Shown one piece after another: positions 1 through 64,000 of a stretch of DNA of 64,000 bases. This DNA is from Aurantiacibacter marinus. Lineage in GTDB: Bacteria > Pseudomonadota > Alphaproteobacteria > Sphingomonadales > Sphingomonadaceae. Both the position numbers and the translations under genes were made by a program. The number at the start of each line of letters is the position of its first letter. Positions within the stretch are counted from its first letter, which is position 1. The notes under the pieces were generated by a model. It searched no databases and was not told the DNA's origin. It worked only from the letters and a program-made list of their open reading frames with translations. The stretch lies in assembly GCF_001021555.1 (NCBI RefSeq), contig NZ_LDCP01000001.1, positions 558,001 through 622,000 of the forward strand. Reading direction: 5' to 3'.

Positions 1-279
1 CTCTATGACTTCCGCCCAGGCACCCGTCTGTCCGGGGCGATTGCGCTGGCCCAAGGGCTCTCGAGAGTTGCCGAGCCGGATGAGATCGCAATCTTTCGTC
101 AAGCGGATGACGGGATCGAGGTGGCCAAGTTCGACTATACAGCTGTAAGATCGGGCACCATGCTTGATCCGGTTCTTCATCCCGGCGACCGCGTGGTGGT
201 CGGCACAGACGGCCTATCGCAACTTTGGCAGGACTTGTTGAGAGCATTGCCGCTGTTCGCTCTCTTCACCCGTATCTAA
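1..279 (+). CDS. Polysaccharide export protein, Wza-type (C-terminal fragment)
   Basis: An open frame runs from the window edge to a TAA at 277-279, giving 92 residues. It holds the end of an SLBB/soluble-ligand-binding-like segment (PGTRLSGAIALAQGL, then LHPGDRVVVGTDG) and a short hydrophobic tail. This is the usual C-terminal half of outer-membrane polysaccharide export proteins that pair with a Wzc-type kinase. The kinase gene starts 16 nt downstream, so the two are probably one operon. The N-terminus, including any signal peptide and lipobox, lies outside the window. Family assignment rests on the short repeat and on context. Confidence 0.75.
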   Translation, partial: LYDFRPGTRLSGAIALAQGLSRVAEPDEIAIFRQADDGIEVAKFDYTAVRSGTMLDPVLHPGDRVVVGTDGLSQLWQDLLRALPLFALFTRI

Positions 280-295
280 TCCGCAGAGGCCCTCA

Positions 296-2452
296 ATGAC
301 CGCTGACCGAATTACAAATGACGGATCTGCCGACAGATCCATGGCGTATCCTGCGACCGAGGCCCGCGCTGGCGAGTCTTTCCTGAGCATTTCCTATCTG
401 CGCGGTGCCTTGTGGCGCCAGCGTGTGGCTTTGCTTGGTATTGTTGTGACTGCCTTGGCGATCGGATTGATCCTGACGATGCTCGCCACCCCGCGATACA
501 CCGCGACCGCTACTATCCGTGTGAATGTTGATAATACCAATATTCTGCCAGGCCAGGATGTGTCAGACCCTTTTATTCAAGTAAACGAGGTGCGCAATTA
601 TCTCGCGACCTTGATCGAGGTTGTCAAAAGTCGCCGCATTGCTTCTGAAGCGGCCAATCGCCTGGATCAGGCTACCATGCGCTCACTCACGGGCATGGAC
701 ATCAGCGAAAGTTCCAGGCTGGCTGCACGTGGAATCATCCGCAATTCCATCTCTGCAGAATTGCCCCAACAGGCCCGTATCATCAACCTGAATGCGAGCT
801 CGACCGATCCCCAGGCTGCCTCGGCCATCGCTAATGCTTATGCCGATGCGATGGTGGCGGACAGCGTTCTTGGCGGCACTGAAAGCAATTCTGCAGCGAC
901 CGAATTTCTTGAAAAGCAAATCACTGAAGTTCGCAACGAACTGCGCGCAGCAGAGCTTACGGCCAACGAATACGCCAGGGCAAACGCGCTCATCGGTGAA
1001 GATGCGGAGGCTGTTTCGGTCAACAATGATGGAGGCGCACGCACCATCACCGGATCGAATTTGGCCAACATCAACGAAGCCTACATCAATGCCCGTTCGC
1101 GCCGCATCGTCGCAGAACAGGAATGGCAGGCAATATCCCGCCTGCCTATCGCTCAGGTGCCCGAAGTACGTGACAGTCCGGCAGTGCAGGCATTACGCTC
1201 CCGCTTGTCTGAACTGACTGTCCAGCTTTCGGAATTGCGTGAACGATATCAGGAAGAATATCCCGAAATTCGGGATGTTCGGGCGGAAATTTCATCGCTC
1301 CAAAGTGAAATCGCCAGCTCCGGACAGGAAATTCGGGACAGTCTTCGCAGCGAATATCAGATAGCACTTCGTCAGGAGCGCGCCCTCTCGACCGAACGTG
1401 ACCGACTATCGGCTGCCACGCTCGACGAGCAGGATCGCCGTGTGCAGTACAATATTTATTCGCGTGAAGCGCAGGCCTCCCGAGAAGAGCTGGCTTCCCT
1501 GCTGGCACGCTTCAATCAGATTTCGTCGGCTGCCAACCTGCAGGATGGCAACATTGCCGTGCTGGATTATGCTATCACGCCGCGCTCGCCATCATCGCCG
1601 GATCTGATGCGCAACATGTTGTTGGCACTTCTCGCCGGTATTGGTGCTGCCATTGGCTTTGCGCTTGTCCGCGAATTCTTCGACGAACGCATCCGCACTT
1701 TGGATGAAATGGAGGCGCGTCTGGGAATCCCGGCGCTGGGCCAGACGCCATATTCCGACGAAGAATCGAGCGAAGTCATGCTCAGTTCGTTCAGTGCCCT
1801 GGGTGAAGCCTATTCATCGATCCGCGCGACACTCAGTTATGCCATGCCGGAAATGGACAGCTGCGTGCTGCAAGTTACCAGTAGCCAGCCGGGCGAAGGC
1901 AAGACCACATCGGCTATTGCGCTTGCAGTCAGATTTGCCGCTGTTGGCAAGCGAACGCTAATTATCGATGCCGACCTTCGCCGGCCGGCAATCGCCAGGC
2001 AATTCGAACTTGCGAAGCAGAAAACCGGGCTCGTTGATGTGTTGTACAATCGTACAGAATTGGCCTCCGCCATTTGCGATGTCGGGATAGATAATCTTCA
2101 GGTTCTTCCGGTTGGCCCTATTCCAAGCAATCCTGTCGAAATCCTGTCTTCGGGATTGATGGGCGAATTGATCAAGAAAGTTCGTGGTTCCTACGATGTT
2201 ATCATCGTCGACAGTCCGCCCGTGGTTGGTATCGCCGATGCCCCGCTCATTTCGCGCTTCTGTGACGCTACAGTGTTCGTGCTCGAGGCGAACCGTGCGC
2301 TATATGGACAAGCGCGAACAGCTGTTCGCCGCCTGATGGATGCCGACGCCCGTATCGCGGGCGCGGTCCTGACAAAGTATCGTGCGCTGGATGCAGGCCA
2401 GAATTACAGCTATCAATATAAATATTACCAATACCAAACGGTCGAGAAATAA
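296..2452 (+). CDS. Polysaccharide co-polymerase / bacterial tyrosine autokinase (Wzc-type)
   Basis: This 718-residue protein has a Wzz domain with a first membrane segment near residues 45-65. A long periplasmic coiled-coil stretch follows (about 190-420), then a second membrane segment near 440-460. The cytoplasmic BY-kinase domain carries a Walker A motif (QPGEGKTT, about residue 533), Walker A' (IIDADLRRP) and Walker B (VIIVDSPP). The C-terminus is a tyrosine cluster (NYSYQYKYYQYQ), the usual autophosphorylation tail. Such proteins control chain length and export of capsule or exopolysaccharide by cycling phosphorylation. The upstream gene encodes its export-channel partner. It is a full-length fusion of co-polymerase and kinase, as in proteobacterial Wzc. 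Confidence 0.93.
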   Translation: MTADRITNDGSADRSMAYPATEARAGESFLSISYLRGALWRQRVALLGIVVTALAIGLILTMLATPRYTATATIRVNVDNTNILPGQDVSDPFIQVNEVRNYLATLIEVVKSRRIASEAANRLDQATMRSLTGMDISESSRLAARGIIRNSISAELPQQARIINLNASSTDPQAASAIANAYADAMVADSVLGGTESNSAATEFLEKQITEVRNELRAAELTANEYARANALIGEDAEAVSVNNDGGARTITGSNLANINEAYINARSRRIVAEQEWQAISRLPIAQVPEVRDSPAVQALRSRLSELTVQLSELRERYQEEYPEIRDVRAEISSLQSEIASSGQEIRDSLRSEYQIALRQERALSTERDRLSAATLDEQDRRVQYNIYSREAQASREELASLLARFNQISSAANLQDGNIAVLDYAITPRSPSSPDLMRNMLLALLAGIGAAIGFALVREFFDERIRTLDEMEARLGIPALGQTPYSDEESSEVMLSSFSALGEAYSSIRATLSYAMPEMDSCVLQVTSSQPGEGKTTSAIALAVRFAAVGKRTLIIDADLRRPAIARQFELAKQKTGLVDVLYNRTELASAICDVGIDNLQVLPVGPIPSNPVEILSSGLMGELIKKVRGSYDVIIVDSPPVVGIADAPLISRFCDATVFVLEANRALYGQARTAVRRLMDADARIAGAVLTKYRALDAGQNYSYQYKYYQYQTVEK

Positions 2453-2484
2453 GCGGCGCGCCCGTCTTGTATTGAGGCAAAGCC

Positions 2485-3675
2485 GTGATCCAGAAAGAGC
2501 TTCCGCCTGTTCTGCATATAAGCGCTGATTTTCCCGATCCGGTAGAGCTGCAAAAGACCAAGGCGGTCCGCAGCCTTATCGATCTGACGTGCGAAAATTT
2601 TCGCCACGATGTGATCTCTCTGAACCGCCGCACACCCGGGCTTGGCGACGTGGTGCGCAGTGCGGCAACGGGTTTTCGTTCACTTGGCCTGAACCTTGAG
2701 CAAACGGCATTCGAATATGGACGGGCCGTGACATACCGGGCCCCGCCGCGCGGTATCGGACATGAAACCATGCTGCGAAAACTTGGTCATGCTCTGTCGG
2801 ACATCGTGGAGCGAGGGCCAAAGCCAGCGCTCATCGTGGGGCACAAGCTGACGATTGAAGGTATTGTTGCGGAGCAGATGTCGCGCAGGCTCGGGGTCCC
2901 CTACGCGCTCAGTATCCAGGGTGATACAGACACGAAGATCCTGACCGCACGGCCTGACCTCGCGAAGACACTGGCGCGTATCTACTCCGGCGCGGCGGTC
3001 GTGTTTCCGTTTTCGCCGTGGTCACGGCAAGCCATCGAAGCGCGACTTGGAAAACGTGACGGGCTGGTAATCGACCTGCCGTGCGCAACCCATATCGATA
3101 GCCCGATGGTCCCAAAGCCAGGCTCGAACACTCTTGTGACCGTTTTTCACCTCAAGAATGCCAAACGCAAGAACCTGCGCACCATGGTGCAGGCGATGGG
3201 CCTTCTGGCACAGACTCATCCGAAGGCGCAGCTTCAGGTTATCGGCGGCGGGGATGCCGGTGACATAAGTTATTGCCGGCAGGTGATAGGCGGCACGCCC
3301 AACGTCACGTTGACAGGCCCTGCCGATGCCGCAGCGGTCCGCCAGGCTATGAACGGAGCTGCAGGCTTCGTGCTTCCGTCTTTGCGGGAAAGCTTCGGCA
3401 TGGTTTTTGTCGAAGCGGTGATGTCAGGGGCACCCATTATCTATCCGCAGGGTACTGCGGTGGATGGATATTTCGATGATTGCGGCTTTGCGCTGCGCGT
3501 GACCGCACGCGATCCGCGCGGTGTCGCAACAGCGATGGCCCGGCTCCTTGATCATCAGGGCGTCTATAAAGAAAGCCTCGCGACTTGGCAGACAAGCGAT
3601 GCCGGCCGAAGATTCAGCGATGAAAGGATTGCTGCCGATTTCCGGCGTGGATTATTGGCCGCGCTGGAAATTTGA
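2485..3675 (+). CDS. Glycosyltransferase family 4 protein
   Basis: This 396-residue GT-B-fold protein begins at a GTG preceded by GAGG at 2474-2477. The C-terminal half has the typical nucleotide-sugar site: VTVFHLKNAKRKN, then GFVLPSLRESFGMVFVEAVMSGAPII, which contains the EX7E signature of GT4 enzymes. It probably transfers one sugar from a nucleotide donor to the growing lipid-linked repeat unit. Donor and acceptor cannot be read from the sequence. It lies 32 nt after the tyrosine kinase gene on the same strand. Its stop codon directly abuts the convergent stop of the acetyltransferase gene (TGATCA), leaving no room for a separate terminator. Confidence 0.88.
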   Translation: MIQKELPPVLHISADFPDPVELQKTKAVRSLIDLTCENFRHDVISLNRRTPGLGDVVRSAATGFRSLGLNLEQTAFEYGRAVTYRAPPRGIGHETMLRKLGHALSDIVERGPKPALIVGHKLTIEGIVAEQMSRRLGVPYALSIQGDTDTKILTARPDLAKTLARIYSGAAVVFPFSPWSRQAIEARLGKRDGLVIDLPCATHIDSPMVPKPGSNTLVTVFHLKNAKRKNLRTMVQAMGLLAQTHPKAQLQVIGGGDAGDISYCRQVIGGTPNVTLTGPADAAAVRQAMNGAAGFVLPSLRESFGMVFVEAVMSGAPIIYPQGTAVDGYFDDCGFALRVTARDPRGVATAMARLLDHQGVYKESLATWQTSDAGRRFSDERIAADFRRGLLAALEI

Positions 3676-4254
3676 TCATTCCGCGGGCCGGACGTTGCGC
3701 ATTCCAACAACCTTCGCAGGGGCTCCTGCCATGATGGCAAAGGGAGGGACGTTGCCTTTTACCACGGCACCGGCGGCGATAACCGCACCGTCGCCAATGT
3801 GCGTGCCCGGAAGGACTACCGCGCGAGTGGCAAGCCACACGTCATTGCCGATAACGATATCGCCTTCGATCATGGGCTGATCGCTTACAGGATGTCCTGC
3901 ATTGTAGTCGTAAGTGCCTGCCGACAGCATGACTTCCGGCCCAAACAAAACGTCATCGCCGATCACAATTTTGCCCCCTGCCGGGCCAGGCCAGATGTGG
4001 CAGCGCGAGCCGATCCTCGCCCGGTTGCCGATCATGATGCGTTCTGGATGCGTGAAGGATGCATCGGGGCTGATATTCGGGGATAGCCCGATAGCCATCT
4101 CGCGCATCGGACGGACATGGGTGTAATTGTAATAGTTCACGAGTTTAAGCAGGTGCACCCATGCACGGGGATCCGCGACGGAACGGACAAACCGCATGGC
4201 TTTTTGCCCGCGTGACAACGCTTCCTTTCGCGCACGTGGCGGCATTTCATTCAT
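3676..4254 (-). CDS. WcaF-like hexapeptide O-acetyltransferase
   Basis: A 192-residue left-handed beta-helix acyltransferase. The C-terminal half has hexapeptide repeats (IMIGNRARIG, GKIVIGDDVLFG, DIVIGNDVWLA, GDGAVIAAGAVV) and ends with the usual APAKVVG turn. The catalytic-type His lies in GTYDYNAGHPV. The chosen ATG at 4254 overlaps the stop of the upstream glycosyltransferase by 4 nt (ATGA); a start 16 codons further upstream is possible but would sit deep in that gene. It resembles WcaF-type acetyltransferases of colanic acid synthesis and probably acetylates a sugar of the exopolysaccharide. It is last in a four-gene minus-strand operon. Confidence 0.85.
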   Translation of the reverse strand: MNEMPPRARKEALSRGQKAMRFVRSVADPRAWVHLLKLVNYYNYTHVRPMREMAIGLSPNISPDASFTHPERIMIGNRARIGSRCHIWPGPAGGKIVIGDDVLFGPEVMLSAGTYDYNAGHPVSDQPMIEGDIVIGNDVWLATRAVVLPGTHIGDGAVIAAGAVVKGNVPPFAIMAGAPAKVVGMRNVRPAE

Positions 4255-5174
4255 CGATAGCCGCCCAACCAGGCACGCCGTTGGCGCCATACCTGTTTCC
4301 AAAGCTCAGAGGAGCCACCACTGCCCAGGCCCAAAAGGGCGCTGCCTGCGCGCCGCATCGCAATCCAGAGCCACAACATCGTAATGCCGAATGGCCGCGC
4401 AGCATTGCTCCAATGATCCTGGATCAACGTTGCCTTTGCCCGCATGAGGCGCAGCACCTTGTCTTCCCGTCGTTTGGAAGAAGCGCCCACCAGATGCATT
4501 ATCTGGGCATCGGGCGTGATCATCGGACGATATCCGATCTTGGCCGCCCTAAGGCACATGTCGCTTTCTTCGCCATACATGAAGTAGCGCGGGCTGAAGC
4601 CGCCAAGCTCGCGCCAAAGGCTGGTTCTGATCATGAAGAAACAGCCGACCACAATATCTACCTTGCGAACCGTATCTCGTTTCCATCCGCCTATGCCTTC
4701 AGGATTGAACAGTTCGCTGGAGGAAAAAACGCGTGAAAGACCGACGGCGTTGCAAAACAGGCTCCAAGGGGTCATCCGGTTCCAGCATGATGCGATATTC
4801 AGCGTGCCATCCGGAAAGACTGTCCTGCCCCCGACGATGCCAGCTTCCGGATGCGCCTTTGCAAAGGCGAGCAGATTTGCAACTGCGTTCGGATGCGTTT
4901 CGGTATCCGGATTCAGAAGCAGAAGCCATTCGGTCTGCGCCAGCTTTGCCGCAGCGTTATTGGCAGCACCAAAGCCCACATTGTCATCGCTGCGGATAAG
5001 ATTGATGTCAGCAAACCGCTCGGCAACCGCATCGGCCGAACCATCCTCCGATGCATTGTCCCAAACAATAATGTCCATTGTTACGTCGCCAGCGTTACGC
5101 AGCAGCGTGTCGATTGCGGTGCAGGTCAGCTCACGGGTGTTGTAACTGACCATGATGACTGTGACTTCGGCCAT
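4251..5174 (-). CDS. Glycosyltransferase family 2 (rhamnosyltransferase-like)
   Basis: This 307-residue GT-A enzyme opens with the GT2 core TVIMVSYNTRELT and IIVWDNASEDGSADA. A DXD-type motif follows in LLLLNPDTETHPNAV, and the acceptor-side region has GCFFMIRTSLWRELGGF and FMYGEESDMCLRA (ED base). This layout is typical of rhamnosyltransferases related to WbbL, which fits the complete dTDP-rhamnose operon at 17-20 kb. Acceptor specificity is not predictable. The gene lies between the sulfotransferase (6-nt gap) and the acetyltransferase (4-nt overlap), so the three are co-transcribed. Confidence 0.88.
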   Translation of the reverse strand: MAEVTVIMVSYNTRELTCTAIDTLLRNAGDVTMDIIVWDNASEDGSADAVAERFADINLIRSDDNVGFGAANNAAAKLAQTEWLLLLNPDTETHPNAVANLLAFAKAHPEAGIVGGRTVFPDGTLNIASCWNRMTPWSLFCNAVGLSRVFSSSELFNPEGIGGWKRDTVRKVDIVVGCFFMIRTSLWRELGGFSPRYFMYGEESDMCLRAAKIGYRPMITPDAQIMHLVGASSKRREDKVLRLMRAKATLIQDHWSNAARPFGITMLWLWIAMRRAGSALLGLGSGGSSELWKQVWRQRRAWLGGYR

Positions 5175-5180
5175 GGCTCT

Positions 5181-5807
5181 TTATCCGTCCATCGTTTTTA
5201 GGTTCATGCCCATGCGATTGAGCCTTTTCACGATCCGCTGCGGGATCGACTGGCGCTGCTTTGATGAATTGATGCGTACAAATGGCCCATCGGGGACAGG
5301 CACACCAAGAAAATCGCCAAGCTTCGCCCAGCCGTCGCCTTTTTCCAGCTCAATGACGAGCAAATCGGCTGGCCGATCTTTGAAATATGCGAGCACTTCG
5401 CTGTTGTGCCGTTCATAAACCGAGCAATAGCGCTCCTCATGGCCGACTGGCGCGGGCGCATCTTCACCATAGGTCAGTTGCTGGATGTGGTAAGGGTTGT
5501 CGCCAAAATGACCTGCGATCGACTGATACCATTTGTCCGTCTTGCGCAGTGTCAGGATAAATTTGGCGCCGGGGAAATGCGCATCCAACTCCTTGTACAT
5601 CAATGGCCAGGGCATATCCTCCACCGCATCATATTCCGCCGCCAATCCAAGTCCGATATTCACGAAATTGGCCCGAAGATCTTTAAGTGGCAATTCGCGC
5701 CCGAAAACCCCTTTGACCCGGTAACCGAGAATTTGCAGCGCATCGCGCATGGAACTGGTCCCGGTCTTCTGGAAGCCGATGCAAAACACCTTGTCTGGCT
5801 TTGTCAT
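5181..5807 (-). CDS. Sulfotransferase family protein
   Basis: This 208-residue protein has the 5'-phosphosulfate loop of PAPS-dependent sulfotransferases at its N-terminus (FCIGFQKTGTSSM, residues 8-20). A 3'-phosphate-type strand lies in the middle (KFILTLRKTDKWYQS). Such enzymes move sulfate from PAPS to sugar hydroxyls. Its stop-start overlap with the upstream GT4 gene and close spacing to the GT2 gene place it inside the polymer-building operon. Sulfation of the exopolysaccharide is therefore the natural inference, but the acceptor is unproven. Sulfated polymers are common in marine bacteria. Confidence 0.85.
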   Translation of the reverse strand: MTKPDKVFCIGFQKTGTSSMRDALQILGYRVKGVFGRELPLKDLRANFVNIGLGLAAEYDAVEDMPWPLMYKELDAHFPGAKFILTLRKTDKWYQSIAGHFGDNPYHIQQLTYGEDAPAPVGHEERYCSVYERHNSEVLAYFKDRPADLLVIELEKGDGWAKLGDFLGVPVPDGPFVRINSSKQRQSIPQRIVKRLNRMGMNLKTMDG

Positions 5808-6937
5808 GCGTCTGCCTTTTTTGCCGTGATTGCGCTGATCTGCGCTTCAATCGCATCACCCCAAACGCCCCAATTGAGGACGTTTTCAAAGCGGTCACGC
5901 GATTTGATCCGCATTTGGTGATAGGTTTCATTGTCGGTCAGCAAATCTGCCACAGCTTCCGCGACAGCCTCATCACTGGCCGAGCGGGGAAGCAGGCGCC
6001 CGGTCTCTCCGTTCTTGACGATTGTTTCCACTCCGCCTGTCGCATAGCCAATTGCCGGGATGCCATAGGCTGCTGCTTCGCAATAGACGAGCCCGAAGGC
6101 CTCTTCTCGGCTGAGCATCACGAATAGCCGCGCGTCCACAAACAGCTGGAGAAGCTTGTCACGCTCTTCTGCGACATTCTTGCGCAGAAAACCGTGCACG
6201 CTAACCCCGGGGACGCCCTCTGCATCTGCTGGTTTCATGCCGACGATATGCAGGGCAGCAGCGGGCACATTTTTGCGCAGAAGCGCAAAAGCACGCAGCA
6301 GTTCCGGCCCGCCTTTGCGCTCCCAATCCACTCCGATCCACAGCAGGTTAGGTGCCGATTTGGCATGATCCAACACTTCGCGGGAAGGCGGATCATCCAG
6401 ATTGGCACCGATCGGTGCCATGCGCACATGCGTGTCGGGAAGCGCATAGGCATCCTGCGCTTCGTCGGCACACCACTGCGCCATCATCAGAAGATGGGTT
6501 GTGGGCCTTGTGACAAATGCACGCTCGGCATCGACGAGGTTGCGCACCGTGTCGCTGCGCAATTTCCTGAACTTGGCGTAGTATCGAGAGATCGAGACGA
6601 ACAGTCCATCGCTGACAAAGATCGTCGGCACTTTCGTTTGCGACCCATACAATTTCCAGGCTCCGCCCACAGCGACAATGATATCCGGGTCAATGTCGGC
6701 GATTTGCCGGTCGACTGATCTGCCATAGGCGGCAAGCAGGATCGGCCAGCGCGAGATGTCGAAGCCCAGCTTGCGCGCTATCGGATTTGCGCGATCTACG
6801 ATCTTGTCGAGCAACGGCACCTTAAGAAGCGCGACCCTGCCGAACCGGCGCTCCAGCTCTTGCTTGGCAAAGTACGGAGTCCCGCTCCAGCTTCGTCGGT
6901 CATCCGCATCACCAATTGATACCATGGCCACTTTCAC
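5804..6937 (-). CDS. Glycosyltransferase family 4 protein
   Basis: A GT-B glycosyltransferase of about 377 residues. The donor-binding C-terminal half has NLLWIGVDWERKGGPELLRAF, then ARLFVMLSREEAFGLVYCEAAAYGIPAIGYATGG, the EX7E signature. The start is uncertain: a TTG at 6964 is the longest option, but a GTG at 6937 (VKVAMVSIGD) sits directly before the first beta strand with a purine-rich stretch upstream, and I prefer it. It is the first gene of the minus-strand operon GT4-sulfotransferase-GT2-acetyltransferase and diverges from the flippase gene. Confidence 0.86.
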   Translation of the reverse strand: MKVAMVSIGDADDRRSWSGTPYFAKQELERRFGRVALLKVPLLDKIVDRANPIARKLGFDISRWPILLAAYGRSVDRQIADIDPDIIVAVGGAWKLYGSQTKVPTIFVSDGLFVSISRYYAKFRKLRSDTVRNLVDAERAFVTRPTTHLLMMAQWCADEAQDAYALPDTHVRMAPIGANLDDPPSREVLDHAKSAPNLLWIGVDWERKGGPELLRAFALLRKNVPAAALHIVGMKPADAEGVPGVSVHGFLRKNVAEERDKLLQLFVDARLFVMLSREEAFGLVYCEAAAYGIPAIGYATGGVETIVKNGETGRLLPRSASDEAVAEAVADLLTDNETYHQMRIKSRDRFENVLNWGVWGDAIEAQISAITAKKADA

Positions 6938-7191
6938 GGTGATCTCATTCCTCAGGTCTGGCAAAAATCGTCGATCTTGGAAGTTGCAGGCGGTTGAGAT
7001 TTCGCCTCTATCTCACCGCTTCTTCGCGGCTGCAACAAAGCGGATGCGAGAAGCATTGACCAGCGAAAAGGCATTCTGCTGGACATTGCATAACATTTTG
7101 TTGCACTGCGGTATCAGCGATAGGGGTCGCTGCCGGTTTGCAAAGGCAGCTCAAGGCGTTGCCCGCTTTACACTCGCGGGAGGAAACCGGT

Positions 7192-8724
7192 TTGGCTGCG
7201 GAGCCCACTACGTCAATTTCCGGCAAGGTCCTTCGCGGCGGTGCATGGCTTGCTGCCGCGCAGATCAGTGTGACGCTGCTTTCGCTCGGGTCGACAATCG
7301 TCCTGGCCAGGTTACTGGTACCCGAAGATTTTGGTCTTACGGCCATTGCAATCACCATAATGGCCTTGCTGACTGCCGTTAGCGAGATGGCGCTGCATCA
7401 GGCATTGATCCGCCATCCTGCCCCACAGCGCGAACATTTTGATACGGCGTTTACGTTGAACATGCTGCGCGGTGCATTCATGTCTGCGGCTCTGGTGCTG
7501 ACATCCGGCCCCGTGAGCTTGTTTTTCGAAGATCTGCGGCTGCAACCGATTTTGTGCGTTTTTGCCGCAAGCCTGCTGGTCCTGTCTGCTGCCAATCCCC
7601 GGCGAGCAATATTGCAGCGTAAGCTCGTCTACTGGCAAGAGATCGCTTTCAGTAGCGGCGCCAAGATAGCCATGGTGGTCGTTTCCGTTTCGGCGGCACT
7701 CTATTGGCAGAGTTATTGGGCGATCGTTGCGGGCCTTGTTGCCTCGCATGTGGCCAGTTTCGTCATTTCCTATCTGGCCTTTCCCTACCTGCCGCGCTTC
7801 AGGCTCACCAAGGTGCGCGAACTGCTTTCCTTCAGCGTCTGGTTGACCCTTGGCAATCTTGTAGACCAGCTCAACTGGCGGTTCGATATTCTGTTGATCG
7901 GCCGTTTGCTCGGCGCCACAAGCACCGGGTTCTATTCGGTCGGCAACAACCTCGCGACTGTGCCCACCCGTGAATTGATGACGCCTGTTCGACAGGCACT
8001 TTTTCCCGGATTTGCGAAGCTCATCGAGAAACCCGGGCGCCTGGGTGCCGGGTATTCGCGCGCGCAAAATGCCATCATGCTGGTTACTCTGCCGGTCGGG
8101 GTCATCGCCAGCTTTATGGCAGAGCCTGGCGTGCTGCTGCTGATGGGCGAGAAATGGCAGCCGATTGTTTTTATCATAGCTTGGCTGGCACCGATTTTCG
8201 CGTTGCAGTCACTTGGCTCGCTTGCCCCTGCAATCGCAATGGCAACAGGCGATACGCGCAGACTTTTTGTGCGGAGCATGCAAATGCTGATCGTACGAAT
8301 GCCATTGATCATAGCAGGTGCAGTGTTCGGCGGGTTGTCCGGCCTTGTTTACGCGCGCTGCCTTTCCGGTATCGTCGGCATTGGTTTCAACATCTATATC
8401 GTTCGTGAACTGGCGGGCGTTTCAATGCTTCGGCAGATACGTTCCGCAGCCAGGCCGGGCGCGGCGGCAGGAATGATGGCGTTGGCGCTGCTGGCATTGC
8501 AAAACGTGCCAATCGGTTTGGTCGGGGCAGAAGGACACGCGGTCCGGATTGCCCTGACAGCGGTAGTGGGCGCGGCAACTTACCTCTGCAGTGTGTTTGT
8601 GCTTTGGCTGGTTGCGGGCCGCCCTGATGGCGGAGAGACGGAAATCATGGGTCACGCGCACACCGCGCTGCGCAAGATATTGCCCGGCAACAAAACAGCA
8701 ATCGAAAGGACCGAGCTCGAATGA
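7192..8724 (+). CDS. Lipopolysaccharide/oligosaccharide flippase (Wzx/MATE-like)
   Basis: A hydrophobic protein of 510 residues with about 12-14 predicted membrane helices. It begins near SGKVLRGGAWLAAAQISVTLLSLGSTIVLARLLVPEDFGLTAIA, the characteristic start of the polysaccharide-transport (WzxC-like) family. These proteins flip undecaprenyl-linked repeat units to the periplasm. I chose the TTG at 7192 because GGGAGGA lies six bases upstream; a TTG at 7138 would add 18 residues lacking family resemblance. The gene starts a plus-strand operon with the pyruvyltransferase (ATGA overlap) and the family 25 glycosyltransferase. Confidence 0.9.
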   Translation: MAAEPTTSISGKVLRGGAWLAAAQISVTLLSLGSTIVLARLLVPEDFGLTAIAITIMALLTAVSEMALHQALIRHPAPQREHFDTAFTLNMLRGAFMSAALVLTSGPVSLFFEDLRLQPILCVFAASLLVLSAANPRRAILQRKLVYWQEIAFSSGAKIAMVVVSVSAALYWQSYWAIVAGLVASHVASFVISYLAFPYLPRFRLTKVRELLSFSVWLTLGNLVDQLNWRFDILLIGRLLGATSTGFYSVGNNLATVPTRELMTPVRQALFPGFAKLIEKPGRLGAGYSRAQNAIMLVTLPVGVIASFMAEPGVLLLMGEKWQPIVFIIAWLAPIFALQSLGSLAPAIAMATGDTRRLFVRSMQMLIVRMPLIIAGAVFGGLSGLVYARCLSGIVGIGFNIYIVRELAGVSMLRQIRSAARPGAAAGMMALALLALQNVPIGLVGAEGHAVRIALTAVVGAATYLCSVFVLWLVAGRPDGGETEIMGHAHTALRKILPGNKTAIERTELE

Positions 8725-9719
8725 AATCGCGTCTTGAACTGATCAATGAACTACAAGCCCGCATCGACACGGCCCTGCTGCCGGTAATGCCAAAGGGTGA
8801 TTACGCTCTTGTCGACTTTCCGAACCATGCCAATGTTGGTGATACGGCTATCTGGCTGGGAGAAATCGCGCATTTCGATCGCGCTGGTGCAGGCATGCCT
8901 TCTTATGTCTGCCAGCTGTCTGATTATGAACGTAAAGATCTGAAGGCGGCTGTCCCATCCGGCCCCATTTTCATTCATGGCGGGGGAAATTTTGGTGACG
9001 TTTGGCCCGCCCACCAATTGTTTCGCGAACAGCTGCTGCGCGACTTTCCGGACCGCGTGATCGTTCAGCTTCCGCAGTCAATCCATTTTTCCGATCCTGC
9101 GCGTATCCAGCAAACAGCGGACGCAATCGCTACCCACCCGAACTTCCTGCTGCTGGTGAGAGACAGGCCATCATACGATCTGGCCAGCGAAAGCTTTGCC
9201 TGCCAAGTTGAACTGTGCCCCGACATGGCGTTTGCGATCGGTGCAATTGAACGGGAAAAAGCCGACATTGACGTGCTCGCGATGTTGAGGGCGGATAAGG
9301 AATCCCGGTTGAGCGAACGCGATCCGGTATTGGCCGGGGGCCGTATCGATGACTGGCTCGAAGAGCCTGCATGGCCTTTACGCATCGGCAAGGCGTTCGG
9401 GATTGCCAGTGCAGCCTTTCATGGAGGGCTAGGTGCTCGCCGCTTGGGCAAGTTCAACGGCGCTGCAGGCACCCGTTTCGAACGGGGCAAGCGCCAACTT
9501 TCGCAAGCCAACGCAATCGTAACGGACAGGCTCCATGTGCATATCATGTCCGTACTGCTTGGAATTCCCCATGCCGTGCTTGATAATTCCTACGGCAAGA
9601 TCGGGCGGTTCATGGACGAATTCATCGGAGATCTTTCGTTCGTCTACCGGGCAGATAACCTAGAAGATGCTGTGCGGTGGGCCAAAGAGGCAGCGGATGC
9701 CGGTTGCAAAGTGGATTAG
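8721..9719 (+). CDS. Polysaccharide pyruvyl transferase family protein
   Basis: A 332-residue protein of the polysaccharide pyruvyltransferase family (CsaB/ExoV/GumL group). Visible family segments are FPNHANVGDTAIWLGE near residue 34, the glycine-rich IFIHGGGNFGDVWP, IVQLPQSIHFSD, LLVRDRPSYDLA and, near the end, ANAIVTDRLHVHIMSVLLGIPHAVLDNSYGKI. These enzymes add ketal-linked pyruvate from phosphoenolpyruvate to a sugar, giving the polymer negative charge. Start ATG 8721 overlaps the flippase stop by 4 nt. The target sugar cannot be read from the sequence. Confidence 0.88.
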   Translation: MKSRLELINELQARIDTALLPVMPKGDYALVDFPNHANVGDTAIWLGEIAHFDRAGAGMPSYVCQLSDYERKDLKAAVPSGPIFIHGGGNFGDVWPAHQLFREQLLRDFPDRVIVQLPQSIHFSDPARIQQTADAIATHPNFLLLVRDRPSYDLASESFACQVELCPDMAFAIGAIEREKADIDVLAMLRADKESRLSERDPVLAGGRIDDWLEEPAWPLRIGKAFGIASAAFHGGLGARRLGKFNGAAGTRFERGKRQLSQANAIVTDRLHVHIMSVLLGIPHAVLDNSYGKIGRFMDEFIGDLSFVYRADNLEDAVRWAKEAADAGCKVD

Positions 9720-9724
9720 AGAAA

Positions 9725-10453
9725 ATGAGGACAGCCATCAAAGTGGTGAGCCTGAAATCGGCGCGTGAAAGGCGCCAGGATTTCACTGATATGGCCGAGG
9801 GAAAGGCACCCGTTTCCTGGGCATTTTTCGATGCTTGCACCGGCCTGTCTCCGCTGCTGGAATATGACCCGTCGGATGCCATCCGAAAGCATGGCAGAGA
9901 ACTGACTCCAGGGGAATTGGGCTGCTATTCGAGCCATTTCGAGATATGGCACGCACTGACTGAAGATGCTGAATTTGATCAGTATGTTGTCCTCGAAGAC
10001 GATGTCGTCGTGAATTGGCCGTACCTTGACAAGATCATCGAGCGCAATTCACGCGAAGACGGCTTCGACTACCTCAGACTGTTCTGGAAATACCCGTCAC
10101 GGCAAATTGTGAAATCTTGGCATTGGGCCGGGCACGATACGTCGATAGTTCAACTGCTAGGCCATGCATTTGGCACTCAAGGATATGTGATCCGAAAGGA
10201 AGGCGCACGTCGCTTGAAAGAGGCCTGTGAACATGTCTCTAGGCCAATTGACGACCAGATTGATCGTTCATGGAGCCACCGCATTGATAATTTGGCAGTC
10301 TTTCCTCCAGCTTTGTTTGAAATGATGGTGCCCTCTTCAATTGCATCAGAGAGATCGGCAGGGGAGGCCTCGCGATCCAAGCCATCAAAATCTGGCGGTG
10401 CGGTCGATGCTGCCAGGCGACTGTTGTTCGAGGTTTTGGCAAGATTGCCTTGA
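9725..10453 (+). CDS. Glycosyltransferase family 25 (LPS/LOS-type)
   Basis: A 242-residue protein beginning IKVVSLKSARERRQDF, the opening of family 25 glycosyltransferases. Other family features are GELGCYSSHFEIW, the DXD-containing YVVLEDDVVV near residue 92, and GTQGYVIRKEGARRL. Relatives add galactose or similar residues to LOS and other surface glycans. Start ATG 9725 lies 5 nt after the pyruvyltransferase stop; an in-frame start at 9677 would overlap that gene by 43 nt and has no family resemblance. It ends a three-gene plus-strand operon. The polymerase gene converges from the other side. Confidence 0.85.
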   Translation: MRTAIKVVSLKSARERRQDFTDMAEGKAPVSWAFFDACTGLSPLLEYDPSDAIRKHGRELTPGELGCYSSHFEIWHALTEDAEFDQYVVLEDDVVVNWPYLDKIIERNSREDGFDYLRLFWKYPSRQIVKSWHWAGHDTSIVQLLGHAFGTQGYVIRKEGARRLKEACEHVSRPIDDQIDRSWSHRIDNLAVFPPALFEMMVPSSIASERSAGEASRSKPSKSGGAVDAARRLLFEVLARLP

Positions 10454-10493
10454 GGCGGCGGAATGCCCGGATGGTTTAGGAAAGCCTCTACGG

Positions 10494-11873
10494 TCAACTT
10501 CTTCGCTGGATCTTTCTCAACACCGGCCGGGCGGCATGGCTAGCAATCTTTCTACCTTTTGCAGATGCTTCCTTCACTCCGATACCGACGGCAAGGCCTA
10601 TAAGAACAGAGAACAGCGCCTGCATCTGAAGCCAGGCAAACACTGTAAGAAGCATGACCGACAAACAGATCAGAGCTATCAATAGTCCTGCATGCAGGAT
10701 CGATTCTTCGCTCAGATCCTTCGGTTGCGATCGAGCTAGGAAGTGAATAGCAAAAACGGCGGCGACTATCATCAGGAACAGAGCTGGCAAACCATACCTG
10801 ACCGCTATTGCAAGCCAGTGACTGTCGATACTCGCAGAGACCATCCAGCCAATACGTTCGTATCCAGCATATCCAATTCCAAAAATGGGATTTTCGGCCA
10901 CAGAAGCGCTGCCATATTCCCAAATGAGGCGACGATAATTGGCTGTTTCGGGGGTCAGTGACAAATAGCGCATCACAAAACCACCAGCGCCGCCTCCAAC
11001 GAAAAGTTGCACAAAAACCAGAATGCAAGCGACCGGCACGCCGATCAGCGGCCAGTTCGCACGGCGCGTGATAGTCATGCTTGACCGCCAAAATACGGTC
11101 AGGCCAATTGCCAGGATAAGAGCCATGATTGCAGCAGAGCTTAAGGAAAAGAATCCGCAAATCGCTGCGATAACTCCAAACGCGGCGACCCGATGACGAT
11201 TGGCAATGGAAGCATAGAGAGGGAGGAAGGTGGCCATGAATAGCCCGCCGAGAATGGGATGAGGGAACGGACCCCAAGCTCGTGTAAGTCCGAGTCGAGC
11301 CTGGTACTTCGCCGAATCCTTTGCATTTTCAGGCGGGAACCATTCTAGAAACGTAAGTTTGGCCGTGGTGCTTTCATACGCCAACAAAACTCCCGTCAGC
11401 AGAAGTCCCGGCAAAAAGGCGATCAGGAGCACGCGCAACTCGCTTACGCTCCTCACACAAATCCGCATTATGAAGTAGCCTGCAAGAAGGTCCACGGTCT
11501 CGCGTCCGGCAGGCTCAAAACCGTTTGCAAGGCCTTGGTGATAAACCAGCACACCACCAATCCAGAGCGCGCACAGTATCATGCACCCGTCAACGATATT
11601 GAACTTGGGCCGTTGCCGGGTAGCTTCCACGATCAAGAATGGAACTGCGATCAATCCTAAAAACCGGAAAACAGGCAATCGAATCGTGCCTAGATCGAAG
11701 AAAAATCCAGCTGGCAGCAACAGTGAATAGCAGAAGATAATTGCGAGGATCAGCCTGCCGCTCGTGCTTTTGGGGCCAGCCTTCGGAGCGGTAGTTTCCG
11801 AAAATGACTGACGCGGCGCCCAGGTCGCCGCGCCCCTTTTGATGGGTCGACCGAATGAAAATGATGTCGACAC
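10494..11873 (-). CDS. O-antigen polymerase/ligase family membrane protein (Wzy-like)
   Basis: A 459-residue integral membrane protein with about ten hydrophobic segments. Near residues 330-350 it has the periplasmic loop IFGIGYAGYERIGWMVSASIDSHWLAIAVRYGLPALF, which matches the G..H..yl....e.Gl..l pattern of Wzy/WaaL/ExoQ proteins. Within a complete Wzx/Wzy-type locus the likely role is polymerisation of flipped repeat units, though a ligase role cannot be excluded. About 20 C-terminal residues are strongly basic. It is convergent with the GT25 gene (40-nt gap) and looks less GC-rich than the window ends, as polymerase genes often are. Confidence 0.8.
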   Translation of the reverse strand: MSTSFSFGRPIKRGAATWAPRQSFSETTAPKAGPKSTSGRLILAIIFCYSLLLPAGFFFDLGTIRLPVFRFLGLIAVPFLIVEATRQRPKFNIVDGCMILCALWIGGVLVYHQGLANGFEPAGRETVDLLAGYFIMRICVRSVSELRVLLIAFLPGLLLTGVLLAYESTTAKLTFLEWFPPENAKDSAKYQARLGLTRAWGPFPHPILGGLFMATFLPLYASIANRHRVAAFGVIAAICGFFSLSSAAIMALILAIGLTVFWRSSMTITRRANWPLIGVPVACILVFVQLFVGGGAGGFVMRYLSLTPETANYRRLIWEYGSASVAENPIFGIGYAGYERIGWMVSASIDSHWLAIAVRYGLPALFLMIVAAVFAIHFLARSQPKDLSEESILHAGLLIALICLSVMLLTVFAWLQMQALFSVLIGLAVGIGVKEASAKGRKIASHAARPVLRKIQRRS

Positions 11874-12029
11874 AAATCGCTCCAGGTCATGCTGCAGATG
11901 CTGCAGTGCAATACTTCCATGTTCGCGTCAAACCTGGCGGAAATATCCTGGCCGATATTGTAAGCTGAACGACCAGATCTTGTATGAGCACCTCTTGGTA
12001 AAAGCAGACGTTTGTGGCGCCTTTTCCCA

Positions 12030-12761
12030 CTACGACGCGCGAATGACGTGGGTCAGGACATGGGTGACAATCCAGCTTGCCAAAAGCTCGTGACCTTCTT
12101 GATTGAGGTGAAGCGCGTCTTCCGTCAGCGGAGCAAGATCGCTAACCTCGTCAAACGCCATGCTCGGATCCACGAAATATGTCTCAAGTTCGATTGCCAC
12201 TTGCCGCGCGGCGGTACGATATGGCTCCAATCGTCGCGCAATGGCTCTTGAGCCTCCTGGCAGTGGAGCAACAATGACAGATTTTGCGCCCAAAGCGCTG
12301 CAGTGGTGAACATGTTGCTCCAAGGATTGCATGTAGATTGCAATGGAGACTGGTGACCGATCACCGAGCCAGCGCCGCGGTGCCGCATCGTTCGTCCCAA
12401 AATTTATAAAGCAGATATCGGCTCTGCCAATCGCAGCCCAGCGTCGCAAACCGTCTTTGGCGGTGTCACCGCCGCGCCCCATATTAACGATTGTGACATC
12501 CACCAGCTGCCGCCCGATAAGGTCAGGAAAAGGAGACCCGTCGTGGCGCTGGGATCCGCCAGTATTGCTATCCCCCATAAATACCACAGTTGAGCTATTG
12601 CCCAGTTCAATCGGTAATTGACCCGAGGTCTCAAGATGCTGGTACGGAGCTAGCTTGACCCCGTTCTTGGCAAAATATGGAATTTCATTCCAAAGTGTTA
12701 GCAACAGAACGGCTGTCCCTGACAAGATGATTGCGCACAAAATAACTTCAATGTGCCTCAA
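12030..12761 (-). CDS. SGNH/GDSL hydrolase family protein with N-terminal membrane anchor
   Basis: A 243-residue protein with one N-terminal membrane segment (residues 5-24) and a periplasmic SGNH domain. Block I is VVFMGDSNTGG (catalytic Ser), block II has the glycine in NMGRGGDTAKDG, block III is INFGTNDA (Asn), and block V is EDALHLNQEGHE (Asp/His). Such proteins act as acetyl esterases or, in polysaccharide loci, as acyl-transfer or deacetylase partners. It overlaps the upstream acyltransferase gene by 4 nt, suggesting that the pair installs and removes, or shuttles, acyl groups on the polymer. The role is an inference. Confidence 0.82.
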   Translation of the reverse strand: MRHIEVILCAIILSGTAVLLLTLWNEIPYFAKNGVKLAPYQHLETSGQLPIELGNSSTVVFMGDSNTGGSQRHDGSPFPDLIGRQLVDVTIVNMGRGGDTAKDGLRRWAAIGRADICFINFGTNDAAPRRWLGDRSPVSIAIYMQSLEQHVHHCSALGAKSVIVAPLPGGSRAIARRLEPYRTAARQVAIELETYFVDPSMAFDEVSDLAPLTEDALHLNQEGHELLASWIVTHVLTHVIRAS

Positions 12762-13222
12762 TTGGAAATTCTCGCTTTGGCGCGGTTCTCACGTGCGATT
12801 TCCAGTTGACCGAAGGGACCGATTTTCTGATTGGACTTGATAATCCGCGCTGGGTTTCCAACAGCGATCGACGCGTCTGGAACGTGCCCTGCAACGACAG
12901 ACCCGGACCCTATGATACAATTATTTCCGACTACCGTGCCAGGTAACAGGGTCGAGCCTCCCCCTATAAAACACTGGCTGCCGACCGTTATCGGTGAAAA
13001 ACCCGAGATCGCGTCATCAGTGATAAGGAGGGTCTTGAACGCTACAAGCGTTTCCGCGCCGATCACGATACCGCCCGGCTGAGATGATCGTAACGAAGCC
13101 GCCAAAGAGAGACGAGCAGTCTCGTGCACGGACGTGCCTTTAAATACATTGAGATATCTGCGTCGTGCATCAGTCAGAATGGCTCTCAGCCACATCAGGT
13201 TATTGAGACTGCGCTTGGCCAT
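12758..13222 (-). CDS. Hexapeptide-repeat acyltransferase (LbH family)
   Basis: A 154-residue left-handed beta-helix protein. Repeats are visible as GIVIGAETLVA, PITVGSQCFIGGG, GTVVGNNCIIGSGSVV and PDASIAVGNPARII, with the closing NPA turn of CysE/LacA/WcaF-type acyltransferases. The conserved catalytic His of the acetyltransferase subgroup is not evident in the middle section, so activity is less certain than for the other two acyltransferases here. It is translationally coupled (4-nt overlap) to the SGNH hydrolase downstream and faces the plus-strand acyltransferase gene across an 82-bp divergent spacer. Confidence 0.78.
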   Translation of the reverse strand: MAKRSLNNLMWLRAILTDARRRYLNVFKGTSVHETARLSLAASLRSSQPGGIVIGAETLVAFKTLLITDDAISGFSPITVGSQCFIGGGSTLLPGTVVGNNCIIGSGSVVAGHVPDASIAVGNPARIIKSNQKIGPFGQLEIARENRAKARISN

Positions 13223-13304
13223 ATGTCGCTTCTTTCAAACCCTGTTTCCAGGCTATTGCATTGAAGCGTAGTCTAGACGGAGTCGAGATGATATCGCGGC
13301 AAAT

Positions 13305-13694
13305 ATGAACGTCAAAGCGAGAATCCGCCGTTTTGTTATGCAGCGTTATTGGAAGATGGATATCCATCCTTCGGCGCGTATTGCGAACACTGCCTATATC
13401 GACCGGACTTGGCCGGGAGGTATCCATATTGGAGCCGGCGCGATCGTCGATGAAGAAGCTTCAGTCCTAACGCATGATATGACGCGCGGTATCTATCTCG
13501 ACACTCATGTCGGGGAAGGCAGCTACTTGGGAATCAGGGCCATCGTCATGCCTGGCATCACCATCGGAAAACATTGCCATATCCTTGCGGGGGCGGTCGT
13601 GACGCGCGATGTTGCGGACGGTCAGCGGGTGGCGGGGAATCCGGCGAAGGTTGTCAACGCGCCCAAGCTGGATCACGAGATTGCGGCCATTTGA
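13305..13694 (+). CDS. Short hexapeptide-repeat acyltransferase
   Basis: A 129-residue acyltransferase of the WcaF/LacA group: MDIHPSARIANTAYIDRTWPGGIHIGAGAIVDEEASVLTHD, then YLGIRAIVMPGITIGKHCHILAGAVV and VAGNPAKVV. The His in LTHD occupies the usual catalytic position. It is at the short end for this family but has a complete set of coils. It most likely O-acetylates a glycan. It stands alone on the plus strand ahead of the spike-like pair, 66 nt before the next start codon, so co-transcription with those genes is possible. Confidence 0.8.
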   Translation: MNVKARIRRFVMQRYWKMDIHPSARIANTAYIDRTWPGGIHIGAGAIVDEEASVLTHDMTRGIYLDTHVGEGSYLGIRAIVMPGITIGKHCHILAGAVVTRDVADGQRVAGNPAKVVNAPKLDHEIAAI

Positions 13695-13760
13695 TCCTTT
13701 CCTACAAGAAAATCACTGACTTAACGACGCTGCTCCTTAATCGACCTCACGGAGCAATGT

Positions 13761-14030
13761 ATGACCATCGATCCTTTCGCCCTTTCCGGGAATAGCCTCA
13801 CGGCACCTGCTGCGCAGGCATTTGCGATAATCCCTGACGATGCCACCTCGCTGGACGTAGCCACCAAGGCGATTTTCGTCGGCACGGGCGGCGATCTTGC
13901 AGTACGTCTGGTCGATAACGACGAGGATCTGACATTCCGGAACTTGGGTAGCGGCACGATATTGGACATTCGGGTCACAGATGTCCGCTCTTCAGGAACG
14001 ACGGCTACTGACCTGATCGGCCTGATCTGA
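13761..14030 (+). CDS. Gene-transfer-agent-type spike base protein (RCAP_rcc01079/GhsA-like)
   Basis: An 89-residue protein with GGAG six bases before its ATG. Its sequence pattern matches my recollection of the spike-base family named after Rhodobacter capsulatus Rcc01079 (GhsA): an N-terminal DPFALSGNSLTAPAAQAF, a middle AIFVGTGGDLAVRLVDN, a G-T-L/I-x-I/P-x-R turn (SGTILDIRVTDV) and the closing SSGTTATDLIGLI. In R. capsulatus this protein anchors a head fibre that binds the recipient's capsule. The next gene starts in a TGATG overlap and encodes a large beta-helix, as expected for base plus spike. It could instead belong to a prophage remnant, but no other phage gene is present. Confidence 0.7.
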   Translation: MTIDPFALSGNSLTAPAAQAFAIIPDDATSLDVATKAIFVGTGGDLAVRLVDNDEDLTFRNLGSGTILDIRVTDVRSSGTTATDLIGLI

Positions 14031-16081
14031 TGCCGGGCTATGGATTTGGCGTTGGTTCGCGCACACGGACACGGCGTGAATTGCAGGCGGCGCGTGACGG
14101 CATCACCCCAGCTGCCATTGTGGCAAAGCCCTCTGCCAGCTGGGACGGCACTGCAGGCAGCGGCTTTTCGGCCGTTCCGCAAGATCCGCCGCGAACAACA
14201 GCAAAGCCAACTCTGCACCTGCTTGTGCATGACCACCAATATTTCACGGATAAATTGCGCATTCTGGCATTTGCCGCGGCAAACGATGGCGGGTCGCTGC
14301 ACAATGATATGGGCATAGCCAAGCTAGAAGCCTACTTCGAGAATGACAGCCCAGTGGAAATCGGCAGTCCCAGCTACTCAACCCTGGTCGATGCCAATGG
14401 GATTGAGCGAAGTTATTTCGGGTATTGGATAACGCTGGCCAAGCCGCTCGGCCGGTCCGGACATGGCCACCTTTATCTGAAGGCGACGCCGCGTGATCCT
14501 ACACTCCAGCCACGGGTTGTTGGCCCCTATCAGTTCAGCCCCCAGGGCAATCGTCACGATGTGGAGCTGGAAGTAGCGCCCTCGAAGCCCCAAATCACCG
14601 GCGTCCGTTATCAGTCGCTTTCCGCGGCTATTACGTGGCTGAAGTCGCAAGGGGCGCAAAACCCCAAGATAACTTGCACCGAGACTGCGACATTCAACAG
14701 CCTGTGGAGCGGCAACAACACGAATTATTTAGGTCAGGGTTATTGCATGATTGAGGCAACCGCCCCGATTACAATTACCCGCCCTCCGTTTGCCTCGAAT
14801 GGCGGCACAGAGAACATGCGATCAAAGTATGACGGCCTGTGGTTCCGTGGATCCAATATCACTTTCGATTTCAGCACTACGGAGGAAATCTATCACGAAG
14901 GCACTGCCCGTAATCACGTTCTCGACGGGGTGAACATCACGGCAGATACCGTGCTTTATAAAGGAAGCCTGCGCGCCTTGGGCTTTATGTTTCGCGGAAG
15001 TCCGATCTTCCTAGAGTGCAACATTCACCATGCGCAAAATGCGTGTATCGAGTCAGCTCTTGCTCGTGGCAATACGATCTCGAGCGGGATCAGAGATATC
15101 TTTGCGGACTCTCCGACGATTTTTTCCAACACGGTCCTTAGCTGGGACAGTGATACTTACACGACCGGCTACCCCGATACATTCAGCGTGAATTATAATG
15201 GGGCAGAGACCACGGCAACGCTGGCCTTTGATCGTGCCAGCAGAATCTTTACCGCTACATGGGGCGCGCAAAGTGCGACCTTTGTTGTATCGGCGGATTT
15301 CACCAATGACGCCTACTGGCCGCGAGGTATTGTGGCGTGGGTGAACGCAACACTGGCGGGCCTGGATGCAGGGTGGAGCGCGGCCTTACTCGACGACAAT
15401 ATCAGTCTGGGCGCGACCAAGCTTCGCGCCACAAAAGGCGCGGCCATCAATAACGGATTCGCTGCCCAAAATGTAAAGGACACTGCGCTGGCACTTTCTT
15501 CGGGCTGGGACATTCATTCCGATTGGTATCAGAAGCGTAAAGGTGGATCGCTTTTCGAAAACGTGGTGATCTTCGGAAATCGTGGCTGGGCGCTAGATTC
15601 GCAGAACATCCTGATGCAAAACGGTGAGGCGCGGGACTGGTTCATTGCGAACAACGCTTTTCACCAGAAGAACGGGCAGAGTGACCTTTCGACCCAATTG
15701 GCGGGCACTGCGCACCGCCACGTTATGATCGTTCACAACACGATGGCCAACCAGCGCCTTATGCTGCGAACTGACGGCCCTTACACAGCAGATGCTTACT
15801 GCCTGTTGGCCAATAACGTATTCCGCGAAATAAATTCGGTGGGAGGTGCGATCGCGGGCTATCCGGGTGTCGACAACCACATACACGCGGCGAAGGCAGA
15901 CACGTCGGGCTCAGTTCGAACGACTATCGGCGGCGATAGCACGACGCTTTTCGTAGACGCGGCAAATGGCGATTTCGCCGCAGCACCGCCATTACTGGCG
16001 GTAAAGAGCGCGCCGCGCCTTCCAGCGGTGCTGTTCAGCAAAATCGATGCATCTGGTGTCCCAAAGGGAGCACCCGGCTAG
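14030..16081 (+). CDS. Large right-handed beta-helix protein, putative GTA/phage-type spike
   Basis: A 683-residue protein without a signal peptide or membrane segment. The first 60 residues are Arg/Ala/Pro-rich. A beta-sandwich-like part with LEAYFENDSPVEIG and VVGPYQFSPQGNRHDVELEV follows to about 190. From about 230 to 620 there are irregular parallel beta-helix coils rich in N/G/T turns (GLWFRGSNITFDF, HVLDGVNITADTVL, FENVVIFGNRGWALDSQNILMQNG, FIANNAFHQKNG, MIVHNTMANQ, CLLANNVFREIN). It is translationally coupled (TGATG) to the spike-base gene. The absence of an export signal fits a particle-borne spike better than a secreted lyase. A capsule-binding or depolymerising role is inferred. 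Confidence 0.65.
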   Translation: MPGYGFGVGSRTRTRRELQAARDGITPAAIVAKPSASWDGTAGSGFSAVPQDPPRTTAKPTLHLLVHDHQYFTDKLRILAFAAANDGGSLHNDMGIAKLEAYFENDSPVEIGSPSYSTLVDANGIERSYFGYWITLAKPLGRSGHGHLYLKATPRDPTLQPRVVGPYQFSPQGNRHDVELEVAPSKPQITGVRYQSLSAAITWLKSQGAQNPKITCTETATFNSLWSGNNTNYLGQGYCMIEATAPITITRPPFASNGGTENMRSKYDGLWFRGSNITFDFSTTEEIYHEGTARNHVLDGVNITADTVLYKGSLRALGFMFRGSPIFLECNIHHAQNACIESALARGNTISSGIRDIFADSPTIFSNTVLSWDSDTYTTGYPDTFSVNYNGAETTATLAFDRASRIFTATWGAQSATFVVSADFTNDAYWPRGIVAWVNATLAGLDAGWSAALLDDNISLGATKLRATKGAAINNGFAAQNVKDTALALSSGWDIHSDWYQKRKGGSLFENVVIFGNRGWALDSQNILMQNGEARDWFIANNAFHQKNGQSDLSTQLAGTAHRHVMIVHNTMANQRLMLRTDGPYTADAYCLLANNVFREINSVGGAIAGYPGVDNHIHAAKADTSGSVRTTIGGDSTTLFVDAANGDFAAAPPLLAVKSAPRLPAVLFSKIDASGVPKGAPG

Positions 16082-16153
16082 AGTATACCGGTACCGTAGA
16101 AGAACCGGCTGTTCCCCAAGAATAGCTTTTGGAAACCTGATCGCGGGGATTGT

Positions 16154-16188
16154 CCCTTCCCTTCCTGTTCTCGCAGGCAAGGGAAGGG
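16154..16188. terminator. Stem-loop between convergent genes
   Basis: A 10-bp perfect inverted repeat (CCCTTCCCTT at 16154-16163, AAGGGAAGGG at 16179-16188) is extended by a CCTG/CAGG pairing in the loop. It lies between the convergent ends of the beta-helix gene and the methyltransferase gene, where a bidirectional terminator is expected. There is no clear U-tract on either side, so it may act with Rho or only stabilise 3' ends. Confidence 0.5.
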
Positions 16189-16200
16189 AGATTTCTGCGA

Positions 16201-16902
16201 TTATAGCTTGATGAGATACGGGTTAGGGCCGGGTTCCATCATGAAATCGTCGCGTTCTTGCAGGAATTCATCGACGGCGATCCTGGCGCCTCCAAAATCG
16301 TGATAGTCATCTATCAGGAAAAGCGCGCCGGTCGACATATGACCGGCGACATTATCCAGACAGTAACGGACCGGATCGTACCAATCGCAGTCGATATGAG
16401 CGAGAGCGATCTGGCCAATTTGTGCTCTGGGCAAGGTTTCCTCAAAAAGACCTTTGTGGAGCACGATCTTTGTCCCATCGACAGCCAGATTATGGTCTTT
16501 GAAAGATGTCACGACGCGATCGTAGAGATTATCCAAATATCCGTAATAAGTGTCTTCACCAATGCCCTTCGATTTCCCGTCACGGATTGCCTCATAGCGT
16601 TGGTGCGCCTTCTCCCCGTCCTTTTCCGAAGTCGGAGGCGGGATCATTTCGAACACATCGAAGCCATGAAAGCTGCGCCCCTGCGCCGACGCATATTCGG
16701 CCATCACAATGCCCGAACCGCCCAGCGCAATGCCAAATTCGCAGAAGGCGCCGGGCACCTTTTGCTTGTTGAGCTGACCTGCCGCTTTTTCAAGCCTGAG
16801 CATTTTCTGGGGCGCAAGATAGGTGAGGCGCTCGCGCCTGACCGCCCGGCTGGTCTTGCTCAGTTGAAAGGTCCGCAATTTGTTGACGATTCTCTGGCGC
16901 AT
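16201..16902 (-). CDS. TylF/MycF-like sugar O-methyltransferase
   Basis: This 233-residue protein belongs to the macrocin O-methyltransferase (TylF) group. It has an AdoMet-binding segment FCEFGIALGGSGIVMAEYA, the acidic strand HGFDVFEMIP, and the metal/active-site segment LAHIDCDWYDPVRYCLDNVAGHMSTGALFLIDDYHDFGG near residues 165-205. The paired Asp residues there are the usual Mg2+ ligands. Such enzymes methylate sugar hydroxyls. Next to the dTDP-rhamnose operon it could methylate rhamnose or another residue of the polymer. It lies 67 nt downstream of rfbB on the same strand. Confidence 0.85.
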   Translation of the reverse strand: MRQRIVNKLRTFQLSKTSRAVRRERLTYLAPQKMLRLEKAAGQLNKQKVPGAFCEFGIALGGSGIVMAEYASAQGRSFHGFDVFEMIPPPTSEKDGEKAHQRYEAIRDGKSKGIGEDTYYGYLDNLYDRVVTSFKDHNLAVDGTKIVLHKGLFEETLPRAQIGQIALAHIDCDWYDPVRYCLDNVAGHMSTGALFLIDDYHDFGGARIAVDEFLQERDDFMMEPGPNPYLIKL

Positions 16903-16969
16903 CGTTTTTCCTTAATCTTGTGACGCTTCGATGGCCGGAAGCGATAATACGGCCGGCACAGACGTGATC

Positions 16970-18025
16970 CTATGTGGACTGAAGTGGCAGCCACCAATCC
17001 TCGTTCTCAAGGTACCAGGATAGTGTTTGTGAGATCCCTTCTTCGAATCCGCGCGATGGGGCGTAATTCAATTCGCTGCGTGCCTTGGTTTCGTCGATGG
17101 CATAACGTCTGTCGTGACCCTTGCGATCCGTCACGAATTTCTTGAGCGATGCAGTTGGCTTCCCAAGTGCGGCAGGCGCGCCGGGGAAGCGATTTGCAAG
17201 CCCATCGACCCGCGTGAAGGCGCGGTCGACTTCGGCGCAGATGTGGTCGATCACAGCCATGTTCGGCAATTCGGCGCCGCCGCCGATGTTATATGTTTCA
17301 CCGGGCTGACCGCCGTTCAAACATGCTTCGATGCCGCGGCAGTGATCGACCACGTGCAGCCAGTCCCGCACATTCATTCCATCACCATAAATTGGCAGGT
17401 CGCGGCCATGCAGGGCATTCAGCAGGAAAAGCGGGATCAGCTTTTCAGGATATTGGTAGGGTCCATAGTTGTTGGAGCAATTGCTGGTTGTCACTTCCAG
17501 CCCGTAGGTGTGGTGATAGGCCCGCACGAGATGGTCGGACGCCGCCTTCGAGGCTGAGTAAGGCGAGTTGGGTTGATACTGGTGAGTTTCGCTGAAGGCC
17601 GGATCTTCGGGGCCGAGGGAGCCGTAGACTTCGTCGGTAGAGATGTGATGGAAGCGGTGCGGCCTGCCGCTGCCTTCGTCCAGCCATACTGCCCGCGCAG
17701 CTTTCAACAGGCTGTTGGTGCCAAGGATATTGGTATCGATGAAGGCATCCGGCCCGGTGATGGATCGGTCGACATGGCTTTCGGCTGCGAAGTGGACGAC
17801 GGTGGAAATTTCCCGCTCTCGCAGCAGCTTTTCGACGAGTGCTGTATCGCGAATATCGCCAATAACCAGTTCGGTTTTTTCGACCCCCGCAATCGTGGAT
17901 TCATTGCCCGCGTAGGTCAGGCAATCGAGCACGATTAGCGTATCATCGGGGTGCTTTTCCGCCCAGTAATGAACGAAGTTGCCACCGATAAAGCCGGCAC
18001 CCCCAGTGACCAGAAGGTTAGCCAA
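16970..18025 (-). CDS. rfbB: dTDP-glucose 4,6-dehydratase
   Basis: A 351-residue extended short-chain dehydrogenase. NAD binding is at the N-terminus (LVTGGAGFIGGNFVHYW), the active site has the T-D-E triad (HHISTDEVYGSL) and YSASKAASD carries the catalytic Tyr-Lys. It converts dTDP-glucose to dTDP-4-keto-6-deoxyglucose, the second step to dTDP-L-rhamnose. I place the start at TTG 18025 (MANLLVTGG), preceded by GGAGAAAC; the longer frame adds 27 residues unrelated to the family. The start lies 8 nt inside the end of rfbD, so the four rfb genes overlap in one operon. Confidence 0.95.
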   Translation of the reverse strand: MANLLVTGGAGFIGGNFVHYWAEKHPDDTLIVLDCLTYAGNESTIAGVEKTELVIGDIRDTALVEKLLREREISTVVHFAAESHVDRSITGPDAFIDTNILGTNSLLKAARAVWLDEGSGRPHRFHHISTDEVYGSLGPEDPAFSETHQYQPNSPYSASKAASDHLVRAYHHTYGLEVTTSNCSNNYGPYQYPEKLIPLFLLNALHGRDLPIYGDGMNVRDWLHVVDHCRGIEACLNGGQPGETYNIGGGAELPNMAVIDHICAEVDRAFTRVDGLANRFPGAPAALGKPTASLKKFVTDRKGHDRRYAIDETKARSELNYAPSRGFEEGISQTLSWYLENEDWWLPLQST

Positions 18026-18866
18026 AATGTTTCTCCGCTCGTAGCATGTGGCGCAAATTGGTGCGCCAATGGGTATGGCCGTCGTCCAGCAGTTCCCGCG
18101 TCGCACTGCAGTCGAGCAGCGAGAAAGCCGGGCGCCTGGCAGGCGTGGGGTAGCCCGCGCTGCTTATCGGAATGATTGGCACGCTGCGATCAAGCAGGCC
18201 CAGCGCGTGCGCTTCTTCCTGAATGGCAACGGCAAAATCATACCAGCTTGCAACGCCTGCATCGCTATGATGAAAAGCGCCCGCCGCATTGGCGGCAACC
18301 AGCCCCCAAATGGCTTTTGCGAGGCCCGGAGCCCATGTAGGCGTGCCAATCTGATCGGAAACGACGCGCAGTTCGTCTTTTTCGGCCATCAACCTCAGCA
18401 TGGTTCGAACGAAGTTTGCGCCCCCGGCAGTGTAGACCCATGACGTGCGCACCAAAAGATCAGTACCGCGCAAGTGGTCCTCTCCTTTTGCTTTGGTGCT
18501 ACCATAGACTGACAGCGGGTTACGCGTATCTTCGGGGCGGTACGGGCGGCTGGATGCTCCATCGAAGACGAAATCCGTCGAGACATGAACCAGCTTGCCG
18601 CGATGCGCAGTTACCAATGCGGCGACTGCGTCGGCATTGATAGCGTGTGCCGTTTGTTCGTCACTTTCCGCCTTATCGACAGCGGTATAAGCCGCGGCAT
18701 TGATGATCAGATCCGGAGCCGCATTGCTCACCAATGCCGCTATTGCTGTGCCATCGGTCAGGTCGCAATCGGCGATATCAACGGCGTGGATCGTAATTCC
18801 GGCTGGCGCAGTTTCCTTCAAGGCACGGCCCAGCTGCCCTGCGGCCCCTGTAATGAGAACTTTCAC
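18018..18866 (-). CDS. rfbD: dTDP-4-dehydrorhamnose reductase
   Basis: A 282-residue SDR enzyme. It has the NADP-binding KVLITGAAGQLGRAL, the substrate site VHVSTDFVFDGASSRPYRPEDTRNPLSVYGSTKAKGE with Tyr and Lys of the YxxxK motif, and LLVRTSWVYTAGGANFV. It performs the last reduction to dTDP-L-rhamnose. The GTG at 18866 is the chosen start because it gives the family N-terminus and overlaps the rfbC stop by 4 nt (GTGA); a longer frame from 18947 would overlap rfbC extensively. Confidence 0.94.
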   Translation of the reverse strand: MKVLITGAAGQLGRALKETAPAGITIHAVDIADCDLTDGTAIAALVSNAAPDLIINAAAYTAVDKAESDEQTAHAINADAVAALVTAHRGKLVHVSTDFVFDGASSRPYRPEDTRNPLSVYGSTKAKGEDHLRGTDLLVRTSWVYTAGGANFVRTMLRLMAEKDELRVVSDQIGTPTWAPGLAKAIWGLVAANAAGAFHHSDAGVASWYDFAVAIQEEAHALGLLDRSVPIIPISSAGYPTPARRPAFSLLDCSATRELLDDGHTHWRTNLRHMLRAEKHFG

Positions 18867-19408
18867 GCGAAAGCCTTGATCGACTTTAGCGGCAGACCTT
18901 CGCGATCTTTTGCCGACAGCTGGACAGTCAATCCTTCTGTTGGCCAATCGATGGCGACCTCGGGATCGTCCCAGGCCAGCGAATGCTCATTTCCGGGGGC
19001 ATAGGAGGCATCGCATTTGTAAAGAAAGTCAGTGTCGTCCTCTAGCGTTAGGAACCCATGCGCGAAGCCCTGCGGCACCCAGAACATCCGCTTGTTCTCG
19101 GCGGAAAGTTCCACACCTGTCCATTTGCCAAAGCCGGGCGAACTGCGGCGCAGATCCACCGCGACATCGAATACCGCACCAGACACGACACGCACCAGCT
19201 TGCCCTGTGGCCCCGGGTTCTGGAAATGCATGCCGCGCAAAACACCCTTTTGCGAGCGGGAGTGATTGTCCTGAACGAAATTCGGATTGAGGCCGGCGCT
19301 TGCGAATTTTGCAGCGCTCCAGCTTTCCATGAAAAATCCGCGTTCATCTCCGAATACATCGGGTTCGATGATCAGCGGACCTTCGATCTCGCACGGGATC
19401 ATCTGCAT
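18863..19408 (-). CDS. rfbC: dTDP-4-dehydrorhamnose 3,5-epimerase
   Basis: A 181-residue cupin-fold epimerase of typical length. Motifs are the N-terminal PLIIEPDVFGDERGFFMESW, the active-site His in FVQDNHSRSQKGVLRGMHFQNP, VDLRRSSPGFGKW, and FWVPQGFAHGFLTLEDDTDFLYKCD. It epimerises C3 and C5 of dTDP-4-keto-6-deoxyglucose. Start and stop are shared with the neighbours (TGATG with rfbA, GTGA with rfbD), which indicates translational coupling. Confidence 0.95.
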   Translation of the reverse strand: MQMIPCEIEGPLIIEPDVFGDERGFFMESWSAAKFASAGLNPNFVQDNHSRSQKGVLRGMHFQNPGPQGKLVRVVSGAVFDVAVDLRRSSPGFGKWTGVELSAENKRMFWVPQGFAHGFLTLEDDTDFLYKCDASYAPGNEHSLAWDDPEVAIDWPTEGLTVQLSAKDREGLPLKSIKAFA

Positions 19409-20298
19409 CAGTGGCGGCCTTCGGCAAGTAGCGACATCAGATATCTGCCGTATCCCGACTTCACGAGCGGAGCGGCGATTTCTTCAAGACGTGCATCGTC
19501 GATAAAGCCCTTGCGCCAGGCAATTTCTTCCGGGCAGCAAATCTTGAGACCTTGGCGCTCTTCGGTGATGCGAACGTAAGTAGCTGCATCCAGCAAAGAG
19601 CCATGCGTGCCGGTGTCCAGCCAGGCAAATCCGCGCCCCATCATCTCTACCGAGAGTTGGCCTTCGTCCATGTACAAGCGGTTCAGATCGGTGATTTCCA
19701 GCTCACCGCGCACCGAAGGCTGCAGTTCGCGGGCGCGATCCACCACAGTCTCATCGTAGAAATACAGGCCTGTCACAGCATAATTCGACTTGGGTTGTGC
19801 TGGTTTTTCTTCGATCGAGGAAGCGCGGCCATTTTCATCGAAAGCCACCACACCGTAAGCGGTAGGATCGTCGACCCTGTAGGCGAACACAGTGGCGCCG
19901 GTCGTGCGTTGGTGGGCGCTTCCAAGCACATCGGGCAGGCCATGGCCGTAAAAAATATTGTCGCCAAGAACCAGTGCGCTGGGATGGCCGGAGACAAAGT
20001 CCGCACCGATATGGAAGGCCTGGGCCAGTCCTTCAGGATTGGGCTGCACTGCATAGCTCAAATCCACACCGAAATCCGACCCGTCACCCAGCACGCGTTG
20101 GAATTGAGCCAAGTCTTCAGGCGTGGTTATTATCAATATCTCACGAATGCCTGCCAGCATCAGCGTGCTGAGCGGGTAATAGATCATCGGTTTGTCGAAA
20201 ACCGGCATCAGCTGTTTTGATACACCGCGAGTAAGCGGATAAAGCCGCGTTCCCGAACCACCGGCCAGGATGATGCCCCTTCGTCGCTGCCCTGCCAT
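19408..20298 (-). CDS. rfbA: Glucose-1-phosphate thymidylyltransferase
   Basis: A 296-residue nucleotidyltransferase. Its signatures are [76 protein letters not shown] and [15 protein letters not shown]. It makes dTDP-glucose from glucose-1-phosphate and dTTP, the committed step to dTDP-rhamnose. It is the first gene of the rfbA-rfbC-rfbD-rfbB operon, transcribed away from the lasso cluster. The 126-bp spacer to the nucleotidyltransferase gene must hold promoters in both directions. Confidence 0.96.
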
Positions 20299-20424
20299 GA
20301 TTTTGCCCTGTCAGTGTGAATACTTATGCCGCATTGCAGCATCATGTGTTCCGGTCAACTCCAATTGGGTTTGACAGGCGGTGATGATTTGACATGGAGA
20401 GACTGGAGAACCTAGCGGTTTGTT

Positions 20425-21621
20425 ATGGCCCGCGCACCGCACCGTTTTGATGACTTTGATCATGATCTGGAGTTTCAGGGCGGTCCCGATTCCCGGACAT
20501 TCTTGCGCGATGCGATGCTGGGTGCCGCGACGTGGCCGTCAACCGAAAATCTGGAATCTGATGGTGCCCGCTTATGGCCAATCATCCAATTTCATGGTTG
20601 TGCGCTGGCGATCGCGCAGCACCGGGGAAGTCTTGCCGGATGGCCGGAAGCACTTGCCGGACGCATAAGGGACGAAGCGCGTTTACAGGCAGTTTGGGAG
20701 GCGACCCACAAGGCTGCTTTGAAAAAACTGCTTTCCGCTATGGCCGATGCGGATCTGGAGCTTTTGGTCATCAAGGGCACTGCGATTGCCTATGATGTAT
20801 TTCCCGATCCTGCCCTAAGGCGCCGGGGTGACACCGATTTGCTTGCGAGACCTCGCGACGCAAATGCGGTCCGGCAGGTGTTGCGCGAATTGGACTGCCA
20901 GCGGGTGGCACAGATGTCCCTGCAGGAGGATTGGCGCTTTCCGCCTCAGGCAGGTTTCCATCATCTGTTCGACCTTCATTGGCAGGCATCGTCCGCGCCG
21001 GGTCTGCGGGGGCTATACGAAGCAGAAGAAGCGTTCCTGCGGTCAGTAAAATTGCCGGGCCTGAGTGATCAGGCGCGCGCTACAGATCCGGTCCTGACCT
21101 TCATGAGCGATGCACTGAATCAGGCAATGCACAGTGTGGCCGGGTATCTTGTCGACGGTGAAGTCAAACGCGGTGGCCACCGCCTCATCTGGTCCTATGG
21201 GACATATCTGCAGGCCAGCAGATTCACCGATACCCAATGGTCGCAATTGCGGGACTTGTGCTGCGAACGCGGACTTGCGCAGATCTGTTTGCGCTCACTT
21301 GACCGGGCCGAAGACGATTTCGGGACCTGCGTCCCCGAAAGCATTCGGGCAGCGCTGGTGCGAGAAGGAGACAGCGGCGAGATCGACCGTTTCGTACTGC
21401 ACGCAGGTACCTGGGAGAGATTTCGCTTCAATTTCGGCCATGCCGCCAATTGGGCGCAGCGCGTCGATGTCCTGCGTGCCAATCTTTTCAGTAATGAAGA
21501 TTTTTTGCGCCGCAAATATCCAGATATGGCCTCAATGCCGTTGGCGCTGCTGCGTTTGCGGCGTTTGTCGCAGGCGCCGCTTTCTCTGGTAAAATCAATA
21601 ACGGGCCGCAGATCGGCTTAG
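20425..21621 (+). CDS. Uncharacterised nucleotidyltransferase of the lasso cluster (NTP_transf_5-like)
   Basis: A 398-residue soluble protein. It has the minimal nucleotidyltransferase fold: LLVIKGTAIAYDVFPDPALRRRGDTDLLAR, with KGTA at 117-120 and the metal-binding GDTD at 135-138. A helical domain with FHHLFDLHWQ follows, the arrangement of the uncharacterised NTP_transf_5 family. Such genes recur in proteobacterial and Firmicute lasso clusters next to HPr-kinase-like and PqqD-like genes, where a nucleotidyl- or phospho-transfer to the peptide is suspected. It is on the plus strand and ends 13 nt from the convergent end of the PqqD-like gene. A role in tailoring is inferred from context only. 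Confidence 0.78.
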   Translation: MARAPHRFDDFDHDLEFQGGPDSRTFLRDAMLGAATWPSTENLESDGARLWPIIQFHGCALAIAQHRGSLAGWPEALAGRIRDEARLQAVWEATHKAALKKLLSAMADADLELLVIKGTAIAYDVFPDPALRRRGDTDLLARPRDANAVRQVLRELDCQRVAQMSLQEDWRFPPQAGFHHLFDLHWQASSAPGLRGLYEAEEAFLRSVKLPGLSDQARATDPVLTFMSDALNQAMHSVAGYLVDGEVKRGGHRLIWSYGTYLQASRFTDTQWSQLRDLCCERGLAQICLRSLDRAEDDFGTCVPESIRAALVREGDSGEIDRFVLHAGTWERFRFNFGHAANWAQRVDVLRANLFSNEDFLRRKYPDMASMPLALLRLRRLSQAPLSLVKSITGRRSA

Positions 21622-21634
21622 CGCTTGGCCGCCC

Positions 21635-21910
21635 TCATGCGACCAGCCCGTTGGCCTGCAAGTCTGATATCAGCGCCTTGATATCGCTTTCGATCACATC
21701 GTCAGGGGCATCGAAGGTGCTTGCAACCAGGCTGCACAGGTCGGCAAGCGTGCGCGGCCCATCTTCAAGCGCTGTCCATATTGCGCCGCCGACCGCATTC
21801 AGGCCGAAATAGGTGCCAGCTTCGAGATCAAGCAAGACGGTCTCTCCCCCTACTTCCCGGGCGACCACATTTTCATTGCGGGTGACAATTTCATTTTCGC
21901 TTATGGTCAT
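21635..21910 (-). CDS. Lasso peptide B1 protein (PqqD-like leader-recognition element)
   Basis: A 91-residue PqqD-family protein. It shows the three-strand, three-helix RRE fold: IVTRNENVVAREVGGETVLLDLEAGTYFGLNAVGGAIWTALEDG, then a helical end with LCSLVASTFDAPDDVIESDIKALISDLQANGLV. In lasso biosynthesis this element binds the conserved YxxPxL leader segment and presents the precursor to the B2 protease. It is the last gene of the methyltransferase-kinase-B1 operon (9 nt after the kinase stop). B1 and B2 are separate genes here, as in Gram-positive and some proteobacterial clusters, and unlike the fused McjB of microcin J25. Confidence 0.88.
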   Translation of the reverse strand: MTISENEIVTRNENVVAREVGGETVLLDLEAGTYFGLNAVGGAIWTALEDGPRTLADLCSLVASTFDAPDDVIESDIKALISDLQANGLVA

Positions 21911-21919
21911 GTTGGAATG

Positions 21920-22765
21920 TTACCGCCCCAAAAGGTCTTCCGCCAGCAGATTCACGACTGCGGGCAGAACGCTGAAGCGTCGCGGATAATCGAGCATCAA
22001 GAATGGAACTGCCTGCACAAGGTTGGACAGGCGGAAGAAATGTGCAGACAAGCGAGCCTTGTCCTCGACATCCAGAACGAACGCATGACGCATGATTTCG
22101 GTAAGAGCCTGACTGGCACCGAGCCGCGTAATTTTGGGCATTTCAGCATCGCCCGGGCCAAGCACGTAGATTGCCCTCAGTACGACTGGCCGTGTCGCAA
22201 AGGGCAGCGCCTCTCCGGCATCCAGCGCTGCCTTTTGCTGACCGTCGAACGTGTCGCAGTCTGCGCCGGTCAAATAGGCGGCACTATCGCCAAAAACCCG
22301 CAAGACAGGGCGGACCGGTTGAAGCAAGAATCCCTGGTCCGATAAATCCAGGGCGATCGAATCCTCGCTCAGGAAAGGATGGCCGGCGCGGGCACAAGCG
22401 CCTGCCAGAGTGGTCTTTCCGCGCCGTGACGTGCCAACAAACGCCGCGCCAACGCCGCCAAAATCCACAGCACTTCCATGCAGGTTGAGACCGCCGGCAT
22501 GATTGCCAATCAGCGGGGTTACCGAATTGGCAAATAGCGTATCGATCACTGTTTGCGCAATTCCGGGTGCAGGAATGCAAACTATCTGCGTCAGCTTTTT
22601 CGAAATATGGAAATCGGCGTTGCCAGGGAAGCGGACCAGGAAACCACTATCTTCACGGTAAAACTCGGCTGCAATATCGCCGTCTGGTGTGACCCAGCGA
22701 TCGTAAGGGGCACCGCTGACCGAAACCTGCTCGCATTCGGCAGCCAAACTGAATTCTCTGCTCAT
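21920..22765 (-). CDS. HPr-kinase-like protein of the lasso cluster
   Basis: A 281-residue protein related to the C-terminal domain of HPr kinase. The P-loop is AAFVGTSRRGKTTLAGA (lysine at 117). The second acidic motif is FLSEDSIAL (133-135), where HPr kinases have S/D-D. The preceding NLHGSAVDFGGV is typical of the lasso-associated subgroup. Homologues such as those of paeninodin-type clusters phosphorylate the C-terminal serine of the precursor. The precursor here ends in Phe, so either an internal Ser/Thr is the target or the protein has another function. Start ATG 22765 overlaps the methyltransferase stop by 4 nt. Confidence 0.83.
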   Translation of the reverse strand: MSREFSLAAECEQVSVSGAPYDRWVTPDGDIAAEFYREDSGFLVRFPGNADFHISKKLTQIVCIPAPGIAQTVIDTLFANSVTPLIGNHAGGLNLHGSAVDFGGVGAAFVGTSRRGKTTLAGACARAGHPFLSEDSIALDLSDQGFLLQPVRPVLRVFGDSAAYLTGADCDTFDGQQKAALDAGEALPFATRPVVLRAIYVLGPGDAEMPKITRLGASQALTEIMRHAFVLDVEDKARLSAHFFRLSNLVQAVPFLMLDYPRRFSVLPAVVNLLAEDLLGR

Positions 22766-23883
22766 CGCGTATATTTTTTCAAAGTGTCGCGCACGAATAC
22801 GCGCGCCCGCTCTGGCGTTGGGCAGATATCCGGCTGTGTCTCCAGCAGTTTGTGCTCTATTTCTGCGGCACTGATCCCATCACCGACAAGTTGCAGGACA
22901 GCCAGTACTGCATCGCCTTTGCTGCTGCGTTTCGGTGACTTTACGACACCTGGCGCCAGATCTGCGGGTTCCAATATGGTACTGTGCCAAGTGGACATGG
23001 ACTGCTTTTTGCCGCCCAAGGGTTGGACCGTCCACGATATAAAAGCCGGATCGTGGCGGATTGTGAATGATGCGCGCACCGTGTCCCCAGCCTTCACCGC
23101 GAATGGCCTCCTGACAGGCAGGAAGCCATTTGCGCGGTCTATCCGGTCTTCTGCCAGCGGCGAGTTTGTCATCCGGACGGAACGCGACAAGGTGCAATCG
23201 AAAAAGCCTGCAATGCCGTGGCACACAGCATCGCGCGCCGCGATCAGTTCTATATCGCAGCACATCGTAACGCCTGGTTCCTGATTAAAGTCGACGCTGG
23301 CAATAGTGACGGCCGGAGACACCTGGTCGCTTGCGGCCAACCTGATCGCGTGTTGTGAATTGACCCCATGCTCTTGCAGCCAGCGCAGGTTTTCAGGGAC
23401 AGGTTCGCGAGACCACCGGTCCGCCAGCGCGTATGCGTCCTCGCTTTCGACGAGCGCCACACCGATATTCATACGTTCCGGTATGATCCGTCCGCCCGGC
23501 CGCAGCATGCGGGCCCGCGCATCAGCCAGCATCGCGATAATGCCGTAATCGAACCCGAAATAGCCGACATGGTCGCAAATCAGCACATCAACCGGTTGGG
23601 GCAGAGAAATGTCGAAAGTAGAGCCGCGCATCAGGCGATAGCTATCCGTCAGCCCTTCTCGTCGCGCGGTTTCGCGCGCTATTTCGACAGCGTCCGAACT
23701 ATCTATACCGTAACATCGCGCAGCGCCCGCTTTGAGCGCCAGTATTCCCAGCACGCCGAACCCGCAGCCCAGATCTGCGACAATATCACCGTCACGGATC
23801 GTTTCGCCAAGCGCGCGCTCGAACAGCGGTAAGCGGTTGGCCAGTGCGAGGTAGTTATAATGTTCGTCCAGAAGGCGCGGCAT
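22762..23883 (-). CDS. PRMT-like methyltransferase with C-terminal helical domain
   Basis: A 373-residue class I AdoMet methyltransferase. Motif I is DIVADLGCGFGVLGILALKAGA (residues 33-54), the ribose-binding acidic residue is D61 (YGIDSSD), and the DVLICDHVGYFGFDYGII stretch (99-116) lies where arginine methyltransferases have the double-E loop. A beta-barrel-like part follows (about 140-285). A C-terminal helical, winged-helix-like domain occupies residues 300-373. The DH at 104-105 replaces the first Glu of the PRMT loop, and the predicted core peptide has no Arg, so a carboxylate or another protein may be the substrate. It is the first gene after the precursor's terminator. Confidence 0.8.
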   Translation of the reverse strand: MPRLLDEHYNYLALANRLPLFERALGETIRDGDIVADLGCGFGVLGILALKAGAARCYGIDSSDAVEIARETARREGLTDSYRLMRGSTFDISLPQPVDVLICDHVGYFGFDYGIIAMLADARARMLRPGGRIIPERMNIGVALVESEDAYALADRWSREPVPENLRWLQEHGVNSQHAIRLAASDQVSPAVTIASVDFNQEPGVTMCCDIELIAARDAVCHGIAGFFDCTLSRSVRMTNSPLAEDRIDRANGFLPVRRPFAVKAGDTVRASFTIRHDPAFISWTVQPLGGKKQSMSTWHSTILEPADLAPGVVKSPKRSSKGDAVLAVLQLVGDGISAAEIEHKLLETQPDICPTPERARVFVRDTLKKYTR

Positions 23884-23951
23884 GCAGCATCATGTCCACA
23901 ACTTGTATCCGCAGCGCAATGCCCAAGAGCACTATTGGCGTACGCCATACG

Positions 23952-23978
23952 AAAAACGCCCCGAAAAGGGCGCTTTTC
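23952..23978 (-). terminator. Terminator/attenuator downstream of the lasso precursor
   Basis: The stem AAAA-CGCCC (23953-23961) pairs with GGGCG-TTTT (23968-23977, one bulged C) around a CGAAAA loop. On the minus strand it ends in a GTTTTTC run about 30 nt after the precursor stop. Read-through would supply the methyltransferase-kinase-B1 genes at a lower level than the precursor. Confidence 0.65.
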
Positions 23979-24009
23979 TTAGTTCAATTTAACAGCGAAG
24001 GAACAGCTA

Positions 24010-24141
24010 TCAGAACATGTCCATTGTAGTGCTGTCGCCTGTGGTAGTGCCGCCGCTGCCGCCGGTCAGATTGCGAACGCTGCCGAAAGCGGTCAGAGCA
24101 GGACGTTCGTAACGGGACTTCTTTTCGTTAGTTTTTTCCAT
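24010..24141 (-). CDS. Lasso peptide precursor
   Basis: This 43-residue ORF starts at ATG 24141 with AAGGGTG upstream and lies 15 nt after the cyclase stop. The leader contains the lasso recognition pattern Y11-x2-P14-x-L16-x3-G20-x5-T26 (YERPALTAFGSVRNLT). By the rule that Thr is at position -2, cleavage falls after Gly27. The 16-residue core is then GSGGTTTGDSTTMDMF, with Gly1 as ring amine and Asp9 as ring acid: a nine-residue macrolactam and a seven-residue tail containing Asp14 and two Met. The core lacks Arg, Lys, His, Trp and Tyr; the only bulky plug candidates are the two Met and Phe16. A ring from Gly27 would need ten residues, outside the usual 7-9. Confidence 0.9.
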   Translation of the reverse strand: MEKTNEKKSRYERPALTAFGSVRNLTGGSGGTTTGDSTTMDMF

Positions 24142-24156
24142 GTCATCACCCTTACG

Positions 24157-26058
24157 TTAATGATCGCGTGACTGCAGCGCAAATGTTGCAGATGCGAACG
24201 CGCCCCATAATTCCCAGATCGCGCCAGAGTCAATATCAGTTTTACCATGTCGATTGAAAAGAGAGGCAACTCTATTCTGGCTGACGAGACCTGATAAAGG
24301 CGGCATAGTCATCTCCTTCTCGCAAACCAAGCGGGTTGCGCGGTGCAGATCGTAAAAAGTTGTATCAAAGAATGCCTTGTCTCGGCGCAGGCGGACTGTT
24401 TCCGGCAAAATACCTTTCAAGGCCTCTCGGTGGATATACTTGCGAAGCTTCCCGCGTCTGCGAAGATATTCTGGCGTAGTGGTGCTGAATTCCATGAACC
24501 GGCGTGACAGCATCGGATGACGATATTCGAATCCGTGCCGCGCAGATTGCAAATTGACCATTTCCATCGCGAGCACGGTATAGGGATCGAGCCACCTGGC
24601 GATTTTTTGCCGAGCTGACGGAGAAGAATTGGAGAGGCGTCGGTCATACGCGTCTTTCCTGTGCGCCAGGTCTTCCTGCGCACTGGGTGACAGCCAGTAA
24701 TTGGCCTCCAGGTCATCCGCCATGGGTCCGTCAGGGTCTCTCGCTGTGATCCTTTTGACCGCAGTCTTTACGGATTCTGGCAAAAGCCAAGCGGCTGTTT
24801 GCCGCACGCCTTTCCTGGCAGCGTAGGAAAAGCCGAAATCGCGGCGGTCAGCGGCAATGCTCCTTAGGCCTGCAGACCAATGATGGAGGGACAATGCCTC
24901 GAGCAATTGGTTGTTGCCGCCGTTCAGCCAATGGTCCCCGCCATGACCGGTAAGGGCAACGCGGCAGTTCGCATCCCTGATTGCGCGATGAATCCCTGTA
25001 TTCATGACAGCATTTGGGGGGAAAGGGGGTGTCGCATCCGATGCTGACTGATCGAGAAACCAGTCTAGCCCCGGCTGGAACAGCTCCGCAGCAGCCAGAA
25101 CGCGTCCCGTATGCTCTGCAACTGCGCCACTGTACTGCCTTTCGTCAGAGATGTCGTCTTCGATGCCTGCCAAAGTGAAACCATGCAGCGAATGGGCTGG
25201 CAGCCTGCCGTTTTTGATCGCCCTGTCCGCGAGGCAGAAAATGGCCGAGGAATCCAATCCGCCACTTACCTCAATCGCGAGCGCCCGATTGGTTCGTGAA
25301 GTGCGGCAGACGAGATCGTCCAGCATTTCCCGGTAATGTTCGAAATACTCTTCCTCTCTTGCGTAAAGGATCGAAACTTCGGTTGGGAGTTGCCAGTATT
25401 GCCGCACGCGCGGCTTTGTGTCGCCGATTTCGAGTGATAGCTGATGCGCTGGCGCCAGCTTCATTACGCCCTGCCACGCAGTTTCATCTTGTGTGTACCA
25501 TTCGTTGGCAAGGTGCTCTGCGAGATAGCCAGTATTTACCTCAGGTTTCCGGTCCAGCGCGGCAACAATGGCGGCGATGTCCGATGCCACCAGCAAGACG
25601 CGCCCATCCCAATGGAAGGTTAGCGGCCTCATGCCGAAATGATCCCGTGCACAAATGATACGCCGTTTGGCAGCGTCCCAGATCACAAAGGAAAATTCGC
25701 CCTCAAGCTTAGGGAATAGGGCTTCGCCCCATTTCCGGAAGCCTTGTAACACGACCTCGGCGTCGGACATGTCGCGGCAAACCTGATTATGTGAAGACAG
25801 GTCGGCGCGAAGCTCTGGCGTATTTAAAAGATAGCCATCAAAAACGAGTGTAAAACGTTTGTCGGGGCAGACATGTGGCGCAGCAAGAGCCTCGGTACCG
25901 TCCGTATTTTGCGCCAATTGACAAAGCGCGACGGGACCAAGGGAACTGTAGATCGCGCCATCGGGTGCACGATAGTCCATTTTATCGACCATGCGCGCCA
26001 AACGGAGATCGTCAGCTGGCGCACCGTTGGTGCACAGTATCGCGGCAATCCCTGCCAT
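24157..26058 (-). CDS. Lasso cyclase (asparagine-synthetase-like, C protein)
   Basis: A 633-residue protein of the asparagine synthetase B family. The N-terminal glutaminase-like domain begins MAGIAAIL, so the catalytic Cys2 of true synthetases is replaced by Ala and glutamine hydrolysis is not expected. The synthetase domain carries the PP-loop EVSGGLDSSAIF (SGGLDSS at 265-271) and VALTGHGGDHWLNGG. This is the signature of lasso cyclases, which adenylate the ring Asp/Glu side chain for attack by the core N-terminus. It sits between the 2OG oxygenase (5-nt gap) and the precursor (15-nt gap) in one operon. Confidence 0.92.
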   Translation of the reverse strand: MAGIAAILCTNGAPADDLRLARMVDKMDYRAPDGAIYSSLGPVALCQLAQNTDGTEALAAPHVCPDKRFTLVFDGYLLNTPELRADLSSHNQVCRDMSDAEVVLQGFRKWGEALFPKLEGEFSFVIWDAAKRRIICARDHFGMRPLTFHWDGRVLLVASDIAAIVAALDRKPEVNTGYLAEHLANEWYTQDETAWQGVMKLAPAHQLSLEIGDTKPRVRQYWQLPTEVSILYAREEEYFEHYREMLDDLVCRTSRTNRALAIEVSGGLDSSAIFCLADRAIKNGRLPAHSLHGFTLAGIEDDISDERQYSGAVAEHTGRVLAAAELFQPGLDWFLDQSASDATPPFPPNAVMNTGIHRAIRDANCRVALTGHGGDHWLNGGNNQLLEALSLHHWSAGLRSIAADRRDFGFSYAARKGVRQTAAWLLPESVKTAVKRITARDPDGPMADDLEANYWLSPSAQEDLAHRKDAYDRRLSNSSPSARQKIARWLDPYTVLAMEMVNLQSARHGFEYRHPMLSRRFMEFSTTTPEYLRRRGKLRKYIHREALKGILPETVRLRRDKAFFDTTFYDLHRATRLVCEKEMTMPPLSGLVSQNRVASLFNRHGKTDIDSGAIWELWGAFASATFALQSRDH

Positions 26059-26063
26059 CTTGC

Positions 26064-26939
26064 CTAGCGCGCCTGACTTAAGCGACCATCAAGCAGGTCG
26101 AACAGCGGTTGCAACTCCGGCAGGTCGAAATGCTCTATCCAACCTGATGGATTCACAAGCATGGAGCATCCCGCCGGGAAATAATGGAAGAAGAGCAGGT
26201 CGCAATTGCCGTTATCGGGCATCGCGTCACGATAATGCCATTGCGAACTGCCGCAAAAAAATACCGCTTTGTTCGGCCGCAACGCAATCGGTTCAAATCG
26301 GATCTGCGGATCGGCGATCGCGTCCGCGCCGGACTGCGGCCCGCCTGCCGCACTTGGCCATTCAACGATCTGGCTGAAATGAATAGGCCAATCCACCGTT
26401 TGCGAAATGCAGTAATCAAGCGTGTACATTGATATCGGTTGATCCATGTGCGGATCACAGCGACCTGCGTTGCCGTAACGGCTGAGGAAATTATATCCCG
26501 TTTCCAGTTCGCGGCCGGCCAGCCTGCTCGCAAGCGGCAGTAATTTGCGCTGCAGGTCAATAAATGGGGCGTGGTCGTGCACTACATACCGCCCGAAAGA
26601 GCTGATTTCGTGCTTTTCCAACTTATCATGCGCGATGCCTGCCATTTCCATTTTGACTGCAGCATGGCCGGCATCATCAAGCAGATCGTCTATCACTGCA
26701 GGTGTAAAATCAGGCGAAGGCTTCAGAATGGAAAAACCATCGACAAAATACGCAAGTTTTTCGGGAGCTGCCAAGGCGAGAAAGGCCTTTGCTGCTTCGA
26801 ACCGACGCAGGAAAACCGAATCATACCAGTCGAAACGATCAAGGTCGCGAAGTACTTTGACTGCGATGAGATGGCCGTCCAGATAGGCAGGATCGCCAAG
26901 CCGGGGCAACAAGCTCAAGTGGGTTTGACTATCGGACAA
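26064..26939 (-). CDS. Fe(II)/2-oxoglutarate-dependent oxygenase-like protein of the lasso cluster
   Basis: A 291-residue protein that begins at a TTG (26939); an in-frame stop 8 codons upstream limits alternatives, and no ATG occurs before residue 97. The C-terminal half looks like a double-stranded beta-helix oxygenase. NFLSRYGNAGRCDPHMDQPIS supplies H164-x-D166, GSSQWHYRDAMP supplies H235 with R237 nearby, and CDLLFFHYF forms the last strand. The HxD...H iron triad is complete. As first gene of the oxygenase-cyclase-precursor operon it is a strong candidate to hydroxylate the peptide, as CanE does in canucin biosynthesis. The substrate and residue are inferred. Confidence 0.75.
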   Translation of the reverse strand: MSDSQTHLSLLPRLGDPAYLDGHLIAVKVLRDLDRFDWYDSVFLRRFEAAKAFLALAAPEKLAYFVDGFSILKPSPDFTPAVIDDLLDDAGHAAVKMEMAGIAHDKLEKHEISSFGRYVVHDHAPFIDLQRKLLPLASRLAGRELETGYNFLSRYGNAGRCDPHMDQPISMYTLDYCISQTVDWPIHFSQIVEWPSAAGGPQSGADAIADPQIRFEPIALRPNKAVFFCGSSQWHYRDAMPDNGNCDLLFFHYFPAGCSMLVNPSGWIEHFDLPELQPLFDLLDGRLSQAR

Positions 26940-27096
26940 TTGGTGCGCCTGCAGGTAGTATCATGACGTCACAAGCTAGATGGCATCGGACGATGGCGCC
27001 AGATGCTTCGTGAGAACTGAGCGGTTTGCAGTAATTGCAATGAAGCGGCTGGCTTCCCCTTGGCGAGAGCGACATGGCATGGCAGCAGCATAATCG

Positions 27097-27561
27097 ATGT
27101 CTAATCCTGCACCTGATTCCCGTTTTCAAAGGCTGGCGCGGCGGGCCTGCAGTCTTCCGGCCAACGCGCCACCATACGCACGCGCCACGTGGGAAGTTGC
27201 CATAGCCCGTTTGCGTTTTTCAACGATCACACCGCAGAAAATCGAGCAAGAGAATCACAAGATTACTCGCAAGTGCCGGTCTCCCGATGCGGCTGAGCCC
27301 GGCGATCTGGAGCATGTGCGCAGGATAGGACCATTACTTGGCCGGGTAGCAGCGCGTGTGCCTTGGAGATCGGATTGTCTGATCGAAGCCCTTGCTGGAC
27401 AGCGATGGCTATCGCGCTGCGGCATTGCTACAATTGTTGTGATGGGAGTGCGCAAAACGGCGTCGAAGCCGTTGGAGGCACATGCATGGCTCGTCTACGG
27501 AAATCACGTGGTTACAGGAGGCGATCCCTCAGGCTACGAGGCCATTATCCGAGCAGAATGA
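27097..27561 (+). CDS. Lasso peptide B2 protein (transglutaminase-like leader peptidase)
   Basis: A 154-residue cysteine protease of the lasso B2 family. The catalytic triad is visible as VPWRSDCLIEALAGQRWL (C94), LEAHAWLVYG (H129) and VVTGGD (D143). It removes the leader after the Thr at -2. The gene is divergent from the oxygenase-cyclase-precursor operon, with 157 bp between the start codons that must hold promoters in both directions. That spacer contains the palindrome TGACGTCA at 26964-26971. The length and the separate B1 gene agree with split-B clusters. Confidence 0.88.
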   Translation: MSNPAPDSRFQRLARRACSLPANAPPYARATWEVAIARLRFSTITPQKIEQENHKITRKCRSPDAAEPGDLEHVRRIGPLLGRVAARVPWRSDCLIEALAGQRWLSRCGIATIVVMGVRKTASKPLEAHAWLVYGNHVVTGGDPSGYEAIIRAE

Positions 27562-27699
27562 TTGCCGGAAACGTACCAAATCATCTTTTCCGCAGAGAAA
27601 AAAATTAAGTAATTACCCTTATCGAGCCTTGCATCGAATGTTGCAGCGCGGTATGCGCCTTAAATATCGAGATTAAAGTCCGTCCTAGGAGACGCCGTT

Positions 27700-27969
27700 A
27701 TGAAGAATGTACTCGCATCTGTTGCCGCTGTTGGCCTCGTTTTCGCGCCGATTGCTGCACAAGCGAACACCCGCGCCGCAGACGCTGGCGTGCTTATCGA
27801 GCGCGCCCCTGCTGCCATGACTGGCTCCTCGATGCTTGCCAACGAAGAAGATGACCGAGGCAATCTTTACTTGCTCATCAGCCTTTTCGTGATCGCAGCT
27901 GGTATCGCTATTGCGATTAGTGGCGACGCATCGGAAGGTGATGACGCTTCGCCAGGCACCGGTGGCTAA
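27700..27969 (+). CDS. Small exported membrane protein, unknown function
   Basis: An 89-residue protein with TAGGAG ahead of its ATG. It has a signal peptide (residues 1-22, cleaved near AQA-NTR), an acidic linker with NEEDDRGN, one membrane helix (YLLISLFVIAAGIAIAIS, about 57-74), and an acidic Gly/Ser-rich tail ending SPGTGG. I do not recognise the family. It overlaps or abuts the O-antigen-ligase-family gene and is probably co-expressed with it. Small proteins of this build are often seen beside capsule or XrtA-type surface loci. Confidence 0.7.
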   Translation: MKNVLASVAAVGLVFAPIAAQANTRAADAGVLIERAPAAMTGSSMLANEEDDRGNLYLLISLFVIAAGIAIAISGDASEGDDASPGTGG

Positions 27970-29341
27970 TTCGGCGGGGGCGCCAGTCGCCCCCTCTAAT
28001 TTGCCGGGCTTGTCGCCGGGAAGTCTCACTTCTCCGCAACTCCACCTTAAGATCCTGACCGTGCTCGCGCTGTTTCTTGGCGGCGGTGGCTTGGCATATG
28101 GTTTGCACAACCTGGTGATCCAGTTGTGCGCGCTCCTGATTCTTGCGGTTCATCGCGAAACAGCCCTGCGGTTCATACGCGATGCGCCACTCGCGCTGCG
28201 TGTGTTGGTCGGCGCAAGCCTTGCCTTGCCGCTATTGCAGCTCGTTCCGCTTCCGCCTGAGATCTGGCAATCCCTCCCTGCCCGCGAGCCCATTGTGGCC
28301 GGTTTGGAACTGGTTGGTACCAACGCGAACGCCTGGTTCCCGGCCAGCGTTGATCCGGCCCGCACACTGGTCGCATTCTGCGGCACCTTGGCGCCAGCAA
28401 CCATCATAGCGATCGGCTCCATGCTCCCGGCTGAGCAAAGGCTCTCGCTTGTGCGCGCTGCATTGTGGGCATGCCTTGCTGCGTTTGCATTGGGCGTTTT
28501 CCAATACACCTCTGCGAACACGGCGGGTTTGCTTTATTCAGAGCGCACCAGTGCAGACACGTTCTACGCAACCTTCACCAACCGCAATTCGACCGCGCTT
28601 CTGTTTGTGCTCGCTCTTGCGCTATTGGCCGGCATGCCGCGACCAAAATCTCCACTGTGGATTTGGATTGCAGGAGCCGCTGCTTCTCTTTTTGCACTCG
28701 CGGTAATCCTGACGCAGTCACGTTCAGGCATGGCGATCGGAGCCTTGGTTGGCGCATTTTTGTTGTTCCGTCTGGGGTTCGACTTGCTGCGCCGCCGCGA
28801 TGCCGGCGATGCCCCCAAAGCCCGTACGATCATCATGGCCCTGGCCGGTTTGGCGTTGTTGGGCACCGTTCTAGGCACTTCTTTCCTGTCGGGCGGCCGC
28901 ATTGCCGATAGCCTCGATCGCTTTTCTGCCGGGGCTGCAGACCGACCCGAAATGTGGGACGACGGCACCTATGCTGCCGGGCAGTACTGGCCTGTCGGGA
29001 GCGGGATGGGCACGTTTGATGAAGTATTCCAATTGCATGAATCACTGGAATACATATCGCCGCGCAAAGCAGGACGCGCGCATAGTGATTGGCTGGAAAT
29101 AGCCATAGAGGGCGGCCTCGCGGCTTTGGTACTGGGGATGGCATGGCTGGCATGGTGCGCGACTAACGCAATTCCGCGGCGGTCGTCGCCAAATCCGTGG
29201 ATGCCGCTAGCGGCGGGCGTGGGCATAGCATGCATCGCGCTTCAGTCATTGATCGACTATCCTCTGCGCAATCAGACATTGCTGTGCTTTGCTGCGCTAC
29301 TGATCGTGATGCTTGTGCGTGAACGGGATGAGGTGCGATGA
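27941..29341 (+). CDS. O-antigen ligase/polymerase family membrane protein
   Basis: A polytopic membrane protein of about 466 residues. It has the Wzy_C/WaaL-type loop WPVGSGMGTFDEVFQLHESLEYISPRKAGRAHSDWLEIAIEGGLAALVLG near residues 345-395, including the conserved H-S-D-W-L-E, which is the hallmark of this superfamily. The start is uncertain: ATG 27941 (after GGAAGG) lies inside the preceding small gene; TTG 27911 and GTG 27962 are alternatives. It could ligate or polymerise a second surface glycan, distinct from the product of the 10.5-kb polymerase. It is coupled (ATGA) to the next gene. Confidence 0.82.
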   Translation: MTLRQAPVANSAGAPVAPSNLPGLSPGSLTSPQLHLKILTVLALFLGGGGLAYGLHNLVIQLCALLILAVHRETALRFIRDAPLALRVLVGASLALPLLQLVPLPPEIWQSLPAREPIVAGLELVGTNANAWFPASVDPARTLVAFCGTLAPATIIAIGSMLPAEQRLSLVRAALWACLAAFALGVFQYTSANTAGLLYSERTSADTFYATFTNRNSTALLFVLALALLAGMPRPKSPLWIWIAGAAASLFALAVILTQSRSGMAIGALVGAFLLFRLGFDLLRRRDAGDAPKARTIIMALAGLALLGTVLGTSFLSGGRIADSLDRFSAGAADRPEMWDDGTYAAGQYWPVGSGMGTFDEVFQLHESLEYISPRKAGRAHSDWLEIAIEGGLAALVLGMAWLAWCATNAIPRRSSPNPWMPLAAGVGIACIALQSLIDYPLRNQTLLCFAALLIVMLVRERDEVR

Positions 29342-30045
29342 TCGGGCGGTTTGCCTGGTGGGCTGTTCTTGCAGCCATTGGTATTGTCACGGGGTTTGCG
29401 CAGATCGACCGGTCGGCGCGCTTTACGCCGCACCTCGCATCCTTGGTTCCGCCCGCATTCTCCGGATTTGCAGCCGAACAGCGCACGCGTCAGGCCATTG
29501 CAGCGCAGCAGCCAGATCGGGCAATTGCGGAGGCGAAGGCTCTCGTTGCAGCTCGTCCTCTGCCAGCGGAGAATCTAGCCCTGTTTGCAATCGCTGCCGC
29601 GATGAACGAGCAGAATGATCAGTCAATCGCCGCGATAGAGGCGGCCAGCACACGCGGTTGGCGCGCGCCAATCATCCAGCAGGCGGTGGCGCAGGCGGCG
29701 CTTGAACAGGGCGAATATGATCGCGCTGCGCAGCGCATTGCAGCACTGCTTGCAACAGGGTCCGCCCGCGATTTTGCGCTCGATCTGGCGGCCCGGTTGA
29801 CGACAACGCAGGAGGGGCAAGCTGCCTTTGCCCGGCAGTATGCCGCGCCCGGCCACTGGCAGGACAACGCTGTGCGGCAGTTGGGAACCACGATGCCGGC
29901 CCAAGACTTTGCAGCGACACTGGCAATGGCAGAAGAGCTGGGCGCAAGCATCAATTGCGGCCGGCTACGGAACATCATCCAGCGCTACGAGCGCGAGGGT
30001 CAAACCGTCCCCGCCGCGCGCCTCCGGGAAATTTGCCCGGATTAA
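29338..30045 (+). CDS. Membrane-anchored TPR-like protein, unknown function
   Basis: A 235-residue protein with one N-terminal membrane segment (residues 4-23), followed by an Ala/Gln-rich all-helical domain with TPR-like helix pairs (RQAIAAQQPDRAIAEAKALVAARP, AIEAASTRGWRAPIIQQAVAQAALEQGEYDRAAQRIAALL). The start overlaps the previous stop by 4 nt, so it is co-translated with the O-antigen-ligase-family protein and may scaffold it in the periplasm. Its end overlaps the convergent end of lptA by 4 nt. I cannot assign a family. Confidence 0.72.
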   Translation: MIGRFAWWAVLAAIGIVTGFAQIDRSARFTPHLASLVPPAFSGFAAEQRTRQAIAAQQPDRAIAEAKALVAARPLPAENLALFAIAAAMNEQNDQSIAAIEAASTRGWRAPIIQQAVAQAALEQGEYDRAAQRIAALLATGSARDFALDLAARLTTTQEGQAAFARQYAAPGHWQDNAVRQLGTTMPAQDFAATLAMAEELGASINCGRLRNIIQRYEREGQTVPAARLREICPD

Positions 30046-30638
30046 TCGCTTTCAGGGACCGCAAAGGTTCCTGAAACCCGCCCGGCATTCTGGCCATCGG
30101 CTGGCCGCGAACCCGCGCCATCCACGCTGGATACGCCGGTATTGAGATCAATCGTCAGTCGCCCGCCATCAAGCCTGTCGGTGCCGCGATTGAGAGCAAC
30201 GCCGCCGGACATAACAATCACCCGGCGATTGAAATCATAAACTGCTGCATCGCCTCGCGCCCGCTCTGATCCGCGTGTGACGATTACACCACCGGTCGCA
30301 TCGATCCGCTGGATACGCAGAGTGCCTGCATCGGTGTAGGCGATGGTGGTGCGCTCTGCCGTCAGTCGCAGATCGCCTTGCTCGATAATGACATTGCCCG
30401 AAAGAACGACGCGGTTTTGCCGATCCTGCAACTGGCCGAAATCTGCCGACCATGTGACAGGCGTGTTTGCGCTCAAACCGGCAATATTCTGCGCTTCGGC
30501 CGATGAACCGAACGCAAAAGCACTGGCTGTACCCGCAAGCAGCCCGGCAAAAAGCCCGCGAATGGCAAGCTTACGCAGGCCTGCGCGCGGTGTGATCGGA
30601 TGCGTCTGTGTGGTCTCGGTCATTTCAGTCGCCTTCAT
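30042..30638 (-). CDS. lptA: LPS transport periplasmic protein LptA
   Basis: A 198-residue protein with an N-terminal signal sequence (hydrophobic stretch about residues 24-48, AEAQ cleavage). A beta-jellyroll of the OstA/LptA type follows: VVLSGNVIIEQGDLRLTAERTTIAYTDAG, RIDATGGVIVTRGSERARGDAAVYDFNRRVIVMSGGVALNRGTDRLDGGRLTIDLNTG. LptA bridges LptC and LptD, carrying LPS across the periplasm. It follows lptC directly (start and stop share a base). The usual next gene, lptB, is absent; the neighbour is a convergent glycan gene. Confidence 0.9.
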   Translation of the reverse strand: MKATEMTETTQTHPITPRAGLRKLAIRGLFAGLLAGTASAFAFGSSAEAQNIAGLSANTPVTWSADFGQLQDRQNRVVLSGNVIIEQGDLRLTAERTTIAYTDAGTLRIQRIDATGGVIVTRGSERARGDAAVYDFNRRVIVMSGGVALNRGTDRLDGGRLTIDLNTGVSSVDGAGSRPADGQNAGRVSGTFAVPESD

Positions 30639-31291
30639 TACATACCGCTCGGCAGACGCAACTGGCCGGGAACCATGGTCATGCGGGCATTGCCTTCAAG
30701 AGTGATGGTGCGTGCATTGAGATCCGCCCGCATGGAATCTGCAGAAAACCGGCCTGCCGGCACTTCTCCACTGACGCGGCCCTGCCCGAACAAGCTGCGG
30801 TTTGCGAGATCGATCGTCACATTGCGAGCGGACATCTCGTAACCGTCAGAAGCTGTAAATTGCACGATGTCGGGAACGCGCACCTGTTCATCATCAATGG
30901 CATATGTGCCGGCAGAAGCGGACAGGATCGCTGGTCCTTCCGGCAGCACGATCCGCGCGACCAGATCCTTCATCTCGACCTGGGGCACGGCATTGCTGCG
31001 TTGTACGGCTTCACCGGCATTGAGCGAAAAGGGACGGCCCCGCCGGTCCTGCCCGCGGTACATGGCATCGTCCACGCGCATCCTGTCGTCAGCCATCGCC
31101 ACCTTGTTGCGGTCCAGCAGGAAGCTGATTTCGCCGCGCGGAGACAGGGGCGTGATAACCATCAGTGCCGCTACGACGCCAACCAGGGCAGGCAATCCAA
31201 TCGCAAGCAGGCGCACGATCCGGTCAAGCGCGCTGCCCGGTGCGGCAAAAGCCTGGCGCCTGGTGCGCATCTGATCGGCAGCAATTGTCAT
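30638..31291 (-). CDS. lptC: LPS export system protein LptC
   Basis: A 217-residue protein with one N-terminal membrane helix (about residues 28-47, LLAIGLPALVGVVAALMVI) and a periplasmic jellyroll. The LptC-family segments MADDRMRVDDAMYRGQDRRGRPFSLNAGEA and ADSMRADLNARTITLEGNARM are visible. It receives LPS from the LptBFG transporter and passes it to LptA. It lies between the RNase D-like gene (35-nt gap) and lptA, the order commonly seen in alphaproteobacteria. Confidence 0.9.
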   Translation of the reverse strand: MTIAADQMRTRRQAFAAPGSALDRIVRLLAIGLPALVGVVAALMVITPLSPRGEISFLLDRNKVAMADDRMRVDDAMYRGQDRRGRPFSLNAGEAVQRSNAVPQVEMKDLVARIVLPEGPAILSASAGTYAIDDEQVRVPDIVQFTASDGYEMSARNVTIDLANRSLFGQGRVSGEVPAGRFSADSMRADLNARTITLEGNARMTMVPGQLRLPSGM

Positions 31292-31326
31292 TTCCGCAAG
31301 CTATGTGCTCCTGAAAGCGGGCAATT

Positions 31327-31944
31327 TTACATATGGCTGAAAATGTCGCTGTCAGCCCAGCCGGCCACATCAAGGCGGGCGCGGGTGGGCAGGAAATCAT
31401 AGCACGCCTGCGCCATTTCCAGCCTGCCTTCACGCTCCAGCCGTTCAGTCAGCACATCGCGCAAGCGGTGCAGATAACGCACATCGGATGCGGCATATTC
31501 GCGCTGCGCATCGTTCAATTCCGGCGCGCCCCAATCGGAAGATTGCTGCTGCTTGGAAATATCCTCGCCCAGCAATTCCGACACGATCATCTTCAGTCCG
31601 TGCCTGTCGGTGTAGGTGCGGGTCATCTTGCTGGCGATCTTCGTGCAGAATACGGGGCTGGCTTCGACGCCCAGATAATGCTCGATCGCGGCCAGATCGA
31701 AACGCGCAAAGTGATAGATTTTCACCCGCGCAGGATCGGCCAGAACAGCTTTCAGATTGGGCGCATCATAGGCGCTGCCATTGGCAAAGCGCACCAGGTG
31801 CTCATCGCCTTTGCCATCGCTGATCTGGACAACGCACAGCCGGTCACGCGTGGTGACAAGGCCCATGGTTTCGGTATCGACGGCAACGGGGCCATCTGCG
31901 AGTACGCCTGCGGGCAGGTCTTCTTCATGATAATGTACAGTCAT
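31327..31944 (-). CDS. rnd: RNase D-like 3'-5' exonuclease
   Basis: A 205-residue single-domain DnaQ-like exonuclease. Exo I is VAVDTETMGL, exo II is IYHFARFDLAAIEHYLG, and exo III is EYAASDVRYLHRLRDVL with the Y-x3-D. The HRDC domain of classical RNase D is missing, as is usual for the short alphaproteobacterial form upstream of lptC. I chose the ATG at 31944 (MTVHYHEED); the longer frame to 32136 runs antisense through ung and lacks family resemblance. It probably trims 3' ends of structured RNAs. Confidence 0.88.
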   Translation of the reverse strand: MTVHYHEEDLPAGVLADGPVAVDTETMGLVTTRDRLCVVQISDGKGDEHLVRFANGSAYDAPNLKAVLADPARVKIYHFARFDLAAIEHYLGVEASPVFCTKIASKMTRTYTDRHGLKMIVSELLGEDISKQQQSSDWGAPELNDAQREYAASDVRYLHRLRDVLTERLEREGRLEMAQACYDFLPTRARLDVAGWADSDIFSHM

Positions 31945-32026
31945 TGTGGAACAGCCTTTAGGCGGATTGGGGATTGGAGGGAAGGGCGGCTTTGCGCTCC
32001 TGTTTGTCTGGCCTAAACCATGCAGC

Positions 32027-32710
32027 GTGAGTGAAAGTATTCCTGCAAGCTGGGCATCTGTGCTCGAACCGGCGCTGGCCACGGCAGAGGCGCGCGAGCT
32101 GGGAGGCTGGTTGCGGGCGGAGGAGGATGCGGGCAAGCAAATCTATCCGCCGCGCGGCACACGGCTGAGAGCGCTGGAGCTTACGCCGCTTGAAACTGTG
32201 AAAGTCGTGATCCTCGGGCAGGACCCCTATCACGGCGCGGCCCAAGCGCATGGGCTGAGCTTTTCCGTGCCCGAAGGCGTAAAGCCGCCGCCATCGCTGG
32301 TGAATATCTTCAAGGAGCTGGAAAGCGATCTTGGCATTGCGCGGCCCGGTCACGGCAATCTGGAAAGCTGGGCGCGGCAGGGCGTCTTGCTGCTCAACAA
32401 TTCGCTGACGGTGGAACTGGGGCGGGCGGGTAGTCATGCCAAAAAGGGCTGGGATGCAATTACCGATGCCTGCGTTGCCGCCGTGGCGGAGCGCGAGGCG
32501 CCCAGCGTGTTCATTCTGTGGGGCAGCCATGCGCAGGCGAAGGCCGGACGGATTGCAGCCTTGCACGAAAACGGCCGCCATTTGCTGATCAAAAGCCCGC
32601 ACCCCAGTCCGCTGTCCGCCTATCGCGGCTTCTTCGGCTCTGCCCCGTTCTCCAAGGCGAATTCGTTTCTGGGAGAAAATGGCCGCGACACCATCGACTG
32701 GCGGCTTTGA
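32027..32710 (+). CDS. ung: Uracil-DNA glycosylase
   Basis: A 227-residue family 1 uracil-DNA glycosylase. The water-activating loop is VVILGQDPYHGAAQAHGLSFSVP, the uracil-binding Asn is in LLLNNSLTV, and the minor-groove/His loop is KSPHPSPLSAYRGFFGSAPFSKAN. It removes uracil from DNA to start base-excision repair. GTG 32027 gives a typical length; an ATG at 31946 would add 27 non-family residues and leave no spacer to the divergent RNase D gene. Confidence 0.93.
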   Translation: MSESIPASWASVLEPALATAEARELGGWLRAEEDAGKQIYPPRGTRLRALELTPLETVKVVILGQDPYHGAAQAHGLSFSVPEGVKPPPSLVNIFKELESDLGIARPGHGNLESWARQGVLLLNNSLTVELGRAGSHAKKGWDAITDACVAAVAEREAPSVFILWGSHAQAKAGRIAALHENGRHLLIKSPHPSPLSAYRGFFGSAPFSKANSFLGENGRDTIDWRL

Positions 32711-32742
32711 CGTATCCTCCACACCGATGAGAAGGTGACAAA

Positions 32743-32759
32743 GGTTACACTGTGTAACC
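32743..32759. promoter_or_regulatory. Palindrome GGTTACACTGTGTAACC with a repeated half site
   Basis: A perfect 8-bp inverted repeat around a central T. The half GGTTACACT recurs in the same orientation at 32816-32824. Size and symmetry fit a dimeric repressor or activator site. No regulator gene is adjacent, so the binding protein is unknown. Confidence 0.4.
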
Positions 32760-32910
32760 CGGGATATTCTATCCCAAATACCTGTAATAAATAGATGAAT
32801 GGCGAAAATGGGCAGGGTTACACTTTGCCAGGCAATTTTCGGCGGGGCTGGCGATGCAATCATGCCTGCGCTTTGACAAAGCGGCCCGATGTAGGAAAGC
32901 TGCGCCCAAA

Positions 32911-33048
32911 ATGACCGAGAAAGAAGCCCGCACCGCACTTGCTGCGCGACTGGAAGAGCTGGATCAGCTTGCGGTGCTGGAAGCGGAGGGCCGCTTGCGC
33001 AATGACCCAAGCGAGGCCCAGTGTGTGCGATGTGCAGGTGCCAGTTAA
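32911..33048 (+). pseudogene. Probable internally deleted DksA/TraR-type zinc-finger gene
   Basis: A 45-codon frame. The first half (MTEKEARTALAARLEELDQL) resembles the N-terminal helix of TraR/DksA-family proteins. The second half (GRLRNDPSEAQCVRCAGAS) resembles their extreme C-terminus, where the second CxxC of the C4 zinc finger sits. The central coiled coil and the first CxxC are missing, so the two ends appear joined by an in-frame deletion. It could still make a small peptide. The comparison is from memory of the family pattern, so confidence is moderate. Confidence 0.45.
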
Positions 33049-33141
33049 ATGGTCGTGCGCAGCGAGAAGACGGGCGCAGCTTGTGCTTGGGGAGCATTAG
33101 GCTAGCTTCGGGCGCGGGTCGATTTTGGGGGGACATTACGG

Positions 33142-34542
33142 ATGCAAATTTCGAAACGAGAATTTCTGGCAGGGAGCGGCGCTACGGCGGCAACAGCACT
33201 GGCGGCTTCTTCCATACCGCTGGCTGCGCAATCTGCGCCGGGTTTTCCGCTCCAATCTGATATCGGAAAGCTGGACAGCGTTCTTGTTCACAGCAGGCGC
33301 GCGATGGGTGGCATCACCAGCCAGATCAGCCGGGACCTTATTCCGGGAATTGATTTCGATCCTGTCGCGGCCGAGGCGCAACATGCGGCCCTGAACGCCA
33401 TCCTGCGCCAGAGCGGCGCGGAAGTCATAGAAATTACCGACGCCTTGAACGCCGCGCGTGAGGCAACCTTGTCCAGCGGGATTTGGGAGACCTGGATCGA
33501 TGCTGCCTTTCCCCGGCTTGGCCGCAATCCGCGAGAAGTCACTGCCGAAACCGTGATGGGACACGACAAAGACTGGCTTTATCGCCTCGATGGATCGGGA
33601 AATTACGATCACTTCGTTGACGATTTCGGGTCCGCGATCTGGACCCGTGACAGCGCGTTCATGACGCCTGCCGGATTGGTCATATGCAATTCGAGCTCGC
33701 CCCGACGAGGGCGCGAGAATGCTCTTTTGCGCTTTCTCTATCGCCATTCCCCCATGCTGGCAGAGGTGCCGATCGCATTGGATGCGGTTGAGGAGGGTTT
33801 CATCATCGAAGGTGGCGATGCCATCGTTGTCGATCGCAACACCATGTTCCTTGGTGTTGGTAACCGAACGTCGCCAGACGCTGCTCCCGCGCTTGCCCGA
33901 GCGTTGGGAATGAACGTTTACACGGTACAGATCGGCGCGGATCCGTTCCTGCGCGAATGGCAAGCCGGGGAAGCGCGCACATCCGATCCGCTGCGCACGC
34001 TGTTCCTCCATCTCGATACCAGCTTTACGCTCGTCGGGCCGCAGCATGCTCTTGCACTGCCCTACGTGTTCGAGGCCGAATATAGCGAGACAGGGCCCCT
34101 GTCTCGCTATATTCGCGGCGCAGTTCGCCAGTCGATCCTGTCGCGCGAAGATGCCGAGAAGGGACTGGAATTGCTCAAGGGCATCGGCACATTAACGCGA
34201 TATGCCGCAGGCTCAGGAGAGCGCACGGCGATTGCAGATATGAAGCTTGTCGATTTCTGCCGCTCGCAAGGTTACCGCGTAACCAATACAGGCGGTCCTG
34301 TTCCCGATAATGATGCAGATGCTTTTGCCCACTTCATGAGCGTGACCTATCCCGAACAAAGACGGCAGGCATCCAATGTGGTGCAAGCCGTGCCCGGCCG
34401 TGTGATCGCTTACGACGGCAATCCTGCAACAATTGCCGCGCTTGCCGCCGATGGCTTGGCCGTGGACGTTTTTCCGGGTCGGGAATTGTGGAACTGGCAT
34501 GGCGGACCGCACTGCCTGACGCAGCCCCTGCTGCGTTCCTAG
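33142..34542 (+). CDS. Exported arginine deiminase-like protein (amidinotransferase fold)
   Basis: A 466-residue protein with a twin-arginine-like signal (SKREFLAGSGATAATAL, residues 4-20) and cleavage near LAAQ-SAP. The rest has guanidino-modifying enzyme motifs in the order of arginine deiminases: IWTRDSAF (R169, D170), IIEGGDAIVV (E223, D226), FLHLDTSF (H290) and the C-terminal GGPHCLTQPL with the nucleophilic Cys458. The full catalytic set is retained. True ArcA enzymes are cytoplasmic, so export would be unusual. The lysine in place of the first Arg weakens the Tat call. It stands alone. The coding sequence includes a near-perfect 39-nt palindrome. Confidence 0.8.
   Translation: MQISKREFLAGSGATAATALAASSIPLAAQSAPGFPLQSDIGKLDSVLVHSRRAMGGITSQISRDLIPGIDFDPVAAEAQHAALNAILRQSGAEVIEITDALNAAREATLSSGIWETWIDAAFPRLGRNPREVTAETVMGHDKDWLYRLDGSGNYDHFVDDFGSAIWTRDSAFMTPAGLVICNSSSPRRGRENALLRFLYRHSPMLAEVPIALDAVEEGFIIEGGDAIVVDRNTMFLGVGNRTSPDAAPALARALGMNVYTVQIGADPFLREWQAGEARTSDPLRTLFLHLDTSFTLVGPQHALALPYVFEAEYSETGPLSRYIRGAVRQSILSREDAEKGLELLKGIGTLTRYAAGSGERTAIADMKLVDFCRSQGYRVTNTGGPVPDNDADAFAHFMSVTYPEQRRQASNVVQAVPGRVIAYDGNPATIAALAADGLAVDVFPGRELWNWHGGPHCLTQPLLRS
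34077..34115. repeat. 39-nt perfect palindrome inside the arginine-deiminase-like gene
   Basis: The left arm at 34077-34095 and the right arm at 34097-34115 are exact reverse complements over 19 bp, with one central base (C, 34096). The core is AGCGAGACAGGG-C-CCCTGTCTCGCT. It is in frame and encodes EYSETGPLSRYIR. Such a long exact inverted repeat in coding DNA is not expected from protein sequence alone. Confidence 0.85.
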
Positions 34543-34667
34543 GGAGTTCGAGGGAAACAGATAGGCCACCTGACCAACCGCCCAGGTAAGCGCTCTTCTC
34601 GCCACGGAGAGAAGCGCAGAGCAATCGAGCGCCTATCCTCCCAAGGAATTTTCAGTGCTGTCCCGGC

Positions 34668-36104
34668 TTACCGCGGTAGCTGCGTGACCCCCATCAGTGC
34701 CTCGTCCACGCTGGCGGCGCATTGGCGGCCTTCGCGGATGGCCCAGACGACAAGGCTTTGTCCGCGCCGCATATCGCCGCATGCGTACACGTCAGGATCG
34801 CTGGTGCGATAATCATGCGTATTTGCATCGACATTGCCGCGCGCTGTCAGATCAATACCTGCCTGATCGATCATGCCCTGCTTGCGCGGGCCGAGGAAGC
34901 CCATGGCGAGCAGGATGAGGTCGGCTGGCAGGGTGAACTCGCTGCCGGGCACTTCCCGCAATTTGCCTTCGGACCAGTCGGCACGGACGCATTTGAGGCC
35001 GGTGACCTGGCCGTCCTTGCTCTCCACTTCCTTGGTCAGCACGGCCCAGTCCCGCTCCACACCTTCTTCATGGCTGGAGGAAGTGCGCAGCTTCATGGGC
35101 CAGTCGGGCCATGTCATCAGCTTGTTTTCATGCGCCGGGGGCTGCGGCATGATTTCAATCTGGGTGACGGTCTTCGCGCCCTGCCGATTGGATGTGCCGA
35201 CACAGTCGCTGCCAGTGTCGCCGCCGCCGATCACGATCACATGCTTACCGGTCGCCGTTAGCGATCCCCGCGGTGCGGCGCGTGTTTCATCGTCGCCCGC
35301 ATTGCGCTTGTTCTGCTGGGTGAGGAATTCCATCGCAAGGCGCACACCGGGCAGTTCTGCGCCGGGAATTTCCAGCACGCGCGGATGTTCCGCGCCGCCC
35401 GAAAGTACCACTGCATCAAAGTTTTCCTTCAGCGATTTCATCGAGATATCCACGCCCACTTCGGTGCTGGTGCGGAAAGTGACGCCTTCTGCCTCCATCT
35501 GCACCGCGCGGCGGTTGATCTGGTTTTTCTCCATCTTGAAATCGGGAATGCCGTATCGCATCAGACCGCCAACGCGGTCGCTCTTTTCAAAGACCGTTAC
35601 CGAATGTCCCGCACGCGCCAATTGTTGCGCGCAGGCCATCCCGGCAGGGCCAGAGCCGACTACCGCCACGCTTTTGCCGGTCTGCGTTGCAGGCACCTGC
35701 GGCTTGATCCAGCCTTCGCTCCACCCGCGATCGACGATGGCACGTTCGATGTTCTTGATGGTGACCGGCTGGTCGGTGATGTTCAGCGTGCAACTCGCCT
35801 CGCAGGGAGCAGGGCAGATGCGGCCGGTGAATTCAGGGAAATTGTTGGTCGAATGCAGCACTTCCAGTGCGTTTCGCCAATCGCCCTCATAGACCAGATG
35901 GTTCCAGTCCGGGATGATGTTGTTCACCGGGCAGCCGTTGTGACAATAGGGGATGCCGCAGTTCATGCAGCGCGCGGCCTGGTTTTTCAGCCGCTCCTCG
36001 CCCGGGGGAATCGCAAACTCCTTGTAATGCTTCACCCGTTCCTTGGGATCGTCATATTCAAGCTCTTCGCGGTCAATTTCGAGGAAACCTGTTTCTTTAC
36101 CCAT
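34668..36104 (-). CDS. gltD: Glutamate synthase [NADPH] small subunit
   Basis: A 478-residue flavoprotein. N-terminal cysteines for 4Fe-4S centres are in [17 protein letters not shown] and [11 protein letters not shown]. The FAD site is [29 protein letters not shown], and the NADPH site is [21 protein letters not shown]. It passes electrons from NADPH to the large subunit for conversion of 2-oxoglutarate plus glutamine to two glutamates. It lies 12 nt downstream of gltB in one minus-strand operon. Length is typical. Confidence 0.96.
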
Positions 36105-36116
36105 CGTATCTGACCC

Positions 36117-40772
<4,656 letters not shown>

Positions 40773-41013
40773 TCTTCAATTCTTCCTGTTGCTCGCCAAG
40801 CCTTGAGGCGGATGCTAACCGCGCTTCGGAACCGGTTTCATCGGTAACGAAACGCGAATCAACAGCCCAAGACTGCACGAAAATGTCGCGAGAGGACGTA
40901 ATGGCGACAGGAAGCGAAATTTGCAAGTTTTGTTGCGCCGCACAAGAATGCGGCACGATTGCGGTATTACCAGCCTGGTGAGACGCTTTTGCTGGCCGGT
41001 CGATCTGGCCTGT
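40773..41013. other. Spacer upstream of gltB
   Basis: This 241-bp spacer separates the end of the acidic membrane protein gene from the gltB start; both genes run on the minus strand. It should carry the gltBD promoter. The only structure I see is a weak 6-bp stem (GCCGCA/TGCGGC near 40937-40954). No convincing gene is present. Confidence 0.4.
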
Positions 41014-43026
41014 TCATTTGGCCATTCGTTGCAGGTTCATCAGCGCAGCGCGCAAGGCCTGTTCATTGTCTTCATGCGCTGCCGGATTGCGCGCCGCTGT
41101 TGGTGCTGCGGGTACAGGCGCGAACGGGGAAGCTGGCGCTGGTTCGCCGGAAGGCGGATCAAAAGCGCGAGACTTGCTGGTCGCAGATGCGTCTGCCGGG
41201 CTGCCTGCCGAAGGTTTGTGCGATTGCTGGTTGGGGAACAGTACGGCAGGCTCGTTCGATCCGGCTTCGGATTCCGGCTCTTCGACGCGCACGAATTCTT
41301 CCGCAGACCGCTTGAAGGGATTGTTTATCTGCGAAAGAGAGCGATAGCTCGCATCACTTGCCGGCTGTGACGCAGGCGCGGGTGCGGCGGCCTCAGCTGC
41401 TTCGGCCACGCCGGCTTCATCGTCAGCACTTGCGGCGATATATCCAGGCGGAATGTCGAACGACGGACGCGGAGATGGGGCTTGCCCGGCCGCATCGTCC
41501 CGGATCTTGCTGCCTATCGAGAGCGAGAACGATGCAGCGAGTTCGTTCATCTCGTTGTCGTCAACGTCGCTATCTTCATCGTCAACCACCGTCAGGCGCC
41601 CCATGCCGGCAAAAGGCTGATAACTGGAGCCTGCAACAGGTGCAGGTTCGTCGGGCTCTGCCTCTTCCAGCTGTTGAGCAGGTTCGGCCGGCTTGCCGAA
41701 ATAGGCAGCCATTGCTTCTGCCGCATCGTCCGGCGCGGCAGGAGAAAATTCCTGCGTGATTTCAACATTGCCGGACACTGCCTCTGCAGCGGGACCGGCC
41801 TCTACTTCTGCTTTTGCAGCAAATTCAGCGTCGATCTGCGCGGCTGCGGCGCGTTGGGCGCTCCATTCGCGATGCTTTTCCAATGTGCTGCCCAGCTGCT
41901 GGACAAGCTGGACCAGGCCGACGGTATCCTCGCCGGTGGCGGCCTGACTGGCAGTTTTTTCATGATCTGCGCCGTCGTGGGGCAGTTCGCCAAACGCAGC
42001 AGGAATTTCATGGCGGGTCGCTTCGCCGTCGTCGAAAGTGGGTGTTTCTGGCACACTAACCTCATTTGTTGGTTCTGCGTCCTGATCAGGCCCATCGGCC
42101 TGTTCGACGAATGTTTCTTCGGAATGGGCCGCTTCAAACGGCATGGTCTCGGAATTTGTGAATGCCCCGGACTCCGCTTCGGCCTGACGGGCGAGGGAAG
42201 GGGGTGAAAACGCCAGCGGCTTCGCGCCGGTATTGGCATGGACCGGTTGCGCGATAGCAACGCTGGCAATTTCCAATGGGGGTTCGCTACCATCTGCCTG
42301 TGCTGCCAGTTCTTCAGCGATCAGATCGTCCATGCTCTGCGGGACCGGAGCTGACGGCATGAATTCCTGCCTTACAGGTGCCTGGTCGAGGCCATCTTGT
42401 ACCGGGTCATCTTCCAGATCATCCTCAGAGAGATATTCCGCATCCAGTTCCAGCGCATCGTCCTGCAAATCACGATTGGCCGCATTACCGGGTAGCGGAG
42501 CGAGTTCCAGGAAATCGCTCCGGGTTTCGTCCTCTGCAATGGCCAATGAACGGCGGCGGCCAGACGGCGGCGGCGTTTCGCGCAGCGGCGGCAAATCGGC
42601 ATCGAGGAAGTCATCGTCAAGATCTTCAACCGGATTGAGCGCGCGCATTCCGCTGTCCTTGCGAGCAATGGCAAATGGCGCCTTGGTGCGCACAGTCATG
42701 CGGCGCGCGGCGAAAAGCCCCAGCAAAGCGCCCAGAATTGTTGCTACCAATGCGATGGCGGCGCGCGCAGTGAAGCCCAGCGGCGGTGCTGCGGAAGAGA
42801 CCACGCCCGCAATTCCGGTGGCAGATATGAACTGCTCAATCAGCTGTACGGGAACGATCAGCGTGCCAATGCCAAGCAATGCTGCAAACCACAAAGCGAC
42901 AATCGCCGGGAAAGCAGGATGTGCGCTGACAGGCGGTTTCCCGCCGACCCTGCTCTTGCCTTCGTTCTGATCCAACGGGATTGATGCCACGATAAAGTCC
43001 TGTTTTGCGCCCGATTTCACTGCCAC
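41014..43026 (-). CDS. Acidic two-helix membrane protein with long disordered tail, unknown
   Basis: A 670-residue protein starting at GTG (43026), with an alternative GTG two codons on. Two membrane helices lie at about 37-60 and 88-108. After these, residues 120-640 are dominated by Asp/Glu, Ala, Pro and Ser and look disordered, with no recognisable domain. A short conserved-looking helix closes the protein (NEQALRAALMNLQRMAK). It might be a polar scaffold or envelope-associated protein, but I cannot name the family. It shares a strand with the glycosyltransferase upstream (7-nt gap) and with gltB downstream. Confidence 0.75.
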   Translation of the reverse strand: MAVKSGAKQDFIVASIPLDQNEGKSRVGGKPPVSAHPAFPAIVALWFAALLGIGTLIVPVQLIEQFISATGIAGVVSSAAPPLGFTARAAIALVATILGALLGLFAARRMTVRTKAPFAIARKDSGMRALNPVEDLDDDFLDADLPPLRETPPPSGRRRSLAIAEDETRSDFLELAPLPGNAANRDLQDDALELDAEYLSEDDLEDDPVQDGLDQAPVRQEFMPSAPVPQSMDDLIAEELAAQADGSEPPLEIASVAIAQPVHANTGAKPLAFSPPSLARQAEAESGAFTNSETMPFEAAHSEETFVEQADGPDQDAEPTNEVSVPETPTFDDGEATRHEIPAAFGELPHDGADHEKTASQAATGEDTVGLVQLVQQLGSTLEKHREWSAQRAAAAQIDAEFAAKAEVEAGPAAEAVSGNVEITQEFSPAAPDDAAEAMAAYFGKPAEPAQQLEEAEPDEPAPVAGSSYQPFAGMGRLTVVDDEDSDVDDNEMNELAASFSLSIGSKIRDDAAGQAPSPRPSFDIPPGYIAASADDEAGVAEAAEAAAPAPASQPASDASYRSLSQINNPFKRSAEEFVRVEEPESEAGSNEPAVLFPNQQSHKPSAGSPADASATSKSRAFDPPSGEPAPASPFAPVPAAPTAARNPAAHEDNEQALRAALMNLQRMAK

Positions 43027-43033
43027 CTGAGGA

Positions 43034-44263
43034 TCAGGCGGCGGCGCAAGTCCGGCTGTTGATTTCGGGGCCTAACAGCACTTGGTAAACGCTCTGATAA
43101 CGTTCTGCATTGCGGTGCCAATCGTGATTGTTCTGAACGTGGGCGCGGCCGCGGGCGCGGATTACACCCCATTCGCTGCGGCGGTCGATGAGGTCCGCCA
43201 GGGCCGCAGCACAGGCGGCCGGATCGTCCGGTGTGAACAATACGCCGGTGTCGCCGTGCGTCATCAATTCGCGGTGCCCCCCGACATCGCTTGCGGCCAC
43301 CAGCTTCATTTGCGCCATCGCTTCAAGTGGTTTGAGCGGGGTCACAAGATCGGTCAGGCGGCTTTTCTTGCGCGGATAGGCCATCACATCGGTAAGCGCG
43401 TAATACCGCTCCACTTCGGAATGCGGCACGCGGCCGGTGAAGCGAATTGCATCGGCGACCGGCGATGCCTCTGCCTGCGTTTTCAATGCGTCACCCATCG
43501 GTCCGCCGCCCACCATCAGCAGGCGCGCACCGGGATGGCGTTCGACGAGCATGGGCATGGCGGCGATCAGATCGTCCAGCCCTTCATAATCATAGAAGCT
43601 GCCGATAAAGCCGATCACTGGGCCATCACCCATGCCAAGTTCCTGCGCCAGGGCAGCATCCCTCGCGGCCGGCTTGCCGAACATGGTCAGGTCCACGCCA
43701 TTGGGCATGATGCCGATCTTGCTTTCCGCCACGCCGCGCGAGACGAGATCGTCCTTCAGGCCCTGGCAGATCGTCATCACCGCATCCGCGCCTGCGACCG
43801 CCATGTTTTCAAGCTGGCGGGTAAGGCGGTATTTCACTGACCCTTCCTGCGTTGTTAGATTGCCGACAGCGGCATCTTCCCAGAAAGCACGGATTTCATA
43901 GACTACGGGAATGCCCAGCTTTTTACCGGCGCGCACTGCGGCAAGCCCGTCCAGCGCGGGCGAGTGGGCATGCAGCACATCAGGTCGCCATTCCTGCGCC
44001 AATGCAACGATGGCATCGGCCAGCGCGCCAATTTCGCGCCACTCCTTCAGGCCTGCAGGGCCACTTGCCGCGCCCGGTGTGCGGTGGAAGGTGAAGCCGT
44101 CCACTGTTTCTACTGCAGGCCCGCCTGCTCCGTGGCGCAGGCCGGTGATGCCGCGCACTTCCAGCCCGAGCGCCTGCTGCGCCGTTAGGATGGCGCGCGT
44201 GCGGAAGGTGTAGCCGCTGTGGAGCGGCAGGGAATGGTCGAGAACGTGCAGAATCCGTGTCAT
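43034..44263 (-). CDS. Glycosyltransferase of the XrtA/PEP-CTERM system (GT4)
   Basis: A 409-residue GT4 enzyme. The N-terminus TRILHVLDHSLPLHSGYTFRTRAILTAQQALGLEV is the signature I associate with the TIGR04063-type exosortase-A-linked glycosyltransferases. The donor half has MGDGPVIGFIGSFYDYEGLDDLIAAMPML, and a later DVMAYPRKKSRLTDLVTPLKPLEAMAQMKLVAASDVGGHRELM. Such genes occur only in genomes with XrtA sorting of PEP-CTERM proteins and exopolysaccharide. It diverges from the O-glycosylation-ligase gene. The xrtA gene itself is not in this window. Confidence 0.87.
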   Translation of the reverse strand: MTRILHVLDHSLPLHSGYTFRTRAILTAQQALGLEVRGITGLRHGAGGPAVETVDGFTFHRTPGAASGPAGLKEWREIGALADAIVALAQEWRPDVLHAHSPALDGLAAVRAGKKLGIPVVYEIRAFWEDAAVGNLTTQEGSVKYRLTRQLENMAVAGADAVMTICQGLKDDLVSRGVAESKIGIMPNGVDLTMFGKPAARDAALAQELGMGDGPVIGFIGSFYDYEGLDDLIAAMPMLVERHPGARLLMVGGGPMGDALKTQAEASPVADAIRFTGRVPHSEVERYYALTDVMAYPRKKSRLTDLVTPLKPLEAMAQMKLVAASDVGGHRELMTHGDTGVLFTPDDPAACAAALADLIDRRSEWGVIRARGRAHVQNNHDWHRNAERYQSVYQVLLGPEINSRTCAAA

Positions 44264-44307
44264 TCCGCGGCTCTTAAACGGATTGTGCTTAACGCACCGT
44301 CAAGAGC

Positions 44308-44529
44308 TTGGCCCTATGGCGGGACTTCACAAGCTACCGGACCTTATCCTTGATCGACTATTTCTCCATCGCGCTTACGCACGGCCTGATCATGGTCGCC
44401 GCCTGGCGTTTGCTGATGCGGGACGATCTGGACACCGATACCGCGGCTGCGGCTGCGCCAGAGCGGCCATGGCTGAAAAACCGCGAAAATTTGGCTCCCG
44501 GCGATAGCGGGGCGAACGGCGATGCGTGA
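44308..44529 (+). CDS. Small membrane protein preceding the XrtA-associated ligase gene
   Basis: A 73-residue frame starting at TTG 44308. It has one membrane helix (LIDYFSIALTHGLIMVAAWRLLM, residues 15-37) and an acidic/Ala tail. Its stop overlaps the start of the ligase gene by 8 nt (ATGCGTGA), a coupling that argues for a real gene. No ATG start and only weak ribosome-binding sequence are present. I know no family for it. Confidence 0.5.
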   Translation: MALWRDFTSYRTLSLIDYFSIALTHGLIMVAAWRLLMRDDLDTDTAAAAAPERPWLKNRENLAPGDSGANGDA

Positions 44530-45892
44530 TATCGTCCTGCTGATCTTTATCACCGCCATCCTGCTGATGGGCTTCAAACGTCCATTCCTGTGGGTGCTAT
44601 TGTATATCTACGTCGATATCGTTTCGCCGCAGCTGATCGGTTGGGGCGTCATCCGCAGTCTGCACCTTTCGCTGGTGACATTCATTGCCGCCTTTGCCGG
44701 ATATGTCGTGCTGGATAGCAAGGAAGGCAGCCGCTTCACCTTGCGTCAGGCTATTATCGCCGCGCTGCTGGTGTGGTGCGGCTACACCACATTGGGCGCG
44801 GTCTTTCAGGAATTTGCGTGGCAGAAATGGGACTGGGTCTGGAAAGGCATGTTCTTTGCCGCCTTCCTTCCGCTGGCCCTGCGCACCCGTCTGCGGTTGG
44901 AGGCAGCGGTGGTTGTGTTTGTCCTGTCCATTGGCGCGAATGCGATCAATGGCGGAATGAAGACGGTCTTCGGCGGCGGGGGGTACGGCACGCTGACCAT
45001 GCTGGTGGACATGGATTCGGGCCTTTACGAAGGCTCCATCATGTCGACTGCCGCCATTGCGACCATTCCGCTGGTGCTGTTTCTGGCCCGGCGCGGCACG
45101 ATTTTCCCGCCGAACTGGATGGTTTGGACCTTTGCCATTGCGCTGATCTTCGCCTGCATGCTGATCCCTATCGGCACAAATGCCCGCACTGGCCTTGTCT
45201 GCATCGCGGTTTTTGGCGTTCTGATGATGCGGCAGGTCCGGCATCGCTTCCTGTTTGCCGGAATGGCAGGGGTGGCCCTGGCCGCTTCTCTGCCTTTCCT
45301 GCCCGCCGAATTTGTCGAGCGAATGGAAACAATAACCGGCTTCCGCTCTGACGAAAGCGCATCCACCCGCATCGAGGTGTGGAAATGGACTTACCATTAT
45401 GCGCTCACCAATCCGAATGGCGGCGGCTTTGATGCCTACCGCGGCAACAGCTTCACCTATGATCTGCCGCAAGTGACGGGTGAGGGAAACAACCGCCAGA
45501 TCACTTACACCGAAGTAACGGACGAAGCGCGCGCCTATCATTCATCCTATTTCGAAGTGCTGGGGGAGCAGGGCTGGATCGGCCTGTTCCTGTGGCTGGC
45601 CCTGCAAGGTCTTGGCCTTTTGCAGATGGAGCGGATACGCTGGCGTGAAGGGCCAAAGCATGATGACCGCGACGTTTTCATGCACGATCTCGCCACTGCG
45701 CTTCAGCATGCGCAGATTATCTTCCTTGTCGGCGCGCTGTTTGTGGGCATTGCCTTCCAGTCCTTCGTGTTCATCCTGATCGCGATGCAATGCGCCTTGT
45801 GGAGCCAGTGGCGATTGAAGCGCAAAGGGTTTGAACCATCGGCAGTGGCGAAACGGCTGGCGCATAACCGTGAGGTGTCGTTGGTTTCGTGA
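44522..45892 (+). CDS. Putative O-glycosylation ligase, exosortase A-associated
   Basis: A 456-residue polytopic membrane protein. Its opening (DIVLLIFITAILLMGFKRPFLWVLLYIYVDIVSPQLIGW) and FGGGGYGTLTMLVDMDSGLYEGS match the exosortase-A-associated O-glycosylation ligase family (TIGR03097). The Wzy/WaaL superfamily loop is at DEARAYHSSYFEVLGEQGWIGLFLWL. It probably attaches or polymerises glycan on XrtA-sorted proteins or the linked exopolysaccharide. Its last codons fall at the edge of a repeat unit that recurs 900 bp downstream. Confidence 0.88.
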   Translation: MRDIVLLIFITAILLMGFKRPFLWVLLYIYVDIVSPQLIGWGVIRSLHLSLVTFIAAFAGYVVLDSKEGSRFTLRQAIIAALLVWCGYTTLGAVFQEFAWQKWDWVWKGMFFAAFLPLALRTRLRLEAAVVVFVLSIGANAINGGMKTVFGGGGYGTLTMLVDMDSGLYEGSIMSTAAIATIPLVLFLARRGTIFPPNWMVWTFAIALIFACMLIPIGTNARTGLVCIAVFGVLMMRQVRHRFLFAGMAGVALAASLPFLPAEFVERMETITGFRSDESASTRIEVWKWTYHYALTNPNGGGFDAYRGNSFTYDLPQVTGEGNNRQITYTEVTDEARAYHSSYFEVLGEQGWIGLFLWLALQGLGLLQMERIRWREGPKHDDRDVFMHDLATALQHAQIIFLVGALFVGIAFQSFVFILIAMQCALWSQWRLKRKGFEPSAVAKRLAHNREVSLVS

Positions 45893-45918
45893 AGCCGGAT
45901 TATTTGTTTTAGGCAGAC

Positions 45919-46100
45919 GCATCCGCGCCTGCATCCTCGGTGCTATTCCCTTCGCTGCGCTGCGGGGCACCTGCGGGCGCGTGGTCACGCTTTGTCGTTG
46001 CCTGGTCGGCACCGATTTCAGCGCTTCAATCCTAAGCAGTTGCAAGTCTCGGGCGCGACCAGCGACCGACATAGGGCGAACGCCCGCCCGCAGCGGGGCC
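45919..46100. repeat. Direct repeat copy 1, upstream of the DUF4126 gene
   Basis: About 180 bp that match 46823-47004 in the same orientation with substitutions. Near-identical blocks are CCTCGGTGCTATTCCCTTCG, GCTGCGGGGCACCTGCGG and TGCCTGGTCGGCACCGA. The ends of the first 95 bp (CTCGGTGC...GGCACCGA) can pair, so the unit may fold. It occupies most of the spacer after the XrtA ligase gene. Confidence 0.75.
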
Positions 46101-46176
46101 AGCTTGCTGGCCATCTAGCTTCGCAAATCAAGACCCTTCTCGACAAGTGGCGGAATACCTTGGATAGTCCGCACCT

Positions 46177-46800
46177 ATGGATGGGATCGCAGCACTCGGC
46201 ATAATGGAGATTATCGGCATTGCCGGCAGCGCAAGCCTGCTGGCGGGCTGGCGTCTCTACATCGTGGTGCTGGCGACGGGCCTTGCGATGCGCAGCGGGT
46301 TTGTACCGCTTCCCGAACATCTGGAATCGCTGCAAGTCCTTGCCAATCCGTGGGTGTTGGGCATTGCCGGCTTCGGCGCGCTGGCTGAATTTTTTGCCGA
46401 CAAGGTGCCATGGCTCGATAGCGCGTGGGACACGGTACACACCTTCGTTCGCCCGATCGGCGGCGCGCTGCTGGCATTGGCGATTGTCGATCCGGGCGAC
46501 CCGGCGACGCAGGTGGTCGCCTTCCTGCTGGGCGGCGGCGGTGCTTTGCTGGCGCATGGCGGCAAGGCAGGCGCGCGCGCGGCGATCAACACCAGCCCCG
46601 AACCTGTCAGCAATATCGCCATGTCCACGGCAGAAGATGTCGCGACAGTCGGCCTGCTGTGGTTCGTTTACGAATATCCGTGGGCGGCGGCTGGCGTGGC
46701 GGCTTTTCTGGCGGCACTCGCAGTCGGGCTGATGCTGGCTGTGCGGAGGCTGATCCGTAGAGTGTTTGGCGGTCCCAAGAAGGATCCTGCCGAAGGGTAG
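46177..46800 (+). CDS. DUF4126 domain membrane protein
   Basis: A 207-residue protein with about five hydrophobic segments. The family pattern is clear: MDGIAALGIMEIIGIAGSASLLAGWRLYIVVLATGLAMRSGFVPLPEHLESLQ, then FGALAEFFADKVPWLDSAWDTVHTFVRPIGGALLALAIV and ARAAINTSPEPVSNIAMSTAEDVAT. DUF4126 proteins are found in many bacteria but their function is unknown. The gene sits between two copies of a 180-bp direct repeat, which may mark a duplication or a past insertion. Confidence 0.82.
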   Translation: MDGIAALGIMEIIGIAGSASLLAGWRLYIVVLATGLAMRSGFVPLPEHLESLQVLANPWVLGIAGFGALAEFFADKVPWLDSAWDTVHTFVRPIGGALLALAIVDPGDPATQVVAFLLGGGGALLAHGGKAGARAAINTSPEPVSNIAMSTAEDVATVGLLWFVYEYPWAAAGVAAFLAALAVGLMLAVRRLIRRVFGGPKKDPAEG

Positions 46801-46822
46801 GATTGGTTTGTTTCGTGAAGCT

Positions 46823-47004
46823 GCATCCGCGGCTTCGTCCTCGGTGCTATTCCCTTCGCTTCGCTGCGGGGCACCTGCGGTCGCGCGGTCGCGCTCTGTC
46901 GGTGCCTGGTCGGCACCGAATGCAGCGCCTTATTTGATAGACTGTGCTAGTCTCGGTCGCGAACAGCGATCGACAAAGGGCGAATGCCCGCCCGGACCGG
47001 CCCC
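46823..47004. repeat. Direct repeat copy 2, downstream of the DUF4126 gene
   Basis: Second copy of the unit at 45919-46100, same orientation. It shares the terminal GGGCGAAxGCCCGCCCG block and the central GCACC/GGTGC pairing segments. It fills the spacer between the DUF4126 gene and the end of phaZ. Confidence 0.75.
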
Positions 47005-47068
47005 GTAGCGTAGCGGAGGGAACAGCCGGGAGGACGAACCCGCGAATGCGGGTTTATGACGCAAATAT

Positions 47069-48289
47069 TTAATTATGCGCCTCAATCCACTCATCGACCA
47101 CTGGTGCGATGCGATTACGCCATTTGCTGCCGTTGAAAATGCCGTAATGCCCCACGTCGCGGGCAAGGTGGTATTTCTTCTTTGACAGCGGCAGATGCTC
47201 GGCAAGGTCCAGCGCGGCGCGCGTCTGGCCGATGCCGGAAATATCGTCATGCTCACCTTCGATGGCGAGCAGGGCTGTGTCCTTCACCGCATCGGGATCA
47301 ATCGCTTTGCCGCGGTGCATAAATTCGCCCTTGGGCAGGGTATGGTTCTGGAACACATGCTCGATCGTCTGGAGGTAGAATTCCTCCGTCATGTCGCAGA
47401 CCGAGAGATATTCGTCGTAAAACTCTTTCGTGCGGTCCGCACTGTCCTGATCGCCCACCGTCATGTGTTTGAACATTTCATAATGGCTGAGCATGTGATC
47501 GGACAGGTTCATGCTGATGAAACCTGCCAGCTGCAGGAAACCGGGATAGACTTTGCGGCCCGCACCGGGATAATTCATCGGCACAGTCGCAATTACATTG
47601 TCTTCGAACCAGCTGAGCGGCTTGTTCATCGCCAGGTCGTTCACGCTGGTCGGGCTGGCGCGCGTATCGATCGGGCCACCCATCATGGTGAGCGAAGCGG
47701 GGCGGCACTTGTCCTTGTCCGCTGCCATCACTGCCGTTGCAGCAAAGGCCGGAACGGAAGGCTGGCACACGGCCAGCATATGCGTCTGGGGGCCGAGGAA
47801 TTGGAGGAATTCAATCAGGTAGTCGATGTAATCGTCCAGATCGAAGCGGCCTTCTTCGGTCGGCACCAGCCGCGCATCGGTCCAGTCCGTGATCCAGACC
47901 TGATGGTTTTGCGTCATGCGGTGGACGGTCCCGCGCAACAGCGTGGCGAAGTGGCCGCTCATCGGGGCGACAATCAGCAGCTTCGGCGCGTCTTTCGGCA
48001 GGTCATCGCGCACGAACCGGCGCAGGCCGCCAAACGGCTTTTCCAGCACGACGCTTTCGGAAATGGCTTTGAGCTCCCCATCGATCTCGATTGGCTCAAG
48101 ATTGAAGTCAGGCTTGCCGCGATCTTCATAAAGATGGGCAAAAACCTTCAGCGCGCTGGCAGCGGCAGGGCCCATGCCGAAATAGCCCATCGGCAGAGCC
48201 GGATTGTCCAGCAAATTGGCGCCTACGGTGGCCCAGTTACCGGCTGAGGTGAACCAGGCTTTTTGCATTTCATATGCGGAATAAAGCAA
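47069..48289 (-). CDS. phaZ: Polyhydroxyalkanoate depolymerase, intracellular
   Basis: A 406-residue alpha/beta-hydrolase of the intracellular PHB depolymerase family, starting at TTG 48289 (MLYSAYEMQKAW, the conserved family opening). The nucleophile elbow is MLAVCQPSVPAFA with Cys in place of Ser, as in PhaZ of Cupriavidus. KLLIVAPMSGHFATLLRGTV and VWITDWTDARLVP, and the C-terminal ARDVGHYGIFNG with the catalytic His, complete the pattern. It mobilises stored polyhydroxybutyrate. It is divergent from the ABC transporter gene. Confidence 0.93.
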   Translation of the reverse strand: MLYSAYEMQKAWFTSAGNWATVGANLLDNPALPMGYFGMGPAAASALKVFAHLYEDRGKPDFNLEPIEIDGELKAISESVVLEKPFGGLRRFVRDDLPKDAPKLLIVAPMSGHFATLLRGTVHRMTQNHQVWITDWTDARLVPTEEGRFDLDDYIDYLIEFLQFLGPQTHMLAVCQPSVPAFAATAVMAADKDKCRPASLTMMGGPIDTRASPTSVNDLAMNKPLSWFEDNVIATVPMNYPGAGRKVYPGFLQLAGFISMNLSDHMLSHYEMFKHMTVGDQDSADRTKEFYDEYLSVCDMTEEFYLQTIEHVFQNHTLPKGEFMHRGKAIDPDAVKDTALLAIEGEHDDISGIGQTRAALDLAEHLPLSKKKYHLARDVGHYGIFNGSKWRNRIAPVVDEWIEAHN

Positions 48290-48535
48290 ACTTTGCGTCC
48301 CTTAAGAAGAATTCGGCCTTGCGAACATTTGGGCCACTCACAAGCATGTCAGCGGCTGCCCATACGCGTCATTTTTTATCTTATGCGGCGCGCATTGGAT
48401 GATGAATAGTGCACGGCATGCCCGTTTCTGCGGCGTGTTGCAATGCGGCATAATGGGTCAGGGTCCCGCAATCGCGTGGGCTACCCTTTGGGCTGGCTTG
48501 ACGGGCACCGCGATTGAGGTAGGGCGGCATGCAAT

Positions 48536-50362
48536 ATGGTGTCCTCCAAACAGCAAGACCCGCAGCAGCAAGACTCTGGACAGGCAGAGGGGCCCCAACC
48601 GGCCCGCACTCTGGGCCCGCTGCGGATGATTTTCCGTGAAGCGAAGAAATACCCGCTGCAAATCACCTTTGCGATGATTGCGCTGCTGGTAACAGCTGCG
48701 GTCATGTCACTCGCGATACCCTATGCCTTGAAGCTGGTGATCGATCGCGGCTTTAGCGGAGAGGGTGACATCAATCGGTGGTTCCGTTACCTGTTCGTCC
48801 TGGTCGGAGTGCTGGGCGTAGGCACAGCAGTCCGCTTCTATTTCGTAAGCTGGATCGGAGAACGCGTCGTCGCTGACATCCGGCGCAAGGTATATGACAA
48901 TCTGCTGCGCCTTTCGCCGTCTTTCTTCGAGGAAAACAGCCCCAAGGAAATCAGCAGCCGGATGACATCGGATACAGCGATTGTGGAACAGGTGGTCGGC
49001 ACCACGCTTTCCATTGCTTTGCGCAATTCGATCATGGCCGTGCTCAGCACGATATTTCTGTTCTGGCTGGTGCCGCAGCTTGCCATATGGCTGCTGGCCG
49101 GGATTCCCGTTGTTATCGTTCCTATCGTCGTATTCGGCAGGCGCCTGCGCGATGTCAGCCGCAGCAGTCAGGATAGCGTTGCGGATGTTGGCGGCATTAC
49201 GACCGAAACCCTGTCTGCGATGAAGATCGTGCAGGGCTTCAATCAGGAACAGCGCGAAGGCCAGCGGTTCGGTGACGTGGTGGAAAAAACCTTCACCATC
49301 GCCAAGCGGCGCGTCGCCATTCGTGCGGCAATGACAGCCACATTGATTACGCTGATCATGGGCGCAATCACTCTGCTGCTGTGGCGCGGCGCGTTGATGG
49401 TGACAGAAGGCACAATCAGCGGCGGCACAATCGTCGCTTTCATTCTGGCAGGGATCACTGCAGCTGGCGCATATGGCGCGCTGACCGAGGTTTATGGCGA
49501 TCTGCTGCGCGGTGCAGGTGCGGCCAGCCGCCTGAATGAACTGCTGGGGGCGGAGCCGGAAATCGGCCCGCCTGCTCGCCCGCAAGCCTTGCCGCAGCCG
49601 CCGCGCGGGGGACTGGCGTTCGAAAATGTCACGTTCAGCTATCCAACCCGCCTTGGCGAGAAGGCCATAGCCGATTTCAACCTGACGATAGAACCGGGTG
49701 AGACAGTAGCCATCGTAGGCCCGTCGGGTGCCGGAAAATCCACGATATTCCAGCTCGCGGAACGGTTCTATGATCCGCAGGGCGGGACCATCAAGATGGA
49801 TGGAGTGCCGCTGAGGCAGGTGGACCCTGCAGACATCCGCCGCCGTATGGCGCTGGTGCCGCAGGAAGGCATCCTGTTTGCTTCCAGCGCACGCGACAAT
49901 TTGCGCTATGGTGCGTGGGAAGCGTCCGAAGATGCGATCTGGGAAGCTGCTCGCAATGCCAATGCGGAAGACTTCCTGCGCGATCTGCCCGAAGGTCTCG
50001 ACACATTTCTTGGCGAAGGCGGTGCGCGCCTTTCCGGCGGACAGCGCCAGCGCGTGGCCATCGCCCGGGCTTTGCTGCGCGATGCGCCGATCCTGCTGCT
50101 GGACGAGGCCACCAGCGCATTGGATGCCGAAAGCGAAAAACTGGTGCAGGATGCGCTTGAGGTGCTGATGCAGAACCGAACGACGCTGGTCATTGCGCAC
50201 CGACTGGCCACTGTCCGCGCAGCAGATCGCATCATCGTTATGGAAGCCGGACGCATTGTTGAAGTAGGGGATCATACCAGCCTGTCATCGGCTGGCGGGC
50301 TTTATGCACGCCTTGCCTCCCTGCAATTCGACGAACAGGCGATGGCTGCGACAAGCGCCTGA
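48536..50362 (+). CDS. ABC transporter, fused permease and ATPase
   Basis: A 608-residue half-transporter. Six membrane helices lie between about residues 40 and 310. The ATPase has Walker A (VGPSGAGKSTIF), Q-loop (LVPQEGILFASSARDNLRYG), signature (LSGGQRQRVAIARALL), Walker B (ILLLDEATSALD) and H-loop (IAHRLATV). It resembles lipid/multidrug exporters of the MsbA/BmrA type, which work as homodimers. Cargo is unknown. It is monocistronic. It could export the lasso peptide, but it lies more than 20 kb away, and nothing links them. Confidence 0.9.
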   Translation: MVSSKQQDPQQQDSGQAEGPQPARTLGPLRMIFREAKKYPLQITFAMIALLVTAAVMSLAIPYALKLVIDRGFSGEGDINRWFRYLFVLVGVLGVGTAVRFYFVSWIGERVVADIRRKVYDNLLRLSPSFFEENSPKEISSRMTSDTAIVEQVVGTTLSIALRNSIMAVLSTIFLFWLVPQLAIWLLAGIPVVIVPIVVFGRRLRDVSRSSQDSVADVGGITTETLSAMKIVQGFNQEQREGQRFGDVVEKTFTIAKRRVAIRAAMTATLITLIMGAITLLLWRGALMVTEGTISGGTIVAFILAGITAAGAYGALTEVYGDLLRGAGAASRLNELLGAEPEIGPPARPQALPQPPRGGLAFENVTFSYPTRLGEKAIADFNLTIEPGETVAIVGPSGAGKSTIFQLAERFYDPQGGTIKMDGVPLRQVDPADIRRRMALVPQEGILFASSARDNLRYGAWEASEDAIWEAARNANAEDFLRDLPEGLDTFLGEGGARLSGGQRQRVAIARALLRDAPILLLDEATSALDAESEKLVQDALEVLMQNRTTLVIAHRLATVRAADRIIVMEAGRIVEVGDHTSLSSAGGLYARLASLQFDEQAMAATSA

Positions 50363-50544
50363 CGCATTGGTGCAGGTTCGAAGCGCCGAAACAGCCCGGA
50401 AAGCGCAATGTCTTGTGTCGAGTAGAATCGGCCCTAAATCGATACGGTAACGACAGCAACCGCTTGCCCTGCTTGGGCAGAGGCTGCCAAAAATAATAAT
50501 AAAAACAATCGCAATCAGAACAAATTTCCAAAGAGGACTGCCGA

Positions 50545-52677
50545 ATGATCCGCAAATTTCTTGCCACCACTGCCAGTATGCCGGTGCTTGCCCTTGGCCT
50601 CGCGCTGGCCGCACCTGCCGCTGCACAAGAAGAGCCCGCCCCGCTTCCGGAAATGGATTTCGGCACCTGGGGTGTCGGCATCGAAGGCATCGATGCGCAA
50701 ATCGATCCGGGCGACAATTTCGATGCCTATGTGAATGGCAAATGGGTTCGCGAAAACACTATCCCCGCTGATCGCCAGCGTTTCGGCGCGTTCGATGTGC
50801 TGGCCGAAAAATCAACCGAAGACGTGCAAACGCTGATCCGCGATCTCGTGGCTTCCGATCCTGCCCCGGGCACCACCGCGCGCCGCATCGTCGATGCCTA
50901 CAACGCCTATGTCGATGTCGAAGCGATCGATGCGACCGGCCTTGCTCCGGCGCAGCCATATCTGCAGGAAATTTTCTCCGCACCCGATCTCAACCGTCTG
51001 GTCGAACTGTTCGAAGAGCCTGGCTACCCCGGCCTGGTCAGCGCCGGCGTAGGCGCCGATGCGCGCAACCCGACCGACTATGCGGTCTCCATCGGTTTCA
51101 ACGGAATGGGTCTGCCCGACCGAGACTATTATCTGGTCGATTCGGAAAGCAATCTGGCGATCCGCGAAGCTTATATGGACTATCTTGCCACCATGCTTGG
51201 CGCGGCGGGTTATACCGATCCGGCAGCAGCGGCCCGCGCGGTCTATGCATTTGAAGCGCAGGTGGCTGAACTGGAGTGGGCACGCCAGATGCTTCGCATT
51301 CCGCAGATGACCTACAATGAACTGACGCGGGAAGAACTGGTTGCGCTGGGCGGTGATTTCCCGGTTGAGACATTGCTCAATTCAGGCGGCTTTGCGGGCC
51401 AGGACCGGTTCCTTGCCTCGCAGCTTCCCCCGACTCCGGAAGAAATCGAAGAACTCGGCCTGACCGACGCACAGCTGGGCATGATTGGCGGCGGTTTGCC
51501 GGCCATGATGGAATTCCTGACGCAAGCACCGCTCGCCACGATCAAGGCCTATATGGCGGTGCGTTTCCTGGCCGGAAACGCCTCCATTCTCAGCAGCGAG
51601 CTCGACGAAGCGAATTTCGATTTCTTCGGCCGCACGATAGGCGGTGCGGAAGAGCAGCGTCCCCGCTGGAAACGCGGTATTGGCGTAGTGCAGGGTCTGC
51701 TCGGCGAGCAGCTGGGCGCGCTGTATGTGGAGCGGTACTTCCCGCCTGAAAGCAAGGCGCAGATGGAAGAGCTGGTGGGCAATCTGTCGCGCTCGATGAA
51801 TATCGCGCTCGACAACAACCAATGGATGACGCCCGAAACCGTCGCCGAAGCCCGCAACAAGCTCAACGGCTTTGTGCCCATGGTCGGCTATCCCGATGAA
51901 TTCGAGAAGTACGAAGGCCTCGAAATCAGCGCTACCGATCCGCTGACCAATGCAATGAACGCATCGCGCTGGCGGCAGCAGGATAACCTGGCCAAGCTCG
52001 GCACGCAGGTCGACCCCAGCGAATGGGGCATGCTGCCGCAGACGGTGAATGCCTATTACTCGCCGCTGACCAACCGCATCGTTTTTCCGGCGGCGATCCT
52101 TCAGGCACCGTTCTTCAGCGCGGATGCCGATCCGGCGGTGAACTATGGCGGGATCGGCGCAGTCATCGGTCACGAAATCGGCCATGGCTACGATGACCAG
52201 GGCTCGCAATACGATGCCACCGGCACATTGCGCAATTGGTGGCAGGATGCGGACCGCGAAGGGTTCGAAGACTACGCCAGCCGCATGGGCGCTCTGATCG
52301 AGGCATATTGCCCGGTCGAAAGCCCCGAAGGCCCTGTCTGCCTGCGCGCTGGCCAATCTATGGGAGAGACGCTGGGTGATGTGGTCGGCTTGCAGATGGC
52401 TTACCGCGCCTACCGCCTGTCGCTGAACGGTGAAGAAGCTCCGGTCATTGACGGTTTGACCGGCGATCAGCGCTTTTTCCTCGGCTTCGGCCAGATCTGG
52501 CGCGGGATGGAGCGCGAGGAATCCCTACGCAACCGCGTTATGACTGCCAACCACCCGCCGGGCGAGTTCCGCGTCAACAATGCGGTTCGCCACCTCGATG
52601 CCTGGTATGATGCGTTCAACGTCACTCAGGACGATGAACTGTATCTGCCGCCGGAAGACCGTATCCGCATCTGGTAA
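50545..52677 (+). CDS. M13 family zinc metallopeptidase, exported
   Basis: A 710-residue neprilysin-like peptidase. A signal peptide covers residues 1-28 (APAAAQ cleavage). The N-terminal M13 domain has DAQIDPGDNFDAYVNGKWVRENTIPADRQRFGAF, and the zinc site is IGHEIGHGYDDQGSQYD (HExxH) with the third ligand Glu in GETLGDVVGL. The typical NAYYSPLTNRIVFPAAILQAPFF precedes the zinc site, and the protein ends RIRIW, as M13 enzymes do. It degrades peptides in the periplasm or outside. AAAGAGG precedes the ATG. A strong terminator follows at 52704. Confidence 0.94.
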   Translation: MIRKFLATTASMPVLALGLALAAPAAAQEEPAPLPEMDFGTWGVGIEGIDAQIDPGDNFDAYVNGKWVRENTIPADRQRFGAFDVLAEKSTEDVQTLIRDLVASDPAPGTTARRIVDAYNAYVDVEAIDATGLAPAQPYLQEIFSAPDLNRLVELFEEPGYPGLVSAGVGADARNPTDYAVSIGFNGMGLPDRDYYLVDSESNLAIREAYMDYLATMLGAAGYTDPAAAARAVYAFEAQVAELEWARQMLRIPQMTYNELTREELVALGGDFPVETLLNSGGFAGQDRFLASQLPPTPEEIEELGLTDAQLGMIGGGLPAMMEFLTQAPLATIKAYMAVRFLAGNASILSSELDEANFDFFGRTIGGAEEQRPRWKRGIGVVQGLLGEQLGALYVERYFPPESKAQMEELVGNLSRSMNIALDNNQWMTPETVAEARNKLNGFVPMVGYPDEFEKYEGLEISATDPLTNAMNASRWRQQDNLAKLGTQVDPSEWGMLPQTVNAYYSPLTNRIVFPAAILQAPFFSADADPAVNYGGIGAVIGHEIGHGYDDQGSQYDATGTLRNWWQDADREGFEDYASRMGALIEAYCPVESPEGPVCLRAGQSMGETLGDVVGLQMAYRAYRLSLNGEEAPVIDGLTGDQRFFLGFGQIWRGMEREESLRNRVMTANHPPGEFRVNNAVRHLDAWYDAFNVTQDDELYLPPEDRIRIW

Positions 52678-52703
52678 CGTACGCCGCGGAAATGCACCAA
52701 AAG

Positions 52704-52739
52704 GCCCGCTGCCGGTATTATGCCGGCAGCGGGCTTTTT
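52704..52739 (+). terminator. Rho-independent terminator after the M13 peptidase gene
   Basis: A perfect 12-bp stem (GCCCGCTGCCGG at 52704-52715, CCGGCAGCGGGC at 52723-52734), a 7-nt loop, then TTTTT. Confidence 0.92.
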
Positions 52740-52799
52740 GCATGCGGCGTGCGGGCAATTGCTTGACTTGAAGCGGCCAGGCGGCATTGAGCCAATCCC

Positions 52800-53645
52800 A
52801 TGACCTTTCTCCAGCTTCTGTTGATTGCCATCGTTCAGGGCATCACCGAATTCCTGCCGATTTCTTCGTCGGGCCACCTCATTCTGATACCGTATCTGAC
52901 GGATTTTGCCGATCAGGGGCCGCTGATCGATGTCGCAGTCCACGTGGGTTCTTTGCTGGCGATCATCGTTTATTTTTTCAAAGATGTGGTGGTGCTGGCG
53001 CGCGGCGGCTTTGCCTCGATTGGCGTGGGCAAGGCTCCGGTGGAGCGGCGGCTGTTCTGGTGGATTGCGCTGGGCACCATTCCGGCGGTTGCATTTGGCC
53101 TGTCGATCAAGATGGGCCTTTTCAACGGCATTGCGGAAAGCTGGTTCAACATCACCGTGATCGATGATGATCTGATGTCCTCCATCCGGTTTACCGATCT
53201 TATCGCGGTCAATCTGATCTTTTATGGCATCCTGCTGGGCATTGCCGATTACTTCGGGCGCGAGGACAAGACATTCGAAGACATGACCTGGCGCGATGGT
53301 TTGCTGGTCGGTATTGCGCAGGCGCTGGCCATCATTCCGGGTACCAGCCGTTCCGGCGTCACCATGACCGCGGCGCGCGCGCTTGGATACAGCCGGTTTG
53401 AATCGGCGCGCTTTTCATTCCTGCTGTCGATCCCGGCTGTGGCCGGAGCAGGCATTCTGATCGTGCCGGAGATATTCGAAGCTGGTGGCGGCCTTGCGAT
53501 GGAAGCTTTGATCGCCGGTGTGCTGACTTTCATAGCGGCTTTTGCGACGATGGCCTTTCTCATGAACTTCCTGAAGAAAGCGTCCATGCTGGTGTTCGTC
53601 ATTTACCGCGTTGCGATGGGCGTGGCGCTGCTCGCCTTGTTCTAG
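52800..53645 (+). CDS. uppP: Undecaprenyl-diphosphate phosphatase
   Basis: A 281-residue membrane protein of the BacA/UppP family. The first active-site motif is AIVQGITEFLPISSSGHLIL, the second is IIPGTSRSGVTMTAARALGYSR. About eight hydrophobic helices are visible. It recycles the lipid carrier undecaprenyl phosphate, which peptidoglycan and the Wzx/Wzy exopolysaccharide pathway both consume. It is monocistronic, with a terminator-like hairpin 31 nt downstream. Confidence 0.95.
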   Translation: MTFLQLLLIAIVQGITEFLPISSSGHLILIPYLTDFADQGPLIDVAVHVGSLLAIIVYFFKDVVVLARGGFASIGVGKAPVERRLFWWIALGTIPAVAFGLSIKMGLFNGIAESWFNITVIDDDLMSSIRFTDLIAVNLIFYGILLGIADYFGREDKTFEDMTWRDGLLVGIAQALAIIPGTSRSGVTMTAARALGYSRFESARFSFLLSIPAVAGAGILIVPEIFEAGGGLAMEALIAGVLTFIAAFATMAFLMNFLKKASMLVFVIYRVAMGVALLALF

Positions 53646-53675
53646 ATCCGCCGGCTGAATTGCCGGCACAGAGTT

Positions 53676-53725
53676 GCACACAGAATATTTTGCTGGGAAC
53701 TTGTTGCCTCTGTGTGCTTTTCTTT
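53676..53725 (+). terminator. Terminator after uppP
   Basis: A 9-bp perfect inverted repeat (GCACACAGA at 53676-53684, TCTGTGTGC at 53709-53717) with a 24-nt loop, followed by TTTTCTTT. Confidence 0.7.
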
Positions 53726-53762
53726 ATCCGAGTGTCGAATGCCCCGAGGGGTGATTCACTCC

Positions 53763-53786
53763 GAGAGGGCTGAGACTGGCCCTCTC
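53763..53786 (+). promoter_or_regulatory. Leader hairpin before the small lipoprotein gene
   Basis: An 8-bp perfect stem (GAGAGGGC at 53763-53770, GCCCTCTC at 53779-53786) with an 8-nt loop, then TTTCT. It lies 20 nt upstream of the lipoprotein start codon, so it would be in the mRNA leader. It could be an attenuator, an mRNA stabiliser or a second terminator for uppP. Confidence 0.45.
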
Positions 53787-53806
53787 TTTCTATGAAGGGG
53801 AATACC

Positions 53807-54058
53807 ATGAAGAAGATTATCGCAGTTGCTTCCGCCGCCGTTCTCGGCCTCAGTGTCGCTGCATGTGACAGCGCCGCCGAAAACGAAATGGAAGACCAGG
53901 CTGAAGAAATGGAAGATTCCATGGACGCAGAAATTGATGCCATGGAAGATGCCGGTGAAATCACCGACGACCAGGCCGATGCCATGGAAGATGCTGTCGA
54001 CGAAGACGCAGAAGCCATGGAAGAAGCAGCAGACACGATGGATGCTGAACCTTCCTAA
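53807..54058 (+). CDS. Small acidic lipoprotein
   Basis: An 83-residue protein with a lipoprotein signal (MKKIIAVASAAVLGLSVAAC, lipobox LSVAAC). The mature part is almost wholly Glu/Asp/Met/Ala, with repeats such as MEDQAEEMEDSMDAEIDAMEDAGEITDDQADAMEDAVDEDAEAMEEAA that should form an acidic helix. AAGGGG precedes ATG 53807; a start five codons earlier is possible. I cannot name a family. Two other tiny acidic lipoproteins follow at 55.2-55.7 kb on the opposite strand. Confidence 0.78.
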   Translation: MKKIIAVASAAVLGLSVAACDSAAENEMEDQAEEMEDSMDAEIDAMEDAGEITDDQADAMEDAVDEDAEAMEEAADTMDAEPS

Positions 54059-54080
54059 GGCCTTCGCCTTACGAAACAGA

Positions 54081-54120
54081 AAAACCGGCGTCGGAGCAAT
54101 CCGGCGCCGGTTTTCTTTTG
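54081..54120 (+). terminator. Rho-independent terminator after the acidic lipoprotein gene
   Basis: AAAACCGGCG (54081-54090) pairs exactly with CGCCGGTTTT (54105-54114), and TTTTCTTTTG follows. The A/T-rich flanks make it usable for the convergent phhA transcript only if the latter extends past its stop. Confidence 0.88.
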
Positions 54121-54173
54121 TCCTGCGTTCACGTGTGTCTGATTACACAGTTTTTTGATTAGACAGTTTCTGA

Positions 54174-55121
54174 TTAAATAGGGCGAGCCTTGCTTCCGCG
54201 GCCGCCGCGCAGGAAATATTCCTGGCTGCCCTTATGCACCACATTATCGACATCGATCACGGCAGAATTGGCGTAGGTGAAACTGGGGCCGAGATCGCGG
54301 TACAGACGATCGAAATCGCGCTCCACCGTCTTGCGGTAAAGGTCGTCAAAGCTCTCGATCACGAAATAGGTCGGCTGCAAATCGTCGATCACGTAATCGG
54401 TGCGCATGACCCGGTCGACATTCAGCATGATGCGGTTGGGCGACTCCGCCTCCAGCGCAAAAATGGCTTCGGTCGGGCCTGACAGGATTCCTGCGCCAAA
54501 GATACGCAGCTCATCATGCTCCATGATCAGACCGAATTCGACAGTATACCAGTACAGCGCGCCGAGCGCTTTCAGCCGGTTGTACCGCATCGCCTTCCAA
54601 CCGGCGCGGCCATATTCCTGCATGTAATCGGCGAAGGTCGGATCGGTCAGCAGCGGAACATGGCCGAACACATCGTGAAATACGTCCGGCTCCTGGATGT
54701 AATCGAAGGTTTCGCGCGTGCGAATGAAATTGCCCGCCGGGAAGCGGCGATTGGCGAGATGCCAGAAGAACACGTGATCGGGGATCAGCATGGGCACAGG
54801 CACCACGCTCCACCCGGTAAGACGGTCCAGTTCCTCCGACATCTTGCCGAAATCGGGCACGCCGCCCTTGCCAAGGTCGAGCTTTTCCAGCCCGTGCAGC
54901 ATGGCCGAACAGGCGCGGCCCGGCAGGATTTCCATCTGGCGCGCGAACAGATCGTTCCAGATCGCATCGTCTTCGGACGTATAGCGGGTTTGCGCGGGCT
55001 CCAGCCAATCCAGCCCGACATGCGCAGGCCGTTGCAGCGGGGCGGTAAAGACCTCGGGAGAGATTTCGGGGAGAGTTGCGAAGTCCTCTGCCCCATGGGA
55101 CAATTCAGCGGCGTGTTTCAT
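54174..55121 (-). CDS. phhA: Phenylalanine 4-monooxygenase
   Basis: A 315-residue pterin-dependent aromatic amino acid hydroxylase. The iron-binding motif is PDVFHDVFGHVPLL (two His), with the third ligand Glu in YWYTVEFGL. The substrate region has VPVPMLIPDHVFFWHLANRRFPAGNFIRTRE, which matches bacterial PhhA of 260-315 residues. It converts phenylalanine to tyrosine using tetrahydropterin. It lies 39 nt downstream of the small lipoprotein genes on the same strand but probably has its own promoter. Confidence 0.94.
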   Translation of the reverse strand: MKHAAELSHGAEDFATLPEISPEVFTAPLQRPAHVGLDWLEPAQTRYTSEDDAIWNDLFARQMEILPGRACSAMLHGLEKLDLGKGGVPDFGKMSEELDRLTGWSVVPVPMLIPDHVFFWHLANRRFPAGNFIRTRETFDYIQEPDVFHDVFGHVPLLTDPTFADYMQEYGRAGWKAMRYNRLKALGALYWYTVEFGLIMEHDELRIFGAGILSGPTEAIFALEAESPNRIMLNVDRVMRTDYVIDDLQPTYFVIESFDDLYRKTVERDFDRLYRDLGPSFTYANSAVIDVDNVVHKGSQEYFLRGGRGSKARPI

Positions 55122-55160
55122 ACTGTGAACATTACCACAGAGCGGAGGCCCAATCCAGTT

Positions 55161-55373
55161 TCACTCGATACTATCTTGCGCGGCTGGTTCAGCTGGCTCG
55201 GCATCTGGCGCGGTGATCCGCTCATCAAGCATTTCGGCGGCCTCGCTGATCGCCTGTTCTTCATCCTGTGTGATAGGTGGAACCGGATCTGCAGCCATAC
55301 CATCACCGCAAGCGGGGAGCGTGCTGCACAGTGCCAGCAGCAAGGCGGCGCGCGCTCCCCGTTCGGTAATCAT
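55161..55373 (-). CDS. Small lipoprotein
   Basis: A 70-residue protein with a lipoprotein signal (MITERGARAALLLALCSTLPAC, lipobox TLPAC) and a short acidic, Pro/Ala-rich mature part (QDEEQAISEAAEMLDERITAPDAEPAEPAAQD). The start codon shares a base with the stop of the upstream acidic lipoprotein gene, so the two are coupled. I do not recognise the family. Confidence 0.65.
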   Translation of the reverse strand: MITERGARAALLLALCSTLPACGDGMAADPVPPITQDEEQAISEAAEMLDERITAPDAEPAEPAAQDSIE

Positions 55374-55663
55374 TATTCGGCAGCTTCCATCTCGGCCATG
55401 GCAGCTTCTGCTGCGCCCACTGCATCCATGGCTTCGTCGGCGGCCGTCTCGGCTTCTTCTTCGGTGACGTTCATGGTCGCTTCGGCTTCTTCGTCGGTCA
55501 TTTCGGGCTCTGCCACGGCAACCGGCTCCGGCAGGTCAGCCATCGCTTCGTCTGCGGGTACTTCAACAGTGTCTGCAACAGCTTCTTCCGAAGCATCCGT
55601 AGTATCGCCGCAGGCGGCCAATGCGAAAGCCGCGGTCGCGGCAACAAATGCAAATTTCTTCAT
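55373..55663 (-). CDS. Small acidic lipoprotein
   Basis: A 96-residue protein with a lipoprotein signal (MKKFAFVAATAAFALAAC, lipobox ALAAC-G). The mature part is Glu/Ala-rich (MTDEEAEATMNVTEEEAETAADEAMDAVGAAEAAMAEMEAAE). It resembles the plus-strand acidic lipoprotein at 53.8 kb in build and composition, suggesting paralogy or shared selection. A purine-rich sequence (TCTCCATGAAG context) precedes the ATG. It is first in a two-gene operon with the 70-residue lipoprotein. Confidence 0.75.
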   Translation of the reverse strand: MKKFAFVAATAAFALAACGDTTDASEEAVADTVEVPADEAMADLPEPVAVAEPEMTDEEAEATMNVTEEEAETAADEAMDAVGAAEAAMAEMEAAE

Positions 55664-55784
55664 GGAGAGAGACCCTTCTCATCGTAATCAAATGGAACGT
55701 CAGCCTTAGCGCAGCGCGAAGCAAAGTGGAAATGCGCTTTATCGTGGGTGGTGGCGTGCCGTGCGATCTGCCAGACGAGCCGCA

Positions 55785-57584
55785 ATGGCCTCGCTTTCCC
55801 CACCCCCTGCCGATTTGACCGTCGCACGCGCAGAATTGCGCCGGATATTCGGCTTCGACAGCTTTCGCGGCGTACAGGAGGCGGTGCTCGCCCGCGTGCT
55901 GGCAGGTGAATCGACACTGGCGGTAATGCCCACGGGCGCGGGCAAATCGCTCACCTACCAACTGCCCGCCACGATATTGGACGGCACCTGTGTGGTGATT
56001 TCGCCCTTGATCGCCCTGATGCATGATCAATTGCGCAGCGCGCGGGCCAACGGGATTGCCGCTGCAACGCTGACCAGCGTTGATGCCGATTGGCGGGAAA
56101 CGATGGAAGCGTTTCGTGCCGGACAGCTGGATCTGCTTTACGTTGCGCCCGAACGCGCCAGCCAGCCTGGCTTTCGCGATCTCCTGTCGTCAGCCAAGAT
56201 TGCCCTGTTTGCCGTTGATGAGGCGCATTGCGTTTCGGAATGGGGTCATGATTTCCGGCCTGATTATCGCCAGCTGCGCAGTCTGCTGGATGCCTTTCCT
56301 GATGTGCCCCGCGTCGCGCTGACTGCCACGGCAGATGAACATACGCGCGCCGATATACTGACGCAGCTCGGCATTCCTGAAGAAGGCATGGTGCTGGCGG
56401 GCTTTGATCGGCCCAACATCAACTACAGCATTGCCCAGCGCGGAACTCTTGCGGCGCAATTGACTGATCTGATGCATAAGGAACCCGGCCCCGGTATCGT
56501 TTACGCCCCCACCCGTGCGAAGGTGGAAAAACTGGCCGAACAATTGGCGGCAAACACCGGCAGGCCGGTGCTGCCTTATCACGCAGGCCTTGATCCGCAG
56601 GTGCGCGCCAGCAATCAGGCGGCGTTTGTCGGTTCGGAGAACATGGTGATTGTCGCCACGGTGGCCTTCGGCATGGGGATCGACAAGCCCGATGTGCGCT
56701 TCGTCGCCCACGCGGGCATACCCAAGTCCATTGAAGGCTATTATCAGGAAACGGGCCGTGCGGGCCGCGACGGCGATCCGGCGCGCGCAGTCATGCTGTG
56801 GGGCGCAGGCGATTTCATGACGGCGCGTGGGCGGCTGTCCGATGTGGACGAACACCGCCGCCAAAGCGAACATGCGCGGCTGGATGCTCTGGCCGGACTG
56901 GTCGAGACACCGGGGTGCCGCCGTGCGGTGCTTCTGCGGCATTTCGGCGAAGATCCTCCGCCAAAATGCGGCAATTGCGACAATTGTCTCAATCCGCCCA
57001 AAGTTTCTGACGCGACGGAGTTGGCGCGCAAATTGCTCAGTGCCGCTTATCGCACGGGGCAAAACTATGGCTTTGGCCATCTGGCGAAAGTGCTGACAGG
57101 CGACGCGGATGAACGGGTGCGGCAGCGCGGGCACGATTCCTTGTCGGTTTTCGGCATTGTTGACGGCGAGGAGGCCGCCCTGCTGCGTCCTCTGGCGCGC
57201 GCATTGCAGGCGACTGGCGCACTGGTGGCGAATGCCCACGGAGGGCTGGAGCTTGGCGGCGATGCCCGCAAGATCCTGAAGGGCGACATGCCGGTCGCCA
57301 TCGTTGTTCCGCCCCCCAAGCAGAGCCGCAAAGGCAGGGGCACGCGCGACCAGGCACCCAATCCTGTTGGTGATCCCTTGTTCGAGGCCTTGCGCGCGCT
57401 CCGCCGCGATCTGGCCGCGCAGGCCGGTGTGCCACCCTATGTGGTGTTCCATGATGCCGTATTGCGCGCGATGGCTTCGGGAAGGCCCGCATCGCTGGAA
57501 GAACTATCCGCGATACCCGGTGTGGGCGAGAAAAAGCGCTCCGCCTACGGCGCGGCTTTCCTCAAGGCCATTCGGGACAATTAG
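55785..57584 (+). CDS. recQ: ATP-dependent DNA helicase RecQ
   Basis: A 599-residue superfamily 2 helicase. It has motif 0/I ([36 protein letters not shown]), DEAH ([20 protein letters not shown]), motif III (ALTATAD) and motif VI ([15 protein letters not shown]). The RecQ zinc site is [27 protein letters not shown], and an HRDC domain closes the protein ([29 protein letters not shown]). It unwinds recombination intermediates. ATG 55785 is chosen; GTG 55761 is an alternative, and neither has a strong ribosome-binding site. Confidence 0.95.
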
Positions 57585-57601
57585 ACGGCATCCGATTACG
57601 A

Positions 57602-57652
57602 TTGCGCAAGCTCCGAGTTTGATATAATAGTGATATCATATTTATATCAAAC
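57602..57652 (+). promoter_or_regulatory. Promoter with palindromic operator of the SPFH operon
   Basis: GTTTGATATAA (57617-57627) is the exact reverse complement of TTATATCAAAC (57642-57652). Between them lies a further palindrome TGATATCA (57631-57638), so TGATAT occurs in three phased copies. A TATAAT -10 box (57623-57628) is embedded in the left arm, and TTGCGC (57602-57607) is a possible -35, 15 bp upstream. The right arm ends just before the AGGAGG ribosome-binding site. Occupation by a repressor would block the promoter. The ribbon-helix-helix protein encoded in the operon is the obvious candidate. Confidence 0.75.
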
Positions 57653-57664
57653 AGGAGGAATTGC

Positions 57665-58576
57665 ATGGCCGAAGAACATATCCCGATGGAGCGCAGCCGC
57701 GAAAAAGCCGCGAGCGGCTTTAATGGCTTTGTGATGTTGCTTGTATCGCTCGGGCTGACGGCCCTTGCCCTGTGGTTCGTGGTGATGGGCGTCGCTGCGG
57801 AGAAATCGGGCGGATCAGGCGGCGGCATGATACTCATGGCCCTTATCACCTTCTTGGTCGGCCTGATCTCCTGGATCGGCTTTTACATGATCCAACCCAA
57901 TCAGGGCGCAGTGATCACGCTGTTCGGCGAATATCGCGGCACAGACAGGACCGAAGGCCTGCGCTGGGTATGGCCCTGGATGGCCAAGAAAAAGGTCAGC
58001 GTGCGCGCGCACAACATCCATTCCGAACGCATCAAGATCAACGATCTGCGCGGCAATCCCATCGATGTCGCCTGCAATGTGGTGTGGCGCGTAAAGGATA
58101 CAGCGCAGGCCGTGTTTGATGTCGATGATTACAAGGAATTCGTGAACATCCAGATCGAAGCGGGTTTGCGCACGGTCGGCGCGCGGCATCCCTATGACGA
58201 TTTCGAGGAGGATGAAACGACACTGCGCGGCAGCCCTGATGTGGTGAATTCCGAACTGCAGACAGAGCTGAACGAACGTCTTTCCGCCGCTGGCGTGGTG
58301 GTCGACGAAGCCAGCCTGACGCACCTTGCCTATGCCTCCGAAATCGCTGGCGCCATGCTGCGCCGCCAGCAAGCAGAAGCCGTTATTGCTGCACGCACAA
58401 AGCTGGTGATCGGTGCGGTCAGCATGGTCGAAATGGCGCTCGAGAAACTGAGTGCGGATGGCATCGTCGAACTGGATGATGAACGGCGCGCGGCCATGGT
58501 TTCCAACCTGATGGTCGTACTGTGCGGGGAGCGTGAAGTGAACCCTGTGGTCAACGCAGGCACGCTTTACCAGTAG
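57665..58576 (+). CDS. SPFH/Band 7 domain membrane protein
   Basis: A 303-residue stomatin/prohibitin-type protein with AGGAGG before the ATG. Two membrane segments lie near residues 20-43 and 55-76. The SPFH domain follows: [71 protein letters not shown], then a coiled region with [42 protein letters not shown]. Such proteins form membrane microdomain scaffolds and respond to envelope stress. It leads an operon with an RHH protein and a small membrane protein. Confidence 0.92.
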
Positions 58577-58580
58577 AACG

Positions 58581-58787
58581 ATGCCCCGCACTTCTGCATC
58601 CAAAAAGGCGTTTGCCCTGCGGCTTGATCCGGCGCTCCATGATACGGTGGAGCGCCTTGCGGCAGGCGAACTCCGCTCGGTCAATGCCCAGCTCGAGATG
58701 CTGCTGCGGGAAGCCCTCGAAAAACGCGGCATCCGCGTTCCCAAGCCGGAGCCCCCGCGCCGGGGCCGGCCGCCGAAAGGAGAATAA
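58581..58787 (+). CDS. Arc-type ribbon-helix-helix DNA-binding protein
   Basis: A 68-residue protein. KKAFALRLDPALHDTVERLAAGELRSVNAQLEMLLREALEKRG forms a beta strand followed by two helices, the Arc/MetJ fold, with the strand FALRLDP expected to enter the DNA major groove. The basic, Pro-rich tail (PKPEPPRRGRPPKGE) resembles an AT-hook. It lies 4 nt after the SPFH gene and 2 nt before the next. Binding to the palindromic promoter at 57617-57652 (autorepression) is an inference. Confidence 0.82.
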   Translation: MPRTSASKKAFALRLDPALHDTVERLAAGELRSVNAQLEMLLREALEKRGIRVPKPEPPRRGRPPKGE

Positions 58788-58789
58788 TC

Positions 58790-59044
58790 ATGTTCGAAGC
58801 TCTGATTGGCAGGGATCCATGGTTTGCCCCGAAGCGGTATGGCTACGGCTCCGGCTTGCCAATCGCGTGGCAGGGGTGGGCGCTTACCGCAGTATTCGTT
58901 GCAGCCATTATCGGCTGCGGTTTGCTCATCGAAACAGGCCAAGTCATACTCGGTATTTTTTGCATGATCCTGTTTACACTAGCGTATCTTTTGCTGGCGA
59001 AGCGCCACACCGATGGCGGCTGGCGCTGGCGCAATGGAAGCTGA
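58790..59044 (+). CDS. Small membrane protein of the SPFH operon, unknown
   Basis: An 84-residue protein with AAGGAG before its ATG. Two membrane helices (GWALTAVFVAAIIGCGLLI and VILGIFCMILFTLAYLLLA) are flanked by an N-terminal FAPKRYGYGSGLPIAWQ and a C-terminal KRHTDGGWRWRNG. I have seen similar small proteins beside SPFH genes in alphaproteobacteria, without an assigned function. Tight spacing makes it the third gene of the operon. Confidence 0.75.
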   Translation: MFEALIGRDPWFAPKRYGYGSGLPIAWQGWALTAVFVAAIIGCGLLIETGQVILGIFCMILFTLAYLLLAKRHTDGGWRWRNGS

Positions 59045-59096
59045 CAAGGTGCAGGTCTTATCAGGCCATTAACCCATTTGCGCTACGCCCGCGGGC

Positions 59097-60095
59097 ATGA
59101 TGACCATGCGCTTCAACCCTTCCGCCCCCATCTCGGCCAAGCGTCTTTCCAGCAAGGCGATCCTCGCTCTGGCAGGGATTGCGATTGCCGCGATACCCGC
59201 TGCTGCTCTGCTGGCCCAGGGCGCGGCGGCGCCCTATACGGTGATGGAAACGGGACGCGGTTACGGCAATTTGCAGGACGCAGTGAACGCCATCGGCGAT
59301 GCACGAGGGACAATTGCAATCGCGCCGGGCCGTCATGAACAATGCGCCGTGCAAACCTCCGGCGACATCAGCTATTTCGCCAGTGAGCCCGGCTCTGCCA
59401 TTTTTGACGGCGTGACCTGCGAAGGCAAGGCTGCACTGGTGCTGCGCGGACGCAGTGCCGAAGTGGCGGGCCTGATTTTCGAAAACATGCGCGTGCCGGA
59501 TTACAACGGCGCAGGCATTCGGCTTGAAACCGGCGATCTGACGGTGGCTGAAAGCTGGTTCCGCGATAGCCAGCAGGGCATTCTGACCGCCAGCGACACA
59601 TCTGCGCGTCTGGTGATTGATCGCTCCACCTTCACCCGCCTTGGCACTTGCGAAGGCGCAGGCGGCTGCGCTCACTCGGTTTATACGGGCGATCTGGCGC
59701 AGGTGCGCGTCACCAACAGCCGGTTTGAACAGGGGCGCGGCGGGCATTATGTCAAATCCCGCGCCACCCGCGTGGATATCGCTGCCAGCAGCTTTGACGA
59801 TGCCGCAGGACGGGCCACCAATTACATGATCGATCTGCCAGGCGGCGCCATGGGCCAGATCAGCAACAACTGGTTTGTGCAAGGTGCCGACAAGGAAAAT
59901 TACAGTGCCTTCATCGCTGTAGCCGCCGAAGGCCGCAGCCATGATTCCAGCGCGCTCAACGTGGTCGGCAATGATGCCCGCCTCGCCCCCGGGGTGGATC
60001 GCAACACCGTGTTCGTGGCCGATTGGTCGGGCGATATGGGAGGCATTGGAGACAACGCCTTGGGCCGGGGCCTGTCGCGTTACGAAGTGCGCTGA
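59097..60095 (+). CDS. Exported right-handed parallel beta-helix protein
   Basis: A 332-residue protein. A signal sequence follows a basic start (hydrophobic 22-39, cleavage near LAQGAAA). The mature part has beta-helix coils of about 23 residues (SYFASEPGSAIFDGVTCEGKAALVLRGRSAEVAGLIFENMRVPDYNGAGIRLETGDLTVAESWFRDSQQGILTA, VRVTNSRFEQGRGGHYVKSRATRVDIAASSFDD), the pattern of pectate-lyase-like folds. No clear polysaccharide-lyase catalytic set is recognised. It may bind or cleave a polymer. The exact start (59097, 59100 or 59106) is uncertain. Confidence 0.8.
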   Translation: MMTMRFNPSAPISAKRLSSKAILALAGIAIAAIPAAALLAQGAAAPYTVMETGRGYGNLQDAVNAIGDARGTIAIAPGRHEQCAVQTSGDISYFASEPGSAIFDGVTCEGKAALVLRGRSAEVAGLIFENMRVPDYNGAGIRLETGDLTVAESWFRDSQQGILTASDTSARLVIDRSTFTRLGTCEGAGGCAHSVYTGDLAQVRVTNSRFEQGRGGHYVKSRATRVDIAASSFDDAAGRATNYMIDLPGGAMGQISNNWFVQGADKENYSAFIAVAAEGRSHDSSALNVVGNDARLAPGVDRNTVFVADWSGDMGGIGDNALGRGLSRYEVR

Positions 60096-60122
60096 CAAAA
60101 CAGGGGGCCGGAACGCTCTCCC

Positions 60123-60149
60123 CTCCTTGCCCGTTAATCGGGCAAGGAG
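60123..60149 (+). promoter_or_regulatory. Hairpin sequestering the ribosome binding site of the DksA-like gene
   Basis: CTCCTTGCCCG (60123-60133) and CGGGCAAGGAG (60139-60149) form a perfect 11-bp stem with a TTAAT loop. The right arm includes the whole Shine-Dalgarno AAGGAG, seven bases before the ATG at 60157. As drawn, the structure would hide the ribosome binding site and needs to melt or be displaced for translation. There is no U-tract, so a plain terminator is less likely. Confidence 0.72.
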
Positions 60150-60156
60150 ATACAGC

Positions 60157-60420
60157 ATGGCTGGTGGTTGGTCCCGCGATGGCGCGGTTCAGGAACAGAT
60201 TGACGATACGGTGAGCGATGCGGTCGCCGCTGCACGCGCGCGCCTGCCCAAGGGTGAAAGCGCCGAATATTGCGACCTGTGCGGAGAAGACATTCCGGAA
60301 AAGCGGCGTTTGGCCGTGCCCGGTGTCCGCACCTGTGTTGCCTGCCAGTCTGGCCGCGATGCGAATGTGCGGCATTCGGCAATCAACAGGCGGGGTTCCA
60401 AGGACAGCCAACTGCGCTAA
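60157..60420 (+). CDS. DksA/TraR-family C4 zinc-finger protein (YbiI-like)
   Basis: An 87-residue protein beginning MAGGWSRDGAVQEQIDDTV, the opening of the YbiI subgroup. It has the C4 zinc finger YCDLCGEDIPEKRRLAVPGVRTCVACQS (CxxC-x17-CxxC). It lacks the long coiled-coil tip of true DksA. A role in RNA polymerase binding is possible but untested for this subgroup. ATG 60157 is fixed by AAGGAG; longer in-frame starts lie within the beta-helix gene. The ribosome binding site is inside a strong hairpin. psd follows after 9 nt. Confidence 0.87.
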   Translation: MAGGWSRDGAVQEQIDDTVSDAVAAARARLPKGESAEYCDLCGEDIPEKRRLAVPGVRTCVACQSGRDANVRHSAINRRGSKDSQLR

Positions 60421-60429
60421 AGCCCGGTG

Positions 60430-61272
60430 ATGTCCAACAATTTTATCCGCCTCCAGCATATGCTGCCGCACCATGCGATCTCCCGCTTTGCCGGAAAATT
60501 CGCTGGCAGCGAGGTAAACTGGCTGAAGGATTTGCTGATCCGCCGCTTCATAGCCTCCTACAGTGTCGACATGGCGGAGGCCGCACGGCCGATCGAAGCT
60601 TACGCAAGCTTCAACGACTTCTTCACGCGCGAACTGAAAGAGGGCGCTCGCCCGCTGGCAGACAGCGCGGTGCATGTCCTCTCCCCCGCCGATGGTGCGA
60701 TAAGCCAGATCGGGACCATAGAGGCAGGCCGCATCTTTCAGGCGAAAGGCCGCCATTTCACTGCAAGCGAATTGCTTGGCGGTGACGCTGCTGCGGCGGA
60801 GCGGTTTGAAGGCGGCAGTTTCGCCACGATCTACCTCAGTCCCAAGGATTATCACCGCGTCCACATGCCAGCAGCAGGCGCGCTGCAATCGACCAGCTAC
60901 ATTCCGGGCGATCTGTTTTCGGTGAATCAGGTCACGGCAGAGAATGTCGATGGATTGTTCGCCCGCAACGAACGGCTGGCATGCCGCTTTGACGGGCCGC
61001 ACGGGCAATTCGCCAGCGTCATGGTCGGCGCGATGATCGTGGCGGGAATCGAAACCGTGTGGAGCGGCCGCGTGGAAGCGCACAACCCCGCGCCGGTTCG
61101 GCATGACTTTGCCGATGGCGAGCACACCTTCGCCGCTGGCGACGAAATGGGCCGCTTCTTCCTCGGCTCCACCGCGGTGCTGTTGTTTGAACCGGGACGC
61201 GTCGCCTGGAATGCCGACATGCGCGCTGGTGACGCTGTGCGCATGGGTCAGGCACTGGGACGGTGGCTCTAG
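60430..61272 (+). CDS. psd: Phosphatidylserine decarboxylase proenzyme
   Basis: A 280-residue pyruvoyl-dependent enzyme. The self-cleavage site is FFLGSTAVLLF (LGST, Ser becomes the pyruvoyl group). Other motifs are FNDFFTRELKEGARP, VLSPADGAISQIG, YLSPKDYHRVHMPAAG and GDLFSVNQVTAENVDGLFARNER. It makes phosphatidylethanolamine at the membrane. ATG 60430 or GTG 60427 may be the start. It is probably co-transcribed with the zinc-finger gene. ribA converges from the other side with almost no gap. Confidence 0.96.
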   Translation: MSNNFIRLQHMLPHHAISRFAGKFAGSEVNWLKDLLIRRFIASYSVDMAEAARPIEAYASFNDFFTRELKEGARPLADSAVHVLSPADGAISQIGTIEAGRIFQAKGRHFTASELLGGDAAAAERFEGGSFATIYLSPKDYHRVHMPAAGALQSTSYIPGDLFSVNQVTAENVDGLFARNERLACRFDGPHGQFASVMVGAMIVAGIETVWSGRVEAHNPAPVRHDFADGEHTFAAGDEMGRFFLGSTAVLLFEPGRVAWNADMRAGDAVRMGQALGRWL

Positions 61273-61273
61273 C

Positions 61274-62311
61274 TTATTTGAGCAAATGCCCGGCGCGGTC
61301 TCGCTTGGTCGCAAGATAACGGACATTGTGCGGATTGGCGGGCAATTCGTGCGGGACGCGCTCAATGACTTTGACGCCGGCATCCTCCAGCGCGACGACC
61401 TTTTCCAGATTGTTCGTCATCAGCCGCACATTGCCGACGGCCAGCAGATCGAGCATCCGCGCGGCCAGCGGAAAATCGCGTGCTTCTTCGGGTAGGCCAA
61501 GGCGGCGATTGGCCTCCAGCGTGTCGACGCCTTCATCCTGCAACCGGTAAGCGCGCAGCTTGTTCACCAGCCCGATCCCGCGCCCTTCCTGCCGCATGTA
61601 GAGCAATATGCCCCAACCGCCTGCTGCGACCTCGGCGCTCATCGCTGCCAGCGCTGCATCGAGCTGCGGCCCGCAATCGCATTTGAGGCTGCCGAAAATA
61701 TCGCCCGTCAGGCATTCGGAATGCAGCCGGACCAATGGCGCGCGGTCTGACGTTTGCTGACCCAGCACAATGGCGACATGTTCGCGCATATCGTTCACAC
61801 TGCGAAAGGCGATGATTTCAGCATCCTCCTCGCGCGCGATCGGCAGGTGTGCGCGGGTTGCAATGGCAAGGTTATGCGGATTGGTCCAAGCGGCCAGATC
61901 CATGCTTTTGAGCGCCACTGCTTCGCCTGGTGGATCAGGGTCGACCATGAAAGCCGGCAAGATTCCGGCAATGCGCGCCAGTTCCATCGCAGCAACTGCC
62001 GCAGTGCGCCACGCAAGTTCCTCCGCTTTGAACGGCCCTTTGAGCGGATAGTCGTTGTCCAGCGCCGGGTCGGCGACGGGCAGTGCGGCATGAAGATCGA
62101 GCGGCTCGGCGGCCCGGATCAGCGCGGGTGAATGGCCGCCGGCAGCAGCCCGCTGATTGGTCAGCCGCAGCGTTTCGGCGCGCGCCGCTGAAACCAGCAA
62201 ATGCGCGGAGGTGGGCGTGCGAAGCGGCGCAGTTTCCACCGGCAGCAGCACGGGCGCCTCGCCAATCTTGATTGGCCAGCCATGGCGCAAAGCGTCCACC
62301 GCTTGCGCCAC
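61274..62311 (-). CDS. ribA: GTP cyclohydrolase II with degenerate N-terminal domain
   Basis: A 345-residue protein. The C-terminal 200 residues are a complete RibA: VRLHSECLTGDIFGSLKCDCGPQLDAALAAM (three zinc Cys), GWGILLYMRQEGRGIGLVNKLRAYRLQDEG and LLAVGNVRLMTNNLEKVVALEDAGV. The first 145 residues align in position with RibB (DHBP synthase) but lack its acidic active-site motif, so this half looks non-catalytic. It begins at GTG 62311. It performs the first step of riboflavin synthesis. It lies 29 nt downstream of xthA. Confidence 0.9.
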   Translation of the reverse strand: MAQAVDALRHGWPIKIGEAPVLLPVETAPLRTPTSAHLLVSAARAETLRLTNQRAAAGGHSPALIRAAEPLDLHAALPVADPALDNDYPLKGPFKAEELAWRTAAVAAMELARIAGILPAFMVDPDPPGEAVALKSMDLAAWTNPHNLAIATRAHLPIAREEDAEIIAFRSVNDMREHVAIVLGQQTSDRAPLVRLHSECLTGDIFGSLKCDCGPQLDAALAAMSAEVAAGGWGILLYMRQEGRGIGLVNKLRAYRLQDEGVDTLEANRRLGLPEEARDFPLAARMLDLLAVGNVRLMTNNLEKVVALEDAGVKVIERVPHELPANPHNVRYLATKRDRAGHLLK

Positions 62312-62340
62312 GCGCCGCTCAGGGGAAGGCGCTCTCTCGC

Positions 62341-63135
62341 TCAGAGATCGAACTCCGTGATGAGCGGGATATGGTCGGATGGCTTTTCCCAGCTGCGCGC
62401 ATCTTCCAGTAGCCAGTGCCGCGTGCTTTGCGCCGCGAGATCAGGGCTCGCCCACATGTGATCGAGCCGCCGCCCGCGGTCATTTTCGCGCCAGTCTTTC
62501 GAACGGTAGCTCCACCAGCTGTAATACCGTTCCGGATCGCGAATATGTTCGCGCCCGATATCGGTCCATCCATGCGCGTCCTTGAACCGCTGCAATGTTT
62601 CCACCTCAATTGGTGTGTGGCTTACGACTTTCAGCAGCTGTTTATGGTTCCAGACATCGCTTTCGAGCGGGGCAACGTTGAAATCGCCGACGATCAGAGT
62701 GGGCCGGTCAACTTTGTCTGCCCAGCGAGTCATCCGCTCGAAGAAATCGAGCTTCTGGCCGAACTTGGGGTTTTTCTCGCGGTCCGGTTCGTCTCCGCCA
62801 GCGGGGATGTAGACATTTTCCAGGATCATGCCCTTGCCTGCGCCGCCCAGTTCCACACCGACATGGCGCGCCTCGCCATTGTCCTGCCAATCATGACGGG
62901 AAAACTCGGTCAGCGGCACGCGGCTGACGGTGGCAACGCCGTGATAGCCTTTCTGCCCATGGACAGCAGTGTGGGTATAGCCCAGCTCCGCAAATGCCTC
63001 ATAAGGGAACTGGTGTTCCTGACATTTGATTTCCTGCAGGCACAGCACATCGGGCGCTTCCTCCTGAAGGAAACGCGCGACGATCGGCATGCGCAGGCGG
63101 ACGGAATTGATGTTCCAGGTGGCGATAGAGATCAT
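62341..63135 (-). CDS. xthA: Exodeoxyribonuclease III (AP endonuclease)
   Basis: A 264-residue EEP-family nuclease: ISIATWNINSVRLRM, DVLCLQEIKCQEHQFP (catalytic Glu), GYHGVATVSRVP, LENVYIPAGGDEPDREKNPKFGQKLDFF, LIVGDFNVAP (Asp/Asn) and the closing KPSDHIPLITEFDL (Asp-His). It cleaves abasic sites and trims 3' ends. I chose ATG 63135 to match the family start; an ATG at 63156 adds seven residues. It is upstream of ribA on the same strand. Confidence 0.95.
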   Translation of the reverse strand: MISIATWNINSVRLRMPIVARFLQEEAPDVLCLQEIKCQEHQFPYEAFAELGYTHTAVHGQKGYHGVATVSRVPLTEFSRHDWQDNGEARHVGVELGGAGKGMILENVYIPAGGDEPDREKNPKFGQKLDFFERMTRWADKVDRPTLIVGDFNVAPLESDVWNHKQLLKVVSHTPIEVETLQRFKDAHGWTDIGREHIRDPERYYSWWSYRSKDWRENDRGRRLDHMWASPDLAAQSTRHWLLEDARSWEKPSDHIPLITEFDL

Positions 63136-63156
63136 GCGGAAAGGCTTTAGGTGCAT

Positions 63157-63548
63157 GATACGCTGCCAGCAAGGCGGCGTCTGTTTTCGCGTGGTCGCGG
63201 CATCCGCCCCTCCCTTGCGGCACTAGCCCTCTCCCCTCCTGGCCACCCAATACCTTATCGGAGAATCATCGGATGGCTTGGAAGGGGACGGGGCTGGAAC
63301 CGGGCGCAGCGCATGGCGCAGTCAGATGCCACAAAAAAACAAAAACCCCCGTCGCGGGGGCGTTGCGACGGGGGTTCCTATTGAGCGTTCGTCACGCTTC
63401 GCAAGACGGGCTTTATCGAGAGCGGACAACAGGGGGGAAACCCGTCTCACCGCGTCTTGTTGACACAAACTAGGCGTTCCGGCCTGTCTGGCCAATGAAT
63501 ATCGGCGGTCGTTTGTCGCAAATTTACAACGAACTGGCGCTGATCGGT
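63157..63548. other. 392-bp spacer between xthA and lolA
   Basis: The spacer holds the lolA terminator at 63335-63376 and otherwise no gene I can support. A TTGACA hexamer (63460-63465) on the plus strand has no matching gene downstream. Frames of 60-77 codons here are low-complexity by-products of high GC. Confidence 0.5.
63333..63376 (-). terminator. Strong Rho-independent terminator of lolA
   Basis: AACCCCCGTCGC (63344-63355) pairs over 12 bp with GCGACGGGGGTT (63365-63376). On the minus strand the stem is followed by TTTTTGTTTTTTTGT, a classic U-tract for the lolA transcript. Confidence 0.93.
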
Positions 63549-64000
63549 TTACCCGGGGCGACGGGACGAACGGCGCGGATCGCGGTAAGTGAATGCGCTG
63601 TCGGGCACGGACATGCCATACCGGTGGTTTCGGAGGCGCACCGTAGTGCGTGTGTTCTGCGAATCGAGTGCCACCCAGCTGGCCAGTTCAAGCCCGCCCG
63701 GCGCGCTTGCATCTTCGACAAAGATCAGCGTCATGATGCCGAATTCAGGACGCTGAGGATCCCGCACTGCGATGCTGACGACGTTGTTGGTGGAAGATGG
63801 CTGCAATGTGCCATAGCGCCGCATATCACGATTGGGATCAAGCAGCGCGCCCAGCGGAGAATTGCGGATCGGCCAGCGTTCTACCTGACTGACATCATAA
63901 TCCACCAGCGTCAGAGCGCGCCCGTCAGACACGACAAGCATGTTCACATCGTCTTCGTATTCGAAGCGGATGCGGCCCGGATTGCGCAGCGTCAGTTCTC
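63549..64000 (-). CDS. lolA: Outer-membrane lipoprotein carrier protein LolA (C-terminal part)
   Basis: An open frame enters from the window edge on the minus strand and ends at 63549, giving about 150 residues. It reads ELTLRNPGRIRFEYEDD at the edge, then NMLVVSDGRALTLVDYDVSQVERWPIRNSPLGALLDP, IMTLIFVEDASAPGGLELASWVALDSQNTRTTVRLRNHRYGMSVPDSAFTYRDPR. This is the C-terminal half of LolA as seen in sphingomonads. LolA carries lipoproteins across the periplasm. The signal peptide and start lie outside the window; the apparent GTG start at 63947 is internal. Confidence 0.9.
   Translation of the reverse strand, partial: ELTLRNPGRIRFEYEDDVNMLVVSDGRALTLVDYDVSQVERWPIRNSPLGALLDPNRDMRRYGTLQPSSTNNVVSIAVRDPQRPEFGIMTLIFVEDASAPGGLELASWVALDSQNTRTTVRLRNHRYGMSVPDSAFTYRDPRRSSRRPG

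Follow-up and report, generated by a model that had tools for sequence, protein, structure and literature searches.

A lasso peptide cluster within a polysaccharide locus encodes a PRMT-fold methyltransferase whose presence tracks with methionine in the core tail

Here we describe a lasso peptide cluster in a 64,000-nucleotide stretch of Aurantiacibacter marinus DNA (the window) that holds, beyond a precursor (A), a leader-binding protein (B1), a leader peptidase (B2) and a cyclase (C), genes for an HprK-like kinase (K), a PF14907 nucleotidyltransferase (N), a PRMT-fold methyltransferase (MT) and a protein of Fe/2OG-oxygenase fold (ox). Comparison of homologous clusters suggests that MT acts on methionines in the tail of the lasso peptide. 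We assign a probability of about 0.5 to a lasso pathway with three tailoring steps, in which K and N would modify Ser2, MT would S-methylate tail methionine, and ox would carry out a hydroxylation. Methionine methylation in the tail would, if true, be a new modification for lasso peptides, and the sulfonium-methionine question becomes testable here through a defined enzyme family, dozens of paired cores and a naturally deleted MT gene. Coordinates are summarized in Table 1.

Table 1. Features of the cluster and its borders, in window coordinates.
Feature	Description	Coordinates	Strand	Basis
Left border	rfbC and rfbA homologues (dTDP-rhamnose)	18863..20298	(-)	homologues near 48/59 loci with K
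N	PF14907 nucleotidyltransferase, 398 aa	20425..21621	(+), convergent with operon	PF14907; in 58/59 loci with K
B1	PqqD-like leader-binding protein (RRE), 91 aa	21635..21910	(-)	PF05402
K	HprK-like lasso precursor kinase, 281 aa	21920..22765	(-)	weak Hpr_kinase_C; BsfK-like motif spacing
MT	PRMT-fold SAM methyltransferase, 373 aa	22762..23883	(-)	phmmer PRMT3 5e-20; Foldseek
A	precursor peptide, 43 aa	24010..24141	(-)	translation; NF033521 above cut-off
A leader	27 aa	24141-24061	(-)	
A core	GSGGTTTGDSTTMDMF	24060-24013	(-)	
C	lasso-type macrolactam cyclase, 633 aa, without Cys2	24157..26058	(-)	PF00733, 119.8 bits
ox	putative Fe(II)/2-oxoglutarate oxygenase, 291 aa, TTG start (ORF list)	26064..26939	(-)	predicted fold
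B2	leader peptidase, 154 aa	27097..27561	(+), divergent from operon	PF13471, NF033537, conserved C94/H129/D143
Right border	Wzy_C O-antigen ligase family, ORF	27911..29341	(+)	PF04932; homologue near 55/59 loci with K

An initial annotation had read a lasso peptide cluster from A, B1, B2 and C, and at the level of sequence this is borne out by profile matches and conserved residues. The precursor, a 43-residue ORF with a complete leader register (Y11, P14, L16, G20 and T26 of the translation fit YxxPxLxxxGxxxxxT), scores 23.8 bits against a cut-off of 19 with NCBIfam lasso_leader_L3, and taking Gly28 as the core start places Y at -17, T at -2 and YxxPxL at -17 to -12. Lasso cores call for an N-terminal Gly and Asp or Glu at positions 7-9; all 56 cores from the window and its relatives have Gly1, and all have Asp at position 8 (50/56) or 9 (6/56), with Ser at position 2 in 55 and Thr in one. 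Counting the window, 54 of the 62 records hold a precursor of this type, and this recurrence, with its constant Gly1 and Asp8/9, indicates that the lasso precursor is not a chance ORF. The leader register and these conserved residues likewise back the cleavage after Gly27 and the Gly1-Asp9 ring that had been predicted. The core had also been called unreported-looking, and neither GSGGTTTGDSTTMDMF nor SVRNLTGG had a match in the PMC literature, a scope outside which subscription papers and preprints fall.

The processing proteins are as the initial annotation described them. B1 is PqqD-like (69.1 bits against the PF05402 cut-off of 23.4), and lasso-specific PqqD models match it below their cut-offs. 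B2 scores 64.8 bits against the NF033537 cut-off of 33 and has the whole triad, with C94 and H129 identical in 48/48 sequences (window included) and column 143 occupied by Asp in 34 of the 48, the window among them, by Glu in 8 and by other residues in 6. The cyclase begins MAGI and lacks the glutaminase Cys2, as do all 49 aligned residues at that position (Ser 34, Thr 12, Ala 3; window included, 9 further sequences gapped at the column being left out of the count); its best NCBIfam match is the lasso cyclase NF033535 at 261 bits, below the cut-off of 525, so some doubt remains on the lasso class. From family membership, B1 would be expected to bind the YxxPxL leader, B2 to cut after Gly27, and C to join Gly1 to Asp9.

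Clusters homologous to this one are found in Alteraurantiacibacter, Erythrobacter and a third genus; as a rule they occupy one site, with dTDP-rhamnose genes on one side (rfbC 66-84% and rfbA 76-87% identical near K loci) and an O-antigen ligase gene on the other. RmlD and epimerase families adjoin the left border, and the true start of the right-border ORF is probably internal. A scan of genome contigs gave 23 matches, 18 of which were genomes already in the set; the other five were distant (27-31% identity) and were left out. For Erythrobacter and lasso peptides, the cited part of PMC9723273 offers predicted clusters only. An ABC exporter gene was not found in the window cluster, so the peptide would leave the cell through a transporter encoded elsewhere, perhaps in a second lasso-like cluster that the genome carries. 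The position inside a polysaccharide locus, the lack of a local exporter in the window and the scarcity of bulky tail residues would also suit a product that is cyclised and unthreaded, or a polysaccharide-linked anchor, instead of a free lasso peptide; the conserved residues of the B1, B2 and C homologues, together with a precursor that has the sequence features of a lasso peptide, argue against such a product, which we consider improbable.

The relation between MT and core composition was examined in 62 records (window included); the core pattern matched in 54 of them. The eight left out were one record with ox only (L018), two lasso-like clusters of other kinds (L019, L102), two in which a local precursor was not found (L104 and L113, the latter also without a C match), and L132-L134, which belong to a sister subfamily. 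Methionine is present in the tail in 28/29 clusters with intact MT versus 1/25 without, and tail Arg or Lys in 8/29 versus 25/25. The association was set down from 10 cores and then checked on the other 44, where tail methionine occurs in 20/21 with MT versus 1/23 without. By Fisher tests, which ignore relatedness, methionine anywhere in the core (29/29 versus 3/25, p 2.9e-12) and, reversed, arginine (7/29 versus 23/25, p 3.8e-7) stand out among the 20 amino acids tested, the third strongest being Phe at p 0.012. A correlated-evolution likelihood test gave LR 24.1 and p 7.7e-5 (quick four-protein tree, own script, two optimiser starts); independent changes in MT number only 7 by parsimony, with 5 supported pairs, and a sign test on the pairs was not significant (median p 0.125).

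Individual loci follow the same pattern with two exceptions, L091, which has MT and methionine only in the ring, and L099, which has two tail methionines and no MT. In L098 the MT gene is broken, with about residues 101-196 missing and the active-site loop gone, and the core GSGGTRGDGQLGQTRL has Arg and no Met in its tail. We scored this locus as lacking MT on account of the broken gene, a rule adopted once L098 had been seen; counting it as MT-positive gives 28/30 versus 1/24. Two orphan precursors from MT-positive genomes (L187, L188) contain Met, an orphan from an MT-negative genome (L189) has Arg and no Met, and a later locus (L234) pairs a D..Y MT with a methionine tail. Arg is absent from the window core, which ends in Phe; its Met13 and Met15 are of the residue type that tracks with MT, and M15-F16 stands where many MT-lacking relatives have R15-F16, which recasts the earlier question of whether Met13, Met15 or Phe16 is the steric plug. 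Lasso biosynthesis, the Gly27 cleavage and the ring of the initial annotation are supported, while the tailoring genes and the link between MT and a non-basic tail had been missed: it allowed for 'tailoring shifts' but named A, B1, B2 and C only, though genes for the kinase, MT, oxygenase and nucleotidyltransferase lie within the coordinates it gave.

MT shares its catalytic fold with the type I PRMTs CARM1 and PRMT3 (Foldseek E 1e-26, TMt up to 0.85), but where these carry the double-E glutamates it has D104 and Y113. D..Y is found at these positions in 31/31 MTs of the window's subfamily, and E..E in 18/25 other bacterial PRMT-like proteins. Arginine methylation was rejected as the main reading, given a window core without Arg and a lost double-E loop. 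In its favor are the fold itself and a sister subfamily of nine loci, in which the loop reads D..E (6, the second glutamate being retained), D..Q (2) or D..G (1) and the tails hold Met together with Arg; in the sister subfamily the MT substrate may thus be other than methionine. For the window, replacement of both glutamates makes arginine N-methylation very unlikely, and the leader Arg of SVRNL, being present in MT-positive and MT-negative precursors alike, cannot explain the MT pattern.

From the correlation, MT, its arginine-binding glutamates lost, would S-methylate tail Met13 and/or Met15, and the resulting bulky sulfonium cation would replace the Arg or Lys of MT-lacking relatives. Calculated masses for the predicted window product are 1547.599 for the lasso [M+H]+, 1561.615 for M+ with one S-methyl group, 1641.581 when phosphate is added to this and 1657.576 with a hydroxyl besides, and 788.319 for M2+ with two S-methyl groups. 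The PRMT fold would then, if this is true, have shifted substrate via its two key glutamates. That a PRMT-fold enzyme has turned into a peptide methionine S-methyltransferase, swapping an encoded Arg for sulfonium methionine in a polysaccharide-locus lasso family, several members of which have phage-tail-type, possibly self-cleaving S74 precursor ends, is a tentative proposal to which we give somewhat less than even odds. Correlation cannot separate a target from a recognition element, and we know of no PRMT-fold enzymes acting on thioethers; tail methionine could serve recognition or act as the plug and not itself receive the methyl group. MT might in that case methylate another core site (tail Asp, Thr/Ser or a backbone amide), methionine merely being needed nearby by the enzyme or the thread. 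We regard this as rather unlikely, since methionine is the only residue that is both found in all MT-positive cores and mostly absent from MT-negative ones.

Lasso clusters with methyltransferases of other families are known: StspM/LasF and PIMT-type enzymes, as presented in the cited portion of PMC9266682, perform C-terminal ester and aspartimide chemistry. A C-terminal methyl ester, of the StspM kind on lassomycin-like peptides, would be known lasso tailoring that tolerates varied substrates (PMC9266682, same portion), but it leaves the methionine link unexplained, and MT has a PRMT fold where StspM was modelled on mitomycin O-methyltransferase; we judge it a poor candidate. For S-methylation of methionine, the closest precedent is longipeptin A, a RiPP that carries sulfonium Met13 and is, in the cited text of PMC11285071, the sole RiPP sulfonium-methionine case in a methyltransferase review, one without a proven enzyme, LopH being unproven. 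That text does not call longipeptin A a lasso peptide. No PMC literature joined lasso peptide, methionine and sulfonium, and the lack of a lasso peptide and PRMT pairing among the literature matches listed says little (subscription papers and preprints being outside the scope of both searches).

K matches Hpr_kinase_C weakly (15.9 bits, below cut-off) and fits the lasso precursor kinase pattern, with a His (H96), a P-loop GK[ST] present as GKT (G111, G116, K117, T118) and an acidic pair E134-D135 at BsfK spacing; H96, G116, K117 and D135 are identical in 60/60 sequences with a residue at the column. By analogy with known systems, K, assisted by B1, would phosphorylate the conserved Ser2 of the core, and N would then act on phosphoserine, as is thought for PsmN in pseudomycoidin. 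As far as the cited parts of PMC10368454 and PMC9266682 go, characterised lasso kinases modify C-terminal Ser or Ser3. The paeninodin, ThcoK, SyanK and PsmK kinases act on C-terminal Ser (PMC9266682, in part), a mode ruled out here because the core ends in Phe; pseudomycoidin also has an annotated nucleotidyltransferase, like N. The Bradymonas BsfA/BsfK system (PMC10368454, in part) has A, B1, B2, C, K and N genes in common with the window, with equal kinase motif spacing and an acceptor Ser close to the start of the core, but BsfK modifies Ser3 behind a leader Ile(-2) where the window has candidate Ser2 and Thr(-2), the first Asp of the acidic pair is Glu (E134) in K, and the window cluster adds MT and ox.

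The last protein, ox, had no Pfam or NCBIfam match and no convincing PDB match by sequence. Its AlphaFold model (pLDDT 89.9) has a double-stranded beta-helix, and Foldseek relates it to HalD, ALKBH6, EctD, SnoN and HygX (E 3e-7 to 3e-6) with modest TM-scores of 0.41-0.62. H164, D166, H235 and R237, which include an HxD...H motif, are invariant in 13/13 aligned sequences, the distal His and 2OG-binding residue being assigned by inspection only. On this model ox probably hydroxylates one precursor residue. Canucin CanE, compared by description from the cited part of PMC9266682, is likewise an Fe/2OG-type oxygenase in a lasso cluster; it hydroxylates C-terminal Asp14. A small residue 3, noticed by eye only as a mark of ox-positive cores, was given no weight, being common in MT-negative cores too.

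Literature matches listed for S74 or tail fibres (subscription papers and preprints outside scope) held no link to lasso peptides. In nine relatives the precursor is fused to a Peptidase_S74 chaperone domain directly after the core, which would represent a type of C-terminal domain that is new for lasso precursors.

Eight genes lie at 20425-27561 of the window, six on the minus strand, with B2 divergent and N convergent. Translation and profile searches recovered everything the initial annotation had claimed of the precursor and its leader motif, of a cyclase lacking Cys2, of the B2 residues and of a PqqD-like B1, and we regard the cluster as very probably a lasso pathway (probability about 0.93). 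A lasso cluster as such is ordinary in kind, such clusters having been predicted already in Erythrobacter, according to an excerpt of PMC9723273. Among the matches listed in the open-licence literature, no paper was found on the tailoring set, the exchange of Met and Arg with the methyltransferase, or the S74 fusions described below.

Genes of the window cluster and S74-fused precursors in related loci
Feature	Description	Position or locus	Strand
ox	putative Fe/2OG oxygenase	26939-26064	minus
C	cyclase	26058-24157	minus
A	precursor peptide	24141-24010	minus
MT	PRMT-fold methyltransferase	23883-22762	minus
K	HprK-like kinase	22765-21920	minus
B1	PqqD-like RRE	21910-21635	minus
B2	leader peptidase	27097-27561	divergent from operon
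N	PF14907 nucleotidyltransferase	20425-21621	convergent with operon
S74-fused precursor genes		L031, L032, L088, L089, L092, L094, L095, L097, L101	
S74-fused orphan precursors	away from main cluster	L187:9848, L188:9809	

Cores were obtained from 54 of 62 records. Gly1 is present in 56/56 cores, Ser2 in 55/56 (Thr once), and the ring Asp is Asp8 in 50 and Asp9 in 6 of the 56. The sister of the window on the four-protein tree (support 99) is L093, assigned to Erythrobacter sp. EC-HK427, with core GSGGMLNGDSTSMDML.

Presence of MT (METHYLTRANSFERASE) tracks the composition of the core tail, a pattern noted first from ten cores, after which 44 further cores were examined. Over these 54 loci, a tail Met occurs in 28/29 with an intact MT versus 1/25 without, any Met in 29/29 versus 3/25, and a tail Arg or Lys in 8/29 versus 25/25; the exceptions to the pattern are L091 and L099. 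The penultimate residue is Met in 14/30 cores accompanied by MT and Arg in 19/26 of the others; the window core ends in D-M-F, against S-R-F. The MT of L098, counted as not intact, lacks about residues 101-196 and with them the active-site loop, and the L098 core has Arg15 and no Met. A later locus (L234, with MT and Met) fits, as do orphan precursors from two genomes with MT (L187 and L188, Met) and one without (L189, Arg and no Met).

Few changes underlie this association on the four-protein tree (MT 7, tail Met 6). A sign test on 5 independent pairs did not reach significance (median p 0.125), and single-protein trees gave just 1 (K) and 3 (C) supported pairs; a correlated-evolution likelihood test, run with our own script on a quick tree with equal root weights and two optimiser starts, gave LR 24.1 (p 7.7e-5). 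We place the chance that MT acts on the tail Met at about even, and infer that the modification would be methionine S-methylation, for which longipeptin A offers a sulfonium precedent in a RiPP (excerpt of PMC11285071).

The sequence of MT and a structural model of it (mean pLDDT 84) both point to a PRMT. The PRMT3 motif SEWMGYFLLFE aligns with CDHVGYFGFDY of the window MT, which places Asp104 and Tyr113 at the first and second Glu; this pair is found in all 31 window-subfamily MTs having the region, which L098 lacks. Among 25 other alphaproteobacterial PRMT-like proteins, E..E is found in 18 and the first Glu is kept in 24. The same chromosomal site also holds a sister lasso subfamily with its genes in another arrangement (L132-L134, L235-L240); its MT has D..E in six of nine loci, D..Q in two and D..G in one, and its tails hold Met and Arg together (RRA, RRP, RKL and the like). 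Tyr at the second Glu position thus accompanies tails mostly without Arg, but the sister MT may use either Met or Arg. Two precursors each are found in L132 and L240, and three in L237. The MTs of L060, L091, L093, L097 and L115 (about 315 aa) lack some 60 C-terminal residues of the window MT, which are mostly helical in the model.

K carries the lasso-kinase residues at the spacing of BsfK, with Glu replacing the first Asp in 55/60. BsfK targets Ser3 (excerpt of PMC10368454), whereas the candidate acceptor here is Ser2; other lasso kinases modify a C-terminal Ser (excerpt of PMC9266682). Of the hydroxyl residues, Ser2 alone is conserved across almost every core, which makes it the best candidate, and its phosphorylation is slightly favoured. 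A related core (L234:8200) has Met2, and its Ser3 falls at the position that BsfK phosphorylates. N may, by analogy, resemble PsmN, an annotated nucleotidyltransferase reported to attach hexose to phosphoserine (excerpt of PMC9266682). The ox product has an Fe/2OG-type fold (predicted structure, Foldseek) and occurs solely alongside MT (12/29 versus 0/25, p 1.7e-4; the value ignores relatedness, and contig ends truncate some of the clusters).

In 9/54 loci, and in two orphan precursors, the precursor runs on past the core into SDxRxK[EQ]N. Pfam Peptidase_S74 scored above cut-off in 4/4 fusions tested, profile position 1 being the Ser directly after the core; a cut there would give cores of 15-18 residues in eight fusions and 23 in one. 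The best solved sequence match was MyRF (E 1.5e-5), and the Ser, with a Lys five residues further, is invariant in nine fusions, presumably at the spacing of the MyRF dyad. The MyRF domain cleaves itself by a Ser-Lys dyad solely as a trimer (excerpt of PMC8326128). What counts against self-cleavage here is that the fusions stop shortly past VDYxxLGI and apparently have no counterpart of the C-terminal helix driving MyRF trimer formation.

Six genomes of the window's genus, five of them S74-type, lack a local B2, and each encodes a PF13471 protein elsewhere (6/6 versus 3/7 tested with a local B2, p 0.07), so B2 might work in trans. No local precursor was found in the L104 cluster, which has MT, and the S74-fused precursor of the same genome (L187) lies about 210 kb away, which suggests processing in trans.

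Homologous clusters occur in Alteraurantiacibacter (two named members), Erythrobacter and a third genus. Family-wide searches gave 10 matches for C (298 genomes) and 14 for K (397 genomes, three genera), and an order-wide search for ox (296 genomes) gave 6 strong matches, the window among them, plus 5 weak ones. At E 1e-15, K matched 21/40 and 44/114 genomes of the two main genera, including the more distant cluster L102 and nine sister-type clusters. Among 59 loci with K, counted without L019 and L102, rfbA or rfbC borders one side in 48, an O-antigen ligase homologue the other in 55, and both in 47, contig ends explaining some but not all of the remainder. A search for rfbA in eight K-less genomes of the window's genus gave 4 matches: in L228 ligase and rfbA are 366 bases apart, and this junction is an empty site; the remaining three showed no ligase near rfbA. 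Across the L228 ligase from the empty site, however, lie ORFs resembling K, C and N (L228:1149-6161), which belong to a lasso-like cluster of more distant kinship.

No ABC transporter gene lies between N and B1 in the window, nor was that transporter matched within 15001-33000; it is absent at this position in 13/20 loci of the window's genus (window included) and present in 33/35 of the second genus. A second lasso-like cluster in the window's own genome (L019, C3:40000-57000) has a kinase, cyclase, nucleotidyltransferase-like ORF, B2, a sulfotransferase-like ORF (judged by eye) and an ABC transporter that is a distant homologue (28%); no precursor was identified in it. An ox homologue about 41% identical (L018:12190-13062) had no other lasso genes within the 19 kb examined. 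Between B2 and the O-antigen ligase, the window encodes a small secreted-looking protein (27700-27969), with tblastn homologues in 20/62 records, window included.
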